The translations under genes and the position numbers were made by a program. This document shows positions 1-64,000 of a stretch of 64,000 bases of DNA, in pieces; the stretch's first letter is position 1, and every line of letters starts with the position of its first letter. The stretch lies in NCBI GenBank assembly GCA_016800925.1, contig JABCPU010000086.1, positions 124,001 through 188,000 of the forward strand, given 5' to 3'. The DNA comes from Suillus spraguei. Taxonomy: Eukaryota; Basidiomycota; Agaricomycetes; Boletales; Suillaceae. The notes below the pieces were generated by a model. The model was not told the origin of the DNA. It made no database searches and saw only the letters and a program-made list of their open reading frames with translations.

Positions 1-1566
1 AATGGTAAGTCTCGCGGAACGCCGTCGTGATGTCTTCGACGGTGACTTCGCGTGCCTCGCGGTCGGATATTTGCTGAATGACCTGGTAGAATGCGACCTG
101 CATATTACGCGGAAGGTCGAGCTGCAAGTGTTGCTTGACAAGGTACGCGATGCCTCCCTTTCCGGACTGCGCGTTGACACGAATGACAGCTTCGTAACTG
201 CATCCAAGATCGGCGGGGTCCAGGGGCATATACGGCATGTCCCACATCTTGAGCTCACCGTTTTCAGCATTCTTTTTGTGACGGATACCCTGTCCTTCGA
301 AACCTTTCTTGATGGCGTCCTGGTGCGAACCAGAGAAGGCTGTGAAGACGAGCTCGCCAGCGTAGGGGTGTCTCGGGTGTACAGGGAGGTCATTGCAGGA
401 GGTCACAATGTCAATGACTTCCTGGATGTCACTGAAGTCGAGGTTGGGGGTGATTCCTTGTGTGTACAAGTTCAACGCCAGAGTCACAATATCGACATTT
501 CCTGTACGCTCCCCATTACCGAACAAACAGCCTTCCACTCTATCAGCGCCGCCAAGGACTGCGAGCTCCGCGGCAGCGATAGCAGTACCTTTATAAACTT
601 TTAAAAGTATATCCTTGATTTAATGTGTCCATGACGCACCTCTGTCATTATGCGGGTGCAAACTAATGATGATGTTTTCTCGCTCAGATATGTGAGCGGC
701 AAAGTATTCGATCTTTGAGTATGTTGAACGGACATGATAAAGACTCTTATAAAAGCGCCCACCTGATCAGCATAGTGGTTAGGAGGAGCAATTTCAACAG
801 TGGCAGGAAGATTGAAGATGATGCGGTCAATGCCTGGCCCAGCCTTGCCCCATGCGGTTTTGACAGCCTCACAAACTTGGAGAGAAAACTCCAATTCTGT
901 CTGGGTGAATGTCTCCGGGCTGTATTCATAACGGAATTTCATCCCATGCGATGCAGAGTATTGATCAGCAAGTTCGCTAATAAGTTTGGAATGTCTGGTG
1001 GCCAGTTCAATTGTCTGTTCCTTCGAGTTACGGAAGACGACGTTTCGGAACATAGGACAAAGCGCGTTATACATGTGCATGATAACATGCCTTGCACCAG
1101 CGACAGCTTCGAATGATCTTCGAATGAGGTCCTCACGAGCTGGAGTTAGAACCTAGATCTGAATATCAGTAGGTGAAACCAAGTAATTTTGCACGAGTGC
1201 TTACTTGGATCCATACATCATCCGGGATCTCATTATTTTCGATCAAATATCGAACAAATAAGAAATCGGTGTCGCTAGCAGAAGGGTAGGCAATCTCGAT
1301 TTCCTTGAATCCACATTTGACCAGCAAACGAAAGAAGGCGAGCTTTTGGTCTGCCATCATTGGGCATGCTAAGGCTTGATTTCCGTCGCGAAGATCTGTG
1401 GAAAGCCATATGGGAGCTTTGGTGAATGTCTTGGTTGGCCATTGACGATTGTTGAGGGCCAGTGGCACGTATGGTCTGTACTTTTGACTTGGATCAATGC
1501 TACAGGTCGTGATCAATGAGAGCGCTGAAGATCAATCTAAAAAAAGACGGACAGCATGCAAGGCAT
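1..1566 (-). CDS. LEU4: 2-isopropylmalate synthase, N-terminal part (runs off left edge)
   Basis: Alpha-isopropylmalate synthase joins acetyl-CoA and 2-oxoisovalerate in the first committed step of leucine synthesis. Seen here: the fungal leader [20 protein letters not shown], the metal-binding start of the TIM barrel ([11 protein letters not shown]), [20 protein letters not shown] and, near the edge, [15 protein letters not shown]. The coding order is rebuilt from five exons, roughly 1566-1553, 1499-1205, 1152-763, 712-640 and 588-1, with GT-AG introns. The start is a choice. An ATG at 1516 gives an unspliced leader, while an ATG at 1566 followed by a 53-nt GT-AG intron gives MPCMLIDPSQK, closer to the usual fungal start. 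The C-terminal regulatory domain lies outside the window. The family assignment is firm; the first exon is an inference. Confidence 0.93.
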
Positions 1567-1835
1567 GATGGGCGAACTTGATGAGAGTATTTGCAGGAAT
1601 TGGATGGGGAGCAGCCGGCAGAAACCTGTGAGTCAAGGTCGAGTCACTGATCTTTTATTCAAGTTCTTTCGGCAATTATTTATGTAATTAATAATGCTCC
1701 AGGTACGAATGGAGTCAAGTAGTGATGCGACCATGACGGTTTACTGCGGAGCAGCGCTCAGCGCTCAGGCTTTTTAGCATCCCCAGTTGGAAACCTCATC
1801 AGATCTAGAAGCTCAGGGCCTAGAGGACTAGCCTA

Positions 1836-2466
1836 TAACCCTACTCTTCTTCAGTTTATTTTTCTGAGCGCTCATAATGAAATAAACTGGAATAAACTGT
1901 CAAGCAAGGTTCAGACGCTGTTCCTGACGCGGAGAGTGAAACGCGAGTAGCCGCACAACTTGCCGACGCTTTGCCGTGAACTGGAGACCAGCAGTATACT
2001 CATCATGGCGCGCGATAATTCAGTGCATCGACAATATCCACGATAAGAAGCAAGAGAACACACAACGAACTTCTTGGAAAATAAAATCTCGTGCTCCTCG
2101 CCGAGGCCAAAGACTCTGGGGATCAGCTCATTGCAACTACACTCGCATTGGTGGCCTTGGATCGTCGATGGGACAGATGCAACGGTAAGTATGGTAAAAG
2201 CGGACATGGTCCCATGGAGCAAGCGAGAACGAGAGCTCCTACTGTCTGTCTCCGTTCCAGTAGTCACTCATAGTACTCGATATCAGTAAATTTTTGCGCT
2301 TCGGCGGCTCGGCACCCAATCAGACTCAGTTTACTCCGACATTTTTGCCAATGACATAAACTGGCAAATAAACTGGCACTCAATAACTCTGACAGTTTAT
2401 TTCCCATCGCTTATTGCTCAAACAGCAAATAAACTGAAGAAATAAATTGTTATTGAGTAGGGTTTA
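1836..2466. mobile_element. putative ~630-bp terminal-inverted-repeat element (MITE-like)
   Basis: The two ends are inverted copies. The left end reads AACCCTACTC then TTCTTCAGTTTATT; the right end reads AATAAACTGAAGAA, 13-15 extra bases, then GAGTAGGGTT. The interior is rich in further AATAAACTG / CAGTTTATT motifs on both strands, and no credible protein is encoded. It lies in the gap between LEU4 and the glutamyl-tRNA synthetase gene. Target duplications are unclear; TA-rich sequence flanks both ends. This looks like a non-autonomous DNA transposon; the superfamily cannot be assigned from one copy. Confidence 0.55.
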
Positions 2467-2744
2467 TCTACAAGTTGGATGTGCTCGATGAGTGCTCGAC
2501 GAGCGGTGTTTGATTTTAGGCGACCGCTTAGTGTCGCTCAAGTTCGGGCTTTAATATGCATCATGAATATTTCTAACATATCTACTAGCAGTACCAATAG
2601 ATCTAATTCGTTCGACTAAATCATTCTTTGAAAAAACGAGAGCATCATACACTCCAGGATGAGTGTACTACTGAAGTTGTAAGTGTTTGTAAGTGTCCGT
2701 AATGCGCGTAAGTTAAGCGAGAAGTTGGGTGTTTTGCAGATAGT

Positions 2745-2980
2745 TACATAGTGTTGTGAGCAGAACTCTGCCATTCTGCCATGTGACAGGGCAGAACTGG
2801 CACTGCCAGGCAGATGGCAGTCAGAAAGTGGCAGAACTCCCACACCTGCAAAACCGTGGGAGGATGTACTAGATAGTTTGATTTTGATGGGACAAGGAAT
2901 ATTGATTCTATGTTGCTATTGAGCTCTTTAAAACATCACGTGATTCTGCCATCTGCCAGTTCTGCCAGGTCTGCCCACAG
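2745..2980. repeat. TGCCAG/CTGGCA-rich inverted repeat region
   Basis: Positions 2756-2846 contain several CAGAACT, GGCAGAACTGGCA and CTGCCATTCTGCCA motifs. Positions 2944-2978 contain the inverted counterpart (TCTGCCATCTGCCAGTTCTGCC). The segment sits a few hundred bases upstream of the glutamyl-tRNA synthetase start and encodes no protein. It is probably a transposon remnant; I cannot name the family. Confidence 0.4.
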
Positions 2981-3223
2981 CAGTACTACAGATGTAGTAC
3001 CGAGTCATTATGAACCCAGCGGCTATAAATCATGGTAGTTCGACCACACTCAGGCTGCAGCTTGCCAGGGTGCCATAGTAATTATAGTATCATTAGCACA
3101 GTTAAACATCCATTTGAGAGGGATAAATCTGTAGATAAGATTAAGTTTTATCTTGGGACCGCGCCACGCCGCCGAGTCATTGCTAACTTGAATGATCATT
3201 GTTACTCTCTCAACTGCACGATC

Positions 3224-5976
3224 ATGTCTATAACACTTTCAACAAAAACTTCACCATTTCCTTATGCATCGATCGCCATCGCGACTTATACGCAGAAAGT
3301 GGACATAAACTACGATGAATCAGTAGACGGTGTCTTTCTAGACTTTGAGGGCTCACAGATCTCTGCGGATGATGAGATTGTAGCCGTCTTGGCCAATGCA
3401 GGAGGACTCGCTGGAGACAGCACAAAGGCATTATAAACCTTGATATAACTCATGCAAGTTTAACTGATTCACTTATAGACTGCCGCGTACTTCGAGCTCG
3501 CAAAAACTGTGCCGACATTGACAGCGATCCCGGATATCCTTGCTCTTCTCGATTCTTTGGATAACCATCTCGCATATCGCACCTTCCTCGTCGGCCACGA
3601 CATCACTGCAGCCGATTTCATCATCTGGGGTTCAATCAAAGGTAGCGTGATCAGCCAAATTGTTGATGTTGTCATGTCTGACATGAGTCAGTTGCGCCAA
3701 AATTTATCGGGTTTCTCAAGAATGGGCAGCAATATGTTCATCTTCTTCGGTGGATGTCTCACATCGAGAGTCTCGAGTCCATTCAAGCTGCGCTTGCGAG
3801 CCTCACAGCAGCCAAAGCCAATAAAGCTAGATCAAACAAAACGGCCGCAGGGTTCGCTCTTGGCCTCCAAAACGCAAAGGAAGGCCTCGTCGTCACGCGT
3901 TTCCCGCCTGAACCCTCTGGGTACCTCCACATTGGTCATGCAAAGGCCGCGATGTTGAACCAGTATTTCGCAAAAATGTACAATGGGAAGATGATCATTC
4001 GTTTTGATGATACCAACCCCACGAAAGAGCGAGTAGGTCCCTTGTTTTATCCGTCAGTCTTTGAGATTTTATAATGGAACGCCTAGGCTGAGTTCGAGGA
4101 GACTATTTTACAAGATTTGGAGCTCCTGAACATCCGCGGGGATAAAGTGACCCACACATCAGATTACTTTGACCAAATTTATGAATTAGCCATTCAAATC
4201 ATCAAGAGTGGTAAAGCTTACGCTGATGATACCGAGCAATTGCAGGTACGGAACTTTAGTTCAGGAATCATGCACAAATTTTGATAGGGCTAAAACTTAG
4301 ATGCGCGAGGAACGAGGCAAAGGTATTGCATCTGCTCATCGAGATGACTCGATCGAGGACAATCTGAGGCACTTTGATGAGATGAGGACCGGATCTCCAG
4401 AGGGCCTGAGATGGTGTATACGTGCCAAGATTAGCGTGGACAATCAGAACAAAGCTCTGCGTGACCCCGTTATTTACCGGTGTAACTTAATCCCTCATCA
4501 CCGAACTGGGTATGGAGTCATCTACTCTAATTTGCACTGAATATTGATCCATCTTTCAGAGATAAGTGGAAAGTATACCCCACCTACGATTTCGCGTGCC
4601 CAATCGTGGACTCTCTTGAGGGAGTTACCCATGCCCTCAGAACGAACGAGTATCGTGAGCGAAATGCGCAATATCATTGGATGATCGAAGCCCTTGGCAT
4701 GCGTGGTGTTGACATTTGGGACTTCAGGTTAATCACTCTCATCGGATCTGCATTTGAAAACTCCTAACACTTCCGCAGTCGTCTCAATTTCATCTATACA
4801 CTTTTGTCCAAGCGGAAGTTGCACTGGTTCGTGGACAGCGGAATAGTCGGGGGTTGGGATGACCCACGTTTCCCAACCATTCGGGGTTAGTTCTTCTGTC
4901 GAGTGTAGAGCGCAAGGCTGTTTCTGACACGACTGCGGCAGGGATCCGTAGACGCGGACTAACCGTGGATGCGCTGTCACAGTTCATGTTGGCTCAGGGG
5001 CCTTCACAAGCAATTGTGTCGCTCGAGTGGGATATGATCTGGGCCATCAATAAGAAAGTAATTGATCCTGTTGCTCCGCGCTTCTGGGCAATTGTGAAGG
5101 AGAACAGGTGCCGTCATCAGCAATATCAAACATCTGTTTGCAAGCTGACACAATCGTTCACAGTGTCTTTGTAACCATCAACGGCGGCCCCCCTGCACCC
5201 GAGATGAAGACTCTACCACGGCATAAGAAGAATCCAGATGTTGGCGAGAAAAAGACCGTATTTACGTCTACCATCCTTGTCGAGCAGGAAGACGCCATTT
5301 CCTTTGATGATCAAGAGGAGGTATGTCATACCAACGATAGCCGAAAGACAAGCCTCATCCGCACTGATCGCATCAGATAACGTTGATGGACTGGGGAAAT
5401 GCCATTGTCCGGTCTAAGACCACGGGCCCCTCGGGCGAAGTCACTTCCCTCACGATGGATCTCCATCTCGAGGGCGATTTCCGCAAGACGAAGAAAAAGA
5501 TTACTTGGCTTGCACAACCATCCAAAGATTACCCCTTAGTCGACGTAACGCTCCTTGACTACGACTACCTGATCACGAAGAAGAAGCTCGAGGAGACGGA
5601 CGATGTCAAAGATTTCGTCACGCCCGTGAGCGAGTTCCGAGAGGAGGCGTTTGCAGATGCAAACGTAACAACGCTCACTAAAGGGGATATCATTCAGTTT
5701 GAGAGGAAGGGTTATTTCATCTTTGACGGTATTGCGGAGGATGGGAAGCTCGAGTTTATCCGGATTCCCGATGGGCGTGCGGCCAATCTGGCTAGTAAGG
5801 CAGGGAAGCCTAGTGTTGTTGCCGTTGAGGCTCCAGTGTCGGCCTCTGGGACTACCGCTGACGCTAGTCCTGTCCCCTCCTCAACAATGTACCAAGTGAA
5901 GAAGATTTATGGCGAAGAACCGGTGAAGCCTGTGTCCACCACGAAGATGTACGCGGTTTCGAACGTGTACGAGTGA
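3224..5976 (+). CDS. GUS1: cytosolic glutamyl-tRNA synthetase
   Basis: Class I aminoacyl-tRNA synthetase that charges tRNA-Glu in the cytosol. The N-terminal GST-like domain includes [20 protein letters not shown] and [13 protein letters not shown]. The catalytic domain has [17 protein letters not shown] (HIGH motif), [31 protein letters not shown], and [12 protein letters not shown] as the KMSKS equivalent. The C-terminal beta-barrel anticodon domain ends near SNVYE before the stop at 5974. At least eight exons are needed; donors such as GTAGGTCC (about 4032) and GTACGG (about 4246) are clear. The first intron is odd: the exon runs to STKA at about 3433 with no GT donor nearby, and the next exon starts at ACTGCCGCG at about 3480, so a GC-AG intron or a mutation is likely. 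The gene is complete and starts in a repeat-rich promoter region. Confidence 0.95.
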
Positions 5977-6190
5977 TAATCAGGATAAAAATCTAGGGGT
6001 AGTTAGGATATTCTTAGAGGTCATAACTTGCCAACGACTATTGTGTTATGTCGAATTTTATCGAAAGCCTTGTCGGGGACTACAAAATAAAATTGCGGTG
6101 GTGCGCAGCACCAATTCCTGACCCATGTACGTCTATTGGTCCTCACAAGGCCTGAAAGTGAATCCCTTGTCATGGACAGGAATCTCTAAA

Positions 6191-6808
6191 GGTTTCGAAC
6201 AAGCCAGCGCCCTGATGTCGAATAAAAATGTCGTAGGAACGTTTCGAATATGCGCCATCCAGGTGGAACAAATCTCGAATCTTTACATGGTATCACCAAT
6301 TTTGAGTCTGCCGACCAAAATCTCTTCACTGTGAGGCCATGCCCAAGGTGCGATCATGAATAAAAACAATTCTCGCGAAGGTTTCGAACCTGCGCGATCC
6401 AAGAGGATCAGATTTCAAATCTGTGAACCACTTGGCCATGAGTCTTTCGATTAATGTTCGAAGACCTATCCCCGGCGAATCTGCGCCGTCTACGAGGAAC
6501 AGATTTTGAATCTGCCGACCACTTGGCCATAGGGTCTCATGGTTGGCGTTCGAAGACTTCTCCATGAGCTCATGCAAAAGGGACGATCATAAAGAAAATA
6601 TATTATCCGCGGGTTTCGAATCTGCATCAGCCAAGAGAAACAGATTTCGAATCTGCCGACCACTCGGCCATTAGTCTTATGGTTAACGTTCGAGGACCTC
6701 TTCATGAGTTCATGCCCAAGGTGCAACCATAAAGAAAAATTAGTATCTACAGGTTTCGAACCTGCACCGAGAACGGATATCGAATCTGTTAACCACTTGG
6801 CGAAGACT
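6191..6808 (-). repeat. tandem array of decayed tRNA-Ser(CGA)-like units
   Basis: On the minus strand a tRNA-like unit recurs, at about 6752-6808, 6611-6677, 6474-6537, 6380-6446 and, more decayed, 6241-6330 and 6191. Good units carry an A-box-like TGGCCGAGTGG, an anticodon arm CAGATTCGAAATCTG with anticodon CGA, and a B-box-like GATTCGAAACC or GGTTCGAAACC. The best-preserved spacing is about 138 bp. The spacer is also shared (TTCATGCCCAAGGTGC, GTTCGAAGACC, AAAGAAAAA). Acceptor stems do not pair, so none is a convincing functional tRNA. The same unit and spacer recur at 26876-27345 on the plus strand. They are probably relics of a tandemly amplified tRNA-Ser gene or a tRNA-derived SINE. Confidence 0.7.
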
Positions 6809-6839
6809 AGTTAAGATATGTCGATGAGTTGAAGCTAAA

Positions 6840-7936
6840 CATTATGTCAAGTAGATAAGGTCCGCCTGACAAGTGACGGGATGATCCATTTGATTGTGCA
6901 GGCAAGAACGACAGTAGCTGGAATACGGTCATAAGCTACTTGTAGTGATGAGTGAGCGAGAACCTAAGGCCGAGTAACATCCCAAGTTTCGCCTGAAAAT
7001 CTCCAAGCCCCCGGGGGTATCCGTAACGATACCACAACGTGTTTGTGAATTTCACCATTCAGTATGTCCGAAGAGGTCCGGCATGTGTGCGCCGAGGAAG
7101 CTGTTTGTGTGGGTGCCGTAGAATACTTGAATGGATCAAGATATTCACACAGTGCCGTCATGATACGGGGGGAAACCCAAGAACTTTTGATAAAGATGTG
7201 CTAGATCTGTACATTTCCAACTGAGAAAAGCACTTCGTGGGAGTCGGATATTGGTTGACCGTTGTGAGCGTGTTAATTTGCATAGATAGCGACTTTCCGC
7301 CGAATATCGTACTATCTTGCAGCTTATGGAAAAGCCTGCTGTCACGACCATAAAAATTAATCACCGCATGTAACGGGAGAAGCAGTACATAGGCGCACAC
7401 GTCAGGGACCTTTCAAATTTAATCTGTACTAGCATCCTCTGTAAGCACATTGCTTAATTTCGGGACGGTAGAGTAAGAAGCTCACCATTTATATCATAGC
7501 CTTTGTTCCCTTATTGGTGATTGCAAAAGGATGTGCCAAAAACAGACATGAGAGATTTCGGTTTGATGTCCGCTCCCATGCTTGTGAACTTGGGCGAATG
7601 AATGTTTAGCACAGGGACGACACGCGTCAAGGTTTCATGTTGGAGAGCTAAAAATTACACAAGACGATCGATACGATAATGAGCGACAAGCCTATCAGGT
7701 ATAAATACCTCTATGGAAGGCATCCTTCCTCAGCACCAGTACTGTATTATGTCGAAAGAGCGATTAAACGCCAGAGTAATAATGCACGAGATTGAACGAA
7801 ATGGGATAAGACTGATAGAGCTACACAGGAACGAGCGACGTTAGCAAAAGCAATGACAAACAGAGTAATATCAAGAGATGCAGGGAAGAAAGCAGATAGA
7901 TGCAACAGAAAAGCGATGAAAAGTAAGAAAAACAGG
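6840..7936. other. gap without a recognisable gene
   Basis: Only short open frames without family signatures occur here. No tRNA, repeat or conserved protein was recognised. Confidence 0.5.
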
Positions 7937-8743
7937 TCAAATAGATCCGCGTCGTAATCGTCGGCCCCAATTGACGAGCGGTGTACTCCGCCAGAGCTTG
8001 GAACGATCTGAGGAGTCTGCATGAAGATTGAAGCGACTTCGGCGGAGTACTTCCATTAGGATGAATGAAACTGCGAAGCGATATCAGAAATGACACTAAC
8101 TGAAAAAAGGAGGAAAGATGTACCGAGGAGTTCTTCTGTTGATGCGAGGGGATGCATTTCAAACTCTAGATAGTCATGTCCTAGACTGGGAATTGGAGCG
8201 GCAATGAAGCGTTCGCCTACACGCATACTATTGGTGTGGAAAGAGCCTTTTGTCTGATTTGAATCATAGTCAAGAAGCTGCGTTATGTTCAGTAGTGATA
8301 CAGGACTTGAAGGAAAGCACAGACAGTTAGTGCATCTGGTGCTGCCATCCAAAAGTATTCCGTGTCGAAGCGTGTAGGTATACCAAGGACATTGTGACTT
8401 TGTGGTGTTAAGAACGTGCGGATATGAAGTTGAGGGAAACGTACGATAGTATGGCACTCGAGCACCCAAACATTCCTTTCGCTCCGACGATTTTTTCCTT
8501 GTTGATGACAATCTCTATTGGCTGCTTGCCCCTCCATCCGATCTCGGCGATGACTTCCCCTAGTTTATTATATATAGTAGTCCTGCGAGTTTCCCCATTT
8601 TCCTCTTCGCTCTCTGTGTCTGAATCCTTGTCATTGTTACGAATGAAATGGGACCTCGTAAGGATGGTATATCCAAGAGCACCAGTCTCGGGATAAACGA
8701 GAGTTGAGTTCAGGATATCCGACTTTGAAAATTTGAGGAGCAT
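7937..8743 (-). CDS. DUF6593-family protein (Agaricomycete expanded family, function unknown)
   Basis: A small beta-rich protein assembled from four exons. It starts at the ATG at 8743 (MLLKFSKSDILNSTLVYPE) and continues through YTILTRSHFIRNN and VIAEIGWRGKQPIEIVIN. A junction near 8446 leads to GIPTRFDTEYFWMAAPDALT, then after an intron LLDYDSNQTKGSFHTNSMRV and the tail FEMHPLASTEELL. A last intron leads to SFILMEVLRRSRFN and a TGA at 7937-7939. This order (short strand pairs, an AEIGW-type motif, FDTEYFWM, and a terminal EELL-FILME helix) matches DUF6593, known from large paralogous sets in mushrooms. The acidic insert DSDTESEEENGE lies in the first half. No enzymatic motif is visible, and the biochemical role is unknown. 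Confidence 0.75.
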
Positions 8744-9397
8744 CCTGCACTTGACTTGATGTAAGGTGGAAAGAAAAGTAATAAAAAACTTGAGGGAAGC
8801 GAAAATCTGTCCTAAAGAACAGCAGGATTTTTTATAAGGACATGTATGCGGTGGTAAGGAGGTCGCTGCCAGTGTACACCAAGCTCGATTCAGCTGTCCC
8901 TTTGATCGGCGGCCCGCTAACCGGGATGTCAAAAACTGCCACCATCAAGAATTGTCATCCAGTCTCAGACTCTTGACTATGTGCGGAAGCCATCTTGTTA
9001 ATCATCAATCATTTACCGCCCTATTGCCTGTTCACTATGCCATCTAATCACATTCTCCCGTATTCTGAACCATGGCCCATCAGAGTACCAGCAGACTACT
9101 AAGTAGTAGTAAGTGACAAGCCTGAATGCTATGTTTGATCATAAAGCCCACGCCACCAGTTGTTTGGTTCTATTGATGTTGTGGCAGGGGTTGAAACTGT
9201 GTCAGAACCAGTGATTTCAACACCGACGACGACGACGACGACTGCTGAAACGACCGAGAGGTCCTTTGACCGATTTTCATTCGCACTTGCACCTTAATTC
9301 CTTCAACAAACTGGATATTCGCACTTTTCAACGACCTCCTCTCAAGGGTTGGTGACAATAGATCCAATAGACTTAACCAGTTATTATTGCCGTGGAC
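8744..9397. other. divergent intergenic region with a short (CGA)n tract
   Basis: This segment lies between the start of the minus-strand DUF6593 gene and the plus-strand kinase gene, so it should hold both promoters. A short CGA/ACG microsatellite lies at about 9223-9242. No gene was recognised. Confidence 0.5.
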
Positions 9398-12300
9398 ATG
9401 GTTCAACGTCGTTCACCACATAGAGTCACGTTTCCTCCAAACAGCAATAATCTGGCGCGTAGACAGTACTCACTCCGCCATACTTCCGCTGCCAAACGCG
9501 CTCTTGCTTTCGTGAACAGATTCCAGCGTTCCTCGGCTAATTCCCACGCGGTGGGCGCGTCTCCACCATCATCTTCAGACACTACCGTTGATTCGCGTCC
9601 CATACTGGCTACATTGCAGCCCAATTTGCGACGGCTGCCATCTCGTCAGTATCTGTTGATGAAAAACAGTATTCGAGATGTGAGCCAAAATCATGACGTT
9701 CCTATTGGTTCGAAAAGGAAACGCGTCGCGTCGGTTAATGAAAACATTTCTGGCGGTCGGCCCGTGCGTGGGGCTCCGAAACTGAAGAAGCTAAAAGCTT
9801 CACCGATCCGGGACTCATCCAGCGAAGAACTTAGTGATATGGAAGTTGATATTCCTGGTCGCTGGAATACGTCTGACGCTTCCGAAATTGACTGTGATGA
9901 AGAAGCGTGTAAGTCCCTATGCATTATGGTCTTCGACGCACTGATTTTTTTAAAATCTACTATTAGCTGATGAGTTCCTGATAAATGAGGCATCCTTGGG
10001 CCAGCTTAAACGTCGTCGAAAAGATGAACTTCTTCAGTTGTACACTGCAGCGGGTCTATCGGACGATGCGCATAACCTCACAAAGCTGGAGCTCGCAGAA
10101 GCAATCATTGCAGTGCGAGACGATATCGTGTCATTACCTCCCTCATCCCCTCCAGGCCGGGACGCGAGCGACTGTTCCTCGGACGAGGGAAACGCAGCAG
10201 GCGGTGAGGAAACGGACGCTGGAACTGGATATCGAGTTCCTCCAGGTCTGCGGCGCCGTGCTACAGTTCACTTGGCTACAAACCAGGCGAATTCACGCTT
10301 CTTGAAAACACGTAGTTTATCTCTTGGCCATATCAATGCCAGTCACTCATACCCCGACGAGCTACCGGTTACCTCTAAGACCAATGGTGCTGCCGCCCAG
10401 GCGTGAGTCGGATTTTCAGAATTGAATTCGGTGCGCTAACGTCTCACTCAGACGACGGACAACTAGGTCTACATCTAGCCGATCTTCACCCACACCAAGT
10501 TCCTCCAATCAGCTTCCATCCCCTCCTGTTACGAGATTGCGTACTCGTAAAGTATCCGCCGAGGTTGTCGTTCCTCGCCCCTCCACTAGGAGCAAGGGCA
10601 AGGGAAAACAAGTCGAATTCAGCGAAGATATCAAGATCGCTGAATCTGTTCCATTGGGCGAGGAGAGCGAGCTTACCGATCTCACTGAGCTGGAAGAGAA
10701 GACTGCATCGGGCTCACCCAGTCCTCGTCGGCTGCGAAGTCGGGAGAAGCGTGGTGGAGTTAGCGATGATCAGGAATCTGATACACCAAAGCAACGTGGA
10801 AGGGCTAGACGGCAGACTTCGAGAGGGGAGGAGGCAGAAAATTATTTGGAGGACGAGGAAGAGGTCGATGAGCTTATCTCATCCCCATCTCCTACTCCGC
10901 CGCCCATGCGAGGTCGAGCGACGCCTGCGAAAAGACGTCTTCGCTCTCGCAGACTACAAACACATACTCCCCCAAGCGATGGAGGGGAAGGTGATGACGA
11001 AGAGGAAGCTGATGAGGAACAAGTTGAAGAAGATGTGAACGAGGATGGCTCGAGCATGGATGATGAGGAGTCAGAGCAGTCGGAGGATAGCCGAGATGCA
11101 GACGGAGACGATGATGTATATGTGGAGGAAAGTACGTCACCTCTGTTAACAACTACTCCACGCAAGCTCCGCAATGGGAAGGTGGTTGGGGAAGAATGCC
11201 AAGAGGAACCACCTGACGAAGACGAGGAGCAAGACGGTAACGAGTCGGTTGACCTAGAGGCCGAGGATATTGACATCGATGTTGAAGGGGAGGAGATCGA
11301 GGAGGCTGAGGAGATTGATGAAACCATAGACGGAGATGACTGTGGGTTTGTTTTTTCTTGGTTTCTTATGTTTCTCACACAGGTCCTATAGTCGATCTTG
11401 CTGTGGCCACCAAGAAGACTCTTCTCCGTATGCGTCGTGATAACCTTGTCCGAATGTGCGAGACTCGGGATCTGGATGTTGCTGGTACAAAGCCTCAACT
11501 CGCGCGGTCGCTCCTTCAGTGGCGAGATCAACGAACGAGCGAATTCTCTTCGCCGTCCTCCACAGGCACCATTCGTCCACCATCAACAGGTCATCATCGT
11601 GCTAATGGTCGGAGAAAGACCAAGAGCCGCAGCCAAAGCAATACCCCTCCTGTCCTCCCGCGCTCCCATCGAGTTCATCAAGACGAACTGTGCACTCCTC
11701 CATTGTCGGGCGAGAACACAGCTCAGCCAGAGCCAGAGCTAGAACTGGATCTCGAAAGTCTGGGTTTAGAAGATCGAGAAATTCCGCCCGATAAACTCAC
11801 GAAACTGGAGAAGATTGGAAGTGGGGGTTTCAAGGATGTGTTTATCGGTAAGTTTAAGGGCAGGCGGGTTGCCATTGCAGAATTTAGAGATCAGCTCAAT
11901 TCAAGTACGTCGCACTTTCTATCCATGAGGCTTCCACGTCTTGAACATGTGCTGCAGTGGATATCAAAGAACTCAAGCTTCTCGGTGGCTTTGATCATCC
12001 AAATATAGTTCGCTTCGTAAGTATCTCCGTCGAGACAATGTCAAAGTCGTGGTTTACACTGCTTTACAGCTTGGTGTTAGCATACCAGAGAACACGCGCG
12101 AGACACCTGTCATGATAGTCAGCGAACTTTGCTCAAATGGTGATCTCTTCGACTACATTCGCAATGTTCCTGCTCCGTCCCTGAAAAAAGTTGTACGTAC
12201 GCTTGACATTCCTTTTCTCTTCTTGCCTATGCATCTTCCTCATAGTTGAACATTATGCTGGATATTGCGCGTGGCATGGAGTACCTTCATATGCGCAAGC

Positions 12301-12855
12301 CTTCTGTCATCCACAGAGACTGCAAGTCGTCCAACATCCTCATTACTTCTCGTGGCACAGCGAAGATTGCAGACTTTGGTTTGGCCAAAGTGAAACAGTC
12401 CACGCGGTCCATGGTTCGCAGTCTAGTTGGCACTGTTAACTGGCAAGCACCTGAGCTTTGGCATGCGCATCCCAAATACAATCACAAAGTTGATGTCTTT
12501 TCGTGCGCTATGGTGTACTGGGAAATGTTCCAATGGCATGTACCTAACAAGAAGTTCCCTTGGGAGGTAAGCATATTAACGTTCTCTTCTTGTCTCAGTA
12601 CCAAGTCTTTTTAAGGGAATGAACGAGCATGCCATTTACGATATCGTTGGAGCGAAACGCCAGAGGTGAATTGTTACCTTGCAATACAATTATCTTGCAC
12701 ACTGATGAAAGATACTCAGACCATCTACCACAGGCCTGCGGAAACAATGGTGTCCAGACATCATAGATCTCCTCGAGCGGATGTGGGCTCATGAGCCTAA
12801 TGACCGCCCAACTATGTCTGAAGTCGTCAGAGAGCTGGAACGCATTGCTGCCTGA
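9398..12855 (+). CDS. SAP-domain protein with C-terminal TKL-type protein kinase domain
   Basis: A long multi-exon protein. The basic N-terminal region is followed by a SAP-like helix pair (LKRRRKDELLQLYTAAGLS, then LTKLELAEAIIAV), a low-complexity acidic stretch of Glu/Asp runs (about 10840-11340), and a second, clearer SAP domain (LLRMRRDNLVRMCETRDLDV then TKPQLARSLLQW). The kinase domain follows: KIGSGGFKDVFIGKFKGRRV, HPNIVRF, VSELCSNGDLFDYI, VIHRDCKSSNILI, IADFGLAKVK, GTVNWQAPELW and NDRPTMSEVVRELE, with a stop at 12853. HRD and DFG are intact, but the beta-3 VAIK motif reads VAIAEF with no lysine. Introns were traced at about 9909, 10403, 11342, 11905, 12016, 12193, 12568 and 12662. SAP domains bind DNA or chromatin, so a nuclear kinase is inferred; the substrate is unknown. 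The ATG at 9398 is the first in frame. Confidence 0.85.
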
Positions 12856-13411
12856 CAATCTCTGGCACTCAGGCGAACTTAAATCTTTATTCAATCATTG
12901 TCAGTCTCGAACTTGACATTGTTACTAACGGAGATTCCTCGGTTTGCATTGAGGATCATTGTTTATTCTGTGTCATTGGTTCTCTACACTACCATCTTCG
13001 TCATTATCATTTGTCCTCAACTTATATCCCGCATTGTACCCTATCGTAGCAATCCAAATCCGTGCTTGATGTGTAACTGGGAGATGTTCACCACACTGGA
13101 ATTGATGTATTGATGTGCAATTATCACGAGTGCTCATACCAGAAGGAAAACTAATGAACTGTTGAAGCTTGAGCTTGAGGGACAATTGCGTGTGCATGTA
13201 GCCTGCTATGAATAACTTGGATGACTCAGTATATACATTAATTAGTGTCACACCGGTTATGTTATTATGTTTATGGTAGTTCAAGTAATAGCCGTTCCTC
13301 ATTGTCATCGTCATTCAACTCACGTTCAAACCACTGATTTATCTTGTGCCCCTACCTACACAGGCTGAGTCCTGACATAGTGGGTATTTCAAGAGCGACG
13401 CTCTCCCTAAG
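12856..13411. other. intergenic, nothing recognised
   Basis: This is the 3' flank of the kinase gene and the promoter side of the NADH dehydrogenase gene. No conserved frame or RNA was seen. Confidence 0.5.
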
Positions 13412-16109
13412 ATGTATCAACTTACTCGGGTCTGCAAGCCAAGCAGGGCTAGACTCGTTCACCTAGTAGGGATTGGAATACGTCCACCCTTTGTCAGACT
13501 TCTTCCGAGTCGGTCGCTGGCGACAGATGCACTGGTACCACCAAAACCATCAAGGCCAAGGCCGCAGATACCAACTGAGCCTCTTCCAAGATCGCGTTTA
13601 CTTAGCCGTATTCTATTGGTAGCAAAATATACCGGACTTGCGGCACTTTCATCGACATTTGGGGTTCTGTTACTAGGCGCAGGCATATTTATTCACGACG
13701 CTTTTACTTATACGAACAAGGATGTCCACCGCGTACCAGTGTTACCTCTCGCACTTCATCCCGAGCAAGGGGGTCCAAAGAACCTCCCAATTGTAAGAGC
13801 ACTTGTGGATGACGTAGAGGATGATGAAGCAAAGAAACTTTTGGACAAACCGAAGTTGGTGATTGTAGGAGGAGGCTGGGGGGTAATGAATAATTCTGAT
13901 GCACTGGTACTATCGCTGACATGGACATTCGACCAGGCTATTTCTGTCCTGCAAACACTCTCTCCCGGTGACTGGCACGTGACCGTCGTGTCGCCAGAAA
14001 CCTTCACCACATTTACCCCGCTTTTACCATGTGAGTAGGTGCCAGATTGTTATTTTACAAGTTTAGCTGAATGCCTGTAGCGGCTGCGGTTGGTACAGTC
14101 CAAGTTCGTAGTTTAGTTGAACCCCTACGCAAGATTGTAGCACGTCTTCGCGGCCACTTCGTAGACGCCAAGGCTGTTGACCTTGTGATGTCTGAGCGGT
14201 TACTGGAACTGGAAACTCAAGCTTCGACTGGCGAGCTCAAACGTGTTTATCTTCCGTAAGTCGCCACTGTAAAAACGCTCATGTTAATTGACATCATTGA
14301 TGGCCATTTATAGTTATGACAAACTAATTATTGCATGCGGGTCAACTTCCAGTACGCATGGCATCCAGGGTCTGGAGCACTGTTTTCAACTCAAGACCAT
14401 ATCGGATGCGCAAGCCATCCGACGACGGATCCTCGGTAAGACACTTGCGGTCTGTGCTTCTATCATTCATTTGTGGCTTTTCAGACAACTTCGAAACAGC
14501 TAGTCTTCCTACCACAACCCCTGAAGAACGCAAGCGTTTGTTGTCATTCATTGTTTGCGGAGGTGGCCCCACAGGCGTCGAGACAGCAGCCGTATGTTTA
14601 TCTCTGCCAACATATTTCCAGATCTGATAAAAATGATTACTTAATGCAGGAAATCTACGATTTCTGTCAGGAAGACATCGTAAAATACGTATGTTTTGCA
14701 GTCGTCTTATCTTGCGTTGTACCTGACTTGTACTGTATAGTACCCCAAAATATGCCGCGAGGAAGTCTCTATCCATGTAATCCAGTCGCGCGAGCATATT
14801 CTCAATACAGTGCGTGAAACCACCTAAAAAAGTATATAAACCTTACTTTGTGCGCAGTATTCAGAGGCCATCTCAAAATATGCCGAGGTATGCATAACTT
14901 GTCGAGAGCGCTTCAAAGCACTCTAACTGAGCGACTCCACCAGGAAAAGTTTCGTCGTGATAGCGTCGACCTGGTCACTTCTGCTAGGGTCGGTGCCGTC
15001 CACCCTGATCACGTCGTGTACACTGTACGGTCTCTGGATGGGACGATTACCACTCATGAGATTCCGACCAATTTTGTCCTGTGGTCAACTGGCATTGCAA
15101 TGAACCCTTTTACCCGTCGTGTCTCTGCCTTATTGCCTAATCAAGTACACAAGAAAGCCATCGAAGTCGATGCCCATCTTCGTGTCAAAGGTGCACCATT
15201 GGGTGATGTGTATGCTATTGGAGATTGTGCAACTGTACGTCTCTTTATACTGTTTCGTGGTGCTTGGTGTGGATTTCATGGGTTCAGATCGAGACGTCCG
15301 TTGTGAGCCACCTGCTAGAGTTGGTTGATGAGGCCGACAAGAACAAAGATGGCAAGATTGACTTTGATGAATTTGATTTTATGGGTATGTTGGTGGCCTT
15401 TTTCATGGAACGTTGTTTTGACGGCTACTAGTTGCAAGGATCAAACACCGTATACCCATGGCGGAGTCGCAGTTGCAGAAGGTCGGTTTCTGTGCATGTT
15501 CTAAGAAGGCCTTATTCATCCATCCTTCCACTCAGGTCCGAACTTTGTTCGATCTGTATGACTCAGATGCAGACAACAGTCTTTCTTTAAATGAACTGTG
15601 CAAACTGTTGGAAGAAATTGGAAATAAGATAACAGCACTTCCTGCCGTACGTATTCGGAAGTTTAGACGTTATATTACGATTACCTTGACTTTGGTATTG
15701 TCCTTGTCCAGACCGCTCAAGTGGCTTCTCAGCAAGGAAAATATCTCGGCAAGAAGCTAAACCAGTTAGCGAAGAAGCGAGAAGTCCTCGAGGCGAACGA
15801 CATACAAGACCTGGACGAGGCAGTATCCGTACCATTCCGCTATACTCATCTCGGCAGTCTCGCGTATATTGGCAATGCTGCAGTCTTCGATCTGGGCAAT
15901 CTGTCGTTCATGGGCGGCCTCATTGCTATGTACGCGTGGCGAAGCATTTACTGGAGCGAGCAGGTTTCGGCCAGGACACGATTTCTCTTAATGATGGACT
16001 GGATTATTCGGTATGAGTTTTACATTTTTTATTCATGCCAAAGTTGATGCAGATGGTTGACGGTTGCATTCGTAGTGGCGTGTGGGGTCGAGACTTGTCT
16101 AGGCTTTGA
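13412..16109 (+). CDS. external alternative NADH:ubiquinone oxidoreductase with EF-hands (NDE type)
   Basis: Single-subunit rotenone-insensitive NADH dehydrogenase of the mitochondrial inner membrane that passes electrons from cytosolic NADH to ubiquinone without pumping protons. It has a basic N-terminal targeting region and a membrane segment (LAALSSTFGVLLLGAGIFI). The FAD-binding motif KLVIVGGGWG is split from AISVLQTL by an intron; then come DWHVTVVSPETFTTFTPLLP, YDKLIIACGS and the NADH-binding FIVCGGGPTGVETAA. VYAIGDCAT precedes two EF-hand loops, DKNKDGKIDFDE and DSDADNSLSLNE. The C-terminal YTHLGSLAYIGNAAVFDL and FMGGLIAMYAWRSIY end in GVWGRDLSRL at 16107. About ten introns are needed. 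The EF-hands indicate a Ca2+-regulated enzyme like Neurospora NDE1. It is complete and intact. Confidence 0.95.
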
Positions 16110-16792
16110 TTGGACAGAACACTTTATTGCAATATCATCCTTCATCCCAGCCATCGTCTAATTCTTTTCTCTATGATGTGCCATGTAGAACAAACCCTCA
16201 GTATAGTCTCACGAACTATTGTGCCAATCACATAATCTTAGAGTGTGTGCCACAAATGGTCCTTGGCTATGTGGAGTATCATTGGATGAACGGAAAGATT
16301 GTGGTGCAGTGGAAAGCTGAACCATGCAGCAATGGTGCAAGAATTTAATTTGTACCCAATATTCAGGACTTCCGGAGGGCAACTCAAACTTTGGATACTG
16401 CTTCAGTCTTGCTAAGGCGATGATCTGCAAGGGGAAGTCGCCTTTTGTCATGAGAAAAGCGGATGAAGCTTAGTCACTAGCGGAGCAAGTTTGGTATCTA
16501 GTAACTGATATTCGAATAGACCCATCGTGCCCCAGTCTGAAATTAGACCGTTCGAAACTGTAGAGATCGTGACGTTCCTTGTGGAAACAATAGTTCAGTT
16601 CATTATCTTGCAAGAAACCATATCATGTACAATTGCACTGAAGTGACGGAGAAAAGGCTGTGCCCTGCAAACTCCCTCGCAGATCTAGGGCACCTTAAAC
16701 GTACCGCTCGAGTCTCCCCAGTCATTTGTCTGGTCAAGGACTCCATGTGCAAGAATTCTCGAAGAATGATTCCACGAAATTGTCGTTCGACT
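16110..16792. other. convergent intergenic region
   Basis: This lies between the ends of the NADH dehydrogenase gene (plus) and CLP1 (minus). No gene or RNA was recognised. Confidence 0.5.
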
Positions 16793-18751
16793 TTATTCCT
16801 GCCAATCAAAGGACCCCAGAAGAGCTGTCTTGCCGACAAGTGATCCTTGATTGGGCGCAAGTATCGTCATTTTCCGGTTAGGAACATCGATGCTGGTACT
16901 AAACGGACAAGGCAAGAGTAAGCGATGCACGCTATAAGACAAGAAAAGAAAATTCGGAACTACGCAATAAAGTGCAAGAAGACGTACACAACAAGGAAAC
17001 CAACCACACTCAGGTCCAAAATTTCTTCATCATAGCGCTCGGACTCATCCGGGTTGAAGGGTGCAAGTAAGGCGAGTATAGAATTAAGTAGGCCCGAGCT
17101 GCTGGACGCAGGATCAACAAGCACAGGCTGCATCTCGGACAACATGCGTGCAGCACCAATAGGCAATGCGGAAGAAGGAGCCATGCTCTCTACGGCGGGC
17201 GGTCTCGAAGATCAGCCACGTGTTGATGTGTGCAGAAACCTTGCCTACCAGCACCGATGCGATATATCGTTAAATCCTCAAATTTGACGACACACGAGGA
17301 TGGCGAAAGGACGAGGTCTGCTACCGCTTCACCTCCAACAATTGCGGAGGTTATACCAGGGGGCGGGTCTATTTTTTGGCCGTACATGTAGGTATGCAAC
17401 TGATACTTGTGCACGCGTTCCCGATAACTATGGTCCAATTCAACGACCTGGTCAGGTGTTGTGAGGAAATTAAACAGGATCAATAAGAGCACATACTCCT
17501 CCTGACTTTGGTATCTTGACCACTGTAAGCCGGTTGCCAAACAGCCGTTGCATTTCAACGGTCAATTTTTCGTGTCCGACCACAAGAATTGCATTGACTG
17601 TCATAGAGTCAGGTGAAGTACCAATGCATTCAATAAACCGCACTTCTGAAGGCATCGACACATGCTTTTATGAGCGTATGCCTGTTGTCTGGCGCGCTGC
17701 CCGAACTTGATGCAAAAGATGATGGGGTGTCGACAATTAAACCCGACACACGTGCTGGGGATCCACGATCATTGATTGTCCTGCGCTCGAAACAGAAACT
17801 AATTCTCCGCACCCTCAGGGTCATCGTCATCTCTTTCTCTGATATTTTCTCCGAGATTTCGGATAAGTCGGTCTAGTAGAACTGGGTTGCGTTTAGTGTC
17901 TGAATGTCCGTACCAATAGCTTAGCGGTATCAACGCGTTCGAAGAGAGGGCGGTTGGAGCTGATGTAGCAGCAGAGCCAAGAGGATTAGCGGGTGATGCT
18001 GTAGCTATAGGACTGCGAATTGGAGCAGCCGAGATTGTTCCAGGAACTGCCCAACCACCCTGACTGGTGATTCAACACAAGAAAGATGGACGTGTTCCTC
18101 GCATGCTCACCTCACTCGGATCTACATTTACCAATACCGGGGACCAGTTCTGTCCTGCCCTAGCAGTATAATTTGTGAGAATTTTGCATACTGTTGTCTT
18201 TCCTGAATTTTCGGGACCAAGAACAAGGACTCTTGGTGGCTCTGCGTTTGCATTTGCATCATCATCTGAGGCAGGAGAGCCATGCACAATACGAAGTGCT
18301 CTAACACGCATTTGCTCAAAGGCAATGTGTACATTTGCATATGCGGCCATAGGGGTTTCCTCGGATACATATTCGGTAGAGGGGCGGCCTGTAATGTGCT
18401 GAAGGGGATAGATTAGGAACACAAGTTGTGAGCAACGGGGGAGGTGTAGCACTTATCTCCAAGGTACAGCCCTGCCAGGTGAAGACTGCGGCCCTACATT
18501 CGGTGCCGAAAAGATATGTTTTGCCCTCCGCAAGTTCTGCGCCGAAGACCTCGGCTTGACCGTGAGCCAGCTGAGGAGTGGGTTCAGAAGGTGTGGGGCT
18601 GCCTGGAATGAATTTGCCTCGTGGTTGCGCACCAACATACCTTGATTGCCAGGGAATTACCAGGATCGAGCTCGAACCTATACTCTGTCTCCGCCTGAAG
18701 AACCCACTCTTTCATGTCAGGTTGGGTTCCGTCAAAATGTGAATCAGACAT
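16793..18751 (-). CDS. CLP1: mRNA cleavage and polyadenylation factor Clp1
   Basis: Subunit of the pre-mRNA cleavage factor (CF IA in yeast, CF IIm in animals), of the polynucleotide-kinase/Clp1 family. It starts at the ATG at 18751 (MSDSHFDGTQPDMKEWVLQ) and has YRFELDPGNSLAIK, HITGRPSTEYVSEETPMAAY, a P-loop (VLVLGPENSGKTTVCKIL) and VLVNVDPSE. These are followed by GGWAVPGTISAAPI, GLIVDTPSSF, VRFIECIGTSPDSMTVNAIL, SYRERVHKYQLHTYMYGQ and VKFEDLTIYRIGAG. The terminal exon is easy to miss: FLVV is followed by an intron and then TSIDVPNRKMTILAPNQGSL and ALLGSFDWQE, with the TAA at 16793-16795. Ending the gene at the open-frame stop at 16960 would lose this conserved tail. The introns are short and canonical. 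It runs head-to-head with the MFS gene. Confidence 0.93.
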
Positions 18752-19235
18752 CATAGAACGACTACTGATAACTCTCAACACAAGAAACTATAGTTGAAAA
18801 TTCAAGATTTTTCTACGGACGGACGGAATGAAATCGAAAAGGATCTCCTTCGCAGCTTCGTAAGCTCAGATCAATCTGTGTTATTCCACGACACACGCGG
18901 CGAGGACGAAGGTTCTGATTGCGAAGGATGGAAGTGAAGAACAAGGAAGCAATGCACTCGGGTGATGCCTGTTAGGCCAAACTCTAATTCATATTGTTTG
19001 GCGCTTCTTCTTTTGATTTCTAAAACCCGACGTGCCCAGTATGCCGCCAACAACGGAAGGCTCGATGTTACTTTGATGGTCCATGAAAAGCATCCGCCGG
19101 CATCACTAGACCTTCTTACTACGTGATCACCTCAGCTGCGCTTTTATAAGTGATCAGGAATGCCGTAAACGTGTGGCAAGCTACAGGGACTTATAAAGTC
19201 CTCTTTCTTTGCTGTTCAGAGTCCCATTCATCATC
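18752..19235. promoter_or_regulatory. probable divergent promoter region (CLP1 / MFS permease)
   Basis: The 484-nt space between two divergently transcribed starts must contain both promoters. I see no specific binding site that I can name. Confidence 0.4.
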
Positions 19236-21621
19236 ATGGACGCAGTCAGCGACAATTCTGAAAAAAGGGAGGACCATACTCATCCAGCTAGTAGTATCGT
19301 ACACAGCTACGACGTTGATGTCAGTGCTCAGCTGATTGCTGGGACAGACAGTTCCCTCACTCCTCAGCAGGCCTCTCGGTTGAGGTATGCTCTTTTATCG
19401 CCAGCTCTATCTAGACCTTCTATTCATAGCTTTTCATAGGGCCAAGATTGATTGGCATATCATGCCATTTATGTGCAGTAAGTCTTTGAGATCATCGAAA
19501 CTGTTCTCCTGATGAAGACCCATGGACAGTCATGTACTTGTGAGTGTCCTAGTACTGCCAATTCCTACGTTTCTTCTGAACTCTCTCTGTAGGATCACGT
19601 TCATGGATAAAACTACTCTGTCGGAGGCGGCAGTCCTGGGCATACTGTGCGTGTTACCCACATGTTGTCACGTTTCCACCCACTAACCTCTCCCCATGTC
19701 AGTGAGGATGCACATCTATCTGCTAACCAGTACGACTGGCTTGGCACCATATTTTATCTGAGCTATCTCGTTTTTCAATACCCTCAGAATTTGGCATTGC
19801 AGCGCTTCCCTGTTGGAAAATGGATGAGGTACGCTAAGAGTCATTCGCATTCAGTATCTTCCATGTCCTGATGAGCATTCAGCATCAATATCTTTTTGTG
19901 GGCCGTGGTCCTGCTATGTCATGCTGCTTGCAAATCCTTCGGATCATTGTTAGCGGTGCGCTTCTTGCTGGGAATGTGCGAAGGTGCTATCACCCCCGGC
20001 TTCATGATTGTCACCTCCATGTTTTATACTCATGCCGAGAAAACGAGGCGTGTCGGTTATTGGTGTAAGCTCCGCTTCATTTGTCCGTTCTCTCAGTCTC
20101 ATTTTTATCAGTCTTGATGAACGGGTTTGCTGTGATTATTTTGGGTTTTATTAGTTTTGGCCTCCTTCACACGCATACAGCCTCATTCATGCCCTGGCAA
20201 TGGTGAGTCATACAATCTTACATGATGTGGGGGCAGTACCCGACCTTACTGATTGCACAAGGCTCATGATTATCACTGGTACAATTACGTTGATCACCTC
20301 CGTGTTCTTCTGGTGAGTGTGTATGATCATCATGCAGATTACCTGTTCATCCCTTCCGATTTAACTAGGTTTTTCTTCCCCGATTCGCCCACAACCGCTC
20401 GGTTCTTAACTCCACAAGAGAGAGTCGCGGCGATTCGCAGGATTCAAGCGAATCAAAGTGGCATAGAGAACAAACACTTCAAGAAGGAACAGTAAGTTTT
20501 AATATCCATCGTTCGTGGCCCATCACGTCATTCTCTTTTCGGCAGGTTCCTCGAAACCATCAAGGATCCAAAGACGTGGGTAATGGCATTCTTTGCAGGG
20601 TCTGCGTACGTTTTTGAACTATTACATTTCCGCGTATCTAAGCATTCACGTGTTTATCACTGGCAGGAACATCGTGAATTCTGTAAGAAGTCGTTTAATA
20701 ACTTAAGTTTATATACTAAATAATCCTAATGCGTCTTAGCTCACCAATCAACGTCAGTTGATTGTTGCACAGTTCGGTTTCAGTGAGATCCAGACAACTC
20801 TCCTTGGCTGTGTTGATGGTGTGGTTGAAAGTGCGTCTCCCCTTGTGTTGTACCATGCCTTTTTCATCTCCCTGTATGATGCAGTTCTCACCATCTGGCT
20901 GGGAGTGGTTCTTGCTACGCAACCATTCATTGGCAGGTCATATGCTGGTGTACTAATGTACATTCCCGCGATACTCGGCTCGATCCTAGTTAGCACACTT
21001 CCGTTTTCCAACAAAATAGGCTTGCTATTCTCATATTGGATTTCAAGTACGTTTTATGACTTCATTCCGGAAGCGCCCCGAGACGTAAGGCACTGACGGA
21101 CCTTTTCATTTCATTGTCCAGTCTTTGCGATTGCGCCATTTACTATCTTCCTTGGTTGGGTCAGTTCGATAACATCCGGACACACGAAACGTATGGGCCG
21201 TTTATTTTTGTCGTATCTAGTCACAGGCTTAGTGATGCTGCACAGGTATCACCACCAATGGTATTGTCCTGTGCTCATATGCAATTGGCAATGCCGTCAG
21301 TCAGTTTATGTGGAAGGCGCAGTATCAACCCAGGTGCGTCACGAACTTGTTCCCTGGCACATCACGGGGTAATGCTGAATTTGATGTAGAAATCATGTTC
21401 CATGGGCTGTGATTTCATCATGTAATTTTGCTGCTGGTATCGCATTGCTGGTTCTCCGTTTCATGCTCGCCAGTGAAAATAGGAAGCGAGAACGTGAAAC
21501 CCCCGACGGCAAACATGACGTGGTGTACATCATGGACGAATCGGGTGTGGAGAAGAGGGTAGACAAAGCCTTCCTTGATCTTACGGACAAACAAAACTCC
21601 GACTTTCGATATGTTCTATAA
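19236..21621 (+). CDS. MFS permease, allantoate/Dal5-like anion:cation symporter family
   Basis: A 12-helix plasma-membrane transporter of the major facilitator superfamily. It starts at MDAVSDNSEKREDHTHPASS (ATG 19236). Recognisable parts are DWHIMPFMC, MDKTTLSEAAVLGI, LGTIFYLSYLVFQYPQNLAL, LAVRFLLGMCEGAITPGFMI, MFYTHAEKTRRVGYW, the central loop FFPDSPTTARFLTPQERVAA, and later NGIVLCSYAIGNAVSQFMW and NHVPWAVISSCNFAAGIALL. It ends in LTDKQNSDFRYVL with a stop at 21619. This motif set is typical of the fungal Dal5/Tna1/Seo1 group, which takes up allantoate, nicotinate, pantothenate or similar anions; the real substrate is not predictable. Many very small exons interrupt the N-terminal half. 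The frame appears intact after splicing. Confidence 0.88.
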
Positions 21622-21870
21622 GTACTTGGTATTCACGCGCAATGCCCCGCGCAAATTTTCTCTTCGTCCCCAGTTTGTTTTGACGCAATTTAATTAATGA
21701 CTGTTATATCTTTTATACCTTAGCATCCTCGTTACATTTTGTCTATGCCTGTGTTGTTTGGTACTTCAGTGTTTATTTCTGGGATGATGTTCTGATATAT
21801 TCCTTGTACAAAATAGAGGTCAACTGTATCATAGATGTGATTCTATCTGGTACAATAACTCCGGATATGA

Positions 21871-24800
21871 TCAAAGAAAAGATGAAACCTTTGTCGGCCG
21901 ACGAACAGCCGCCGAGTTTCCTTCCAGATGCTTATACGCAATGCGGAAATCAGGGACTACCTTTTTCGACGTCGATGACCTCCTTAAATCTTTCTTCATA
22001 GTAATCGGCCTTCCAAAGAAGTCCACAGGGGGCTAGTTGGCGAATTCAACAGATGATCTGCACGACACAAATTCATCCTAACCTTGTCTGCAATATCCAC
22101 TTTCTCCGAAGTGCGTGCTCGTTTGTTTTCGGGGCCTGGCTCAGAGGAAGCATCCAAGCGGCGCAGTTCATCGTTACCTTCTATGGCTTCCACGGCCTCG
22201 GGAGATTCGTCGACATTTTCCCTGATGCCCTTCCTTGATCTAATGGTCAAATGAGCGATGCAGACACCAAATGAACAAATAGGCAGACGTTTTGAAGAAG
22301 TTAGCTTTAGCTTGTTCCTTTCCTTTCTCTACCGCGTCTGCTTGCTTTGCGACGAGTGCGGCGTCGATCTTGGGTCGCGTTAGAACGGTAATATCATATT
22401 CATTCGAAGTCACAAACCTCAGTGGCGACCAACTGTCGAACAGCATACCGAGAGACTGCGATATCGTCGGCGCGCTTGCCGTCGTAGGTGACAAAAACAT
22501 CAATTGGACTACGTGAGCGAATGACATCAGTTGGCGAGGGAATACGTCATGCAGGACTCACGGATCAAGCCTGTATACGTTTTGACCATCATCGGCCTTC
22601 TCTTGCACAAAGCGAAGTTCAAAAGACACCATAATCTCCACCAAGCGCAAGAGGAGGGCTCTTTCCTGTTGCTTTATTACTTGACTGTTGACCTGAGAAA
22701 TATAAATGTAGAGACGGCAAGCAAGTCTGGCATCTACTCACTGGTCGCAAAGGAGGGGAAATTATACGATTGATGAATGGCGCAAATTCGAGTTGTAAGA
22801 CTTGACCTGTGACGAGGTGTCTGTTGGCCCCTGCAGTCCGACCTGCTGAGCGGATACCGTTTGCTAGCGACTTGTAAATTTCTTCGTTGACGCGCGTCAG
22901 CTGTAAGTTCTTCTAGGAATGAATATCTTGCAACTACCCAAAAAATAAACCCTTACATCCCAGTCCGAACTATCTCGTTCTACCCGCTTTTCACCTCGCT
23001 CTCGAAATAGCGGATGGAAAGGGACTAGGAAATATGACAAATATGTATGCAGCGCAAAGTCCCCGTCTGTATACATGACCGATGAAAAGGAGTCGAAAGT
23101 TGTCAACCACTCGCCAGCCTTTTCGTAGTGGTTCAAGTTTGCATCATGGCGGTGACAATTGATATAATGCGCAAAACAACCTATCCTTGGGTAAACGAAT
23201 ATAATAGTATCGTGGATTTTGCACTAACCGTTTGCTATACTTGCAGGATTATTCAAACCTTCAATTGAATGGTTTAGGCGGTTCACATATCGTGCCTCTT
23301 CTTCCTCGCCCATACCAAGCTCCTTGACGCGTTTTCGGGATAAAGGTGCAAATATTTCGTTGATTACGGAAGTTACGGTAGTGTCCCCCTCCTTCATACC
23401 CACTGTAGCACGGCGAATGAGAGGTTCGGTTACCTCATCATTGCGAGACTTGATGAACTATGGGGATTGAGAACTTTGTGAGCGCAGTGTGTGCACCAAG
23501 TACACACCTGCAGAGTATTGAGACAGCCTCGGAGATCCCCTTTGGCCACGCCGACCAATGTACTCAGAGCCCTAGTATCAGCTCGTAACCCCTCCAACTC
23601 GCAAATCTCGCGGAGACGCTTGACGATATGACTATCGGCAAGTCTCGTATACCGGATTTGCCGGGCATGAGGACGGAGTTTGGCGAGTGCATTCGCATTT
23701 TGGTCATTACAAATGCATATTATCGGGCGAAGCAGGGGACGCTTGTCTTTCTGGTCGCTCTTCTTCCCTGCCAAAACAAGTTTGGAGAAGTGTCATCATT
23801 CCCAGCGGAAAACTTACGTTTATTCTTTGGTTTATCAAAGGTGAGCGAAACCAGCTTGTTCACAAATCCACTTGACTAGCAAAATGCATCAGTGATCAGT
23901 TAGGATCATCATTCACAACACATACGTTGTCACCGCCTCCTGTGGCCCCATCTATCTCGTCGATGATGAGCAACGTAGGCTTCACGCTTCCGACTGCACA
24001 CCCTGATTCCAGCGCTGGTCTTATTCGCTCATCGATGACCTGTGGAGAGCGCGCATCACTGTAGAGAGTGAGCACCAGACCAAAAATTTCGTTGGACAAA
24101 CAGACCTTGCGTTTATCTCCATTACTTCATATCCCGCCTGCTTCGCGACAACATGAGCCAATGTCGTCTTACCAAGCCCAGGGGGACCGGATATTAGCAA
24201 CAGCTGTTAAAGGCCACAAATTAAAAAAAATGTGCACATTGTATTGCATTATATGAACGATTACCTTTTCTTGTGGCCGGTGGTATTCATCGTCAGGGTT
24301 ATAGTTCTCATCATCTTCCCGTAACCTCTTCTTGCTCTTCTTCTTACCAAATACACACCAGTCCCATTGCTTTAACCAAGCCATTGTTTCACGAGCAACA
24401 CGCTCATTACCTAACAGTTCTGTGAATTTTCGAGGGCGATATCGATCAACCCAAAGTGTATCTTCTGGTACTGAGCTTGAGGGCTTGTGTGACTCAGACA
24501 ATTTTGTAGTGGTTTTCCTGCCAAAACATGAGGTCGTGTTCCAAATGGAGTCAGAAGAGACACACGAAAGGGACGACTTCGAAGCAGTAGCAGCCGATAG
24601 CTCGTCCTTGAGTCTGTGTACAGGGACATCCAATAGATTGCTTAATTGTGTTGGAGCAGAAAAAGTCTGAATAAAATGAGCATAGAGAAGGAAGGGGATA
24701 TATTCGTATCTTGCCTTCTGTGTTGTACCTACATACCGCTTTCGCGCTATATGTATTGCATTCCCGTCATATGTCGTAGCACGAAGGGGAGCACGTATAT

Positions 24801-25448
24801 GCGTGGGGATAAATAATCTGGAGGATGAAGACACGTTATTGCGGGGACCCTTTGGGATGAGACCCAGGATGTCGGATATGGGAGGGAAATGATCGTCTGG
24901 AGGATTCTGACAAGTCAACGAGCAATCCTAGAAGTTTGAACACGGAAATTCACGACCTTGTGATTCATATGATATCCCGCTTGAAGGAAAAGTATCGGTT
25001 TGGGCTAATAGACTAAGAGTCAGTAGCAAGCTACAGGAGTTGATGTCTACTCACATCCGTCCACATCCTGTGATCCCAACAATCCATTTGGTTGAAATGT
25101 ATTTTTCTTTCCTGCTTGCTCACTTGCACTCGGCTCATCGACGCCTTCAAGTTCCTGTACTCGTTCTTCCGGTTGCGCATGAGTCGAGGTAACACACAAT
25201 CCACCCAAAAGGCCATTCGATAGGAATACAGAATCTGAGGTGAGCCCATCTGTGGTTGGTGAGGAGCCTAGCAACGAGGTCGATGGACCGGGCCCAAGTA
25301 ATCCAGTAGCTACAAATGTATTTGCCATGACAGTCAGTAACGGGTGACTTTGAGCGTACAATCGCGTCGAAACACGCGTCACCGTGGGAATACTGACGCG
25401 ACGCGTCTTAATACTGCTGCCACAAAGGGGCATATCCTTTGAGTCCAC
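21871..25448 (-). CDS. CTF18: Ctf18, large subunit of the alternative RFC clamp loader
   Basis: AAA+ subunit of the Ctf18-RFC complex, which loads PCNA at forks and is needed for sister-chromatid cohesion. N-terminal GLLG repeats ([29 protein letters not shown]) lead to [38 protein letters not shown], Walker [15 protein letters not shown] and Walker [12 protein letters not shown]. These are followed by [63 protein letters not shown] and [19 protein letters not shown]. The C-terminal Ctf8/Dcc1-binding tail is [12 protein letters not shown] and [18 protein letters not shown], with TGA at 21871-21873. The last exon was inferred by splicing. The start is uncertain: ATGs at 25448, 25433 and 25328 are all in frame. 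It is convergent with the MFS gene, about 250 bp apart. Confidence 0.92.
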
Positions 25449-26164
25449 AAACTAACTCAAGTTATCTGTCGAGGTTCTGTCTAGATGTATGTTTATCGAC
25501 CTGGTTACGCTATCTTAACTATCGAGTGGAGGCTTCAGCGCAACTTGAACTCGATGAATTTTCAATCAGATGACAGGTTCGCGAGACACTCGATTCTTGT
25601 TGTTTTCCTTCCATCATCATAATCTGTAGCTTGAAAGGCCAATCTATCAGGCTTGAAGGTCAGCCACTCCATATAAACTTATTGTTTATTGTAGTCATCT
25701 CGCTGTACTCACAGTCATCAGTGCCAAAAATATCAAAGTCCCTTCCACAAGTCCCAGCGCATTCCCGCTGGCATTTACATATCTCCCAATGTCGGCCGCA
25801 GGAAATCTGAGAATAAAGCATCGGAGCCTTATTATTAGACGAAACTGTAATGTACCAGGCCGCTTTCAGATATGATTTGGCGACTGATCTTCTGTTTGTA
25901 GAACACTCAATGCATCACCCAAATTATCATGGGTCATGTAGGCATCCTTTGAGATCGGATGAACGCTAGGAAATGGGAAGTCATCGGAAAATTAGAAATG
26001 GTACACCATGAGTTACTCGATCACGGAGATGAGTCCTTCGGTGAGTAACCTGCTTCCCATTCATACACATCTACCAACATCTCGAGTCTTGTCCTTCCTG
26101 TGCGTTTGTGGTGTACGCCATTTCCTCGTGCTGAAGGCCAGACGCTTTGTAATGTAACACCAGC
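25449..26164. other. intergenic, possible gene remnants
   Basis: No intact frame is present. The right part lies directly upstream of the CHAT-domain fragment and may hold decayed 5' coding sequence, but I cannot read it reliably. Confidence 0.35.
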
Positions 26165-26583
26165 GTGCACCTTGCTTGTCATGAAAAGCAGGACCGCAAG
26201 CAGCCTTATAACTCACATTTCACCATGAGAGACAAACCTCTGACGCTGCTTGATATCGTGGAGAACTACACTCCGCACGCTAAGTTTGCATTCTTGTCTG
26301 CGTGCCATACTGCTGTCGGTGATGAGGAGATACCCGACGAAGTCATCCACCTTACGGCTAAACTCCAGTTTTCAGGATTTAAAAGCGTCATCAGCACTCC
26401 GTCAATGTCGCAAAATATGACATCGAAGCTTTCTACGAGAATATGAATATGATGGAGGATTTTGAAGATAGTGGTGTCATGGACTGTGCGAAGGCGGCCT
26501 GGGCAATCAATCGTGCCACAAACGCCGTGAAGACGAAAGTACCGCTTGAGCAGAGGATGGTGTTCATTGATATTGGTGTGTAG
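26165..26583 (+). pseudogene. CHAT-domain protein, C-terminal fragment with frameshift
   Basis: CHAT domains are caspase-like protease folds, often at the C-terminus of TPR proteins in Agaricomycetes. The fragment retains VHLACH, with the catalytic histidine, and FAFLSACHTAVGDE, with the catalytic cysteine, plus LTAKLQFSGFKSVIST. The frame then breaks at the A-run near 26409. Resuming one frame over restores YDIEAFYENMNMMEDF, AAWAINRATNAVKTKVPLEQ and MVFIDIGV, with TAG at 26581. Nothing convincing precedes VHLACH, so the N-terminal repeats and start are missing. I read it as a dead fragment of a multigene family. Confidence 0.75.
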
Positions 26584-26875
26584 TTCCACTATGCTGTATT
26601 GCTATCGTCTGGCATATATTTTAAGTTGGTGATTTTGATTTTCTCTCATCCCGGTCACAGTAGCGCCTGTCAATCGTAGGATTTTGATCATACTGTTGTT
26701 TCGCGTCCAGATGAAGCGTCGCCGACGTGCGCCTACCGCTCTCTTCGTTAACCTTTGTGGACATGTCCAAAGATAAGAGCTACTGTCGTTTTCGCCTACA
26801 CAACCGGCCACATTGGAACGGACTGACCCGCTTGGCATGGTTTGGCTTCAACTCATCGATTTATCACACATTATA

Positions 26876-27345
26876 GGTAGTCTTAGCCGACTGGTTAATG
26901 GATTCGAAGTCCATTGCTCCTGGATCAGTGGTGCAGGTTCGAAACCAGCGAATAATATTTTTTTCTCCATGATCGTATCATGGGCACGAGCTCATGGATA
27001 GGTAGGTCTTCAAACGTCCAACATAAAACGTATGGCCATGTGATCAGTAGATTCGAAATTCCCGACGATTGTTTTTCCCTATAATAGCACTTCGGACATG
27101 AGCTATGGAGAGGTCTTGAGTCAACGCCTCAACCAAAAGACTCATGGCCAGGTGGTTGACAGATTCAAAATCCGCTCTTCTTGGATGGTGCAGGTTCGAA
27201 ACCTTCCCGACAATTGTTTTTCTCTAGTATGGTCGCACCTTGGGCATGAACAGGTCTTCGAACGTCCACCATAAGACTCATGGCCAAGTGGTTGACAGAT
27301 TCGAAGTCTATTCCTCCTGGATGGCGCCGGTTCAAAACATATTGA
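26876..27345 (+). repeat. second tandem array of decayed tRNA-Ser(CGA)-like units
   Basis: Four units lie on the plus strand: about 26876-26955, 27030-27065 (3' half lost), 27143-27205 and 27282-27345. They have AGCCGACTGG or GGCCAAGTGG A-box-like ends, anticodon arms such as ATGGATTCGAAGTCCAT (anticodon CGA), and GCAGGTTCGAAACC B-box-like motifs. The spacers (TGTTTTTC, CACCTTGGGCATGA, AGGTCTTCGAACGTCCA, AAGACTCAT) match the inverse complement of those in the 6.2-6.8 kb array. Acceptor stems do not pair. This is the same family in the opposite orientation, with a period of about 136 bp between the last two units. Confidence 0.7.
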
Positions 27346-27447
27346 CAGTAGTCTTTTTTTGCTCTTTTCGCACCCAAGACATTTGATCGGGACAGTTTCC
27401 ACCTCAGGTCTATCTCAGCTGGTCGTCACTGGACGCAATGTAGCAGA

Positions 27448-28035
27448 ATGCGAAACTTGTACCACTTGGGTGATGTATTTTTGAAACCTGCCTATGTCAA
27501 TTATTTTATTCGACATCAGGGCGCTGTCCTGCCCATGAAAACAAATCCGCATTCATCGGCCTCCTTGTTCAAATACCCGAATGGTTTGGTGTCTAGCACA
27601 ATAAAACACGCTGTTTCTTCCGCCATTCTGGTGGAGTTCTATAGTTTCAAGCACAGCCCAGGCGAGTATGCTGGAGGGATTGCGGGTGTCCAGTCCACGT
27701 GCGCGCACTGTGTATCTTTATGCTGCCTCCACACCATGGAGTCAGGTCTCATTAGATGCACACAATATGAGGCCCATCGCTCCGATCCTCCAAAGGTCGT
27801 AGCCAGGGTGCTTTCCATTTTCAGGAGCACCTTTGTCGACGTTATAAATTCTGCATCTATCACCAAACCTTCAAAAAAACACGACGTACCTTACAACAGA
27901 TTGAGGTGGGTGCGGCCGGTACTTCCTCATTCACTAATCGAACCGGCCTGGTCGTGCTTAGAGCCCGTCAGTATCGCGAACAAAAACAAGGTAGAGACGC
28001 TCCGAATGTTCCAAGGAATCCCAGCCCTGTCATAA
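27448..28035 (+). CDS. unrecognised open frame, 195 codons
   Basis: A single uninterrupted frame starts at MRNLYHLGDVFLKPAYVNYF. I recognise no family, signal peptide or membrane segment. It sits alone between the tRNA-like array and the ATP2 promoter. It could be a lineage-specific gene, a transposon remnant or chance. The lack of introns in a genome where nearly every gene is split argues for caution. Confidence 0.2.
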   Translation: MRNLYHLGDVFLKPAYVNYFIRHQGAVLPMKTNPHSSASLFKYPNGLVSSTIKHAVSSAILVEFYSFKHSPGEYAGGIAGVQSTCAHCVSLCCLHTMESGLIRCTQYEAHRSDPPKVVARVLSIFRSTFVDVINSASITKPSKKHDVPYNRLRWVRPVLPHSLIEPAWSCLEPVSIANKNKVETLRMFQGIPALS

Positions 28036-28672
28036 ACTGGTAAGTAGCAAATACACAAGAGAACACGCACAGTACTTGCCAATGATCTTTACACGTGAAG
28101 GTGCCTATTTATTGGTTCGGTTCCGATCGAGATGACAATCTCCCAAGGCCAGAGTTGATAATCTGAGTGGAGATTTGTCGTCCTGGTCTTGATGTTATCC
28201 ACAGAATCAAGATGCACTCTTTGAAGGTGCCCCGTACCAGAAAAGGTATCTAAACCTGCAAGACCACTGCAATTTAGAGAAAGAGCGAAAATTCAGACTT
28301 TGATAGTCAATGAAGCGGCACTTTCATGATTGGTGTTCGGGAGAACAAACTCTTGCGGGAATTGGAAGTCCTTCGAGCACTTTTATTTCCGAGTATCCTC
28401 GCCAACGTTGACTCTATCAAGCATAATAACAAAAATAAGCCTTGAATTCATAAGAGAATCGGACACATCTTTGCTCACCGCGAATGGTGGCTAGTAGTAG
28501 ATGTGTGAGGCGGCCCCCGTGGTCACGGTCATAACGTTAATGAACTTGACGTCTGGCTAAGGGTGAATCGGTAATTATCGGATGGTGTAATTTCGTAAGT
28601 TGCCGCGGGTATTTCTTGCACTCAAATCTTACATTCCATTTGTCGTCGTTTTCGTCCTCATCGTTCCCCGCA

Positions 28673-30604
<1,932 letters not shown>

Positions 30605-30990
30605 GCGCTTCGCACTCACCATACTTACTCCATACCGCTACTTCTGTAGAATAGAGCAAGTATACGCACCCAAAATTATCACTATTATTCGGATATCCTT
30701 TTGAGAACGTCAGCCCATGGCGCCTGAAAAAACATTCTCAATATCGGTATGGAGTCATGCATGCTGATGATGAGTAACTTCATCTACTTTGCATCTCACC
30801 AGCAACTTAATTGAGCTAGAGTATGCCTTCGAACGTTAACGAGATAGTGAATGTCGTTGCAATGCGCCTGACGTCACGGCAGCAAGAGTAACAGGTAGAA
30901 ACCGACTTAATGTCGTGTTCAACGCAATTACGCCTTAGTTGCTGAACTGAAAAGGCTGCCTTTATTTAAACCTCAAACGGTTAACAATAA
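30605..30990. other. intergenic, nothing recognised
   Basis: This is the ATP2 3' flank and the 5' flank of the tRNA gene. No further gene was seen. Confidence 0.5.
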
Positions 30991-31072
30991 GGCGCTATGG
31001 CCGAGTGGTTATGGCGACAGATTAGAAATCTGTTTCGGTTTCCGAGCGCAGGTTCAAATCCTGCTGGCGTCG
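30991..31072 (+). tRNA. tRNA-Ser, anticodon AGA
   Basis: An 82-nt class II tRNA with an intact cloverleaf. The acceptor stem GGCGCTA pairs with TGGCGTC, discriminator G. The A box is TGGCCGAGTGG. The anticodon stem ACAGA/TCTGT encloses loop TTAGAAA, with anticodon AGA at 31024-31026 (reads UCU, and UCC by inosine). It has a long variable arm (TTCGGTTTCCGAG) and the T arm GCAGGTTCAAATCCTGC. There is no intron. A run of T after 31075 serves as the Pol III terminator. Confidence 0.96.
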
Positions 31073-31549
31073 TAAATTTTTTTGTTTTCCTCGTTTCTTA
31101 CTTCCTCCGCCTTGGACGTCTTTGATATCGGCAGTGACACCAGCGTTTACACATACTCACACTCTGATTTGCAAAAGTCAAGTAAACTTCATGGACTGTA
31201 TACTAAGCTGCGAAGATAAAAGGATCGCTCGGAGATCAAGAACATTTGAGTTCGGCACTTGAATCAAACCTCATATTAACAACCAGTGGCATGTGCCAAT
31301 TGATCAATGTCTCTAAACATTGTAGAACCTCTGTGTTCGTACATATGCTATAAGCTATCATACAATACGAGTACGAACTTGAAGATGTACGAAGGTAATG
31401 TCAAAGTAGGAGTACCCAAAGATTTCTCTGTGTCAGAATGTACAAGTAACTGCTCGGGGGGGTGGTTACATCTCCACTGGCGACATCAAGGGGCTTCATG
31501 TTTACTTGGGAGCTGAGCGACACGCAGGTAAGAACTGTAGCATGGGTGA
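31073..31549. other. gap between tRNA-Ser and the WD40-TPR pseudogene
   Basis: No gene or repeat was recognised apart from the T-rich terminator just after the tRNA. Confidence 0.45.
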
Positions 31550-33717
31550 CATCGATGGAACTTACAACTGAACCAAGCCCGTAAGCTGGCCTTTATGGTT
31601 TTATCACTCTTTTCCATGACAGAGTGGTAAGATTCGAGAGCTTCTCCGTGCCTACCAGCGTTGAGAAGCGCAAGACACCGCTGCTGAATTGTGGTTTGCC
31701 ACAATGACTTAAGGTTCCATCCAAAAAGCTGCCAAACAACGCAGTTGAACATGAATGTATCAGGTTTCAGTTGTGTTTTTTTGACATACTTCGGTAAACA
31801 CCTCATACTTAGAATGAATTTCTATTTTCACAAAGAAGTTGCTGGCGTTGACAGCAACAGTGGAATGGTCAATAGCATCGTTGTAACGTTTGCCCTTCAA
31901 CGCAATGATTCTAATTTGAACACGTAGATATGCCTGATATGCGAAGGGCAGAAATAAACTATCAGCACACGAACCTGGCGCTTACTGAATGCACGATACT
32001 CACTTTAACGATCCGGGAAGGAATGGGATCAATATCAGAAGAACTGTGGCAAGTTAGTTCTTCGATGCGGATTATCGCATCCCAATGCTCGTTTGCACTA
32101 AAAAGAAAAAGTGCAATGGAGTGAAAACCGTAAGAAAGACAGAATGTGTGGGATGAATTTGACCTACCTTAATCAAGAAAAGTAGGTGATTTGGGTTTGA
32201 ATCTTCGTTTGTGAACGTGGATGCAATGTCGAAAGCTGTCATTGCCTCTCGGATTCGCTTCTTTCCGCAGAGAGCAATTCCATTGGAGATAAAGCCTATC
32301 AATGAGGCCTGTACAGTAACGGACTACGTCAGGATCAGAGTTAGCGTGTTTGAGGGCCACGGTAGGTCAGCGTTGCTGACCTTTATTGCATCACGAAGTG
32401 CGGAATCTCATTTTTTGCGCCATAACAAAAGAACGATTGGCATAAGAAGTGTACTTGTTAGGAGTAGCAATGATCTATCTTGTGAGGAGCGCTTCAGCGG
32501 CGCGCAACTCCCCCTTCAGGCACGCATCACGAATTACTGTGTGTATAGCGAGAATCTGCAAGAGTCGGTAAGACATGCTCAAATTTTATGACAAAAGTCA
32601 ATGGTGGTCACGTACATTGAATTCAGTGTCTCTATCCTTTCAAAAAGACGCGAGATAAGATAATGAAGGGACGGTTAAATGAACACGAACTTACCTGGTG
32701 TGGTGCCTGTTTGTCCTCCGGCACATAGCATTGAGGAACTTCCCACTCTGATATCTTTTTATCAACTGCTCCGCTGAGGACGTACTTGCTATCCATGGAG
32801 AATGACGCAGAATACGGGATCAGAGTGCACAAATATAGCAACTGTTGACCTTTCTAACAACTCCCAGAGACGAACACATGAGTCATCGGATGAGGAAGCG
32901 ACAAGAGTGCCAGCAGTATTGATGGCAATGTCGCTGATGCGAGCTTGTTCATGGCCCTGCCAGGGATCACCAACCTGCTGCCAGGTGCATCCCACACTCG
33001 TATAGTTGAATCAACTTGAGATCCCCCCGAGAGAAGACGTTTCCCATCTGGTGTCCATTGAAGTGTGTAATTGTACGCAATCTCGCCGCCTTCTTTAAGT
33101 TCGGCACTGATTGCTGCGTGACCCTTGAAGGTTGTGATGCATGTCCTAGTGCTTGGATCCCATATTTGGATATCGTTCTCTGTTGCGATGGCGAGATGTT
33201 CACCAGACGGCGAATACCGAACGCAGTAAACAATTGTTTGCTTGTAAGCAGCACGACAGTTCATTGGGTCCCCCTGAAGCTGCCATGATTCCGTGCTCCA
33301 AAGCTTAGTCTTTTCGTCCCATGAACCAGTTGCAAGCGCTGCACCGTCTGGAGAAAAGTCCAAACTGAACATATATGACTCGTGAACCTTGGCAATGGTG
33401 TGCCTAAGAGATCCGTTGCTACCTCCATGCCAGACGATGAGTTCTCCTTTCTTGCTGCCGCTAGCGATGAATTGCCCATCTCGTGATACCGCTAATGCCC
33501 ACACCTCACTGCGATGCCCTTCGATCTTCTTCAACAGGACACCTTTTATCAAGTCCCATATACAAAGTGTCTTGTCGTACGAGGCCGTCACCATACGCCG
33601 TCTATCGGGGAAGACTGCGACTGCGACTACATCTTTTTCATGGCCTTCGAATGTTCGAAGGGGTCGAACTTGAGGAGAATTAAGATGGACTCTTTGGGCA
33701 GACCCTCCCATCTTCAA
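31550..33717 (-). pseudogene. WD40-repeat protein with TPR-like C-terminal half, broken
   Basis: The family is common in Agaricomycetes: a WD40 propeller followed by TPR-type helices. WD repeats are clear: PLRTFEGHEKDVVAVAVFPD, VTASYDKTLCIWDLIKG, EGHRSEVWALAVSRDGQF, FSPDGAALATGSWDEKTKLW, IATENDIQIWDPSTRTCITT and LQWTPDGKRLLSGGSQVDST. At about 32985 the frame shifts inside TIRVWDA, and the next blades (WQQVGDPWQGHEQARISDIA, VRLWELLE) lie in another frame. The C-terminal half starts with DTEFN, ILAIHTVIRDACLKGELRAA and EALLTR, then an in-frame TAG at 32475-32477. Family-like sequence continues past it (NKYTSYANRSFVMAQK), then another frame break, FISNGIALCGKKRIREAMTA and LFGWNLKSLWQTTIQQRC. At least three lesions make a full product unlikely; a shortened WD40 protein is conceivable. 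Confidence 0.78.
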
Positions 33718-34410
33718 TTACTGAAGGCTGATGAGAGGAATTGTGGACGTGTTTTTTCTAATAAAAAGCAGTACCTCGGTTCCACCAGCTTTTTCGGATG
33801 GGTCATATTCGCTGCGTTCAAGTTGCCGACACCGTCTAGAGGAGTCTAGACGTATATAAATCGAACACGGTCCACAAAACCAGTCAGTCACTTCATATGC
33901 ATGATTGTCAGTAGTGATGCTTATTAGACATCCCTCTAACACTGAGATTTCAATTTTCCTGCCAGAAACTCTCGAGCATTTACATAAAGCAGTGCTCCAG
34001 AGTCCAGAAGCTTCAAGTCTCGCGTGAAGTTGTGCAATAGATGGACACACAGCCTCAATCATAGTACACATGATGCTTTGCATCGACCGTCGAGGGGTGA
34101 AGGGGGGTGATTGATTATATTGAACCTTTTCAGTATTAATATACTTTTCCAGTGTCGATGGTACGAGTACCACGTCTTCTCCTGCAGCCTGAGTACTAAA
34201 TATGTGACCTGAGCTCAGGAACAATGCAGTGCCTTGCAATCTCTCGCGGTCGTACAGGCGACGTGACATAGCCAATCACGAATCCGTGCCTTACGGTCTA
34301 ACTTGCCATTGTGTCATTTTAGGAAGTTATGATAGATTCGCATAAAATCAACGCGTAATATTCTGCTTGGATTGAAATCACCCACGAGTCTACGTTGACA
34401 TTCCAGCGCA
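33718..34410. other. intergenic or uncharacterised
   Basis: A minus-strand frame of 185 codons (33718-34275) fills much of this space but shows no family resemblance and abuts the WD40 start; I do not call it a gene. This stretch would hold the promoters of the WD40 pseudogene and of the carrier-like gene. Confidence 0.35.
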
Positions 34411-35534
34411 ATGAAATACGCACTCTTCTTTGCGACGTTGTTGTTTCCACTCAAGGGAGCACTAATAAGACAGCGGGCAAACTTCACTCCTAAGATCCAA
34501 TCTATCCCAGAATTGCCCTTGGTCGACGATGCACAACACGCTTCTCGACCTCGGTCGTTGCTAGGCATGTTGCAACGAGTCAACGCAGAAGAGGTGTGTG
34601 TAAATTTACATGGGGGGCTTTAACGCTAACTATCCTTATTCCTTAGGGAATTGACGGATTGTACAAAGGAATTCGTAAGTCCTTCGAACATCCATTCTCT
34701 TGATGTTTCTAATCATCTCTCTCCATAACAGTCCCGACCCTTGGTTTCATGTATTTTGGGAGCAAATCTCTATCCCATCCATCGTGGTCGTTGGATATCT
34801 TCATTTCGGGATGTACGACCAGAGTACTGTTCTCATAATTGCTATTGCTTCTCTCATCAAAATCATCGCAACCGTGATCGAGGCCGTCTTTGTCAATCGG
34901 TGCGTTCTCTGAGAAATTCGTTCATTTTTGTGTGCTGAAAAGGTGTTCAAGGGCTGTAACAACTCAGGAAGACATCCATTCATTTTCCTTACGGCGAGCG
35001 CTTGATGCATTGCTCTCTCCGACTGAAAGAAGGCACCCTTATCGCATATTTTTTATCCCAGGCTTGCTCGCGACCTGCACTTTATGGCTTTTATACATCG
35101 TATGCACTATTGGAGCACGCCACTTTTTGTTTGTCAAACAATTTCCGGAGGACTTTGGGAACTGGGAGGACATGAGGCCCCACATTCCTCTCTTGGTTGG
35201 GGCTGTTATTTTCTCGCTCGCCCTTAATGCTCTGGTACTCACTCCACTGGAAGTTATGATGGTTCGATTGTCCATCCAAGCAAAGGCAACGCAAGTTACA
35301 CTTCTTCTGGATACACCACCTGTTGAAGCTGTCGGGCTTGTCAGGTAAGTTCTCTCATTAACGTTTTCCATGGCCATCTTGACTCATCAGTTGTTGCCCT
35401 TCAGACTCAGGACTGATAAAGATGAATATACTGGATTCATCAGTTGCGCGAGGCTGATCATTCAGGAGGAGGGTTGGGGCGCGCTCTACCGGGGGTGGTG
35501 GTGGACAGCTTTCCGTGGTATACTCTTTATTTGA
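34411..35534 (+). CDS. mitochondrial-carrier-like membrane protein (possibly damaged)
   Basis: Resembles a basidiomycete protein group with mitochondrial-carrier features. Seen: a hydrophobic start, GALIRQRANFTPK, MLQRVNAEEGIDGLYKGI followed by PTLGF, ALDALLSPTERRHPYRIFFI, a hydrophobic stretch to ARHFLFVKQFPEDF, LALNALVLTPLEVMMVRLSI (the PxE/D-type carrier turn), then after an intron DEYTGFISCARLIIQEEGWG and ALYRGWWWTAFRGILFI, with TGA at 35532. Between about 34733 and 34800 the frame that continues GLYKGILPTLGF closes, while the next hydrophobic segment (VVVGYLHFGMYDQSTVLIIA) is in another frame. Either I mis-splice it or there is a frameshift. The N-terminus looks short for the family. Transport substrate unknown. 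Confidence 0.6.
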
Positions 35535-35782
35535 AGTAGCTAGAGTATAAAAATATTCGATGCAAATAATTATTACTTGGCTTGACATTTGTTGACACCC
35601 CCGAACGGCACGCAAAGTCCGGTATTAGTAGACCCTATACTTGGCCACGAGGCAGAATCCGAGATATCGATACGAATCAGCAACAAGTCGCTCTGCCAGC
35701 TCTCAAAGGGCTTGCATTTCGCGCTCTCGGGCTTTGGTTGTGATCTCTGCGCTCTTCTCCTGCCAAATTTCACCGGCCAGCA

Positions 35783-37675
35783 ATGATTCCCTCAACTGAC
35801 GAAGTCGAGGAATACTTTCAGTCTCTCGAAAACTTTCTGACAAATTCTCTGGCGGCCGCCTCGCCTGGTCTTCCAAACATCCGAGAGGCCGTTCACCGTC
35901 TTTGGGTTGATATCTCCCGCTTTGGGCCACCTGGTCTTCCTTCATTCCCTGATATCCATGTCCCCGGTCTTGGGGCATTCGAGGTTCCTCCACCCCCTCC
36001 TCCTCCACCACCCCCCAGGACTCTCGTAGAGAAGGCTGGTGATTGGATTATAGAACATCCATGGAAGAGCTCTAGCATAGTAGTAACAGCTCTTGGGGCT
36101 GGCCTACTGGCTGGTTACACTACCTTCCGTATCACGCATGCCAATAAGAGAAGAGTTCGGTCGACTACTATCACTCCCGAGAGACGGCAGGTCATTGGTA
36201 AGCACTTCTACCACTCGCTTGTATTGCCTTTCCATTTCTGACAACTTCCTAGTCGTGTTGGGTGGTGATCATCCACTGGGCCTCCCTCTTATAATCGAAC
36301 TTGAGCAGAAGGGATACATCGTTATCACCAGCGTCTCTACACCGGAAGCTGTCAGCAACATTGAAGGCAAAGGACATGGCTATGTCCGAGCTCTTGTCCT
36401 CGACCCTAATGAGGTGTGCAATTGCCGATCCCTGCTTCCCAAGTTCATCTAACGAAAGATCATTTAGCCTGGCACGATTCCAATCTTCCTTCGGTCGCTC
36501 GCATCTACTTTGTCTCGACGGTTCCCGATTACAGCCGCTGGTGACCCATATGCAGCCACCCCTTATCATCCCCTCCTCCACTCCATAATATCGCTACTCA
36601 CACTGCCGATTCCATCCATTCATACGGCACCGACCCCCATTGAACAGCTATCTTTACGAAGTACATATCTTCCGCATCTTCTCTCCACGCACTTTGCTCC
36701 TCTCCAGACACTTCAAGCACTCCTACCATTACTCCGCGCGGACGCACAGCGTACGTGTGGACGCAAGTCCATCATTGTGTGTCTCCCTGCTGCTGATGCA
36801 CGTGTTGGACTACCTTTCTGTGGAGTCAGTGCAATGAGCGCAGCGGCTACTCTTCGTGCGTTGGATGTGTTACGCCGTGAGGTTGCTGTTGGACAAGGCA
36901 TGAGCTCCATCCGCATCGTTGCTGTTGATGTGGGCGTCGTTGGCGAACCTGCCGTCCCCAATCTTGCAAATTCACAAGTGATGGACGACTGGACTCCCTC
37001 AGAGAAAGCGACCTATGGTCAAGCATTTGCTGCACTTGGAGAAACCAGCATGGGACAGTCTCGCAGACCGGAGGACATATCTGTCCTCGTCAATAACATA
37101 GTTGGCGTCATCAGTGCTGGAACAAAGACCAAGATGGCGAGTAAAACAATCTGCGGTATCCGCGTTGGTGTTGGGTACGAGAAACTTAGAGATTGGATTC
37201 GTGGCGACCGATTTGCTGTTGGTGCCGGTGGTTTGTTGTTTTTCCGTTTTCCACGCATATATGAGAGTTGACCATTGTTGTTCATACAGCAGGGACATAC
37301 ACGTTTGCATCACTCCTCCCTGGCATGCTGTTAGATGGATTGCTGAGTCTGCCCCACATATTGGTTGGTATCCGTAATCGGCTCTTGCCTGTGCCTCCTG
37401 TGCAACCACCCACGGTCTCAATTCCGACCTCTACCGCGGTCTCTGTAGTTCTTCCATCATCTTCCTTGACAGTGAACAGAACAAACACAGCTCCACGTCC
37501 ATCACCTCTAGGGGCGGCTGCACCGGCACTCGAGCAGACTGAGCCCCTTTCCGAGCCTGAGGATATAAGTGAACATGAGACAGGCTCTGAGACTGACTTC
37601 GAGAGCAATTCTGGCGATGGCGATGCATCTACGGTGGAAAGTAGCTGGGTGAGCTTGGAGTCTCGTGACCACTGA
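35783..37675 (+). CDS. DUF1776 family protein (short-chain-dehydrogenase-like)
   Basis: A fungal family of unknown function with an N-terminal extension and a Rossmann-like core. The start MIPSTDEVEEYFQSLENFLT at 35783 is followed by a proline run at about 35990-36018, a membrane segment (SSIVVTALGAGLLAGYTTF), the nucleotide-binding-like VVLGGDHPLGLPLIIELEQK, GYVRALVLDPNE, FLRSLASTLSRRFPI, CGRKSIIVCLPAADARVGLP, SSIRIVAVDVGVVGEP and TYTFASLLPGMLLDGLLSLP. It ends in an acidic Ser-rich tail (EPEDISEHETGSETDFESNS) with TGA at 37673. Three introns, at about 36199-36251, 36412-36469 and 37227-37288. The yeast member is annotated as a putative oxidoreductase; catalytic residues are not evident here. 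A single membrane anchor suggests membrane localisation. Confidence 0.8.
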
Positions 37676-38030
37676 TGAGGTTTAGGTTTCGTAATGATTG
37701 ACTGCTTTGTGTTACGCTAATCTGCTAATTGACAAGGATTCTGATCACTGATGCTTTGCTTGTGTACTTCGTGTATATTCTGTGTCGAACAAATATTATT
37801 CGTGCTTAGCACGTTACCATGTGCCCTATTTTCCGGCGGACACTCTTTTGTTCTGAAATTTGAGGACGTTTGATCACCGTCTATCTGTTCGGGAAGATAG
37901 CACTAATTTAGGAGTTACCTTCTACTCCTCCACTAGCTCACCAATCTTCCAGGTACATCATTGATACCATTTTACCCTACAGATGGGTAAGTTCATATCA
38001 GTCATTGTTGTGGTTTAACAAAACCAGGCT
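37676..38030. other. intergenic, nothing recognised
   Basis: Same-strand gap between the DUF1776 gene and the cyclic phosphodiesterase gene. No feature was recognised. Confidence 0.5.
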
Positions 38031-38654
38031 ATGTCAGGTCTCTCGCTCTGGCTGGTGCCCAATCCTACTCAATTGCAACTTATCCAAAAGATGTTGCCAA
38101 AGCAGCCTGAGACACGTCCAGTGTCCGCTGCTTCCTATCCAGAGATAACCCCTCATATCACACTGGCAAGCTCAGCAAAGGCAACGCAGGATACAATTCT
38201 ACGAGCCATACCATCTACTTTGCATCCGATCCTAGTCGAGTTTCAGAAGCTTGAGGTCGGCGATCATTATTTCAGGTCCGTCTTCATATCTGTGAAGAAG
38301 ACGACCGAACTCGTCGCGCTGCATGAACACATTATGGCCGCACTTGACAGGGATGGAGCATCGCCTTCGGCCCCAGCATTTCCGCACATGTCCATCAGTT
38401 ATATTGCAGATGAAGATGGAGTTGCTGAGCGGAAGAAGGCTTCTGATGAGTTGTGGGCTACCACAGTCGTTGAGGGTCCAGAGACGTGCCAAGATGGCGC
38501 AGGATCAGTCGTTCTTCGCTGTGGGGATTCCGAGGAAGGGTGTGTGTGCCTTTCGAGCTTTGAAGGCACAGAAGTGTGGATCGTCCGGTGCGAAGGACCG
38601 GTACAACACTGGCAAGTGTTACATAAAGTAACAGTGACACCAGACGTTGCCTAG
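38031..38654 (+). CDS. CPD1: 2',3'-cyclic-nucleotide 3'-phosphodiesterase, 2H family
   Basis: A 207-residue intronless enzyme of the 2H phosphoesterase superfamily, like yeast Cpd1, which hydrolyses ADP-ribose 1'',2''-cyclic phosphate made during tRNA splicing. Two H-x-T/S motifs are visible, PHITLASS (about residue 44) and PHMSISYIAD (about residue 122), spaced as in the family. The start MSGLSLWLVPNPTQLQLIQK matches the typical beta-strand opening of fungal CPDases, and FRSVFISVKKTTEL lies between the motifs. Stop at 38652. Confidence in the superfamily is high; in Cpd1 orthology it is moderate. Confidence 0.85.
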   Translation: MSGLSLWLVPNPTQLQLIQKMLPKQPETRPVSAASYPEITPHITLASSAKATQDTILRAIPSTLHPILVEFQKLEVGDHYFRSVFISVKKTTELVALHEHIMAALDRDGASPSAPAFPHMSISYIADEDGVAERKKASDELWATTVVEGPETCQDGAGSVVLRCGDSEEGCVCLSSFEGTEVWIVRCEGPVQHWQVLHKVTVTPDVA

Positions 38655-38958
38655 GAATATCCATGGTGACAATAACGAGACTCCATTACTGCAGTGTAGG
38701 TTTGTAACTTGTTACATGATGTACGGAATAAAGAGCTGTGGTGATACAATTATTTCCTGAGATTGCTTGTGAAGTGCGAGGAATGATTGGTATGCGGACT
38801 AGATCAACGCGAATGAAAACAAGAGACAAGCGAAGTTGCATCAGTACGACGAAAGGACGAAAGAGCAGTACGACAATAGATCGAAAGGACAGAAAACGTT
38901 TCAAATATGACATAACAATATTAATGTCTTCGGTTTAAAGTGTGTATGCATTGTGCAA

Positions 38959-40586
38959 TTACGAGACTGATTTTCGAAGGTCGTCATCGTTATCAAGGGC
39001 GAATGAAGATGATGACGAAGCCGATGGTGGAGGTTCATAAAGTGGGAGAGGAGTTGAGTAATCGATCTTGCGCTCTCCATTCGAGTAGAAGAGCTGTGAG
39101 TATGCGGGGAGACTTTGGCTGTGGCATGGAGCGCTTTTCTGGAGCTCTACTGCACCTGCAATGGTGCGATCGGCAGCAGACAAATTAATTCGTGGGACAG
39201 CCACCCGCACATGCTGCATGGGCAGTGAAAAATGGAGGCATTCACTCAAGACCTCGCCGTTGGGTTGTTCATAAACACACCGGAGCGCAATGTGCATTAA
39301 GTGGCACACACTGAAAAGAGGGCTATCTTCAGATATGCGACGGCTGCGGATCCCAGCCCAATCCAATTGGTGAGGCTCTGGTGCCAAAGGTACATTTGCC
39401 TCGAGCACATACCAGTTCTCTGATGGAGAACGAGTGGTCCCATCGCCATTTGTATAGTCGTGCATGAAGACACGACCGTCACCAGAAATAATGTATTTCC
39501 CAGAATTTGAGGGATCAAGGAGGGAAAACGAACGAGTCGAAGTAGATTTGAAGGGATATGGAGTCCCGAGAAGGCCGACCTCATAGAGTGTACGCACAGA
39601 ATGCGCATTCCGAAGGGGGAAAGAAGGGGGCTGTTGTATCCTAGGCGGGACCATAAATCGAGCTACGCAATCAAGAGAAGGAGTGCTCCTAGACAGATGT
39701 GTCGTTAGCACCGCGAATAGTAGATGGGCAGTAATGCAACACACCTGTACGTTTCAATCTGTTCAACATCCACAGTGAAATCAGTTATTCGAAGGCGCTC
39801 TCGCTGAGAGCTGTCCAGTTCATTGCCTTGTAAGCGCAGGATGAGAGAAATGGAGGTCTCATCCAAAGTCACTGTGTTGGGGATGGACGCCACAACCTGA
39901 ATTTTCTTCAGGATTTCAGGTGGAATGACTGTAGTATCTGTTTCTGTGCCATCTTGCCCTGATTGCGCATCAACGATAAACAATGACATCGGGAAGACAG
40001 ATGACGAGGAGGAGGGGACAGAAGGAATCTCGGCAAAACGAGCGAGATTAACTGAACATCTTGGCGCATCGATTGTGTGAGTGCGGCAGCCAAAAGGTGA
40101 ACAAAAGCTGCTGAATATGGAAGAGCCGCCTTCCTCGAGATAGATAAAAGTTGCAGTGGCATACAAAGCATAGCGCGTCCCAACTTCAACTGCACCGCGG
40201 TCCCCGTATGTAGACGTAGTCGGCAACCAGCCAGGAATAGGGATGTCAAAAATGACATTCCAAGAACAGGGCTTACTGGAATCTTCGTGCCCCTCGTTGG
40301 AAAGGTCGATGGGTTCACCATTTACAAGCTCGCGAGTGATGGAACAGAGTCGCAGAGAGGCATACCCAATGTCTGGGGTGATTATTTCGGATTGTCCCTC
40401 AAATGTGACAGTGAGCGATTGCATCAAAGCATGTGTTGCTCTCCGCCGGCGCTGGAACATGAATGAAGGTGAACTAAGCGAGATCGACACGTGGCCTGCC
40501 AGAGAGAAAGCAGATCTAGCAAGGTCTGTCAGCACAGGCGAGACGTTTGACTTCAGTTCTAGCTCACGAAGAGTCTGGTTCACCAT
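38959..40586 (-). CDS. arrestin-like protein
   Basis: A two-exon gene (40586 to about 39757 and about 39709 to 38959) with the intron after IETYR. The N-terminal half reads as an arrestin beta-sandwich: AGHVSISLSSPSFMFQRRRR, LMQSLTVTFEGQSEII, SWNVIFDIPIPGWLPTT, RYALYATATFIYLEEG. The second half resumes with IQVVASIPNTVTLDETSISL and RERLRITDFTVDVEQIETYR, then RISEDSPLFSVCHLMHIALR and VYEQPNGEVLSECLHFSLPM. The tail YSTPLPLYEPPPSASSSSSF is proline/serine-rich and might bind WW-domain ubiquitin ligases, though no clean PPxY is present. Fungal alpha-arrestins recruit Rsp5 to membrane proteins; that role is inferred only from the fold. Start at the ATG at 40586. Confidence 0.7.
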
Positions 40587-41235
40587 ACAATTCTAAAGAA
40601 TCCGAAAACGGGATGATCTTTATTGAGACAGGCATATCGGCTGTCTACAAAGCAGGGAAATCTGTAAGAGACTAGAGATATTAGCGGCTGAAGCCAGGAG
40701 AATGACTTTCCAGTAAGCGATGGGCATGAGTCGTTATATAGGATATATTATCGCTCGGTTAAACGCACCCACGCACGCATAGTCCGACCAGCGCTTCTAA
40801 GGTAGAACAAAAGGCGCGTGGCCCACCGTCTGGAACGGCTGAGCTTCGGCGTCAGCTAAAATTTGTCAAGGCACGCTGGCCAGGCAGAAACGTTACTGAG
40901 CCAAAAATTCCTTTTGTTCGTTAAACTAGTTGTTGCCTTTGTGAGCACACAAAAGGCAAACATAGGCTTGGTGGCTGTGCACCTCTGACAATGGAGAAGC
41001 GCTACTCGAGAGCAGTAGAGAGCACAAAGCGAGCCGTATAAAGAAAATGTCCCAAAGCAGGAATAGATGCACCTGTTGCGTAAATGTTGAGCAGACGGAT
41101 ATAATTCGTGGCAAAGGCGAGAAAACGTGTGTAACGCTACAAAAGCACGTAGATAATCATCCAGAGATACCATATAAGCACGCCAAGTTGGTGTGCTTAC
41201 CGCTCAGCACGACTGCGTGTGTAACACGCAGTCGT
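40587..41235. other. intergenic, nothing recognised
   Basis: Gap between the start of the arrestin-like gene and the end of BRX1. Only short frames without signatures were seen. Confidence 0.5.
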
Positions 41236-42372
41236 CTACGCGAACACCTTGGATACTGCCAATGCATCTTCATTCCTCTTACGAAGCACTTTTCTCTTTG
41301 ATGTCTCCTCCTGAGCTTCTTTCCGTTGACGATATTTGTCACCTCTTGCATGCCTAATTGCTGAGCGCACGGAAGCAGGCGTAACAAATTCTATTTGTGA
41401 AGTGAGCTCGTGAGCAAGGAACACAGTTGATCCAGTGTACGAACCAGGATTAGAATAGACGGTTGCGCCACCAAAGGCTCCTTCAAAAATACGGATGGGC
41501 GTCAGCACAAATCGGGGGCCAATCTCAACGAGAGATGTTTGAGGCGGGCCGTTTGGCTGTAACGGATCCTTTTCCATTATCTATGGAGAAAAAAGTTAAC
41601 GCTTGCTATAAACTGAAGGCGCCAACACACCTGGAAATTCCGGAACCAGATTTTGTTATCGAGAATAGAAAAGGTCAAAACGTGGTCGATAAACGGTTTG
41701 GCTTTCCGAGCCAGTGGAGGAACGCCAAAGATCTACGTGGAGGAACGAAATATAATCACGCGTCAGCATTCTACCTTCTTCATTATAGCTCATGAACGTA
41801 CATGGGTAAAAACCTCTTTGGTAAGCTTTCCCCACTCCGTTTCATCGAACGCTTTGTCAAAGCTGAGAATTCCTCTGCTTCCTTTTAGACAGTTTCCTGT
41901 CATCTTTAGCTCATCCATCGTATGCACGTTTTGAACGTGCAATTTTATGCTGGGTCCATTCGGTGTTTTCGTAGCCCACATGTACAGGTCCTCATGTCTC
42001 CTTGCTTCGAAGTAGAGCGTGTTATTGCAATTGTTCAAGTCTGCTATCTCAGGCAAAAGATGCAGTTGTGACTTCGAATCAAGTTTGGAATCTGAGATAG
42101 ATCCAATTGAAAACTAATGAATTCATCCACAAAAGCATCACCTTACCTTTCTTTACATGAGGTAGCAGAGTCTCAAGATCGTTCATGAGATGTCTCATGC
42201 GGTGGGTGATACCCCGAGAGGAGAGTAGTAGGACGCGTTGTTTGTTCCTCTTCTGTTTAGGTTGCTGAACGTTGCCATCGTCGACGTCGGTATCGTCCGC
42301 TTTTCGTTTGCCTTTGCCTTTGGCATCGAGCTTCGTGGCATACGCTTTTTGAGCTGTAAGGAGTGGAGCCAT
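41236..42372 (-). CDS. BRX1: ribosome biogenesis protein Brx1 (Brix domain)
   Basis: Nucleolar protein needed for 60S subunit assembly. Four exons. The start MAPLLTAQKAYATKLDAKGK at 42372 has a basic stretch, then RVLLLSSRGITHRMRHLMND and LETLLPHVKK. After an intron come DSKSQLHLLPEIADLNNCNN, TLYFEARRHEDLYMWATKTP, GPSIKLHVQNVHTMDELKMT and NCLKGSRGILSFDKAFDE. Then IFGVPPLARKAKPFIDHVLT with FSILDNKIWFRNFQ. The last exon has SLVEIGPRFVLTPIRIFEGA, FGGATVYSNPGSYTGS and a Lys/Arg-rich tail. These are the classical Brix sigma70-like motifs, in order and intact. Tail ends VSKVFA with the stop at 41236. Confidence 0.95.
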
Positions 42373-42675
42373 TTAGTTGTGTGTTGGTAAGATTTTCACA
42401 GCTAGAGGTTATGATTTACGTAACTATCGCACCATAAATATTACCGAAGGGCAAAAAAACATTATGTAAATACTTGTTAGGTCATACCAACACCATCAGC
42501 AAGCAGAAAAAATTGCTTGACCAAAGACCAAAGACAGGCAAGTCGACTAATCGTACATATCTGCATTGTGAAAGCGTTCATCTTTCACAGTCATAACATC
42601 AAAAAGAAAAAGAAAGCACAGCAAGCAGACTTGAAGATAAATGAAAACAGCATGAATCCAAGGGCCGCTGCGAGT

Positions 42676-44101
42676 TCAGGAAGAAGATGAAGTGGATGTT
42701 CGTAGCTGCTTCTGCTTCTCTTGTTCCAACCGCTGAAACAGCTCACGCGTGAGGAAATTTCCAACGTTTATTTAAACAGGAACAACGTACGTGATACAGC
42801 AGTTGTACTGCCATCTGAATGTTCGCAGGTTGTCCGGTTATAACAACCAAACGCTCGTTTTCGTTACCTGGGGGAGCTGGAGCGCCGTTGAGCCCGGCAC
42901 CTGGCTCCATGATTTTGATCTGACTAGCGCTCATATGGCGGATTTCATTGATTTTACTACCCCCCTTCCCAATAATACAGCCCACCAAATCATTGGGGAT
43001 ATATATTTGCTGTGTTTGCAGCTGCTGTGGTGGGTTGGGGGGCGGTGGGGCGCCGTAAGGCTGCGACGCATTTGCGTACCCTGGCACATATGATGAGCCA
43101 GTATACGGAGGTCGTCGAGAGTAGCTGGAAGGGCGGTAACTAGAATGGTTGGAGGACGAAGAAGGCATGCGCTCTTGTGCTTCAATGAGGATATTGCCGA
43201 TGTAGTAGGTTGCTATATGAATAGCATCCGCAACGCCTGCAACGCTCAGAACTCGCTATGTTCGCGTGGAACAATTAGTTGCTGCCTCGCAATGAATTCT
43301 TGTACTGTACCTCAGTCGAACCGGGGAGCATACCCTCGCTTGCATTTAGTCGTGCTCCGCTGGCATCTTGAATTTCTTTGATTTTCGAACCTTGTTTTCC
43401 TATCACAGACCCCATGCGCGAGTTTGGAATCATGAACTTGATAGTTACTGCACGACTTCCAGGAACTGAAGGTACATCGAAGGGTTCATCATTGATCCGT
43501 CGTACAATAAGACCAAAAGCCTGTAGATTTGTTATGATGAACAAGACATGTCAATCAGATGCCTGATGCTCACCTTAGATACAGCATCGAGCGGCCCGCT
43601 GACATTGAGAATTCTCTCAGGGTTACCGGGAATGCTCTCAGAGACCATAACACGAGCCCCACTCTTGTCCCTGATCTCGTTAACATGCGAACCACCCTTT
43701 CCTATAATAATTGACGCGTCCTGTGTAACAATCAAGCAACGCATATGAATCATGGCTGAGGGAGGGGCGGGAGCTGAGGACGAAGAAGGTGGAGCAGACA
43801 TGGAATTTGGTTTTCCGGCCTCTTCAGAGCGAGTGCGGGACTCGTCGCGTCGATTGTCGGATGAAGTTTCCTTGGGAGAAGGAGTAGATGCAGTAGTATC
43901 CGCTACGGATGCGGAAGTTTCCGTCATGTTCACATCGCGAGTCATGGACGTAGCGGTTGTTGAACCAGAACCCTGGTGTTTGTCAACTCGTGAGTCATCC
44001 GCGTGAGCCGTAGCGCCTGTGTTAGCACGCTTATGATGCTTCTTCTCGCCAGAGTCAGAAGGAGAGCGCGACCTCTTGCGATTGTAGTCTGCTTCTGCCA
44101 T
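42676..44101 (-). CDS. triple KH-domain RNA-binding protein (PCBP/Pbp2-like)
   Basis: Poly(rC)-binding-protein-like protein. The N-terminus MAEADYNRKRSRSPSDSGEK (ATG 44101) is Ser/Thr-rich. KH1 is MRCLIVTQDASIIIGKGGSH followed by VNEIRDKSGARVMVSE. KH2 is VTIKFMIPNSRMGSVIGKQG followed by SKIKEIQDASGARLNASE. A Tyr/Pro/Ser-rich linker precedes KH3, IYIPNDLVGCIIGKGGSKIN. All three GxxG loops (GKGG, GKQG, GKGG) are intact, so RNA binding is expected. The last small exon encodes RLEQEKQKQLRTSTSSSS and stops at 42676. Introns fall between KH1 and KH2, after KH2 and before the tail. Yeast relatives act in mRNA localisation and telomere biology; the exact role here is unknown. Divergent from SNU13. 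Confidence 0.9.
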
Positions 44102-44527
44102 TTTCGAAATTCAGCTCAAAAATATTTTTGGTTAGGAGGACGGGATTCTGGAGGGATGGGCTTGATAGTGTGGTATCGTATGGTAGTGTGGTTTGAAATG
44201 TCTGATGGGGGACGAGTGGACGTGGTGAGGAAGACGGATTGCGAGTTGGATACGGATTGAATAGTACTGAAATTGACTTACCTCCTTTACAAGTGTTATA
44301 CAACGAATAACCGTTGTTTACTTGAAACTAGTATCCAGGTCTCCTGTAGTCTACGACACAAGAAACAAACGGTCTAGTATACGTTGACATGGGTTTCTTC
44401 CAACGACAAACACACCAATACACCACAGCCACAACAACACCTAACTTCTGCTAACTTAATACAAACCATCCTCGACATCTTTTTTTTTTGACCAAGGATC
44501 AATCCAACGTGAGGTCATCTATCCATA
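44102..44527. promoter_or_regulatory. divergent promoter region (KH gene / SNU13)
   Basis: A 426-nt region between two divergent starts. It contains a T-run near 44480 and CA-rich stretches just upstream of SNU13. No named motif was identified. Confidence 0.4.
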
Positions 44528-45069
44528 ATGGCTGAAGCACGCGGAAAAGCATGGCCCCTCGCGGATGAGGGCCTAACCAACTCCGTAAGTTTTCTCAAGA
44601 GCTCATCACCAACGACTGACATCACGGTATCGTAGATTTTGGACTTGGTCCAACAGGCCGGTCAGTACAAACAACTAAAAAAAGGTGCTAATGAAGGTGA
44701 GAAACCTCCAACCCCTTTTCCGTTTCCTGCACCTGATGTCCACCTTCACAGCGACTAAGACCCTCAACCGTGGTGTGGCGGAGTTCATTGTCCTCACCGC
44801 GGATACCGAACCCCTCGAAATTCTTTTGCACCTTCCTCTTCTTTGCGAGGAAAAGGTATGTTCTCTCGCATGCTATTTACATCGTCAATTACTAACTGCT
44901 AACTATACAGAATGTTCCATACGTGTTCATTCCTTCTAAGGCAGCCCTTGGACGTGCATGCAACGTGTCTAGGCCTGTCATCGCTGCCAGCGTCACGACT
45001 AGCGAGGCGAGGGAACTACAAAGCCAGATCCGCAATGTCAAGATTGCGATCGAAAAATTAATGTTCTGA
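44528..45069 (+). CDS. SNU13: Snu13, 15.5-kDa L7Ae-family RNA-binding protein
   Basis: Kink-turn binding protein of U4/U6.U5 tri-snRNP and C/D-box snoRNPs. Four exons: [59 protein letters not shown] continuing to LPLLCEEK; and [20 protein letters not shown] to IAIEKLMF, with TGA at 45067. The L7Ae signature around [12 protein letters not shown] and the PYVFIPSK loop are intact. Length (about 126 aa) matches the family. The three introns all have canonical ends. Confidence 0.97.
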
Positions 45070-47204
45070 TATTCTCATTGTGGAGCAAGACAGATAACTG
45101 CTGATGTTATGGCTGTTGCATCATTTTTGGTATATCTCCTGTATGGTATGTAGCAATTAGATGTCGAACGTTTAAAGCCCGCCTTTTTGGTTTTTCAGCA
45201 AATGACGCGCGCTTATGCAAATGTTACGACTTACTTCATCTTTCCCAAGAATGCTCAATAAAAACTATGAAGCCAGATGGATAATGGTTCGACAGATATT
45301 AGGCTCGTGACAAGCCTGAGCCTGGCGTATATTACTTGAGTGATGTTCGACAATTCTACAGCTCACTCCATAGATGGACTGGTCACCAGGGCAGGCAATT
45401 GATCTGCAACCTAAATGCAGTATCGAGCGCAAAGGGACCTAGATCTCTGAAGCTACTTGGGCCAGTCGGAGCCGGTTGTGAAATCTAGTTCCGCATGATC
45501 ACAGCTTCGTGCGGTTGCCACGGACACCGAAGGAAAATTATTTCCTGTACAAAGCCACCGGTTTGCCAAAACCTATTCTCTCAATTTTTGGATACAATAA
45601 AATTCAATATGAAATCAAGGCTATATCATAGAGCGCCCGATAAGTAGCCGGTCAATCAGTTGGAAGCTACACCTCACTGCCAGTTGACAGCAGTTGCAGG
45701 TACTTGATCCTCGGATGTCACCCAGTAATTATAGTCATAAAGGTTTCTTCGTCGAAGTATCGATGAGCTTACAGTTATATTCTCAAACGCTACGGATGAG
45801 ACGTCGGCGTCCCAGCACTATCCCGGGCCATAGAGGTGGTCAGATGCGGACAGTGTCAGTCGTAGATCGGCATACTGAGATCTTTGCATACAAGCCGAAG
45901 GAAGGTAAAGCAAGATACACCAGCCTCACAAGTAGCATAACCAGAACTTTAGCAAAGTTATGATTACATTCAAGCGATGAGCTCACGCTGTGAAATCAAG
46001 CTCGTGTGTTCTGGTCAACACTATGAACAGTCTTCGACTCGGACAGTCCATCCTGCTACTAGTAGTTGTTGCAGTTCACGGATTTTTTTTACAAAGCAAT
46101 TGATCCAGATTGTGATACCACAGTACGAGGACCTCCCATATGGTACCTAGTATCCATCGCGGCAACAATAAGTTGAACCAACAACTTGAAAGAAGTCGAG
46201 AATCACTCACCCAGGCTCCTGGGACCTGCGTACTAGTAGGAGTGCAATTAGTTGAAGTGGAATCGCACTGGCGGGGGATCAGTCGCTGCAGAATATTCAC
46301 TGCATCTGTTGCTGAGACCAATAGGAGACTTACTACAGGCCACAGTTCAGAAGAAAGTGGCGGACAAAAGCAACTGTGAAGAGTCTGAGTATGTTGATAT
46401 TAGTAGTGAGAGACGCGATATTAGCATTGTTAGCTTCAAATTTGAAAGCATACACAAGGTACAGTATTCCAACGCACTCGCGCACCTAGAACGTGTCGAA
46501 GTTAGCAGAACTGTTCCGGTACATAGGATATTCAGTGAGAGACCAGCGTCGCCTCTGCGCAGAATACTTGATTTTGCTGTTCTCCGGAAGATGTTAGATT
46601 TTGCTCACCCAGTTCACTTCAAACTACAAAATTCATTATAGGCGAGATGGCCGCTCCGGTAATAGCACCAACCTACTTCCTGTCGGAATGTCAGTGCTAA
46701 TGTGTAGGGTCATTAATGATTCCATTGATATGTATTATCTTGCTTACCCCCAATCGCATACCACCGCAGTGAAGGTTGCAACTAAAAAATTGTTTGGAAA
46801 TAGAGCAAGACTCCGCTAGCGTCATCATCCTACCAATCTCCAGTGTCTCCATGAACCTGCAAAATAGCTGAAAGTACAGGCCTCAAGACCACCAGCTGGA
46901 TTCACTCGAGACTATACCATAGTCATGCTCGGGTCAGTGAGTGGCAAGTTTGATGGTCGTCTAGCAATAACATCCGTGTTAGGTATGCTGGCACTCACTG
47001 GCGCTTTTACCGCTGAAATAGGTGTCATGCAGCTCCTGGATTGCGACATGAGGCCGGCATTCAATGTGATGGTATGATACTGTTCGCAACGACAGCATCG
47101 TGAGTAGCCCTTGCAGAAATGGCTGCTGTCATTGGACAGCAATTACAGGAGTCTGATGATTTCACATATATCTACAACATCTAGGGCTCTATATTTCGGT
47201 ATTT
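45070..47204. other. 2.1-kb gap with no recognisable gene
   Basis: Only short frames were seen, none with a family signature. The right end borders the duplicated ADGF exon. It may hold decayed repeats that I cannot classify. Confidence 0.4.
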
Positions 47205-47535
47205 CTGTAAGTGAGGACCAAAGTTTCACGGACTCAACGTCACAACTTATGAACTTGGCCCACCGTTTTTCCCATGCATCCATGACGGAGTATTTGCTCC
47301 GTTCATCGAGCACGAAAAACTACCCGGGGGAGATTACACAGTGCAAGGAACAAGCACAAGGACATGACTCACAGTGAAATCGGAAAACCAAAGCTTTATG
47401 GACTCATCGCCGCAACCTCTGCTACGAATTTTGTCCATCGTCTTTCCCATGCATCCATGGCCGTGCGCTTGCTCCGTTCATCGAGCATAGAATACTATTC
47501 AAGGAACATCACACAATGCAAGAGGCGAGGACAAT
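47205..47535 (-). repeat. tandem duplication of the ADGF last exon (two ~165-bp copies)
   Basis: The copy used by the gene lies at about 47371-47535. A diverged second copy follows immediately downstream (gene orientation) at about 47205-47370. Shared blocks are CTCGATGAACGGAGCAA, CATGGATGCATGGGAAA and CACTTTGCAT-like flanks. Translation of the extra copy gives LDERSKYSVMDAWEKRWAKF beside LDERSKRTAMDAWERRWTKF in the gene. Confidence 0.75.
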
Positions 47536-49633
47536 GTTATGACTAACAGTAATGCTGTCACGGGCCATCTGGCCGAGAGTAAGGAGTCCCGTAACTTCAC
47601 TTGCTACTAGCACCTTTAAGTAAGTGATGAGTCTTGTTTTACCAAAGGACAAGCCAGGAAGAGGTCACCTGGAAGAAATCAAAAGACAACCCCATACTAT
47701 TGAACATTGCAGGATCGTCGGAAGACAATACCACCGGGATGCCTTGGTTCATGATTATCGGGAGGGGGTGCATAGGCATAGATGAGGTGAGACGCTATCA
47801 TTTATTGAGTCAAGATAGGTTCAGAGGCAGTATACAGAAAATCCTACTAGCACTTCGTTTCTATTAGAAGGTTAGGATAAACTGGAGGCGCCTATTTACA
47901 CGAGTTACTCACGATATAGGGCAGACTTCAATTGCTATCTTCTTCTCTCGACAGATTTGCATCAATTTGGGATGTTTGGCTAGTGAAAGGCTATGCAATA
48001 CGAGTGAGGGAGCGTTTTATGCCATACAATGCACTAACCCGTGTCCGATACGCTTTGTTCCAAGCAGAATAGCATCATACAAGTTCATATCTGCTGCAGT
48101 GCCATCACCTAGAGTTTCACCGGCATGAAAGATGAATGGGATGTCCGGATGCTGCTCCGCGAAACGTAAAAGTGGCTCTGCGTAATAAATTAATGGTTTA
48201 CACTCCGCCCCATCTTCGTGGCCCACAAGATCGAATCCTGGAAGGTAGAACGCTTAGATCTGGGTCCGCTGACATTGAAAAAGCATATGACTTGCCAGCA
48301 ATAAGGTCCGGAAATTCCCGCTTGAATCTGCTACACTGATCTAGCTCTGCTTCCAATTCCTCGGGGGAGATAATTCTTAGAGTACTATAGATAATCTAAG
48401 AAAAAGATGAGTCTGAACTCGAGAAGCTTCAACTGAGACAAAGCTGACCTTCAACCCGGCGAAATCGTCTTCCTGGCCTTTCGCCTTCATTTCCGCTTTC
48501 ATCTCGTTCGTGACCTCTCGAATTATCAAGAGTAGTTCACGTACTTCAAGTTTGGTCTTCGCGTCCTCTGCAAGTATATATCTGACGAGATGTTAGGCAT
48601 CTCAAGCATATTCGTATGTCTTTCCGACTTACTTCTTAAAAAAACTAGTTCGTATCTCAATATACGAGATGCCATCGTCAATCGACGAGCGGATACACAT
48701 CCGCAAGTATTCCTTTTGAATCGGCACGAATCGGATAATGGGCTAAGGTTCATCAGTACAGACTCGGATCTTGACTTCCAGCACGCCACAGGCTCACATC
48801 GGTCACGGCAAAGGTACTCCCAAACTTCTGCCAGATCTGCGAGTCCCTCGCATTAAGGACATGTTCAGCAGGTTGCAAGTTAATATGGAACTGACTTTCA
48901 TCGGCGTATTGTACGTCTCAAACGCATCACTAGGATTGATCATAAAGGCGCTAAGTACCCACTTATCAAATCCAGCGGGACCACCTAGTGCAGGATCAAA
49001 AAGCTCTCGCGCCTCCTTGATAGGAACCCAGCCGCCAGTGTATAAAAGATCTGTGATACCAATTGCGTTGGCGGTAGGATACTGTTCCACGGGAATCGGC
49101 TGGATCTTAGGCAGTACGGTTTCAAGAGAAGCCGCGTCCAATGGACCCGGAACACAGATATGTATCGCGGGATGACCTAGTGCCAGATCGAGCACCATTC
49201 TGGCCTCCACCGAAGCATTCTGGTGTAAATGCAACAGTCCGCCCTTTGGCATCTACAGGGAAACCGCGGACGAGATAGTCGGTGACAGGAAGTACGGTAA
49301 TTTTCCATGCTTACTTTGGAGACTATTTTACTGTAGAGATCTGTCTTTACAATAATATCTTTGGCTGTACGCGAATGTGAGAGGAAGTGTTAAGCGCGAG
49401 TCGAGCCTCATACCATACAGGAACTCCATCCCAGCGTATGGGTGAGGGACATTGTCATGATTAACTGCCCAAACAGAGACAGCTTCTTTAGCACGAATGG
49501 AGCGCGCGACTTCGTCTGCCTTGAGCTCGGTTGTCGAATAATTCGCGCGAACACGGTCAATTCGTAACGCGCGATCCTCTGTGATAAGTTTATCACGTCT
49601 CTGTAAGTAGTCGGCGAGGATTGATGAGGGCAT
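47396..49633 (-). CDS. adenosine deaminase-related growth factor (ADGF/CECR1-like)
   Basis: Zn-dependent adenosine deaminase of the ADGF type, adenosine to inosine. It starts at MPSSILADYLQRRDKLITED (49633) with no obvious signal peptide, then the ADGF-N-like region to PHPYAGMEFLY. After an intron comes AKDIIVKTDLYSKIVSK, then MPKGGLLHLHQNASVEARM with the metal-binding HxH. It continues ISYIEIRTSFFKKY, GFDLVGHEDGAECKPLIYYA, FIFHAGETLGDG and GTKRIGHG. After an intron: FSLAKHPKLMQICREKKIAI and EVCPIS, then RLTSSMPMHPLPIIMNQGIP and VVLSSDDPAMFNSMGLSFDF. The last exons are VLVASEVTGLLTLGQMARDS and YSMLDERSKRTAMDAWERRW, ending EVAAMSP with TAA at 47396. All metal and catalytic motifs (HxH, HAGET, SSDDP) are present. 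The last exon is duplicated downstream. Confidence 0.9.
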
Positions 49634-50861
49634 TTGTGAAGATGAGGAAGATGGCAGTTTCCATGAATCTAATATAGTTATAAACGATCCCCAGTGTGGC
49701 GGGTATGAGTCTGATGACCAACTGTTTCTTAGGCGCATTTGCATATCGATAGATTGCTGTAGGAGCCTGTAGAAGATAGACGATAATTGACCACAAAATA
49801 AGACAAGCTATGCCTATTATCAAGGCGTCTGCTAGCGAGAAAACCTGAGCAATCCAGTGAAGGACACGTAGAAGAACACAGACCAGCCAGAAATGTCTCT
49901 TGAAATTTAACTGGCACTGCACTAATCTGTGTTCCCTGGACTTAGAACGTAGTGGTAGATGAAGGAAGATGTAATCCTCCGAACTACTGCACAGCTGTCA
50001 GCAGTGCATTTGTTATTAGATAAGGTTTATCAGGTGCCGTAACAACTTACGCAGAAATCCTAAAATCACTCAGCATGCAAACGACTCATGCGGCAACATA
50101 CGGTGAGGAGGCGGTCCAGTAGTGATCAGTGGTCTGGTCCAAGCCGATACATCATGATACATCAGATAGCAGGCCACTGAGGCTAGTAATGAACCAGGCG
50201 CTTTATGACAGCGAATGAGACCGGGTACCGGGCTCCGGAATGGAAAATGCTTAACGTGGACTAATATTAATGCTGGTCCTTGCTCTGAGTTCGGGGATCG
50301 AGCCTTCTGTATAGAAGTCTGTAGTGCAGGCATAATGATAGCAGTGTGAGCCCCTTTTAGGTGCATTGGTCCGTGTACATAGAGTTTACGCCAAAAGGCA
50401 GTGATAACGAAAGCTCGCTTCGAACAGTAATATTTATGGGAACTCAGGTAAGCTACAATTACCATAATGTTGTAAGGTAGACGTCGTGCGGATTCTACGA
50501 ACATCACATGTGACAGGAGTGTGACGCGGTCAAAGCTAACTATGCCGAACAGATGCTGACCAGCTGAGGCAGAGACACCTTTAAGTATATGCAGTATACT
50601 TACAAACGTGCATGTACAGCAGTAGAGAACTAGTGTAAATGGCAATGTACATATCATTATGGTATTGGGGCTTGAGGACCTTGTTGGACAAATCATCACG
50701 GTATTTTTTGATTGCTCACGCTGCCCCCATTAAGTCCCTTCTGATATGCATCAATGAACCAAATAGATCTATTTGCGAAGCTGTGCAAGATTAGTCAAGA
50801 GAGTTTAATTATGAGCCTAGTACATGCTGGTGAGCTTTTGTTTAGCTCTAGAAGTTTACCT
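49634..50861. other. gap with one unrecognised frame
   Basis: A minus-strand frame of 209 codons (50070-50699, starting MMICPTRSSSPNTIMICTLP) has hydrophobic stretches but no family resemblance. Another frame (49593-49922) overlaps the ADGF start in a different frame. Neither is supported as a gene. Confidence 0.3.
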
Positions 50862-51134
50862 CATCAGGAAATTCACACATTCCTTGACGTGCCCTTATGC
50901 GGACTTATTTACACTTAACTGCCTTGGTGAAATTGAATCTACTTGTCCAAAATTTCAATGTGAATGAATTCAGAAAAAAAAAGTTGAGATATATTAATAT
51001 ACATGTTTTATTGTATTTCGCACTCAAAAAATATAAGATATGCCAGGTGAATGATGTGAGAGAGAGCAAACAAGTTTTGAGATAAGTGAGTTAAGCTGAT
51101 TAAGCATGTTAAGGAATGTGTGAATTTCCTGATG
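50862..51134 (+). mobile_element. MITE copy 1 (273 bp)
   Basis: Terminal inverted repeats start CATCAGGAAATTCACACATT and end with the inverse complement. It is flanked on both sides by CT (50860-50861 and 51135-51136), read as a 2-bp target duplication. AT-rich interior with GAGTGCGAAATACAATAAAA on the other strand; no coding capacity. Nearly identical to copies at 59800-60073 and 62265-62537, which are inverted relative to this one. Confidence 0.88.
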
Positions 51135-51589
51135 CTGTTACTCACATTTTCATCCTTGTTTTTGAGGTATCAGGACTTGTTCTTTATTGCCCACCATGCA
51201 TTAAGGCCTGATGCACAACAGTTTCGCCACAATGACCATGAGGATCTCGGCTTCACGGCACCGCCTTGCTCCGGAGTCAACAAGCTTTGACCTCCGCTAG
51301 GAGGCAAATTCTACAGAACCGAAGTTAACTGACGCAAGGCTTCACTTTTTCATATTCTGCAAATATCATAATGTGCATTAGGCTATTATCTACACTTTGA
51401 CATTACAGATTTTTTTCTCATTTCCTTGTTGAATTGATAACCTATTTTGTGTATTTTGTCATGCAAATGTCATGATTTGTCATGTGATGAATCTGCATGA
51501 CATCTACCTTACTTCCAGTAAGTATATAAGTAGACCGGCATCACCAAAATTACCGAATCCAGACATGGTCATATATTACCATGTCGGAG
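51135..51589. other. gap between MITE copy 1 and the E1 LTR
   Basis: AT-rich sequence without a recognised gene. The five bases before the E1 LTR are CGGAG; no matching copy can be checked because the other end of E1 is truncated. Confidence 0.4.
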
Positions 51590-52288
51590 TGTTAAGACCG
51601 TACTCAAAGGGAGAGAGATCTGAAGGGCTTTGGCCTCAGTTCGTGCACTGTGCCCCTTTCCTGAGTAATGCCCCTTATTTCAGGGAGAAGGTATACATCC
51701 GAAGATCCGGAAGGAGTTGCATGATGGATCCGGACGTCCAAAGGTTATCCGGAATGTAGGAATAAAACAAGGATTAAGACTAGCTTCAGAATGAGTTCCT
51801 AACTAGAAACTAACAGAGATAGACTATAGGAATCAATCCCAAGTCTCGGAAGATGACTTAGAGCAGAAAGTGACTTAAGTCTGGAGGAAGCAGAATGAGT
51901 AGAATCTAAGATGATATTTGAACTAAGGTTCTACAGAGATCTACAAGTGGTTTATATACTGTAAGTATCTAATACGGATTATCAACAAGTCCGGGACTGA
52001 GGGCTATGTACAAAGTGTAACGGAAGTCTATTAGTTAATGTGCAGCAGATCAGTAAGCACGAATCGGAAATGAAACACAGGTAACGGATCAGTGACACAG
52101 GACAGAAGTATACACAGCCAGAATACCAGAAACAGGAGGAATGACAAAAGGAGATAGACGCAGATATACACAAGGGGGTTAGAGTGCGAGAAGTGGGCAC
52201 ATTCGGATGGGTGATCCGGACAGGATCTGTGGACCGGACGGAAATAGAATCGATCGGATCTGATCGGATATAGTCAGATCTGGGATTA

Positions 52289-53818
52289 TGTTACAACCAT
52301 GCAAAACTGGAGATTAGTAAGAAGTCCTGGTCTTACATGGGGTTGTACCAGAGGGTCGTAAAGTCAAAGGGGCTTGGCCTCAGCTCGTACGCTGTGCCCC
52401 TTACCCGAGTATGTGCCCTTAATTTTGGATGAAGTCCAAGGGAGAGTTCTGGTGAAGTCCGGATGGAGGGTCTGGACGAACTCTAAGGCAGGATAGCTTG
52501 ACAGAGCTCCGATGGACTTCCGGATGAGCGCGGGATTGCGCCGGAACTATTTCCGGAAGGTAGGGAGTAATGGTAACACTACTGGAACAAGCTCCAAGTA
52601 GAATGGATGAAGGATGGACCACTGGACAAAGTCCAGGGCAGGATAGGAGCAGAGCTCCAGAGGGAAAGATGATCCATAGATGTCAGAGGATAGGATAGGA
52701 TGGATCCGGAGGACTAGGGGTCCGAAGGTCCGGAGCTCAGAGGAGCGGAGGAGTGGAGGAGCGGAGGAGTGGAGGAGTGGAGGAGCGGAGGAGCGGAGGA
52801 GCGGAGGAGCGGAGGAGCGGAGGAGCGGAGGAGCGGAGGAGCGGAGGAGCGGAGGAGCGGAGGAGCGGAGGAGCGGAGGAGCGGAGGAGCGGAGGAGCGG
52901 AGGAGCGGAGGAGCGGAGGAGCGGAGGAGCGGAGGAGCGGAGGAGCGGAGGAGCGGAGGAGTGGAGGAGCGGAGGAGCGGAGGAGCGGAGGATCAGATGA
53001 TCGGATGATCGGATGAGCATAGCTCTGTGAATCTTAGAGGAAGTGTTGGCTACTAGAGAGGAGTAGGTCTGGATATGGTGTAGAGATAGTATAGACTACT
53101 CCGGACAAGGTCCGGAATAGAAACAGACAGTATAAGACTACCAAAGGTAGAGTTGGAGGTGAAACAGATGATAGACGGAGATGGATGAAGTCCGAAAAGA
53201 TTATAGGACATAGAATCAAAGCTCCGGCCTAGGGAGTGATCCCATAGGCCTGAGTCGGAAGCTTACAAGGGCCGGAGCCCAAGTGCAAGAACGGAAACGG
53301 AGTTATATAGACATGATAACAGGATACAGAGTAATCAAGGAATATACAGAAGTAGGAACAATGAATCAGACTGAGGTCTGCAGGAGTTGTACTACAAGTT
53401 TATATACTGTAGGTAGCATGCCGGAAGGCAAGTAAGGATAGTCCGAGGCTATGTTTGAGGCATTGCGGAACACAAGGCTATGAACTCTGAAATAAGACTT
53501 GTACGAAATATCTTATCAAGACAGAAGTCAAGATAACCGAAAGCCGGACACAGGTATTAACCTAAAAGGAGTAATGCGCAGGTGCGTGGGAATAGTTTCG
53601 GATATGGACACGGATTGGATATGGACATGGATCGGATGGGTGGATCAGATCGGATGAATGAACTGAGTCGGATATGGATATGGATTAGATATGGATGGAT
53701 ATTGATTGGAGTGGATGGGTGGATTGGATATGTGAGCTGGATTGGATGGGTGGACTAGGATGTATGGATTGGGTGTCCAGATGTCCATGGATCAGACCTA
53801 AATGTACGGTATATGACA
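52289..53818 (-). mobile_element. solo LTR of a related retrotransposon, nested in the E1 3' LTR
   Basis: Begins TGTTACAACC and ends GGTATATGACA on the plus strand, with TG...CA ends. The 5-bp duplication GATTA flanks it at 52284-52288 and 53819-53823, so it inserted as a transposon into the already present E1 LTR. No internal coding region is present, so it is a solo LTR left by LTR-LTR recombination. It contains an 8-bp minisatellite and a minus-strand TATA-like GTATATAAAC near 53400. Confidence 0.85.
52743..52992. repeat. 8-bp minisatellite (GCGGAGGA)n, about 31 units
   Basis: Nearly perfect tandem repeats of GCGGAGGA with a few GTGGAGGA variants at the ends. Because 8 is not a multiple of 3, every frame on both strands stays open and gives a cycling RSGGAEER-type or LLRSSAPP-type peptide, so the open frames here are artefacts. 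Confidence 0.97.
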
Positions 53819-53841
53819 GATTAGAAGTATGGTATATGACA

Positions 53842-53855
53842 GTATCCCCCCTTTA
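53842..53855 (-). promoter_or_regulatory. polypurine tract of E1
   Basis: On the minus strand TAAAGGGGGGATAC lies directly before the 3' LTR start TGTCATATACC, the place expected for the plus-strand primer in reverse transcription. Confidence 0.75.
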
Positions 53856-54037
53856 GGGTCAAACCCCTGAGGCACAGGAAGCGTCGATCTGGATCGGACA
53901 AGATTAATGCAGGACAATGGGGAAGTTTGATGGTTGTAGTGCTGAGTCTGTAATCTGACAGATATACGGATGTCAGACGTCCGAAGTGATTCCTACCCCC
54001 ACTTCATACCCCTGTTAACAAAACTTGCTTTTAAAAC

Positions 54038-55028
54038 ATGTCTGGAAAGAAATCTGATGCCCCTAAGTCTGCTGCCGACATTGTGGCAGATCTGGAACAG
54101 CAACTGGCTGCTGCTAAGGCTGCAGCGGAAGCCGAGGCAGAGCAGAAGTGGAAAGAGGCGGAGGAGCGGAAAAGGCATGAGGAGTTGAAGCAGATTGAGT
54201 TGGCGGAGATCCGGAGGGAAATGGAGGAAAAGAGATGGAGGGCTCTGATTGAGGCTCGGGTGAGTGATGTGGACTCTTCTAGATCTGGATCCTAATGGAT
54301 TGGCAAGGCCAAGGCTGCTCCTGCATCTGGAGCAAAGGATGGGTACTGCTCCCGTTGTGTCACTAAGGACTGGATGTGTCAGTGGGGTGATGCTGAGAAG
54401 AATCCCTTGGTGAGTCGTCTGAAAACCTTCAGATCTGCTGATTTCGACGTTTTTGTAGATTAAGTCCTGTGACGTCTGCTGGAAGGACAAGGCCACTTGT
54501 CCTGGAAGGCCTGGATTCGTCAAGGGGCCCAAGGGCCGGAAGAGGCAGCGTCCTGCTGGTACTCCGTCTCCGAAGGGCAAAGGCAAGCGCCGTCAGAAGA
54601 GCCCTACTCCAGATGTGGTGGATGTGGATGATTTTTCTAATCTGGTGACTATTGAAGGTACGGATGAGGATGTCGTCAAATATGATGATCAGGCTTGGGT
54701 GGCCGCTGCCAATGGCATCATTGCTGAGCTGGCACGGACTAATGGGCTTCTCCAAGATGGTATTGCGGCAGCGGAAGGGAGTTGGATTGCCATGGAGCGG
54801 ATGAGCTCTACCATGGAGGCCTTCCTCCAGCAACAGAGGGAGTTCCAGGCCCTGCTCATTGAGGAAATCTGGACCGGATTTAGGCTTTCTGTTTCTGCTG
54901 GATCTGACAAGGATGGCACTGGTGAGGAGATTGGAGAAGAGGTGGCGGATGAGACTGGAGGAGAGATGGCGGATGGGACTGGGGAAGAGACTGGAGGTGC
55001 CGGAGGTGAAATGGAGACTGGCGCTTAG
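54038..55028 (+). CDS. accessory antisense gene in E1: coiled-coil protein with two CxxCx6C motifs
   Basis: A gene on the strand opposite to pol, placed between the pol stop (55087) and the 3' LTR, tail-to-tail with pol. Three exons: 54038-54259, 54308-54409 and 54459-55028, with 48- and 49-nt GTGAGT...AG introns; without splicing the frame closes. The 297-residue product starts MSGKKSDAPKSAADIVADLE and has a long charged helix (LEQQLAAAKAAAEAEAEQKW), likely a coiled coil. Next comes a cysteine module, YCSRCVTKDWMCQWG then IKSCDVCWKDKATCPGRPG: C-x2-C-x6-C-x13-C-x2-C-x6-C, close to a fungal Zn2Cys6 cluster but with a slightly long linker. The second intron falls exactly between the halves. A basic patch (KGPKGRKRQR) and an acidic Gly/Glu-rich tail (GEEIGEEVADETGGEMADGT) follow. 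It is intact while pol is dead. The role is unknown; nucleic-acid binding is inferred. Confidence 0.8.
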
Positions 55029-55086
55029 TCTGGATCTGGATTTCTGTTACTGCCCTTAATGTACTTGTATTTTGTTATGTACTTTT

Positions 55087-58000
55087 TCAAGCAATGGGAC
55101 CAGGTTTGTCTGGATATGCTGAGTGGAAGTCTGCTACAAGATCTGATGCATTTCCAAGTTCTGTGGCAAGTAACCAGGAAGTTTCTTCATCCGTTCCTTC
55201 ATATCTGGACCAACGGATGAGGTATAGGAGTTGGCAATGGTGTCTATGATGGTCCAATTTAAAGTCTAGGATTTTGGATATCTCATACTCCAGTTCTCCA
55301 TCAACTTCAACTGGAGGTGGAGGAGGTTGAATGCAATTAGGGATGGTGTTCGGGACTGCTGGCTCTAACTGTGAAACATGGAATACAGGGTGAATGGAAT
55401 GCATGAAATCTGGAAGTCGGATGGCAAAGGAATGACTGCCTGGATGGGATATGATCTCAAACGGACCTAAATTCTTTTCCGAAAGTTTCTTTGATGGACG
55501 AGTGGAACGGAAGTACTTGGCTTTGATGAAGACTTGTTCTCCAATCCGGAAATCCAGAGTGGGTTGTCTTTTAGCATCTGCAGGTCCTTGATAGCATTTC
55601 TGGGCTTCGGACATCTCTACTTGAAGAAACTGGTGAAGTTCATTAAGGTCTAAGGCATATTCCTGGGCACAGATGGAGGGTAGGTCGCGTTCCGGATGGA
55701 TGGAAATGTTCAGATGATAACCCTTATTGGGGAAGAAAGGTGAGACTCCGGTAGTGGCACTCGGAGCATTATTGTATGCGAACTCTGCGAGGGGCAGTAG
55801 CTCGGACCAGTTGTCCTGCTGATATGTAGTTGCAGTAGATCCGGAGGTACTGTTCCAGCATTTGGTTGGCATGTTCTGTTTGTCTGTCCCCTTCCGGATG
55901 ATATCTGGACGTGAAGTGTAGGACCATGTCTAATGCCTTTCCTAAGGAACGGAAGAAGTGGGATACAACTCTGTTCCTCGATCTGAGGTTACATGGGATG
56001 GAACACCATGCTTGGAGAAGACATGGAGGAGAAATAGGCGGGCGAGATCAGGAGAAGTAATGGTGTTGTGGGTCGGGACAAATATGGCTTGCTTGGATAG
56101 GTGATCTATGATGACAAGGATGGCTGTAAAGCCGGATGAGTCCGGAAGTTGCTCAATGAAATCCATAGAGATGGAGTTCCAAGGTTTCTCTGGGACGGGG
56201 AGTTGCTTGAGTAATCTGTAGGGTTTATGTCTCGGAACTTTGGCTCGGGCGCAGGATGTGCAGGATCTGACATATTCTTTGACATAGGTTCGTATTCTGG
56301 GCCAGGTGTAGTCGCGTTGGACGAGCTCGAGGGTACGATTCTGTCCGAAATGTCTGGATAGGGGGTGATCATGGCAGTTACGGAGGACACATAGTCATAA
56401 GTCATTGGCTTCCGGAACATAGATACGGTTATCGCAGCAAAGGAATCCACAATCATCCACTGTCCATCTCAGATCCGAAGGTACCAGTAGATGCATCCGT
56501 GCAATAGGATCATTGGGGAGTTCAGTCAAGATATCTTTCCAAAGGTTTTCCATATCCATGAGAACAGCTGCTCTAAGAACCGGAGGTGCTAGGGTTGTGG
56601 CTCGTAGGGATGAAGCTAACTGTTCGGAGGTGAATACTGGGCAGAAATTATGAGGATTGACTTGAGTGTAGTCCTTATCCCCCTCTTTGGGGTAGACGTC
56701 CCAACGTCTAGTAAGGGAATCCAGTTTGGCTCCAAGTTTTCCAGGATGGAAACGGATGATGAGATTGAACTGATGGAGGAATTCGGACCAGCAAGCCTGT
56801 TGGCGAGAGAGAAGTTTGGTAGTGGAGAAGTACTTGAGGTTTTTGTGATCCGTAACAACATCTATAGGCTCGGACGAGCCTTCTAGGTAATGTCGCCAGG
56901 TCCAAAAGCTTCGTGGATGGCTAGGAGTTCCTTGTCATGGGTGTCATAATTGAGTTCCAGAGCGGACAGAGTACGGGAATAATAGGCAACTGGACGAAGC
57001 TCTGAGTCCGGACATACAATGGACAGTATTCCAGCTATGGCATAATCAGAGGCATCGGTTTCCACAACTATAGGAACATCCAGAATCCAGTGGGTAAGTA
57101 CTGGAGCGGAAGTGAAGGCTTTTTTGAGTGCTCTGAAGGATTTCCGACAGTCTTCAGAAAAGTTCCAAGGGACTCCCTTGCGCGTGAGCTGAGTGAGGGG
57201 AACTACAATATCTGAGTAGTTGAAGATAAACAACAATAGAAATTTGCAAATCCGAGGAAGGATTGAATGTCCTTGATCTTCCAAGGTTCTGGCCAGTCGA
57301 CAATAGACTGGATTTTCTTGGACGACATTGTCAAGCCGTCTGGAGATAGCAGGTAACCAAGATACTCGACAGAGGATGAGTGGAATTCGCATTTCTTGGG
57401 TTTGGCATAGAGTCGATGTTTACGGAGGCGGCGTAGTACTTCTCAGATGTGTTTCCTATGACTCGCGAGGTCTTCGGAATAGATAAGGATGTCATCCAGA
57501 TATACGATAATGCATATATCCAGCATATTGGCAAACACGCTATTAACAAAGCATTGAAAGCCGCTGGAGCATTTGTAAGGCCTTCTGGCATTACCAGCCA
57601 TTCATAGGAACCATAGCGCGTTCGGAAGGAAGTCTTCCACTCATCCCCTTCCGCTATCCGGACGAGATGGTAAGCGGAATGGAGGTCAATTTTGGTGTAA
57701 ACTTTAGTGTGGCTCGGAGAGTCTAGGAGGTCGGCAATGAGGGGTAACGGATATTGGTCTTTCTTGGTAATCTAATTGAGGCCTCAGAAATCTACACAGA
57801 GGTGAAGGGAACCATCCTTCTTTTTTACAAACAGGACAGGGGCTCCGTGAGGAGAGGACGAGGATCGGAGGAGTCCGGATGAGATGTTTTCATCGAGGAA
57901 CTTTCGGAGAGCTTCAAGCTCGACCAGAGAGAGAGAATATATGGTTCTGAGAGGTGGACTAGCTCCTTCCTCTATCTCGATTTTGAGGTCATAGGGTCGG

Positions 58001-59726
58001 TGAGGAGGTAACTGTCCAGCTTTGCCTTTGTCAAAGACATCCGCAAACTCGTGGTATTTGGAAGGGATTCTGGAGAGATCTGGAGGTTCAGATGATATGG
58101 ATGCAGATTGGAGATTAACCCCAGAGGGACGGAGATAGATGCTGAACTGAGTGGATCCTTCTAACTTGCAGGCACAGCAAAAGGCCACTGCATTTATCAG
58201 AGATATGTTAGGGACTGAAGTGTCAGCAGAGGGTTCGGATTTGGTCAGAGGAGGAGTCTCTGCCATGGATGGGATGCTCTGAGGCAACGGAGATATTGGA
58301 GGGGAGGATTCCTCCTTGGATAGAATATCCGGAGGTAATGGAGGTGTCAGATTGGATTTTCCTGCCACAGATGGTGTGTTGGGAGGCAGCGATGATGCAG
58401 ATGGGGTCAATGGCATTCCTTGTACAGTAGTTCGGAACTCAATGCTGCCCAATACCCAGTCAATCAACGGATTGTGTCGGGTGAGCCAGCTATATCTGAG
58501 AACGATATAACATGAGGAATCCAAAGGGGTAACATAGAATGTATTGGAGGTGATTACACCGGAGGGGAATTGGACGGATAAGTTTATGGCTTCGACAATA
58601 TTGTTATTGCATGTACCATCAAATAAACAGAGCGGAAGCGGAGGAATCTGATAGGTAGGGATTTTATGTTTTTGGATGAAATCAGTGTCTATGAAGCAGT
58701 GGGAGGAGCCACAGTCTATGAGGGCCGGAAAGTCAGATATATTGGAGAAAGACGGAAGAGAGACATATGGACACAGAGAGTTCGGATCAGGAAGAGTTAC
58801 AGCATTGAGTCATAGCTCCGTTGTATGGATTGGGCCAATGCAACCCTCATCCTGCACGGAGTCAGGAGGGTTGCGGACTAATTTTTTGCCTTGTCCGAGG
58901 CTTCCAGTTCAGTTTACGGAGTGAGCATGGTAGCACGGCCTTTGGCAGCGCGTGAAGTGGATTTGGTGCAGTCTTGGGCAGTGTGACCAGGTCTGCCGCA
59001 GAACATACAGAGCCTTTTGTCGATATGCCTCTGACGCTCCTGGGTGGTTAGCTTTCCGTCCACACCAATGATGTTAGGAAGATCCGAAGCCTTCGGGGCA
59101 AAGGAGGTTGTGGGGGATGTGGGCTTATTGAATTTGGGCGTATTGGATCCAGATGAGTTGGAGTTCGTCTGGTCGGATGCTGACTGCCTAGGCAGATTGG
59201 AAGAGGCGGCTTTACTCTCTTGGGGTGACTTCGCCCCTCCGTTCCCAGTAACAGGCGTCGATGGTCTGGGTGAGAGTCTTGAACTCAGAAAGGGTAGTGG
59301 GTTTACCCATACGACTAATCTCATCTTTGATTCGGGCTGGAAGTCCATTGTAGAATTGGCATTGTAGAGCTCCGTCTCCCCATTCACGTACTTGGGAGGC
59401 AAGTCGCTGGAATTCTACAATGTACTTGTTGATGCATTGTCCATCATGCATATGGAGCTGTTCCAGCTGCATTTTGGTGGGTTGCCACATAACTCATCAT
59501 CGAAGCGAATGGTTGGGCGTGAATTAGTGTCTGGGTCATCTGTGTTCTGCGTTGGTGTAACCAGATCTTGTCTGGCTTGACGCGCAGAGATGCTTTGACC
59601 TATGTCGCTCATGCTCACACGGCATTGAGAGAAGCTGGTGAATGTTTGGATGATGGATGTCGGATCTCGTTGGATTGGACCAAGTCCAGCTCCTTGGAGA
59701 GTGTTCTGAGTTTTACGGGGAGGCAT
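55087..59726 (-). pseudogene. E1 gag-pol remnant (gag, protease, RT, RNase H, integrase, chromodomain)
   Basis: Gag starts MPPRKTQNTLQGAGLGPIQR (59726) and has an internal deletion near 59490: E2 continues past FDDEL, E1 jumps to WQPTKMQLEQLH. A zinc knuckle CMFCGRPGHTAQDC lies near 58990. The protease site reads ALIDCGSSHCFID (about 58720). RT has [40 protein letters not shown] and an [14 protein letters not shown] active site near 57500. RNase H has VVETDASDYAIAGILSIV. Integrase has VIIDHLSKQAIFVPTH, VTSDRGTE and RQTEHANQMLEQYLR. A chromodomain (YEISKILDFKLDHHRHHC, WSRYEGTDEETSW) ends at 55087. Lesions include TGA and TAG stops near 57780, a frameshift after NAPAAF near 57560, one after DRGTE near 55980 and one near 55830. 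It is not functional. Confidence 0.9.
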
Positions 59727-59779
59727 GATGTGGGATGGTTTAGAGAATGTTACTCGGAAAGGTGTGAGTTCGAATATAC

Positions 59780-60158
59780 TGTTAAGACCATACTCAAAGC
59801 ATCAGGAAATTCACACATTCCTTAACATGCTTAATCAGCTTAACTCACTTATCTCAAAACTTGTTTGCTCTCTCTCACATCATTCACCTGGCATATCTTA
59901 TATTTTTTGAGTGCGAAATACAATAAAACATGTATATTAATATATCTCAACTTTTTTTTTTCTGAATTCATTCACATTGAAATTTTGGACAAGTAGATTC
60001 AATTTCACCAAGGCAGTTAAGTGTAAATAAGTCCGCATAAGGGCACGTCAAGGAATGTGTGAATTTCCTGATGAGGGAGAGAGATCTGAAGGGCTTTGGC
60101 CTCAGTTCGTGCACTGTGCCCCTTTCCTGAGTAATGCCCCTTATTTCAGGGAGAAGGT
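59780..60158 (-). repeat. E1 5' LTR remnant containing MITE copy 2
   Basis: Positions 59780-59799 plus 60076-60158 match the first ~100 bases (plus-strand reading) of the E1 3' LTR, starting TGTTAAGACCATACTCAAAG. The outer part of the LTR is missing and the junction falls at GAGAAGGT, six bases before an LRR-gene ATG. Confidence 0.85.
59800..60073 (-). mobile_element. MITE copy 2 (274 bp), inside the E1 LTR
   Basis: Same terminal inverted repeats as copy 1 but in inverted orientation. AG at 59798-59799 and 60074-60075 is the 2-bp target duplication; removing one copy and the MITE restores the LTR sequence CTCAAAGGGAGAGAG seen at 51605. It therefore inserted after E1. Confidence 0.9.
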
Positions 60159-60163
60159 CAAAA

Positions 60164-62673
60164 ATGTCTCGCATTCCTCAACCATCTCAACATCCAACGG
60201 TGAAGATGGCGCTCATGCCCCCTTCTTGCTCAAGAGCTCCGTCGCCGTCCAAGCCTACCCCAAGTGTATCTTCCCCTCACGTGAGGACTAAGTCAGTCCC
60301 CAAATCTCCGTCTAAGGCTATCCGTAGGCCACCGCCCATCGAAAATGAGCCGCCCGTTCCCAAAATAACATTGAGCATCAAGGAAGCTGTCGCTCTGAAG
60401 CGAGCAGAAGCCAGAAAGGCCGTATCTACTCGAGTAGGCCTTGGCAATAGTGCAGGCTTTGGTAATTTTGAGACCCTCGAAGATGCAGATCCAGTGGCAG
60501 CGAAGAAGGATGAAGAGGAAACACCCGAATTAGGGAGGTGGTCCGTGAAAGAAACAATTGAACGTGCTCGGAGCACAGGTGAGTGGATGTGATTCATGTT
60601 GAATGCGTGCCGCTGATCAGACAAGGTCATTATTGCAGGTACCATCAATTTGTCCTCTCGCTCTTTACCATGCATTCCTTCTGCTTTGTTTAACATTCAT
60701 TTGGGAGTAACTCCCGACCCACTGAAGTCAGCAGCTTCAGAGCCACCCATATCGCCCTCCATGGACGGTTCAAGTTCGTCCAGGCGGACTGGCCAACGAG
60801 AAGGTCCAGCGTGGTTTGAAGCCCAAGACTTGCACGTACTCAAAGCGTGGAATAACGATATTATCGAAATACAGCACGAAATCTCTCTCTTTGGATCATT
60901 GAAGACCGTTGATGTGAGTGTTTACTACGTCCTCCCACGATATATGGTATTTATGTGGTCCATTGCAAGTTACATCAAAACAAGATTGTTCTCCTACCTG
61001 ATACCTTCGCCAACCTTACGGCTTTAACTATCCTAGATCTTTCTCATAACTCCCTCACTACGCTACCTTCAAATATCTTCGCATTACCCAATCTCACGGT
61101 CATGAACCTGTCCCATAACGCCCTCAGCGAGCTCTCCTTTGGTGCCCCGTTCTCGAAGTCTTCCTCGCGCAAAGCGCGGAACAATACCTTGAGTTCCGGA
61201 GGATTCTTTGGTCCTGTCATTACAAGAGCCTCGTCGCCACTGCCACGCCTTTCTGTCCTGGATGTGTCTCATAATAAACTCACCGCTTCCACCATAGACC
61301 ATGCCAATCTGCCTCCGTTGATAACGAAAGCCAACTTTGCCGCAAATCCTCTGGCTTTAGGAGACTCTAACTCCACACCCGCTTTGATTCGAGCCCTCAG
61401 TCACTTGGAACATCTCAAGGAACTTCACTGTGAAACCGCTGACATCGGCGATGATGCCTTCCTCAGCAACTTATCCACTTCGGAAAGTCATTGTTTCCCT
61501 CGGTTACAGATCCTTGACATGGGTGAAACTCGGGCTACCATGGAAGGCTTGCAATCTGCGTTATCTGAGCTGAAGCAGGATATCACGTATGATTTTACTA
61601 CTGAAGAGCCTCCCGAAGGCACTCTGAGGGTGTCTATCGGCAAAAAGGTTGTTCGGGAACCTTGGGAGCTAGAGGCGGAGAGAAGGGTGAAGAACCGCGT
61701 GTCTAAAAATGCGATAAGTACGGAAAGCACCGGTGATCCCAGCAAAACAGACATAGGCCACAATAATACAGATGTCGTCAAGGAGGCTTGGGAGATCGAA
61801 GCAGAACAGGGTTTGCTAACAGAAGGTGGGCGTCGACGGGCAAGAGCGGCGGTGGTAACGTCTGCAGTAGATATTGCAGCACCTCTGAACCCGAGTTCCC
61901 TTATCGGACACGGACACCCGCCCACGTCTCCTAGCACCTCGCAATCATCATCGACCGCAAGTTTAACGAACCCTCAATACTACAATGCTGCTACTCAAAC
62001 ACTCACTTTACCCTCGCTCTCAGCTCCGACAAAGTGTCATGCTCGGTCCTTCTCTTTAGCAACTCCATTCTCAAGTCCACTGTCCTCTCAAGGCAAAACA
62101 GATTTTGCTCTGCCTACACCGGCACTTCCCCTTGTCGCCATATCAGCTCAACCGTTCGCACAGATGCTCAAGATTCTCGTGCTGAGCAACCGCAAATTCG
62201 ATCTTTGTGTTTCCCTCCCAACCACTGGCGAGGTCTTACTTCCAAGCCTGGAGGAACTCGTTCTCATCAGGAAATTCACACATTCCTTGACATGCTTAAT
62301 CAGCTTAACTCACTTATCTCAAAACTTGTTTGCTCTCTCTCACATCATTCACCTGGCATATCTTATATTTTTTGAGTGCGAAATACAATAAAACATGTAT
62401 ATTAATATATCTCAACTTTTTTTTTCTGAATTCATTCACGTTGAAATTTTGGACAAGTAGATTCAATTTCACCAAGGCAGTTAAGTGTAAATAAGTCCGC
62501 ATAAGGGCACGTTAAGGAATGTGCGAATTTCCTGATGCTGGAAGGGTGTGGATTCGGTGATCAGGTCTCCGTGACACATCAAGCTGACACGGGAACTGCC
62601 ACTTCTCCGCGCTCGAATGATACATTTCTGCCTTTATTGATGCGCGTTTTCCCGAGTCTGCGGACATTGGATC
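60164..62673 (+). pseudogene. leucine-rich-repeat protein gene, disrupted by a MITE and truncated by E2
   Basis: An LRR protein. Exon 1 starts MSRIPQPSQHPTVKMALMPP (60164) and ends RARSTG. Exon 2 runs TINLSSRSLPCIPSALFNIH to FGSLKTVD. Exon 3 has clear LRRs: LHQNKIVLLPDTFANLTALT, ILDLSHNSLTTLPSNIFALP, NLTVMNLSHNALSEL, LSVLDVSHNKLTAST. It continues with repeated EPWELEAERRV / EAWEIEAEQGL motifs and LKILVLSNRKFDLCVSLP, up to LPSLEELV. MITE copy 3 sits inside exon 3 after LEELV. Beyond it LEGCGFGDQVSVTHQAD, LLMRVFPSLRTLDLSYT resumes in frame if the MITE and one CT are removed. The gene is then cut by the E2 LTR at 62674. The upstream promoter is also replaced by E1 LTR sequence. As it stands the product would end inside the MITE. 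Confidence 0.85.
62265..62537 (-). mobile_element. MITE copy 3 (273 bp), inside an LRR exon
   Basis: Same orientation as copy 2. CT at 62263-62264 and 62538-62539 is the target duplication. Its ends match CATCAGGAAATTCACACATT and the inverse complement. It adds stops to the LRR reading frame. Confidence 0.93.
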
Positions 62674-63442
62674 TGTCATATACCATACTTCTAATCTCAG
62701 ATCCGATCATATCCGTCCAGATCCGATCGTTTCCATATCCGTCCGGTCCACAGATCCTGTCCGGACCACCCATCCGAATGTACTCACTTCTCGCACCTTA
62801 ACTCCCTGGTGAACATCTGCGTCTATCTCCTTTCGTCATTTCTCCTACTACTGGTACTCCGGCTGTTTATATTTCCGTCCTGTGTTACTGATCCGTTTCC
62901 TGTGTTCATTTCCGATTCATGCTTACTGATCCGCTGTGCAATAACTAATAGACTTCCGTTACACTTCGTACATAGCCCTCGGTCCCGGACTTGCTGATTA
63001 TCCGTCTTAGATACTTACTGTATATAAACCACTTGTAGATCTCCGTAGAACCTTAGTTCGAATATCATCTTAGATTCTACTCATTCTGCCTCCTCCGGAC
63101 TTAAGCCACTCTCCGCTTTAAGTCACCTTCCGAGACTTAGGATTGACTCCTATAGTCCATACCTCCGACTCTATCTTCGGATAGTCCATCTCCATTAGTT
63201 TCTAGTTAGGAACTCGTTCCGAAACTAGCCTTAATCTCTTTCCTCTCCTTACGTTCCGAATTACCTTCGGACGTATTATATCCGACACCTTCGGACACCC
63301 GGATCCGTCACGCAACCCCTTCCGGGTCTTCGGACGAATAACTCCTCCCTGAAATAAAGGGCATTACTCGAGAAAGGGGCACAGTGTACGAACTGAGGCC
63401 AAAGCCCTTCGGATCTCTCTACCCTTGAGTACAGTCTTAACA
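62674..63442 (+). repeat. E2 5' LTR
   Basis: Full-length copy with TG...CA ends. It carries TATATAAA at 63021-63028 and, about 34 nt downstream, AGTTCGAATAT (63055-63065). Confidence 0.9.
63021..63028 (+). promoter_or_regulatory. TATA box of the E2 LTR promoter
   Basis: TATATAAA in the LTR, conserved in E1. Its distance to AGTTCGAATAT fits a transcription start at the latter. Confidence 0.6.
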
Positions 63443-63456
63443 GTATATTCGAACTC
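63443..63456 (+). promoter_or_regulatory. putative self-priming primer-binding site of E2
   Basis: GTATATTCGAACTC starts directly after the LTR. It lacks the TGG expected for priming by a tRNA 3' end. Instead ATATTCGAACT (63445-63455) is the perfect reverse complement of AGTTCGAATAT at 63055-63065, near the predicted 5' end of the RNA. Confidence 0.6.
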
Positions 63457-63492
63457 AAACCTTTCCAAGTAACTTAGCAACCATCCCATATC

Positions 63493-64000
63493 ATGCCTCC
63501 CCGTAAAGCTCAGAACACACTCCGAGGAGCCGGACTTGGTCCGATCCAACGAGATCCCACACCCATCGTCCAAACATTTACCAGTTTCTCTCAACGCTGC
63601 GCAAGCATGAGCGACATAGGTCAAAGTATCTCCACCCGTCAAGTCAGACCGGATCCGATAACACCAACTCGGAACCCGGATAACCCAGACTCCAATTCGC
63701 GCCCGACCATTCGCTTTGATGATGAGCTGCGCAGTAACCTACCAGATGATGAAGTTGATGATCCGGACAATGAGGACCTGGAGGACGAAGAAGATAAAAT
63801 CCACCTAAACCCTCAGGACCGGGTCCTAGCCCAACTATCCGTAGCCATTAACCACCTCGCTCGCAGTAGCCGTCGCACCCCCACCTCGGATGATAGCAAA
63901 GTCAAAGTCCATGAGCCAGATACCTTCGATGGGTCCGAACCTCGCAAGCTCCGGGCATTCTTCGTCCAATGTGAGCTCAACTTCCAGAGCAAACCTAGCG
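63493..64000 (+). CDS. E2 Gag, N-terminal part (open to window edge)
   Basis: Starts MPPRKAQNTLRGAGLGPIQR and stays open for 169 codons to the right edge. It matches E1 Gag over the first ~75 residues (SMSDIGQSIS, SRPTIRFDDEL) and continues with an acidic stretch (DDEVDDPDNEDLEDEED), DRVLAQLSVAINHLARSSRR and DTFDGSEPRKLRAFFVQCEL, the start of the retrotransposon capsid domain that E1 has lost. Gag forms the particle that packages element RNA. No lesion is seen in the visible part. Confidence 0.85.
   Translation, partial: MPPRKAQNTLRGAGLGPIQRDPTPIVQTFTSFSQRCASMSDIGQSISTRQVRPDPITPTRNPDNPDSNSRPTIRFDDELRSNLPDDEVDDPDNEDLEDEEDKIHLNPQDRVLAQLSVAINHLARSSRRTPTSDDSKVKVHEPDTFDGSEPRKLRAFFVQCELNFQSKPS

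What the first reader, a model, noticed from the sequence alone, without database searches (positions are those of the whole stretch)
54038..55028. Spliced antisense accessory gene inside a Ty3/gypsy element, with a Zn2Cys6-like cysteine module
Between pol and the 3' LTR of E1 lies a gene on the opposite strand with two short introns (48 and 49 nt). After splicing it encodes 297 residues: a coiled coil, C-x2-C-x6-C-x13-C-x2-C-x6-C, a basic patch and an acidic tail. The surrounding gag-pol is full of stops and frameshifts, yet this frame is intact. An intron-containing antisense gene cannot derive from the element's own spliced genomic RNA, because its introns are not recognised on the pol strand, so it can persist through retrotransposition. 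It might control the element, or be a captured host gene.
Basis: partly seen in the sequence, partly recalled or inferred. Interest (0 to 1): 0.85.

Follow-up and report, generated by a model that had tools for sequence, protein, structure and literature searches.

The report
Backward spliced gene in fungal retrotransposon
A fungal jumping element carries, written backwards near its end, an intron-bearing gene for a zinc-finger-like protein, and the element's DNA is full of a short motif resembling what such proteins bind, so the element may recognise itself.

Summary
Window 54038-55028 (+) is a three-exon gene (introns 48 and 49 nt, 297 aa) opposite the pol of a chromodomain Ty3/gypsy element, in a genome whose named protein matches are Suillus. 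It is no accident of one copy. In 40 scored copies both introns keep GT..AG (40 of 40); the spliced frame has pN/pS 0.22 (shifted frames 1.1-1.3; 0.31 in the one opposite-strand frame whose third positions coincide), pol 0.19. Beside all 39 pol matches that reach the pol C-terminus (52 best of 3565 candidates scored) lies the gene, in three cases only part of it. The six cysteines resemble the fungal Zn2Cys6 cluster with its halves swapped; the window protein itself has no Pfam match. Unexpectedly, the whole element is saturated with CGGA/TCCG (34-39 per kb in young copy L024, 4-8 in host DNA of the window; 0-3 per 350 bp in pieces of four other LTR elements), beyond what codon choice explains. 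I propose a nuclear protein that recognises its own element through dense CGG-type sites, comparable to Arabidopsis VANC. Antisense genes at this place are known (plant Retand and Grande, fungal Boty brtn). Transcription, splicing and binding are untested.

The parts
54038..54259 (+). antisense gene, exon 1 (coiled-coil region, 74 codons)
   Evidence: pN/pS 0.22 over 276 pairs
54260..54307 (+). intron 1, 48 nt, GTGAGT..CTAAT..AAG
   Evidence: GTGAGT and AAG in 40 of 40 copies, YTRAY branch-point-like motif in 39 of 40
54308..54409 (+). exon 2, first half of the cysteine module
54410..54458 (+). intron 2, 49 nt, GTGAGT..CTGAT..TAG
   Evidence: 5' site GTGAGT in 39 and GTAAGT in 1 of 40; AG in 40 of 40; an intron at the same place in a copy of a second element family
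54459..55028 (+). exon 3, second half of the cysteine module, basic stretch, helical core, acidic tail, stop
53842..54037 (+). leader between the 3' LTR and the gene's ATG; holds the polypurine tract of the element (on the minus strand)
   Evidence: found and aligned in 19 of 20 copies
51590..53841 (-). 3' LTR span of the element, enlarged in this copy by an 8-bp minisatellite and other repeats
55087..58809 (-). pol pieces, broken by stops and frameshifts
   Evidence: protease and SH3 over, chromodomain below the Pfam cut-off in the window pieces; the RT to integrase part by match to the pol piece of sister copy L022 (L009 is the window copy); ORFs
58914..59801 (-). gag pieces, one with a zinc-knuckle match just below the Pfam cut-off
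60074..60158 (-). remnant of the 5' LTR (100% to 51608-51692), separated from gag by an inserted repeat of about 275 bp
51590..59801 (.). CGGA/TCCG-rich DNA: 184 sites, 51 expected from dinucleotides
   Evidence: in window 1-44000 275 observed, 292 expected

Best explanation
SHOWN: a chromodomain Ty3/gypsy retrotransposon family in this genome carries, between pol and the 3' LTR and on the opposite strand, a gene with two conserved introns whose protein is under purifying selection about as strong as that on pol; the element's DNA is saturated with CGGA/TCCG. INFERRED: the gene is transcribed from the 3' LTR or leader, antisense to gag-pol, and spliced by the host; because the introns are recognised only on that strand, the genomic RNA carries them unspliced through reverse transcription. 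The product dimerises through its N-terminal coiled coil, enters the nucleus through its basic stretch, and uses a swapped-order Zn2Cys6-like cluster to bind CGG-type sites. Because such sites lie about every 30 bp along its own element and are sparse elsewhere, it marks element DNA and sets its activity: it activates the LTRs or keeps the copy from being silenced, a role like that of Arabidopsis VANC proteins, in an anatomical position like that of HBZ of HTLV-1.
For: Gene: spliced frame pN/pS 0.22 in 24 intact copies and in all 40, the same for exon 1 and for exons 2+3, against 1.28 and 1.09 in the shifted frames and 0.56 unspliced (intact set); last 289 codons of pol 0.19 over 19 copies. 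Splice sites in 40 of 40 although intron lengths vary. Keeping intron 2 in truncates 24 of the 24 intact frames, keeping intron 1 in 23 (in L041 no stop was met in the stretch read). Gene or part of it beside 39 of 39 pol matches. Six cysteines at identical spacing in 31 of 31 intact own-genome proteins. Zn_clus: 2 of 14 relatives scanned (P0090, P0095) pass Pfam's cut-off, 8 match below it, 4 not at all; swapped order from P0024, first half to profile 16-34, and second halves to profile 2-18 or 2-16. Motif: L024 LTR 36, gag-pol 34, gene 39 sites per kb against 4.2-7.8 in the eleven 4-kb bins of window 1-44000; the 8 most enriched of 512 pentamer pairs in L024 all contain CGGA/TCCG; pieces of four other LTR elements hold 0-3 per 350 bp, windows of L024 gag-pol 6-16; above every one of 2000 shuffles of the copy's own synonymous codons in two pol pieces and three antisense CDSs, not so in six long open frames of the host part. 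The Zn2Cys6 class prefers CGG triplets, some members CCGG or CCGGAGTTA (PMC12719309, passages).
Against: No RNA, protein or binding data. The window protein has no Pfam hit, nor have its two module fragments a Zn_clus hit, nor the first-half fragments of P0090, P0026 and P0025; the middle spacing of 13 exceeds the range I recall for canonical Zn2Cys6 (5-12). AlphaFold gives the module only about 60 pLDDT, and the model has no PDB match. The motif lies in coding DNA as much as in the LTR, whereas VANC21 motifs lie mainly in noncoding parts (PMC5735166, passages). In 6 of 14 copies with an uninterrupted pol piece the gene was not scored intact, so a broken gene does not stop spread, or copies help each other, or single-base assembly errors add breaks. 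The motif controls are small: four pieces of 350 bp. One host bin, 44001-48000, has a ratio of 1.51. The link between protein and motif is circumstantial.
Confidence: 0.42

Rival explanations
1. The gene is a real element-encoded protein but acts as a particle, import or integration accessory factor (bringing the pre-integration complex to the nucleus or choosing sites), not as a reader of CGGA; the motif has another cause.
For: Basic stretch and long N-terminal helix in a relative; review authors suggest accessory roles such as those of retroviral accessory proteins for antisense aORF products (PMC7264820). The same purifying selection would be expected.
Against: Does not explain the Zn2Cys6-like module or its coincidence with an element-wide CGG-type motif.
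Confidence: 0.28
2. The protein is a repressor that limits copy number (self-restraint), with antisense transcription also pairing with gag-pol RNA.
For: Overlap of the two transcripts is likely, since pol and gene end about 60 nt apart; HBZ promotes latency and APH-2 inhibits replication (PMC10186651, table in passages); dsRNA production is suggested for plant antisense aORFs (PMC7264820).
Against: Self-restraint is hard to keep by selection among copies; protein-level constraint is not explained by RNA alone.
Confidence: 0.15
3. The coding strand is the pol strand: the sense ORF of about 310 codons that overlaps the gene in several copies is an env-like third gene, and the antisense frame is its mirror.
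For: One sense frame is free of stops over the exon 3 region in 29 of 40 copies; a stop-to-stop sense ORF of 308-342 codons starts there in 8 of the 20 long loci; a different sense phase has pN/pS 0.31.
Against: In the open sense phase pN/pS is 1.29 (intact copies) or 1.36 (all 40); the phase with 0.31 is the one whose third positions coincide with the antisense third positions. Antisense splice sites and branch motifs are conserved.
Confidence: 0.03
4. A captured host gene that hitch-hikes without function for the element.
For: Introns and the Zn2Cys6-like module look host-like. No exhaustive search for host relatives was possible.
Against: Constraint similar to that on pol; gene or part of it beside 39 of 39 pol matches; a second element family has it in the same place, so it is old in the lineage; all 71 loci looked at are element-derived.
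Confidence: 0.06
5. The CGGA/TCCG saturation comes from mutation or methylation context, not from binding.
For: The motif contains CpG, and older copies have less CpG. One control piece of another gypsy element also shows an excess of the deaminated forms (1.62-fold).
Against: L024 has CpG observed/expected 0.99 and is still about 3-fold enriched; the decayed window copy has fewer CpG than L024 in all four 5' contexts, by 29-46%, CCG by 38%, so CCG is not specially spared; both strands carry the motif, though in the LTR mostly TCCG in pol sense.
Confidence: 0.2

Closest known systems
Boty-like retrotransposons of Botrytis cinerea with antisense gene brtn (Zhao et al. 2011, Virology; seen only as cited in PMC8365987, PMC4227169 and PMC7264820)
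   Same: [quoted passage not shown]
Plant Retand (TRP28), Grande gene23, RIRE2 antisense aORF-3R genes (PMC11963269, abstract and discussion; PMC7264820, parts 1-2 of 3)
   Same: [quoted passage not shown] nuclear (Grande) or predicted DNA-binding (TRP28); function unknown.
   Different: Plant, and no Pfam family in common; here two conserved spliceosomal introns and a Zn2Cys6-like module; no CGGA-type self-motif is mentioned in what I read.
HBZ of HTLV-1 and APH-2 of HTLV-2 (PMC10186651, passages)
   Same: Antisense transcript from the 3' LTR, spliced, nuclear protein, HBZ with transcription-factor features.
   Different: A retrovirus; bZIP (HBZ) rather than zinc cluster; works-like only.
VANC proteins of Arabidopsis VANDAL elements (PMC5735166, passages)
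   Same: A protein of the element and a short motif dense in that element and rare elsewhere.
   Different: VANDALs are DNA transposons (recalled); VANC21's motif lies mainly in noncoding regions, often in tandem repeats; binding and loss of methylation were shown there, not here.
Fungal Zn2Cys6 (Gal4-type) transcription factors, PF00172
   Same: Two CxxCx6C halves, basic stretch, coiled coil, acidic tail; relatives P0090 and P0095 pass the Pfam cut-off.
   Different: Halves in swapped order, middle spacing 13-15, coiled coil before rather than after the cluster (the usual order is recalled), window protein without a match.

Membership tests
Antisense additional ORF between pol and 3' LTR (aORF-3R) | Opposite strand, between pol and 3' LTR | tested here: met
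   in the 20 long loci a pol C-terminus match precedes the gene, and an LTR start follows it in 17 among the hits printed and in the other three (L015, L018, L027)
Antisense additional ORF between pol and 3' LTR (aORF-3R) | Present in most copies, conserved like gag-pol | tested here: met
   34 of 39 from the listed tables, 39 of 39 after looking at the other five, three of which hold only part of the gene; 52 of 3565 pol candidates were scored; pN/pS 0.22 against pol 0.19
Antisense additional ORF between pol and 3' LTR (aORF-3R) | Transcribed from its own or an LTR antisense promoter | not testable with these tools
   no RNA data
Boty brtn | Homologous protein | not tested
   brtn sequence not held
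Retand TRP28 (pfam04195 as named in PMC7264820) | TRP28 domain | tested here: not met
   no Pfam family at E <= 1
Zn2Cys6 (PF00172) | Score over Pfam cut-off | tested here: not met
   window protein 0 families. Of 14 relatives scanned, P0090 (21.2) and P0095 (21.3) pass the cut-off of 21, 8 match below it, 4 have no match
Zn2Cys6 (PF00172) | Six cysteines in two CxxCx6C halves | tested here: met
   31 of 31 intact own-genome proteins
Zn2Cys6 (PF00172) | Order of the halves and loop length as in the family | tested here: not met
   second halves of P0090, P0025 and P0026 match profile 2-18 or 2-16, first half of P0024 profile 16-34; loop 13, in P0024 15, in P0090 14 (read)
Zn2Cys6 (PF00172) | Binds CGG triplets | not testable with these tools
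   element DNA is rich in such sites; binding not shown
VANC anti-silencing proteins | Short motif dense in own element, rare elsewhere | tested here: met
   the control of four other LTR elements is small
VANC anti-silencing proteins | Protein binds the motif and lowers methylation | not testable with these tools
   none
HBZ-type antisense bZIP | bZIP domain | tested here: not met
   no Pfam match
Chromodomain Ty3/gypsy (chromovirus) | Protease, RT, RNase H, integrase, C-terminal chromodomain | tested here: met
   protease over cut-off in the window; RT, RNase H, integrase and chromodomain over cut-off in sister copy L022; the window's own chromodomain match is below cut-off

The most novel reading that the evidence does not exclude
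An LTR retrotransposon that recognises itself: its antisense, spliced gene makes a swapped-order Zn2Cys6-like protein that binds CGGA/TCCG, and the whole element, coding sequence included, has been driven to carry such a site about every 30 bp so that its DNA can be told from host DNA and kept active. That would be a self/non-self labelling system in a retroelement, evolved independently of VANC.
Probability: 0.3. Interest if true: 0.92.

Novelty: new variant of a known kind. Interest (0 to 1): 0.72.

Why it matters
Antisense accessory genes of LTR retrotransposons are widely described but without a known function (PMC7264820, PMC11963269). Here one comes with measured purifying selection, conserved introns and a candidate DNA target that can be tested in vitro in one experiment. 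If the CGGA sites are its target, it gives a function to this kind of gene and a fungal, retroelement counterpart to VANC self-recognition. If not, the element-wide motif saturation is itself an unexplained DNA-level pattern.

Tried and rejected
Single-copy intactness as evidence of selection: rejected as weak. Sense-strand env-like ORF: rejected by pN/pS in its phase. LTR-specific enrichment of CGG sites: not found, gag-pol is about equally rich. CpG-context preservation as cause of the motif: not supported. PDB sequence searches, NCBIfam and fold search: nothing informative. The first structure job used a single sequence and was poor. Frequency-class test of codon variants: 51 synonymous, 52 nonsynonymous and 5 stops among singletons against 46, 28 and 0 among variants in five or more copies, Fisher p = 0.051: suggestive only. 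Loci whose pol end was not seen (L033, L049, L052, L055) were checked as possible host genes; all four carry the element's leader upstream, so they are element fragments. Literature: ten searches were answered; seven of them looked for such a gene or self-recognition in fungal or Suillus elements, and in their listings I saw only Boty brtn and the plant cases; one listed Boletales genome paper had no such passage (PMC5689174). Most subscription journals are not held.

Full report
What is there. The window lies in an 86 Mb genome of 1256 contigs. The gene on the + strand has exons 54038-54259, 54308-54409 and 54459-55028, introns of 48 and 49 nt, and 297 codons. It converges on a broken minus-strand pol. 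In the window's pieces Pfam finds protease and SH3 over the cut-off, and chromodomain and a gag zinc knuckle below it; in sister copy L022 RT, RNase H, integrase, SH3 and chromodomain are over the cut-off. The 3' LTR begins at 53841 and in this copy is stretched to about 51590 by an 8-bp minisatellite and other repeats; of the 5' LTR a remnant at 60074-60158 is recognisable.

Copies. The DNA search scored 40 copies of 220 candidates. In 40 of 40 both introns begin GTGAGT (one GTAAGT) and end in AG; a branch-point-like YTRAY is present in 39 of 40 for intron 1 and 40 of 40 for intron 2. Intron lengths vary (48-49 and 44-49), not in multiples of three. 24 of 40 frames are intact by my rule of an ATG, no inner stop, 270-330 residues and GT..AG introns; three of these (L031, L033, L040) have altered C-terminal tails, and two copies (L028, L037) with no stop in the stretch read were counted as not intact. 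With both introns kept in, all 24 meet an early stop; with only intron 2 kept, all 24 (L015 late, at 238); with only intron 1 kept, 23, and L041 met none in the stretch read. Of 14 further copies, chosen from the protein search and in part more divergent, intron 1 keeps GT..AG in 12 and intron 2 in 13; in L052 a deletion slightly larger than intron 1 has removed it.

Selection. Pairwise pN/pS in the spliced frame is 0.22 for the 24 intact copies (276 pairs) and 0.22 for all 40 (780 pairs); exon 1 and exons 2+3 each give 0.22; the last part of exon 3 (the repeat-rich tail) was left out. In the intact set shifted frames give 1.28 and 1.09, the unspliced reading 0.56, opposite-strand frames 1.29, 1.32 and 0.31, the last being the one whose third positions coincide with those of the gene. 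The last 289 codons of pol give 0.19 over 19 of 20 copies, the divergent L027 dropped. The gene is thus held about as tightly as pol. A pol-sense ORF of 308-342 codons overlaps the gene in 8 of 20 long loci but, over exon 3, lies in the phase with ratio 1.29-1.36.

Position. In the 20 long loci the pol C-terminus match ends about 60 nt from the gene's stop codon (in L016 it stops 16 residues short), and an LTR start lies beyond the gene in 17 among the hits printed and in the remaining L015, L018 and L027; the 196-bp leader with the polypurine tract was aligned in 19 of 20. These loci were chosen by the gene. A separate search with an 867-residue pol piece (52 of 3565 candidates scored) gave 39 matches reaching the pol C-terminus. 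34 have a gene listed in the earlier tables on the opposite strand at 61-130 nt; the five others, looked at directly, have it too, three of them only in part (L076 at a contig end, L077, L079). Sixteen matches run from residue 23 or earlier to the end without a stop; leaving out the query copy itself (gene intact) and the one cut by a contig end, the gene is intact in 8 of 14 (one of the 14); of the six others one (L064) only lacked a stop in the stretch read. So copies with both open exist, and so do copies with a broken gene. Gaps in exon 1 over 54 copies are mostly single-base deletions at different places, with no single-base insertion, which may be decay or assembly error.

A second family. 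L080 (one 1.5-kb stretch, a broken copy) holds a gene whose exon 3 is 56% identical to S. tomentosus P0025. It converges on a pol C-terminus 73% identical to the window's, with an intron at the place of intron 2 and no intron 1. The layout is therefore older than the window's family, and intron 1 was gained here or lost there. A similar locus on C467 could not be fetched.

Host gene or element gene. Of 71 fetched loci L009-L079, 67 contain a match to the pol end; the other four (L033, L049, L052, L055) carry the element's leader upstream of the gene. The remaining matches (174 in all, 132 of 454 candidates scored) were not looked at one by one.

The protein. The six cysteines keep the spacing 2-6-13-2-6 in 31 of 31 intact own-genome proteins. 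Of the 89 proteins then held, many of them fragments or models lacking one half, seven show both halves, with a loop of 13 (15 in P0024); P0090 has 14. Pfam finds nothing in the window protein. Of 14 relatives scanned, two pass the Zn_clus cut-off, eight match below it, four not at all. The second half of the module matches profile positions 2-18 or 2-16 (P0090, P0025 and P0026 as fragments); in P0024 the first half matches 16-34. First halves as fragments gave no Zn_clus hit, and neither did the window's own two fragments. My reading is a Zn2Cys6-like cluster with its halves in swapped order; this rests on weak scores. AlphaFold on P0025 with 17 relatives gives a long N-terminal helix (residues 12-89, pLDDT mostly 96-98), a second helix (200-269, 60-87), and a poorly defined module; no PDB fold match.

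The motif. Looking for possible CGG sites I found that the whole element is enriched, not just the LTR. In L024 the eight most enriched of 512 pentamer pairs all contain CGGA/TCCG; on the host side ATCCG ranks 245. Density is 36, 34 and 39 per kb in LTR, gag-pol and antisense gene of L024, against 4.2-7.8 per kb in the eleven 4-kb bins of window 1-44000 (observed/expected 0.66-1.36) and 1-9 per kb in five element flanks, most of them CpG-poor; bin 44001-48000 has 7.8 per kb at 1.51 times expectation. Four 350-bp pieces of other LTR elements (two copia, two other gypsy) hold 0, 1, 2 and 3 sites; L024 gag-pol windows of that size hold 6-16, host windows 0-6. In pol the sites occur in all three codon phases. 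Counts exceed every one of 2000 shuffles of the copy's own synonymous codons in L022 pol (75 against 41.3, maximum 58), L024 pol, and the antisense CDS of L042, L024 and L009 (the last 17 against a maximum of 16); six long open frames of window 1-44000, not all of which need be genes, stay below their means (500 shuffles each). Uniform synonymous choice gives the same picture except for L009, the CpG-decayed window copy (17 against a maximum of 18). L024 has CpG observed/expected 0.99, so decay is not the cause. In the decayed L080, CGGA/TCCG are 7 against 3.3 expected and one-deamination derivatives 1.63-fold, above the largest of 29 host windows (1.37); but two of the four 350-bp control pieces also show 1.39 and 1.62, so this is weak evidence for the second family.

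Mechanism. Zn2Cys6 proteins prefer CGG triplets; Gsm1 binds CCGG, and with Rds2 CCGGAGTTA (PMC12719309, passages; CGG sites also PMC9000951, passages). VANC21 of Arabidopsis binds a short motif that is dense in its own element and rare elsewhere, with local loss of methylation (PMC5735166, passages). Fungal DNA transposons, but no retrotransposon found in that study, encode TET/JBP dioxygenases thought to counter silencing (PMC12730594, passages). HBZ shows that an antisense, 3'-LTR-driven, spliced gene can encode a nuclear regulator (PMC10186651, passages). Putting these together I favour self-recognition by a CGG-type binder. That the gene is real and constrained I hold at about 0.95; that its protein acts on the element's CGGA sites, at about 0.3-0.4.

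Known and new. Antisense genes between pol and the 3' LTR are known in plants (PMC7264820, parts 1-2 of 3; PMC11963269, abstract and discussion) and in fungal Boty elements (brtn, seen only through citing papers). I therefore file this as a new variant. In the listings of my searches and the passages read I met no description of conserved introns in such a gene, of the swapped Zn2Cys6-like module, or of the motif saturation.

Noticed in passing
window 51590-59801; L024 1043-8979: Element-wide saturation with CGGA/TCCG, 3-4 times the dinucleotide expectation, including coding DNA; became part of the main argument.
   Followed up: yes
window 59798-60076, 50859-51136, 62265-62537: Three copies of a repeat of about 275 bp with about 31-bp terminal inverted repeats, MITE-like; one sits between gag and the 5' LTR remnant.
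   Followed up: partly
window, roughly 52700-53050: 8-bp minisatellite inside the 3' LTR span. A similar peptide repeat, seen by eye, in the S. spraguei gene model P0002 suggests that model is misannotated.
   Followed up: partly
window 62674-64000: A second element of the same family on the + strand, 97% to L024, with an LTR at 62674-63442 and its leader and gag start running off the window end; its CpG content suggests it is younger.
   Followed up: partly
L080 (C924:356250-357750): Second element family with the same convergent antisense gene, an intron at the place of intron 2, no intron 1.
   Followed up: partly
L055 (C381:45500-46830): A copy whose gene reads through to residue 293 with both introns and the leader upstream, but no pol end after the stop: a fragment, or a gene copy that has lost its element.
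   Followed up: partly
exon 1 of the antisense gene, own-genome copies: Private 1-nt deletions without any 1-nt insertion, also in young copies; assembly error or deletion bias.
   Followed up: no
L009, L014, L015 and other older copies: Fewer CpG than the young copies, as expected for methylation-linked C-to-T decay.
   Followed up: partly
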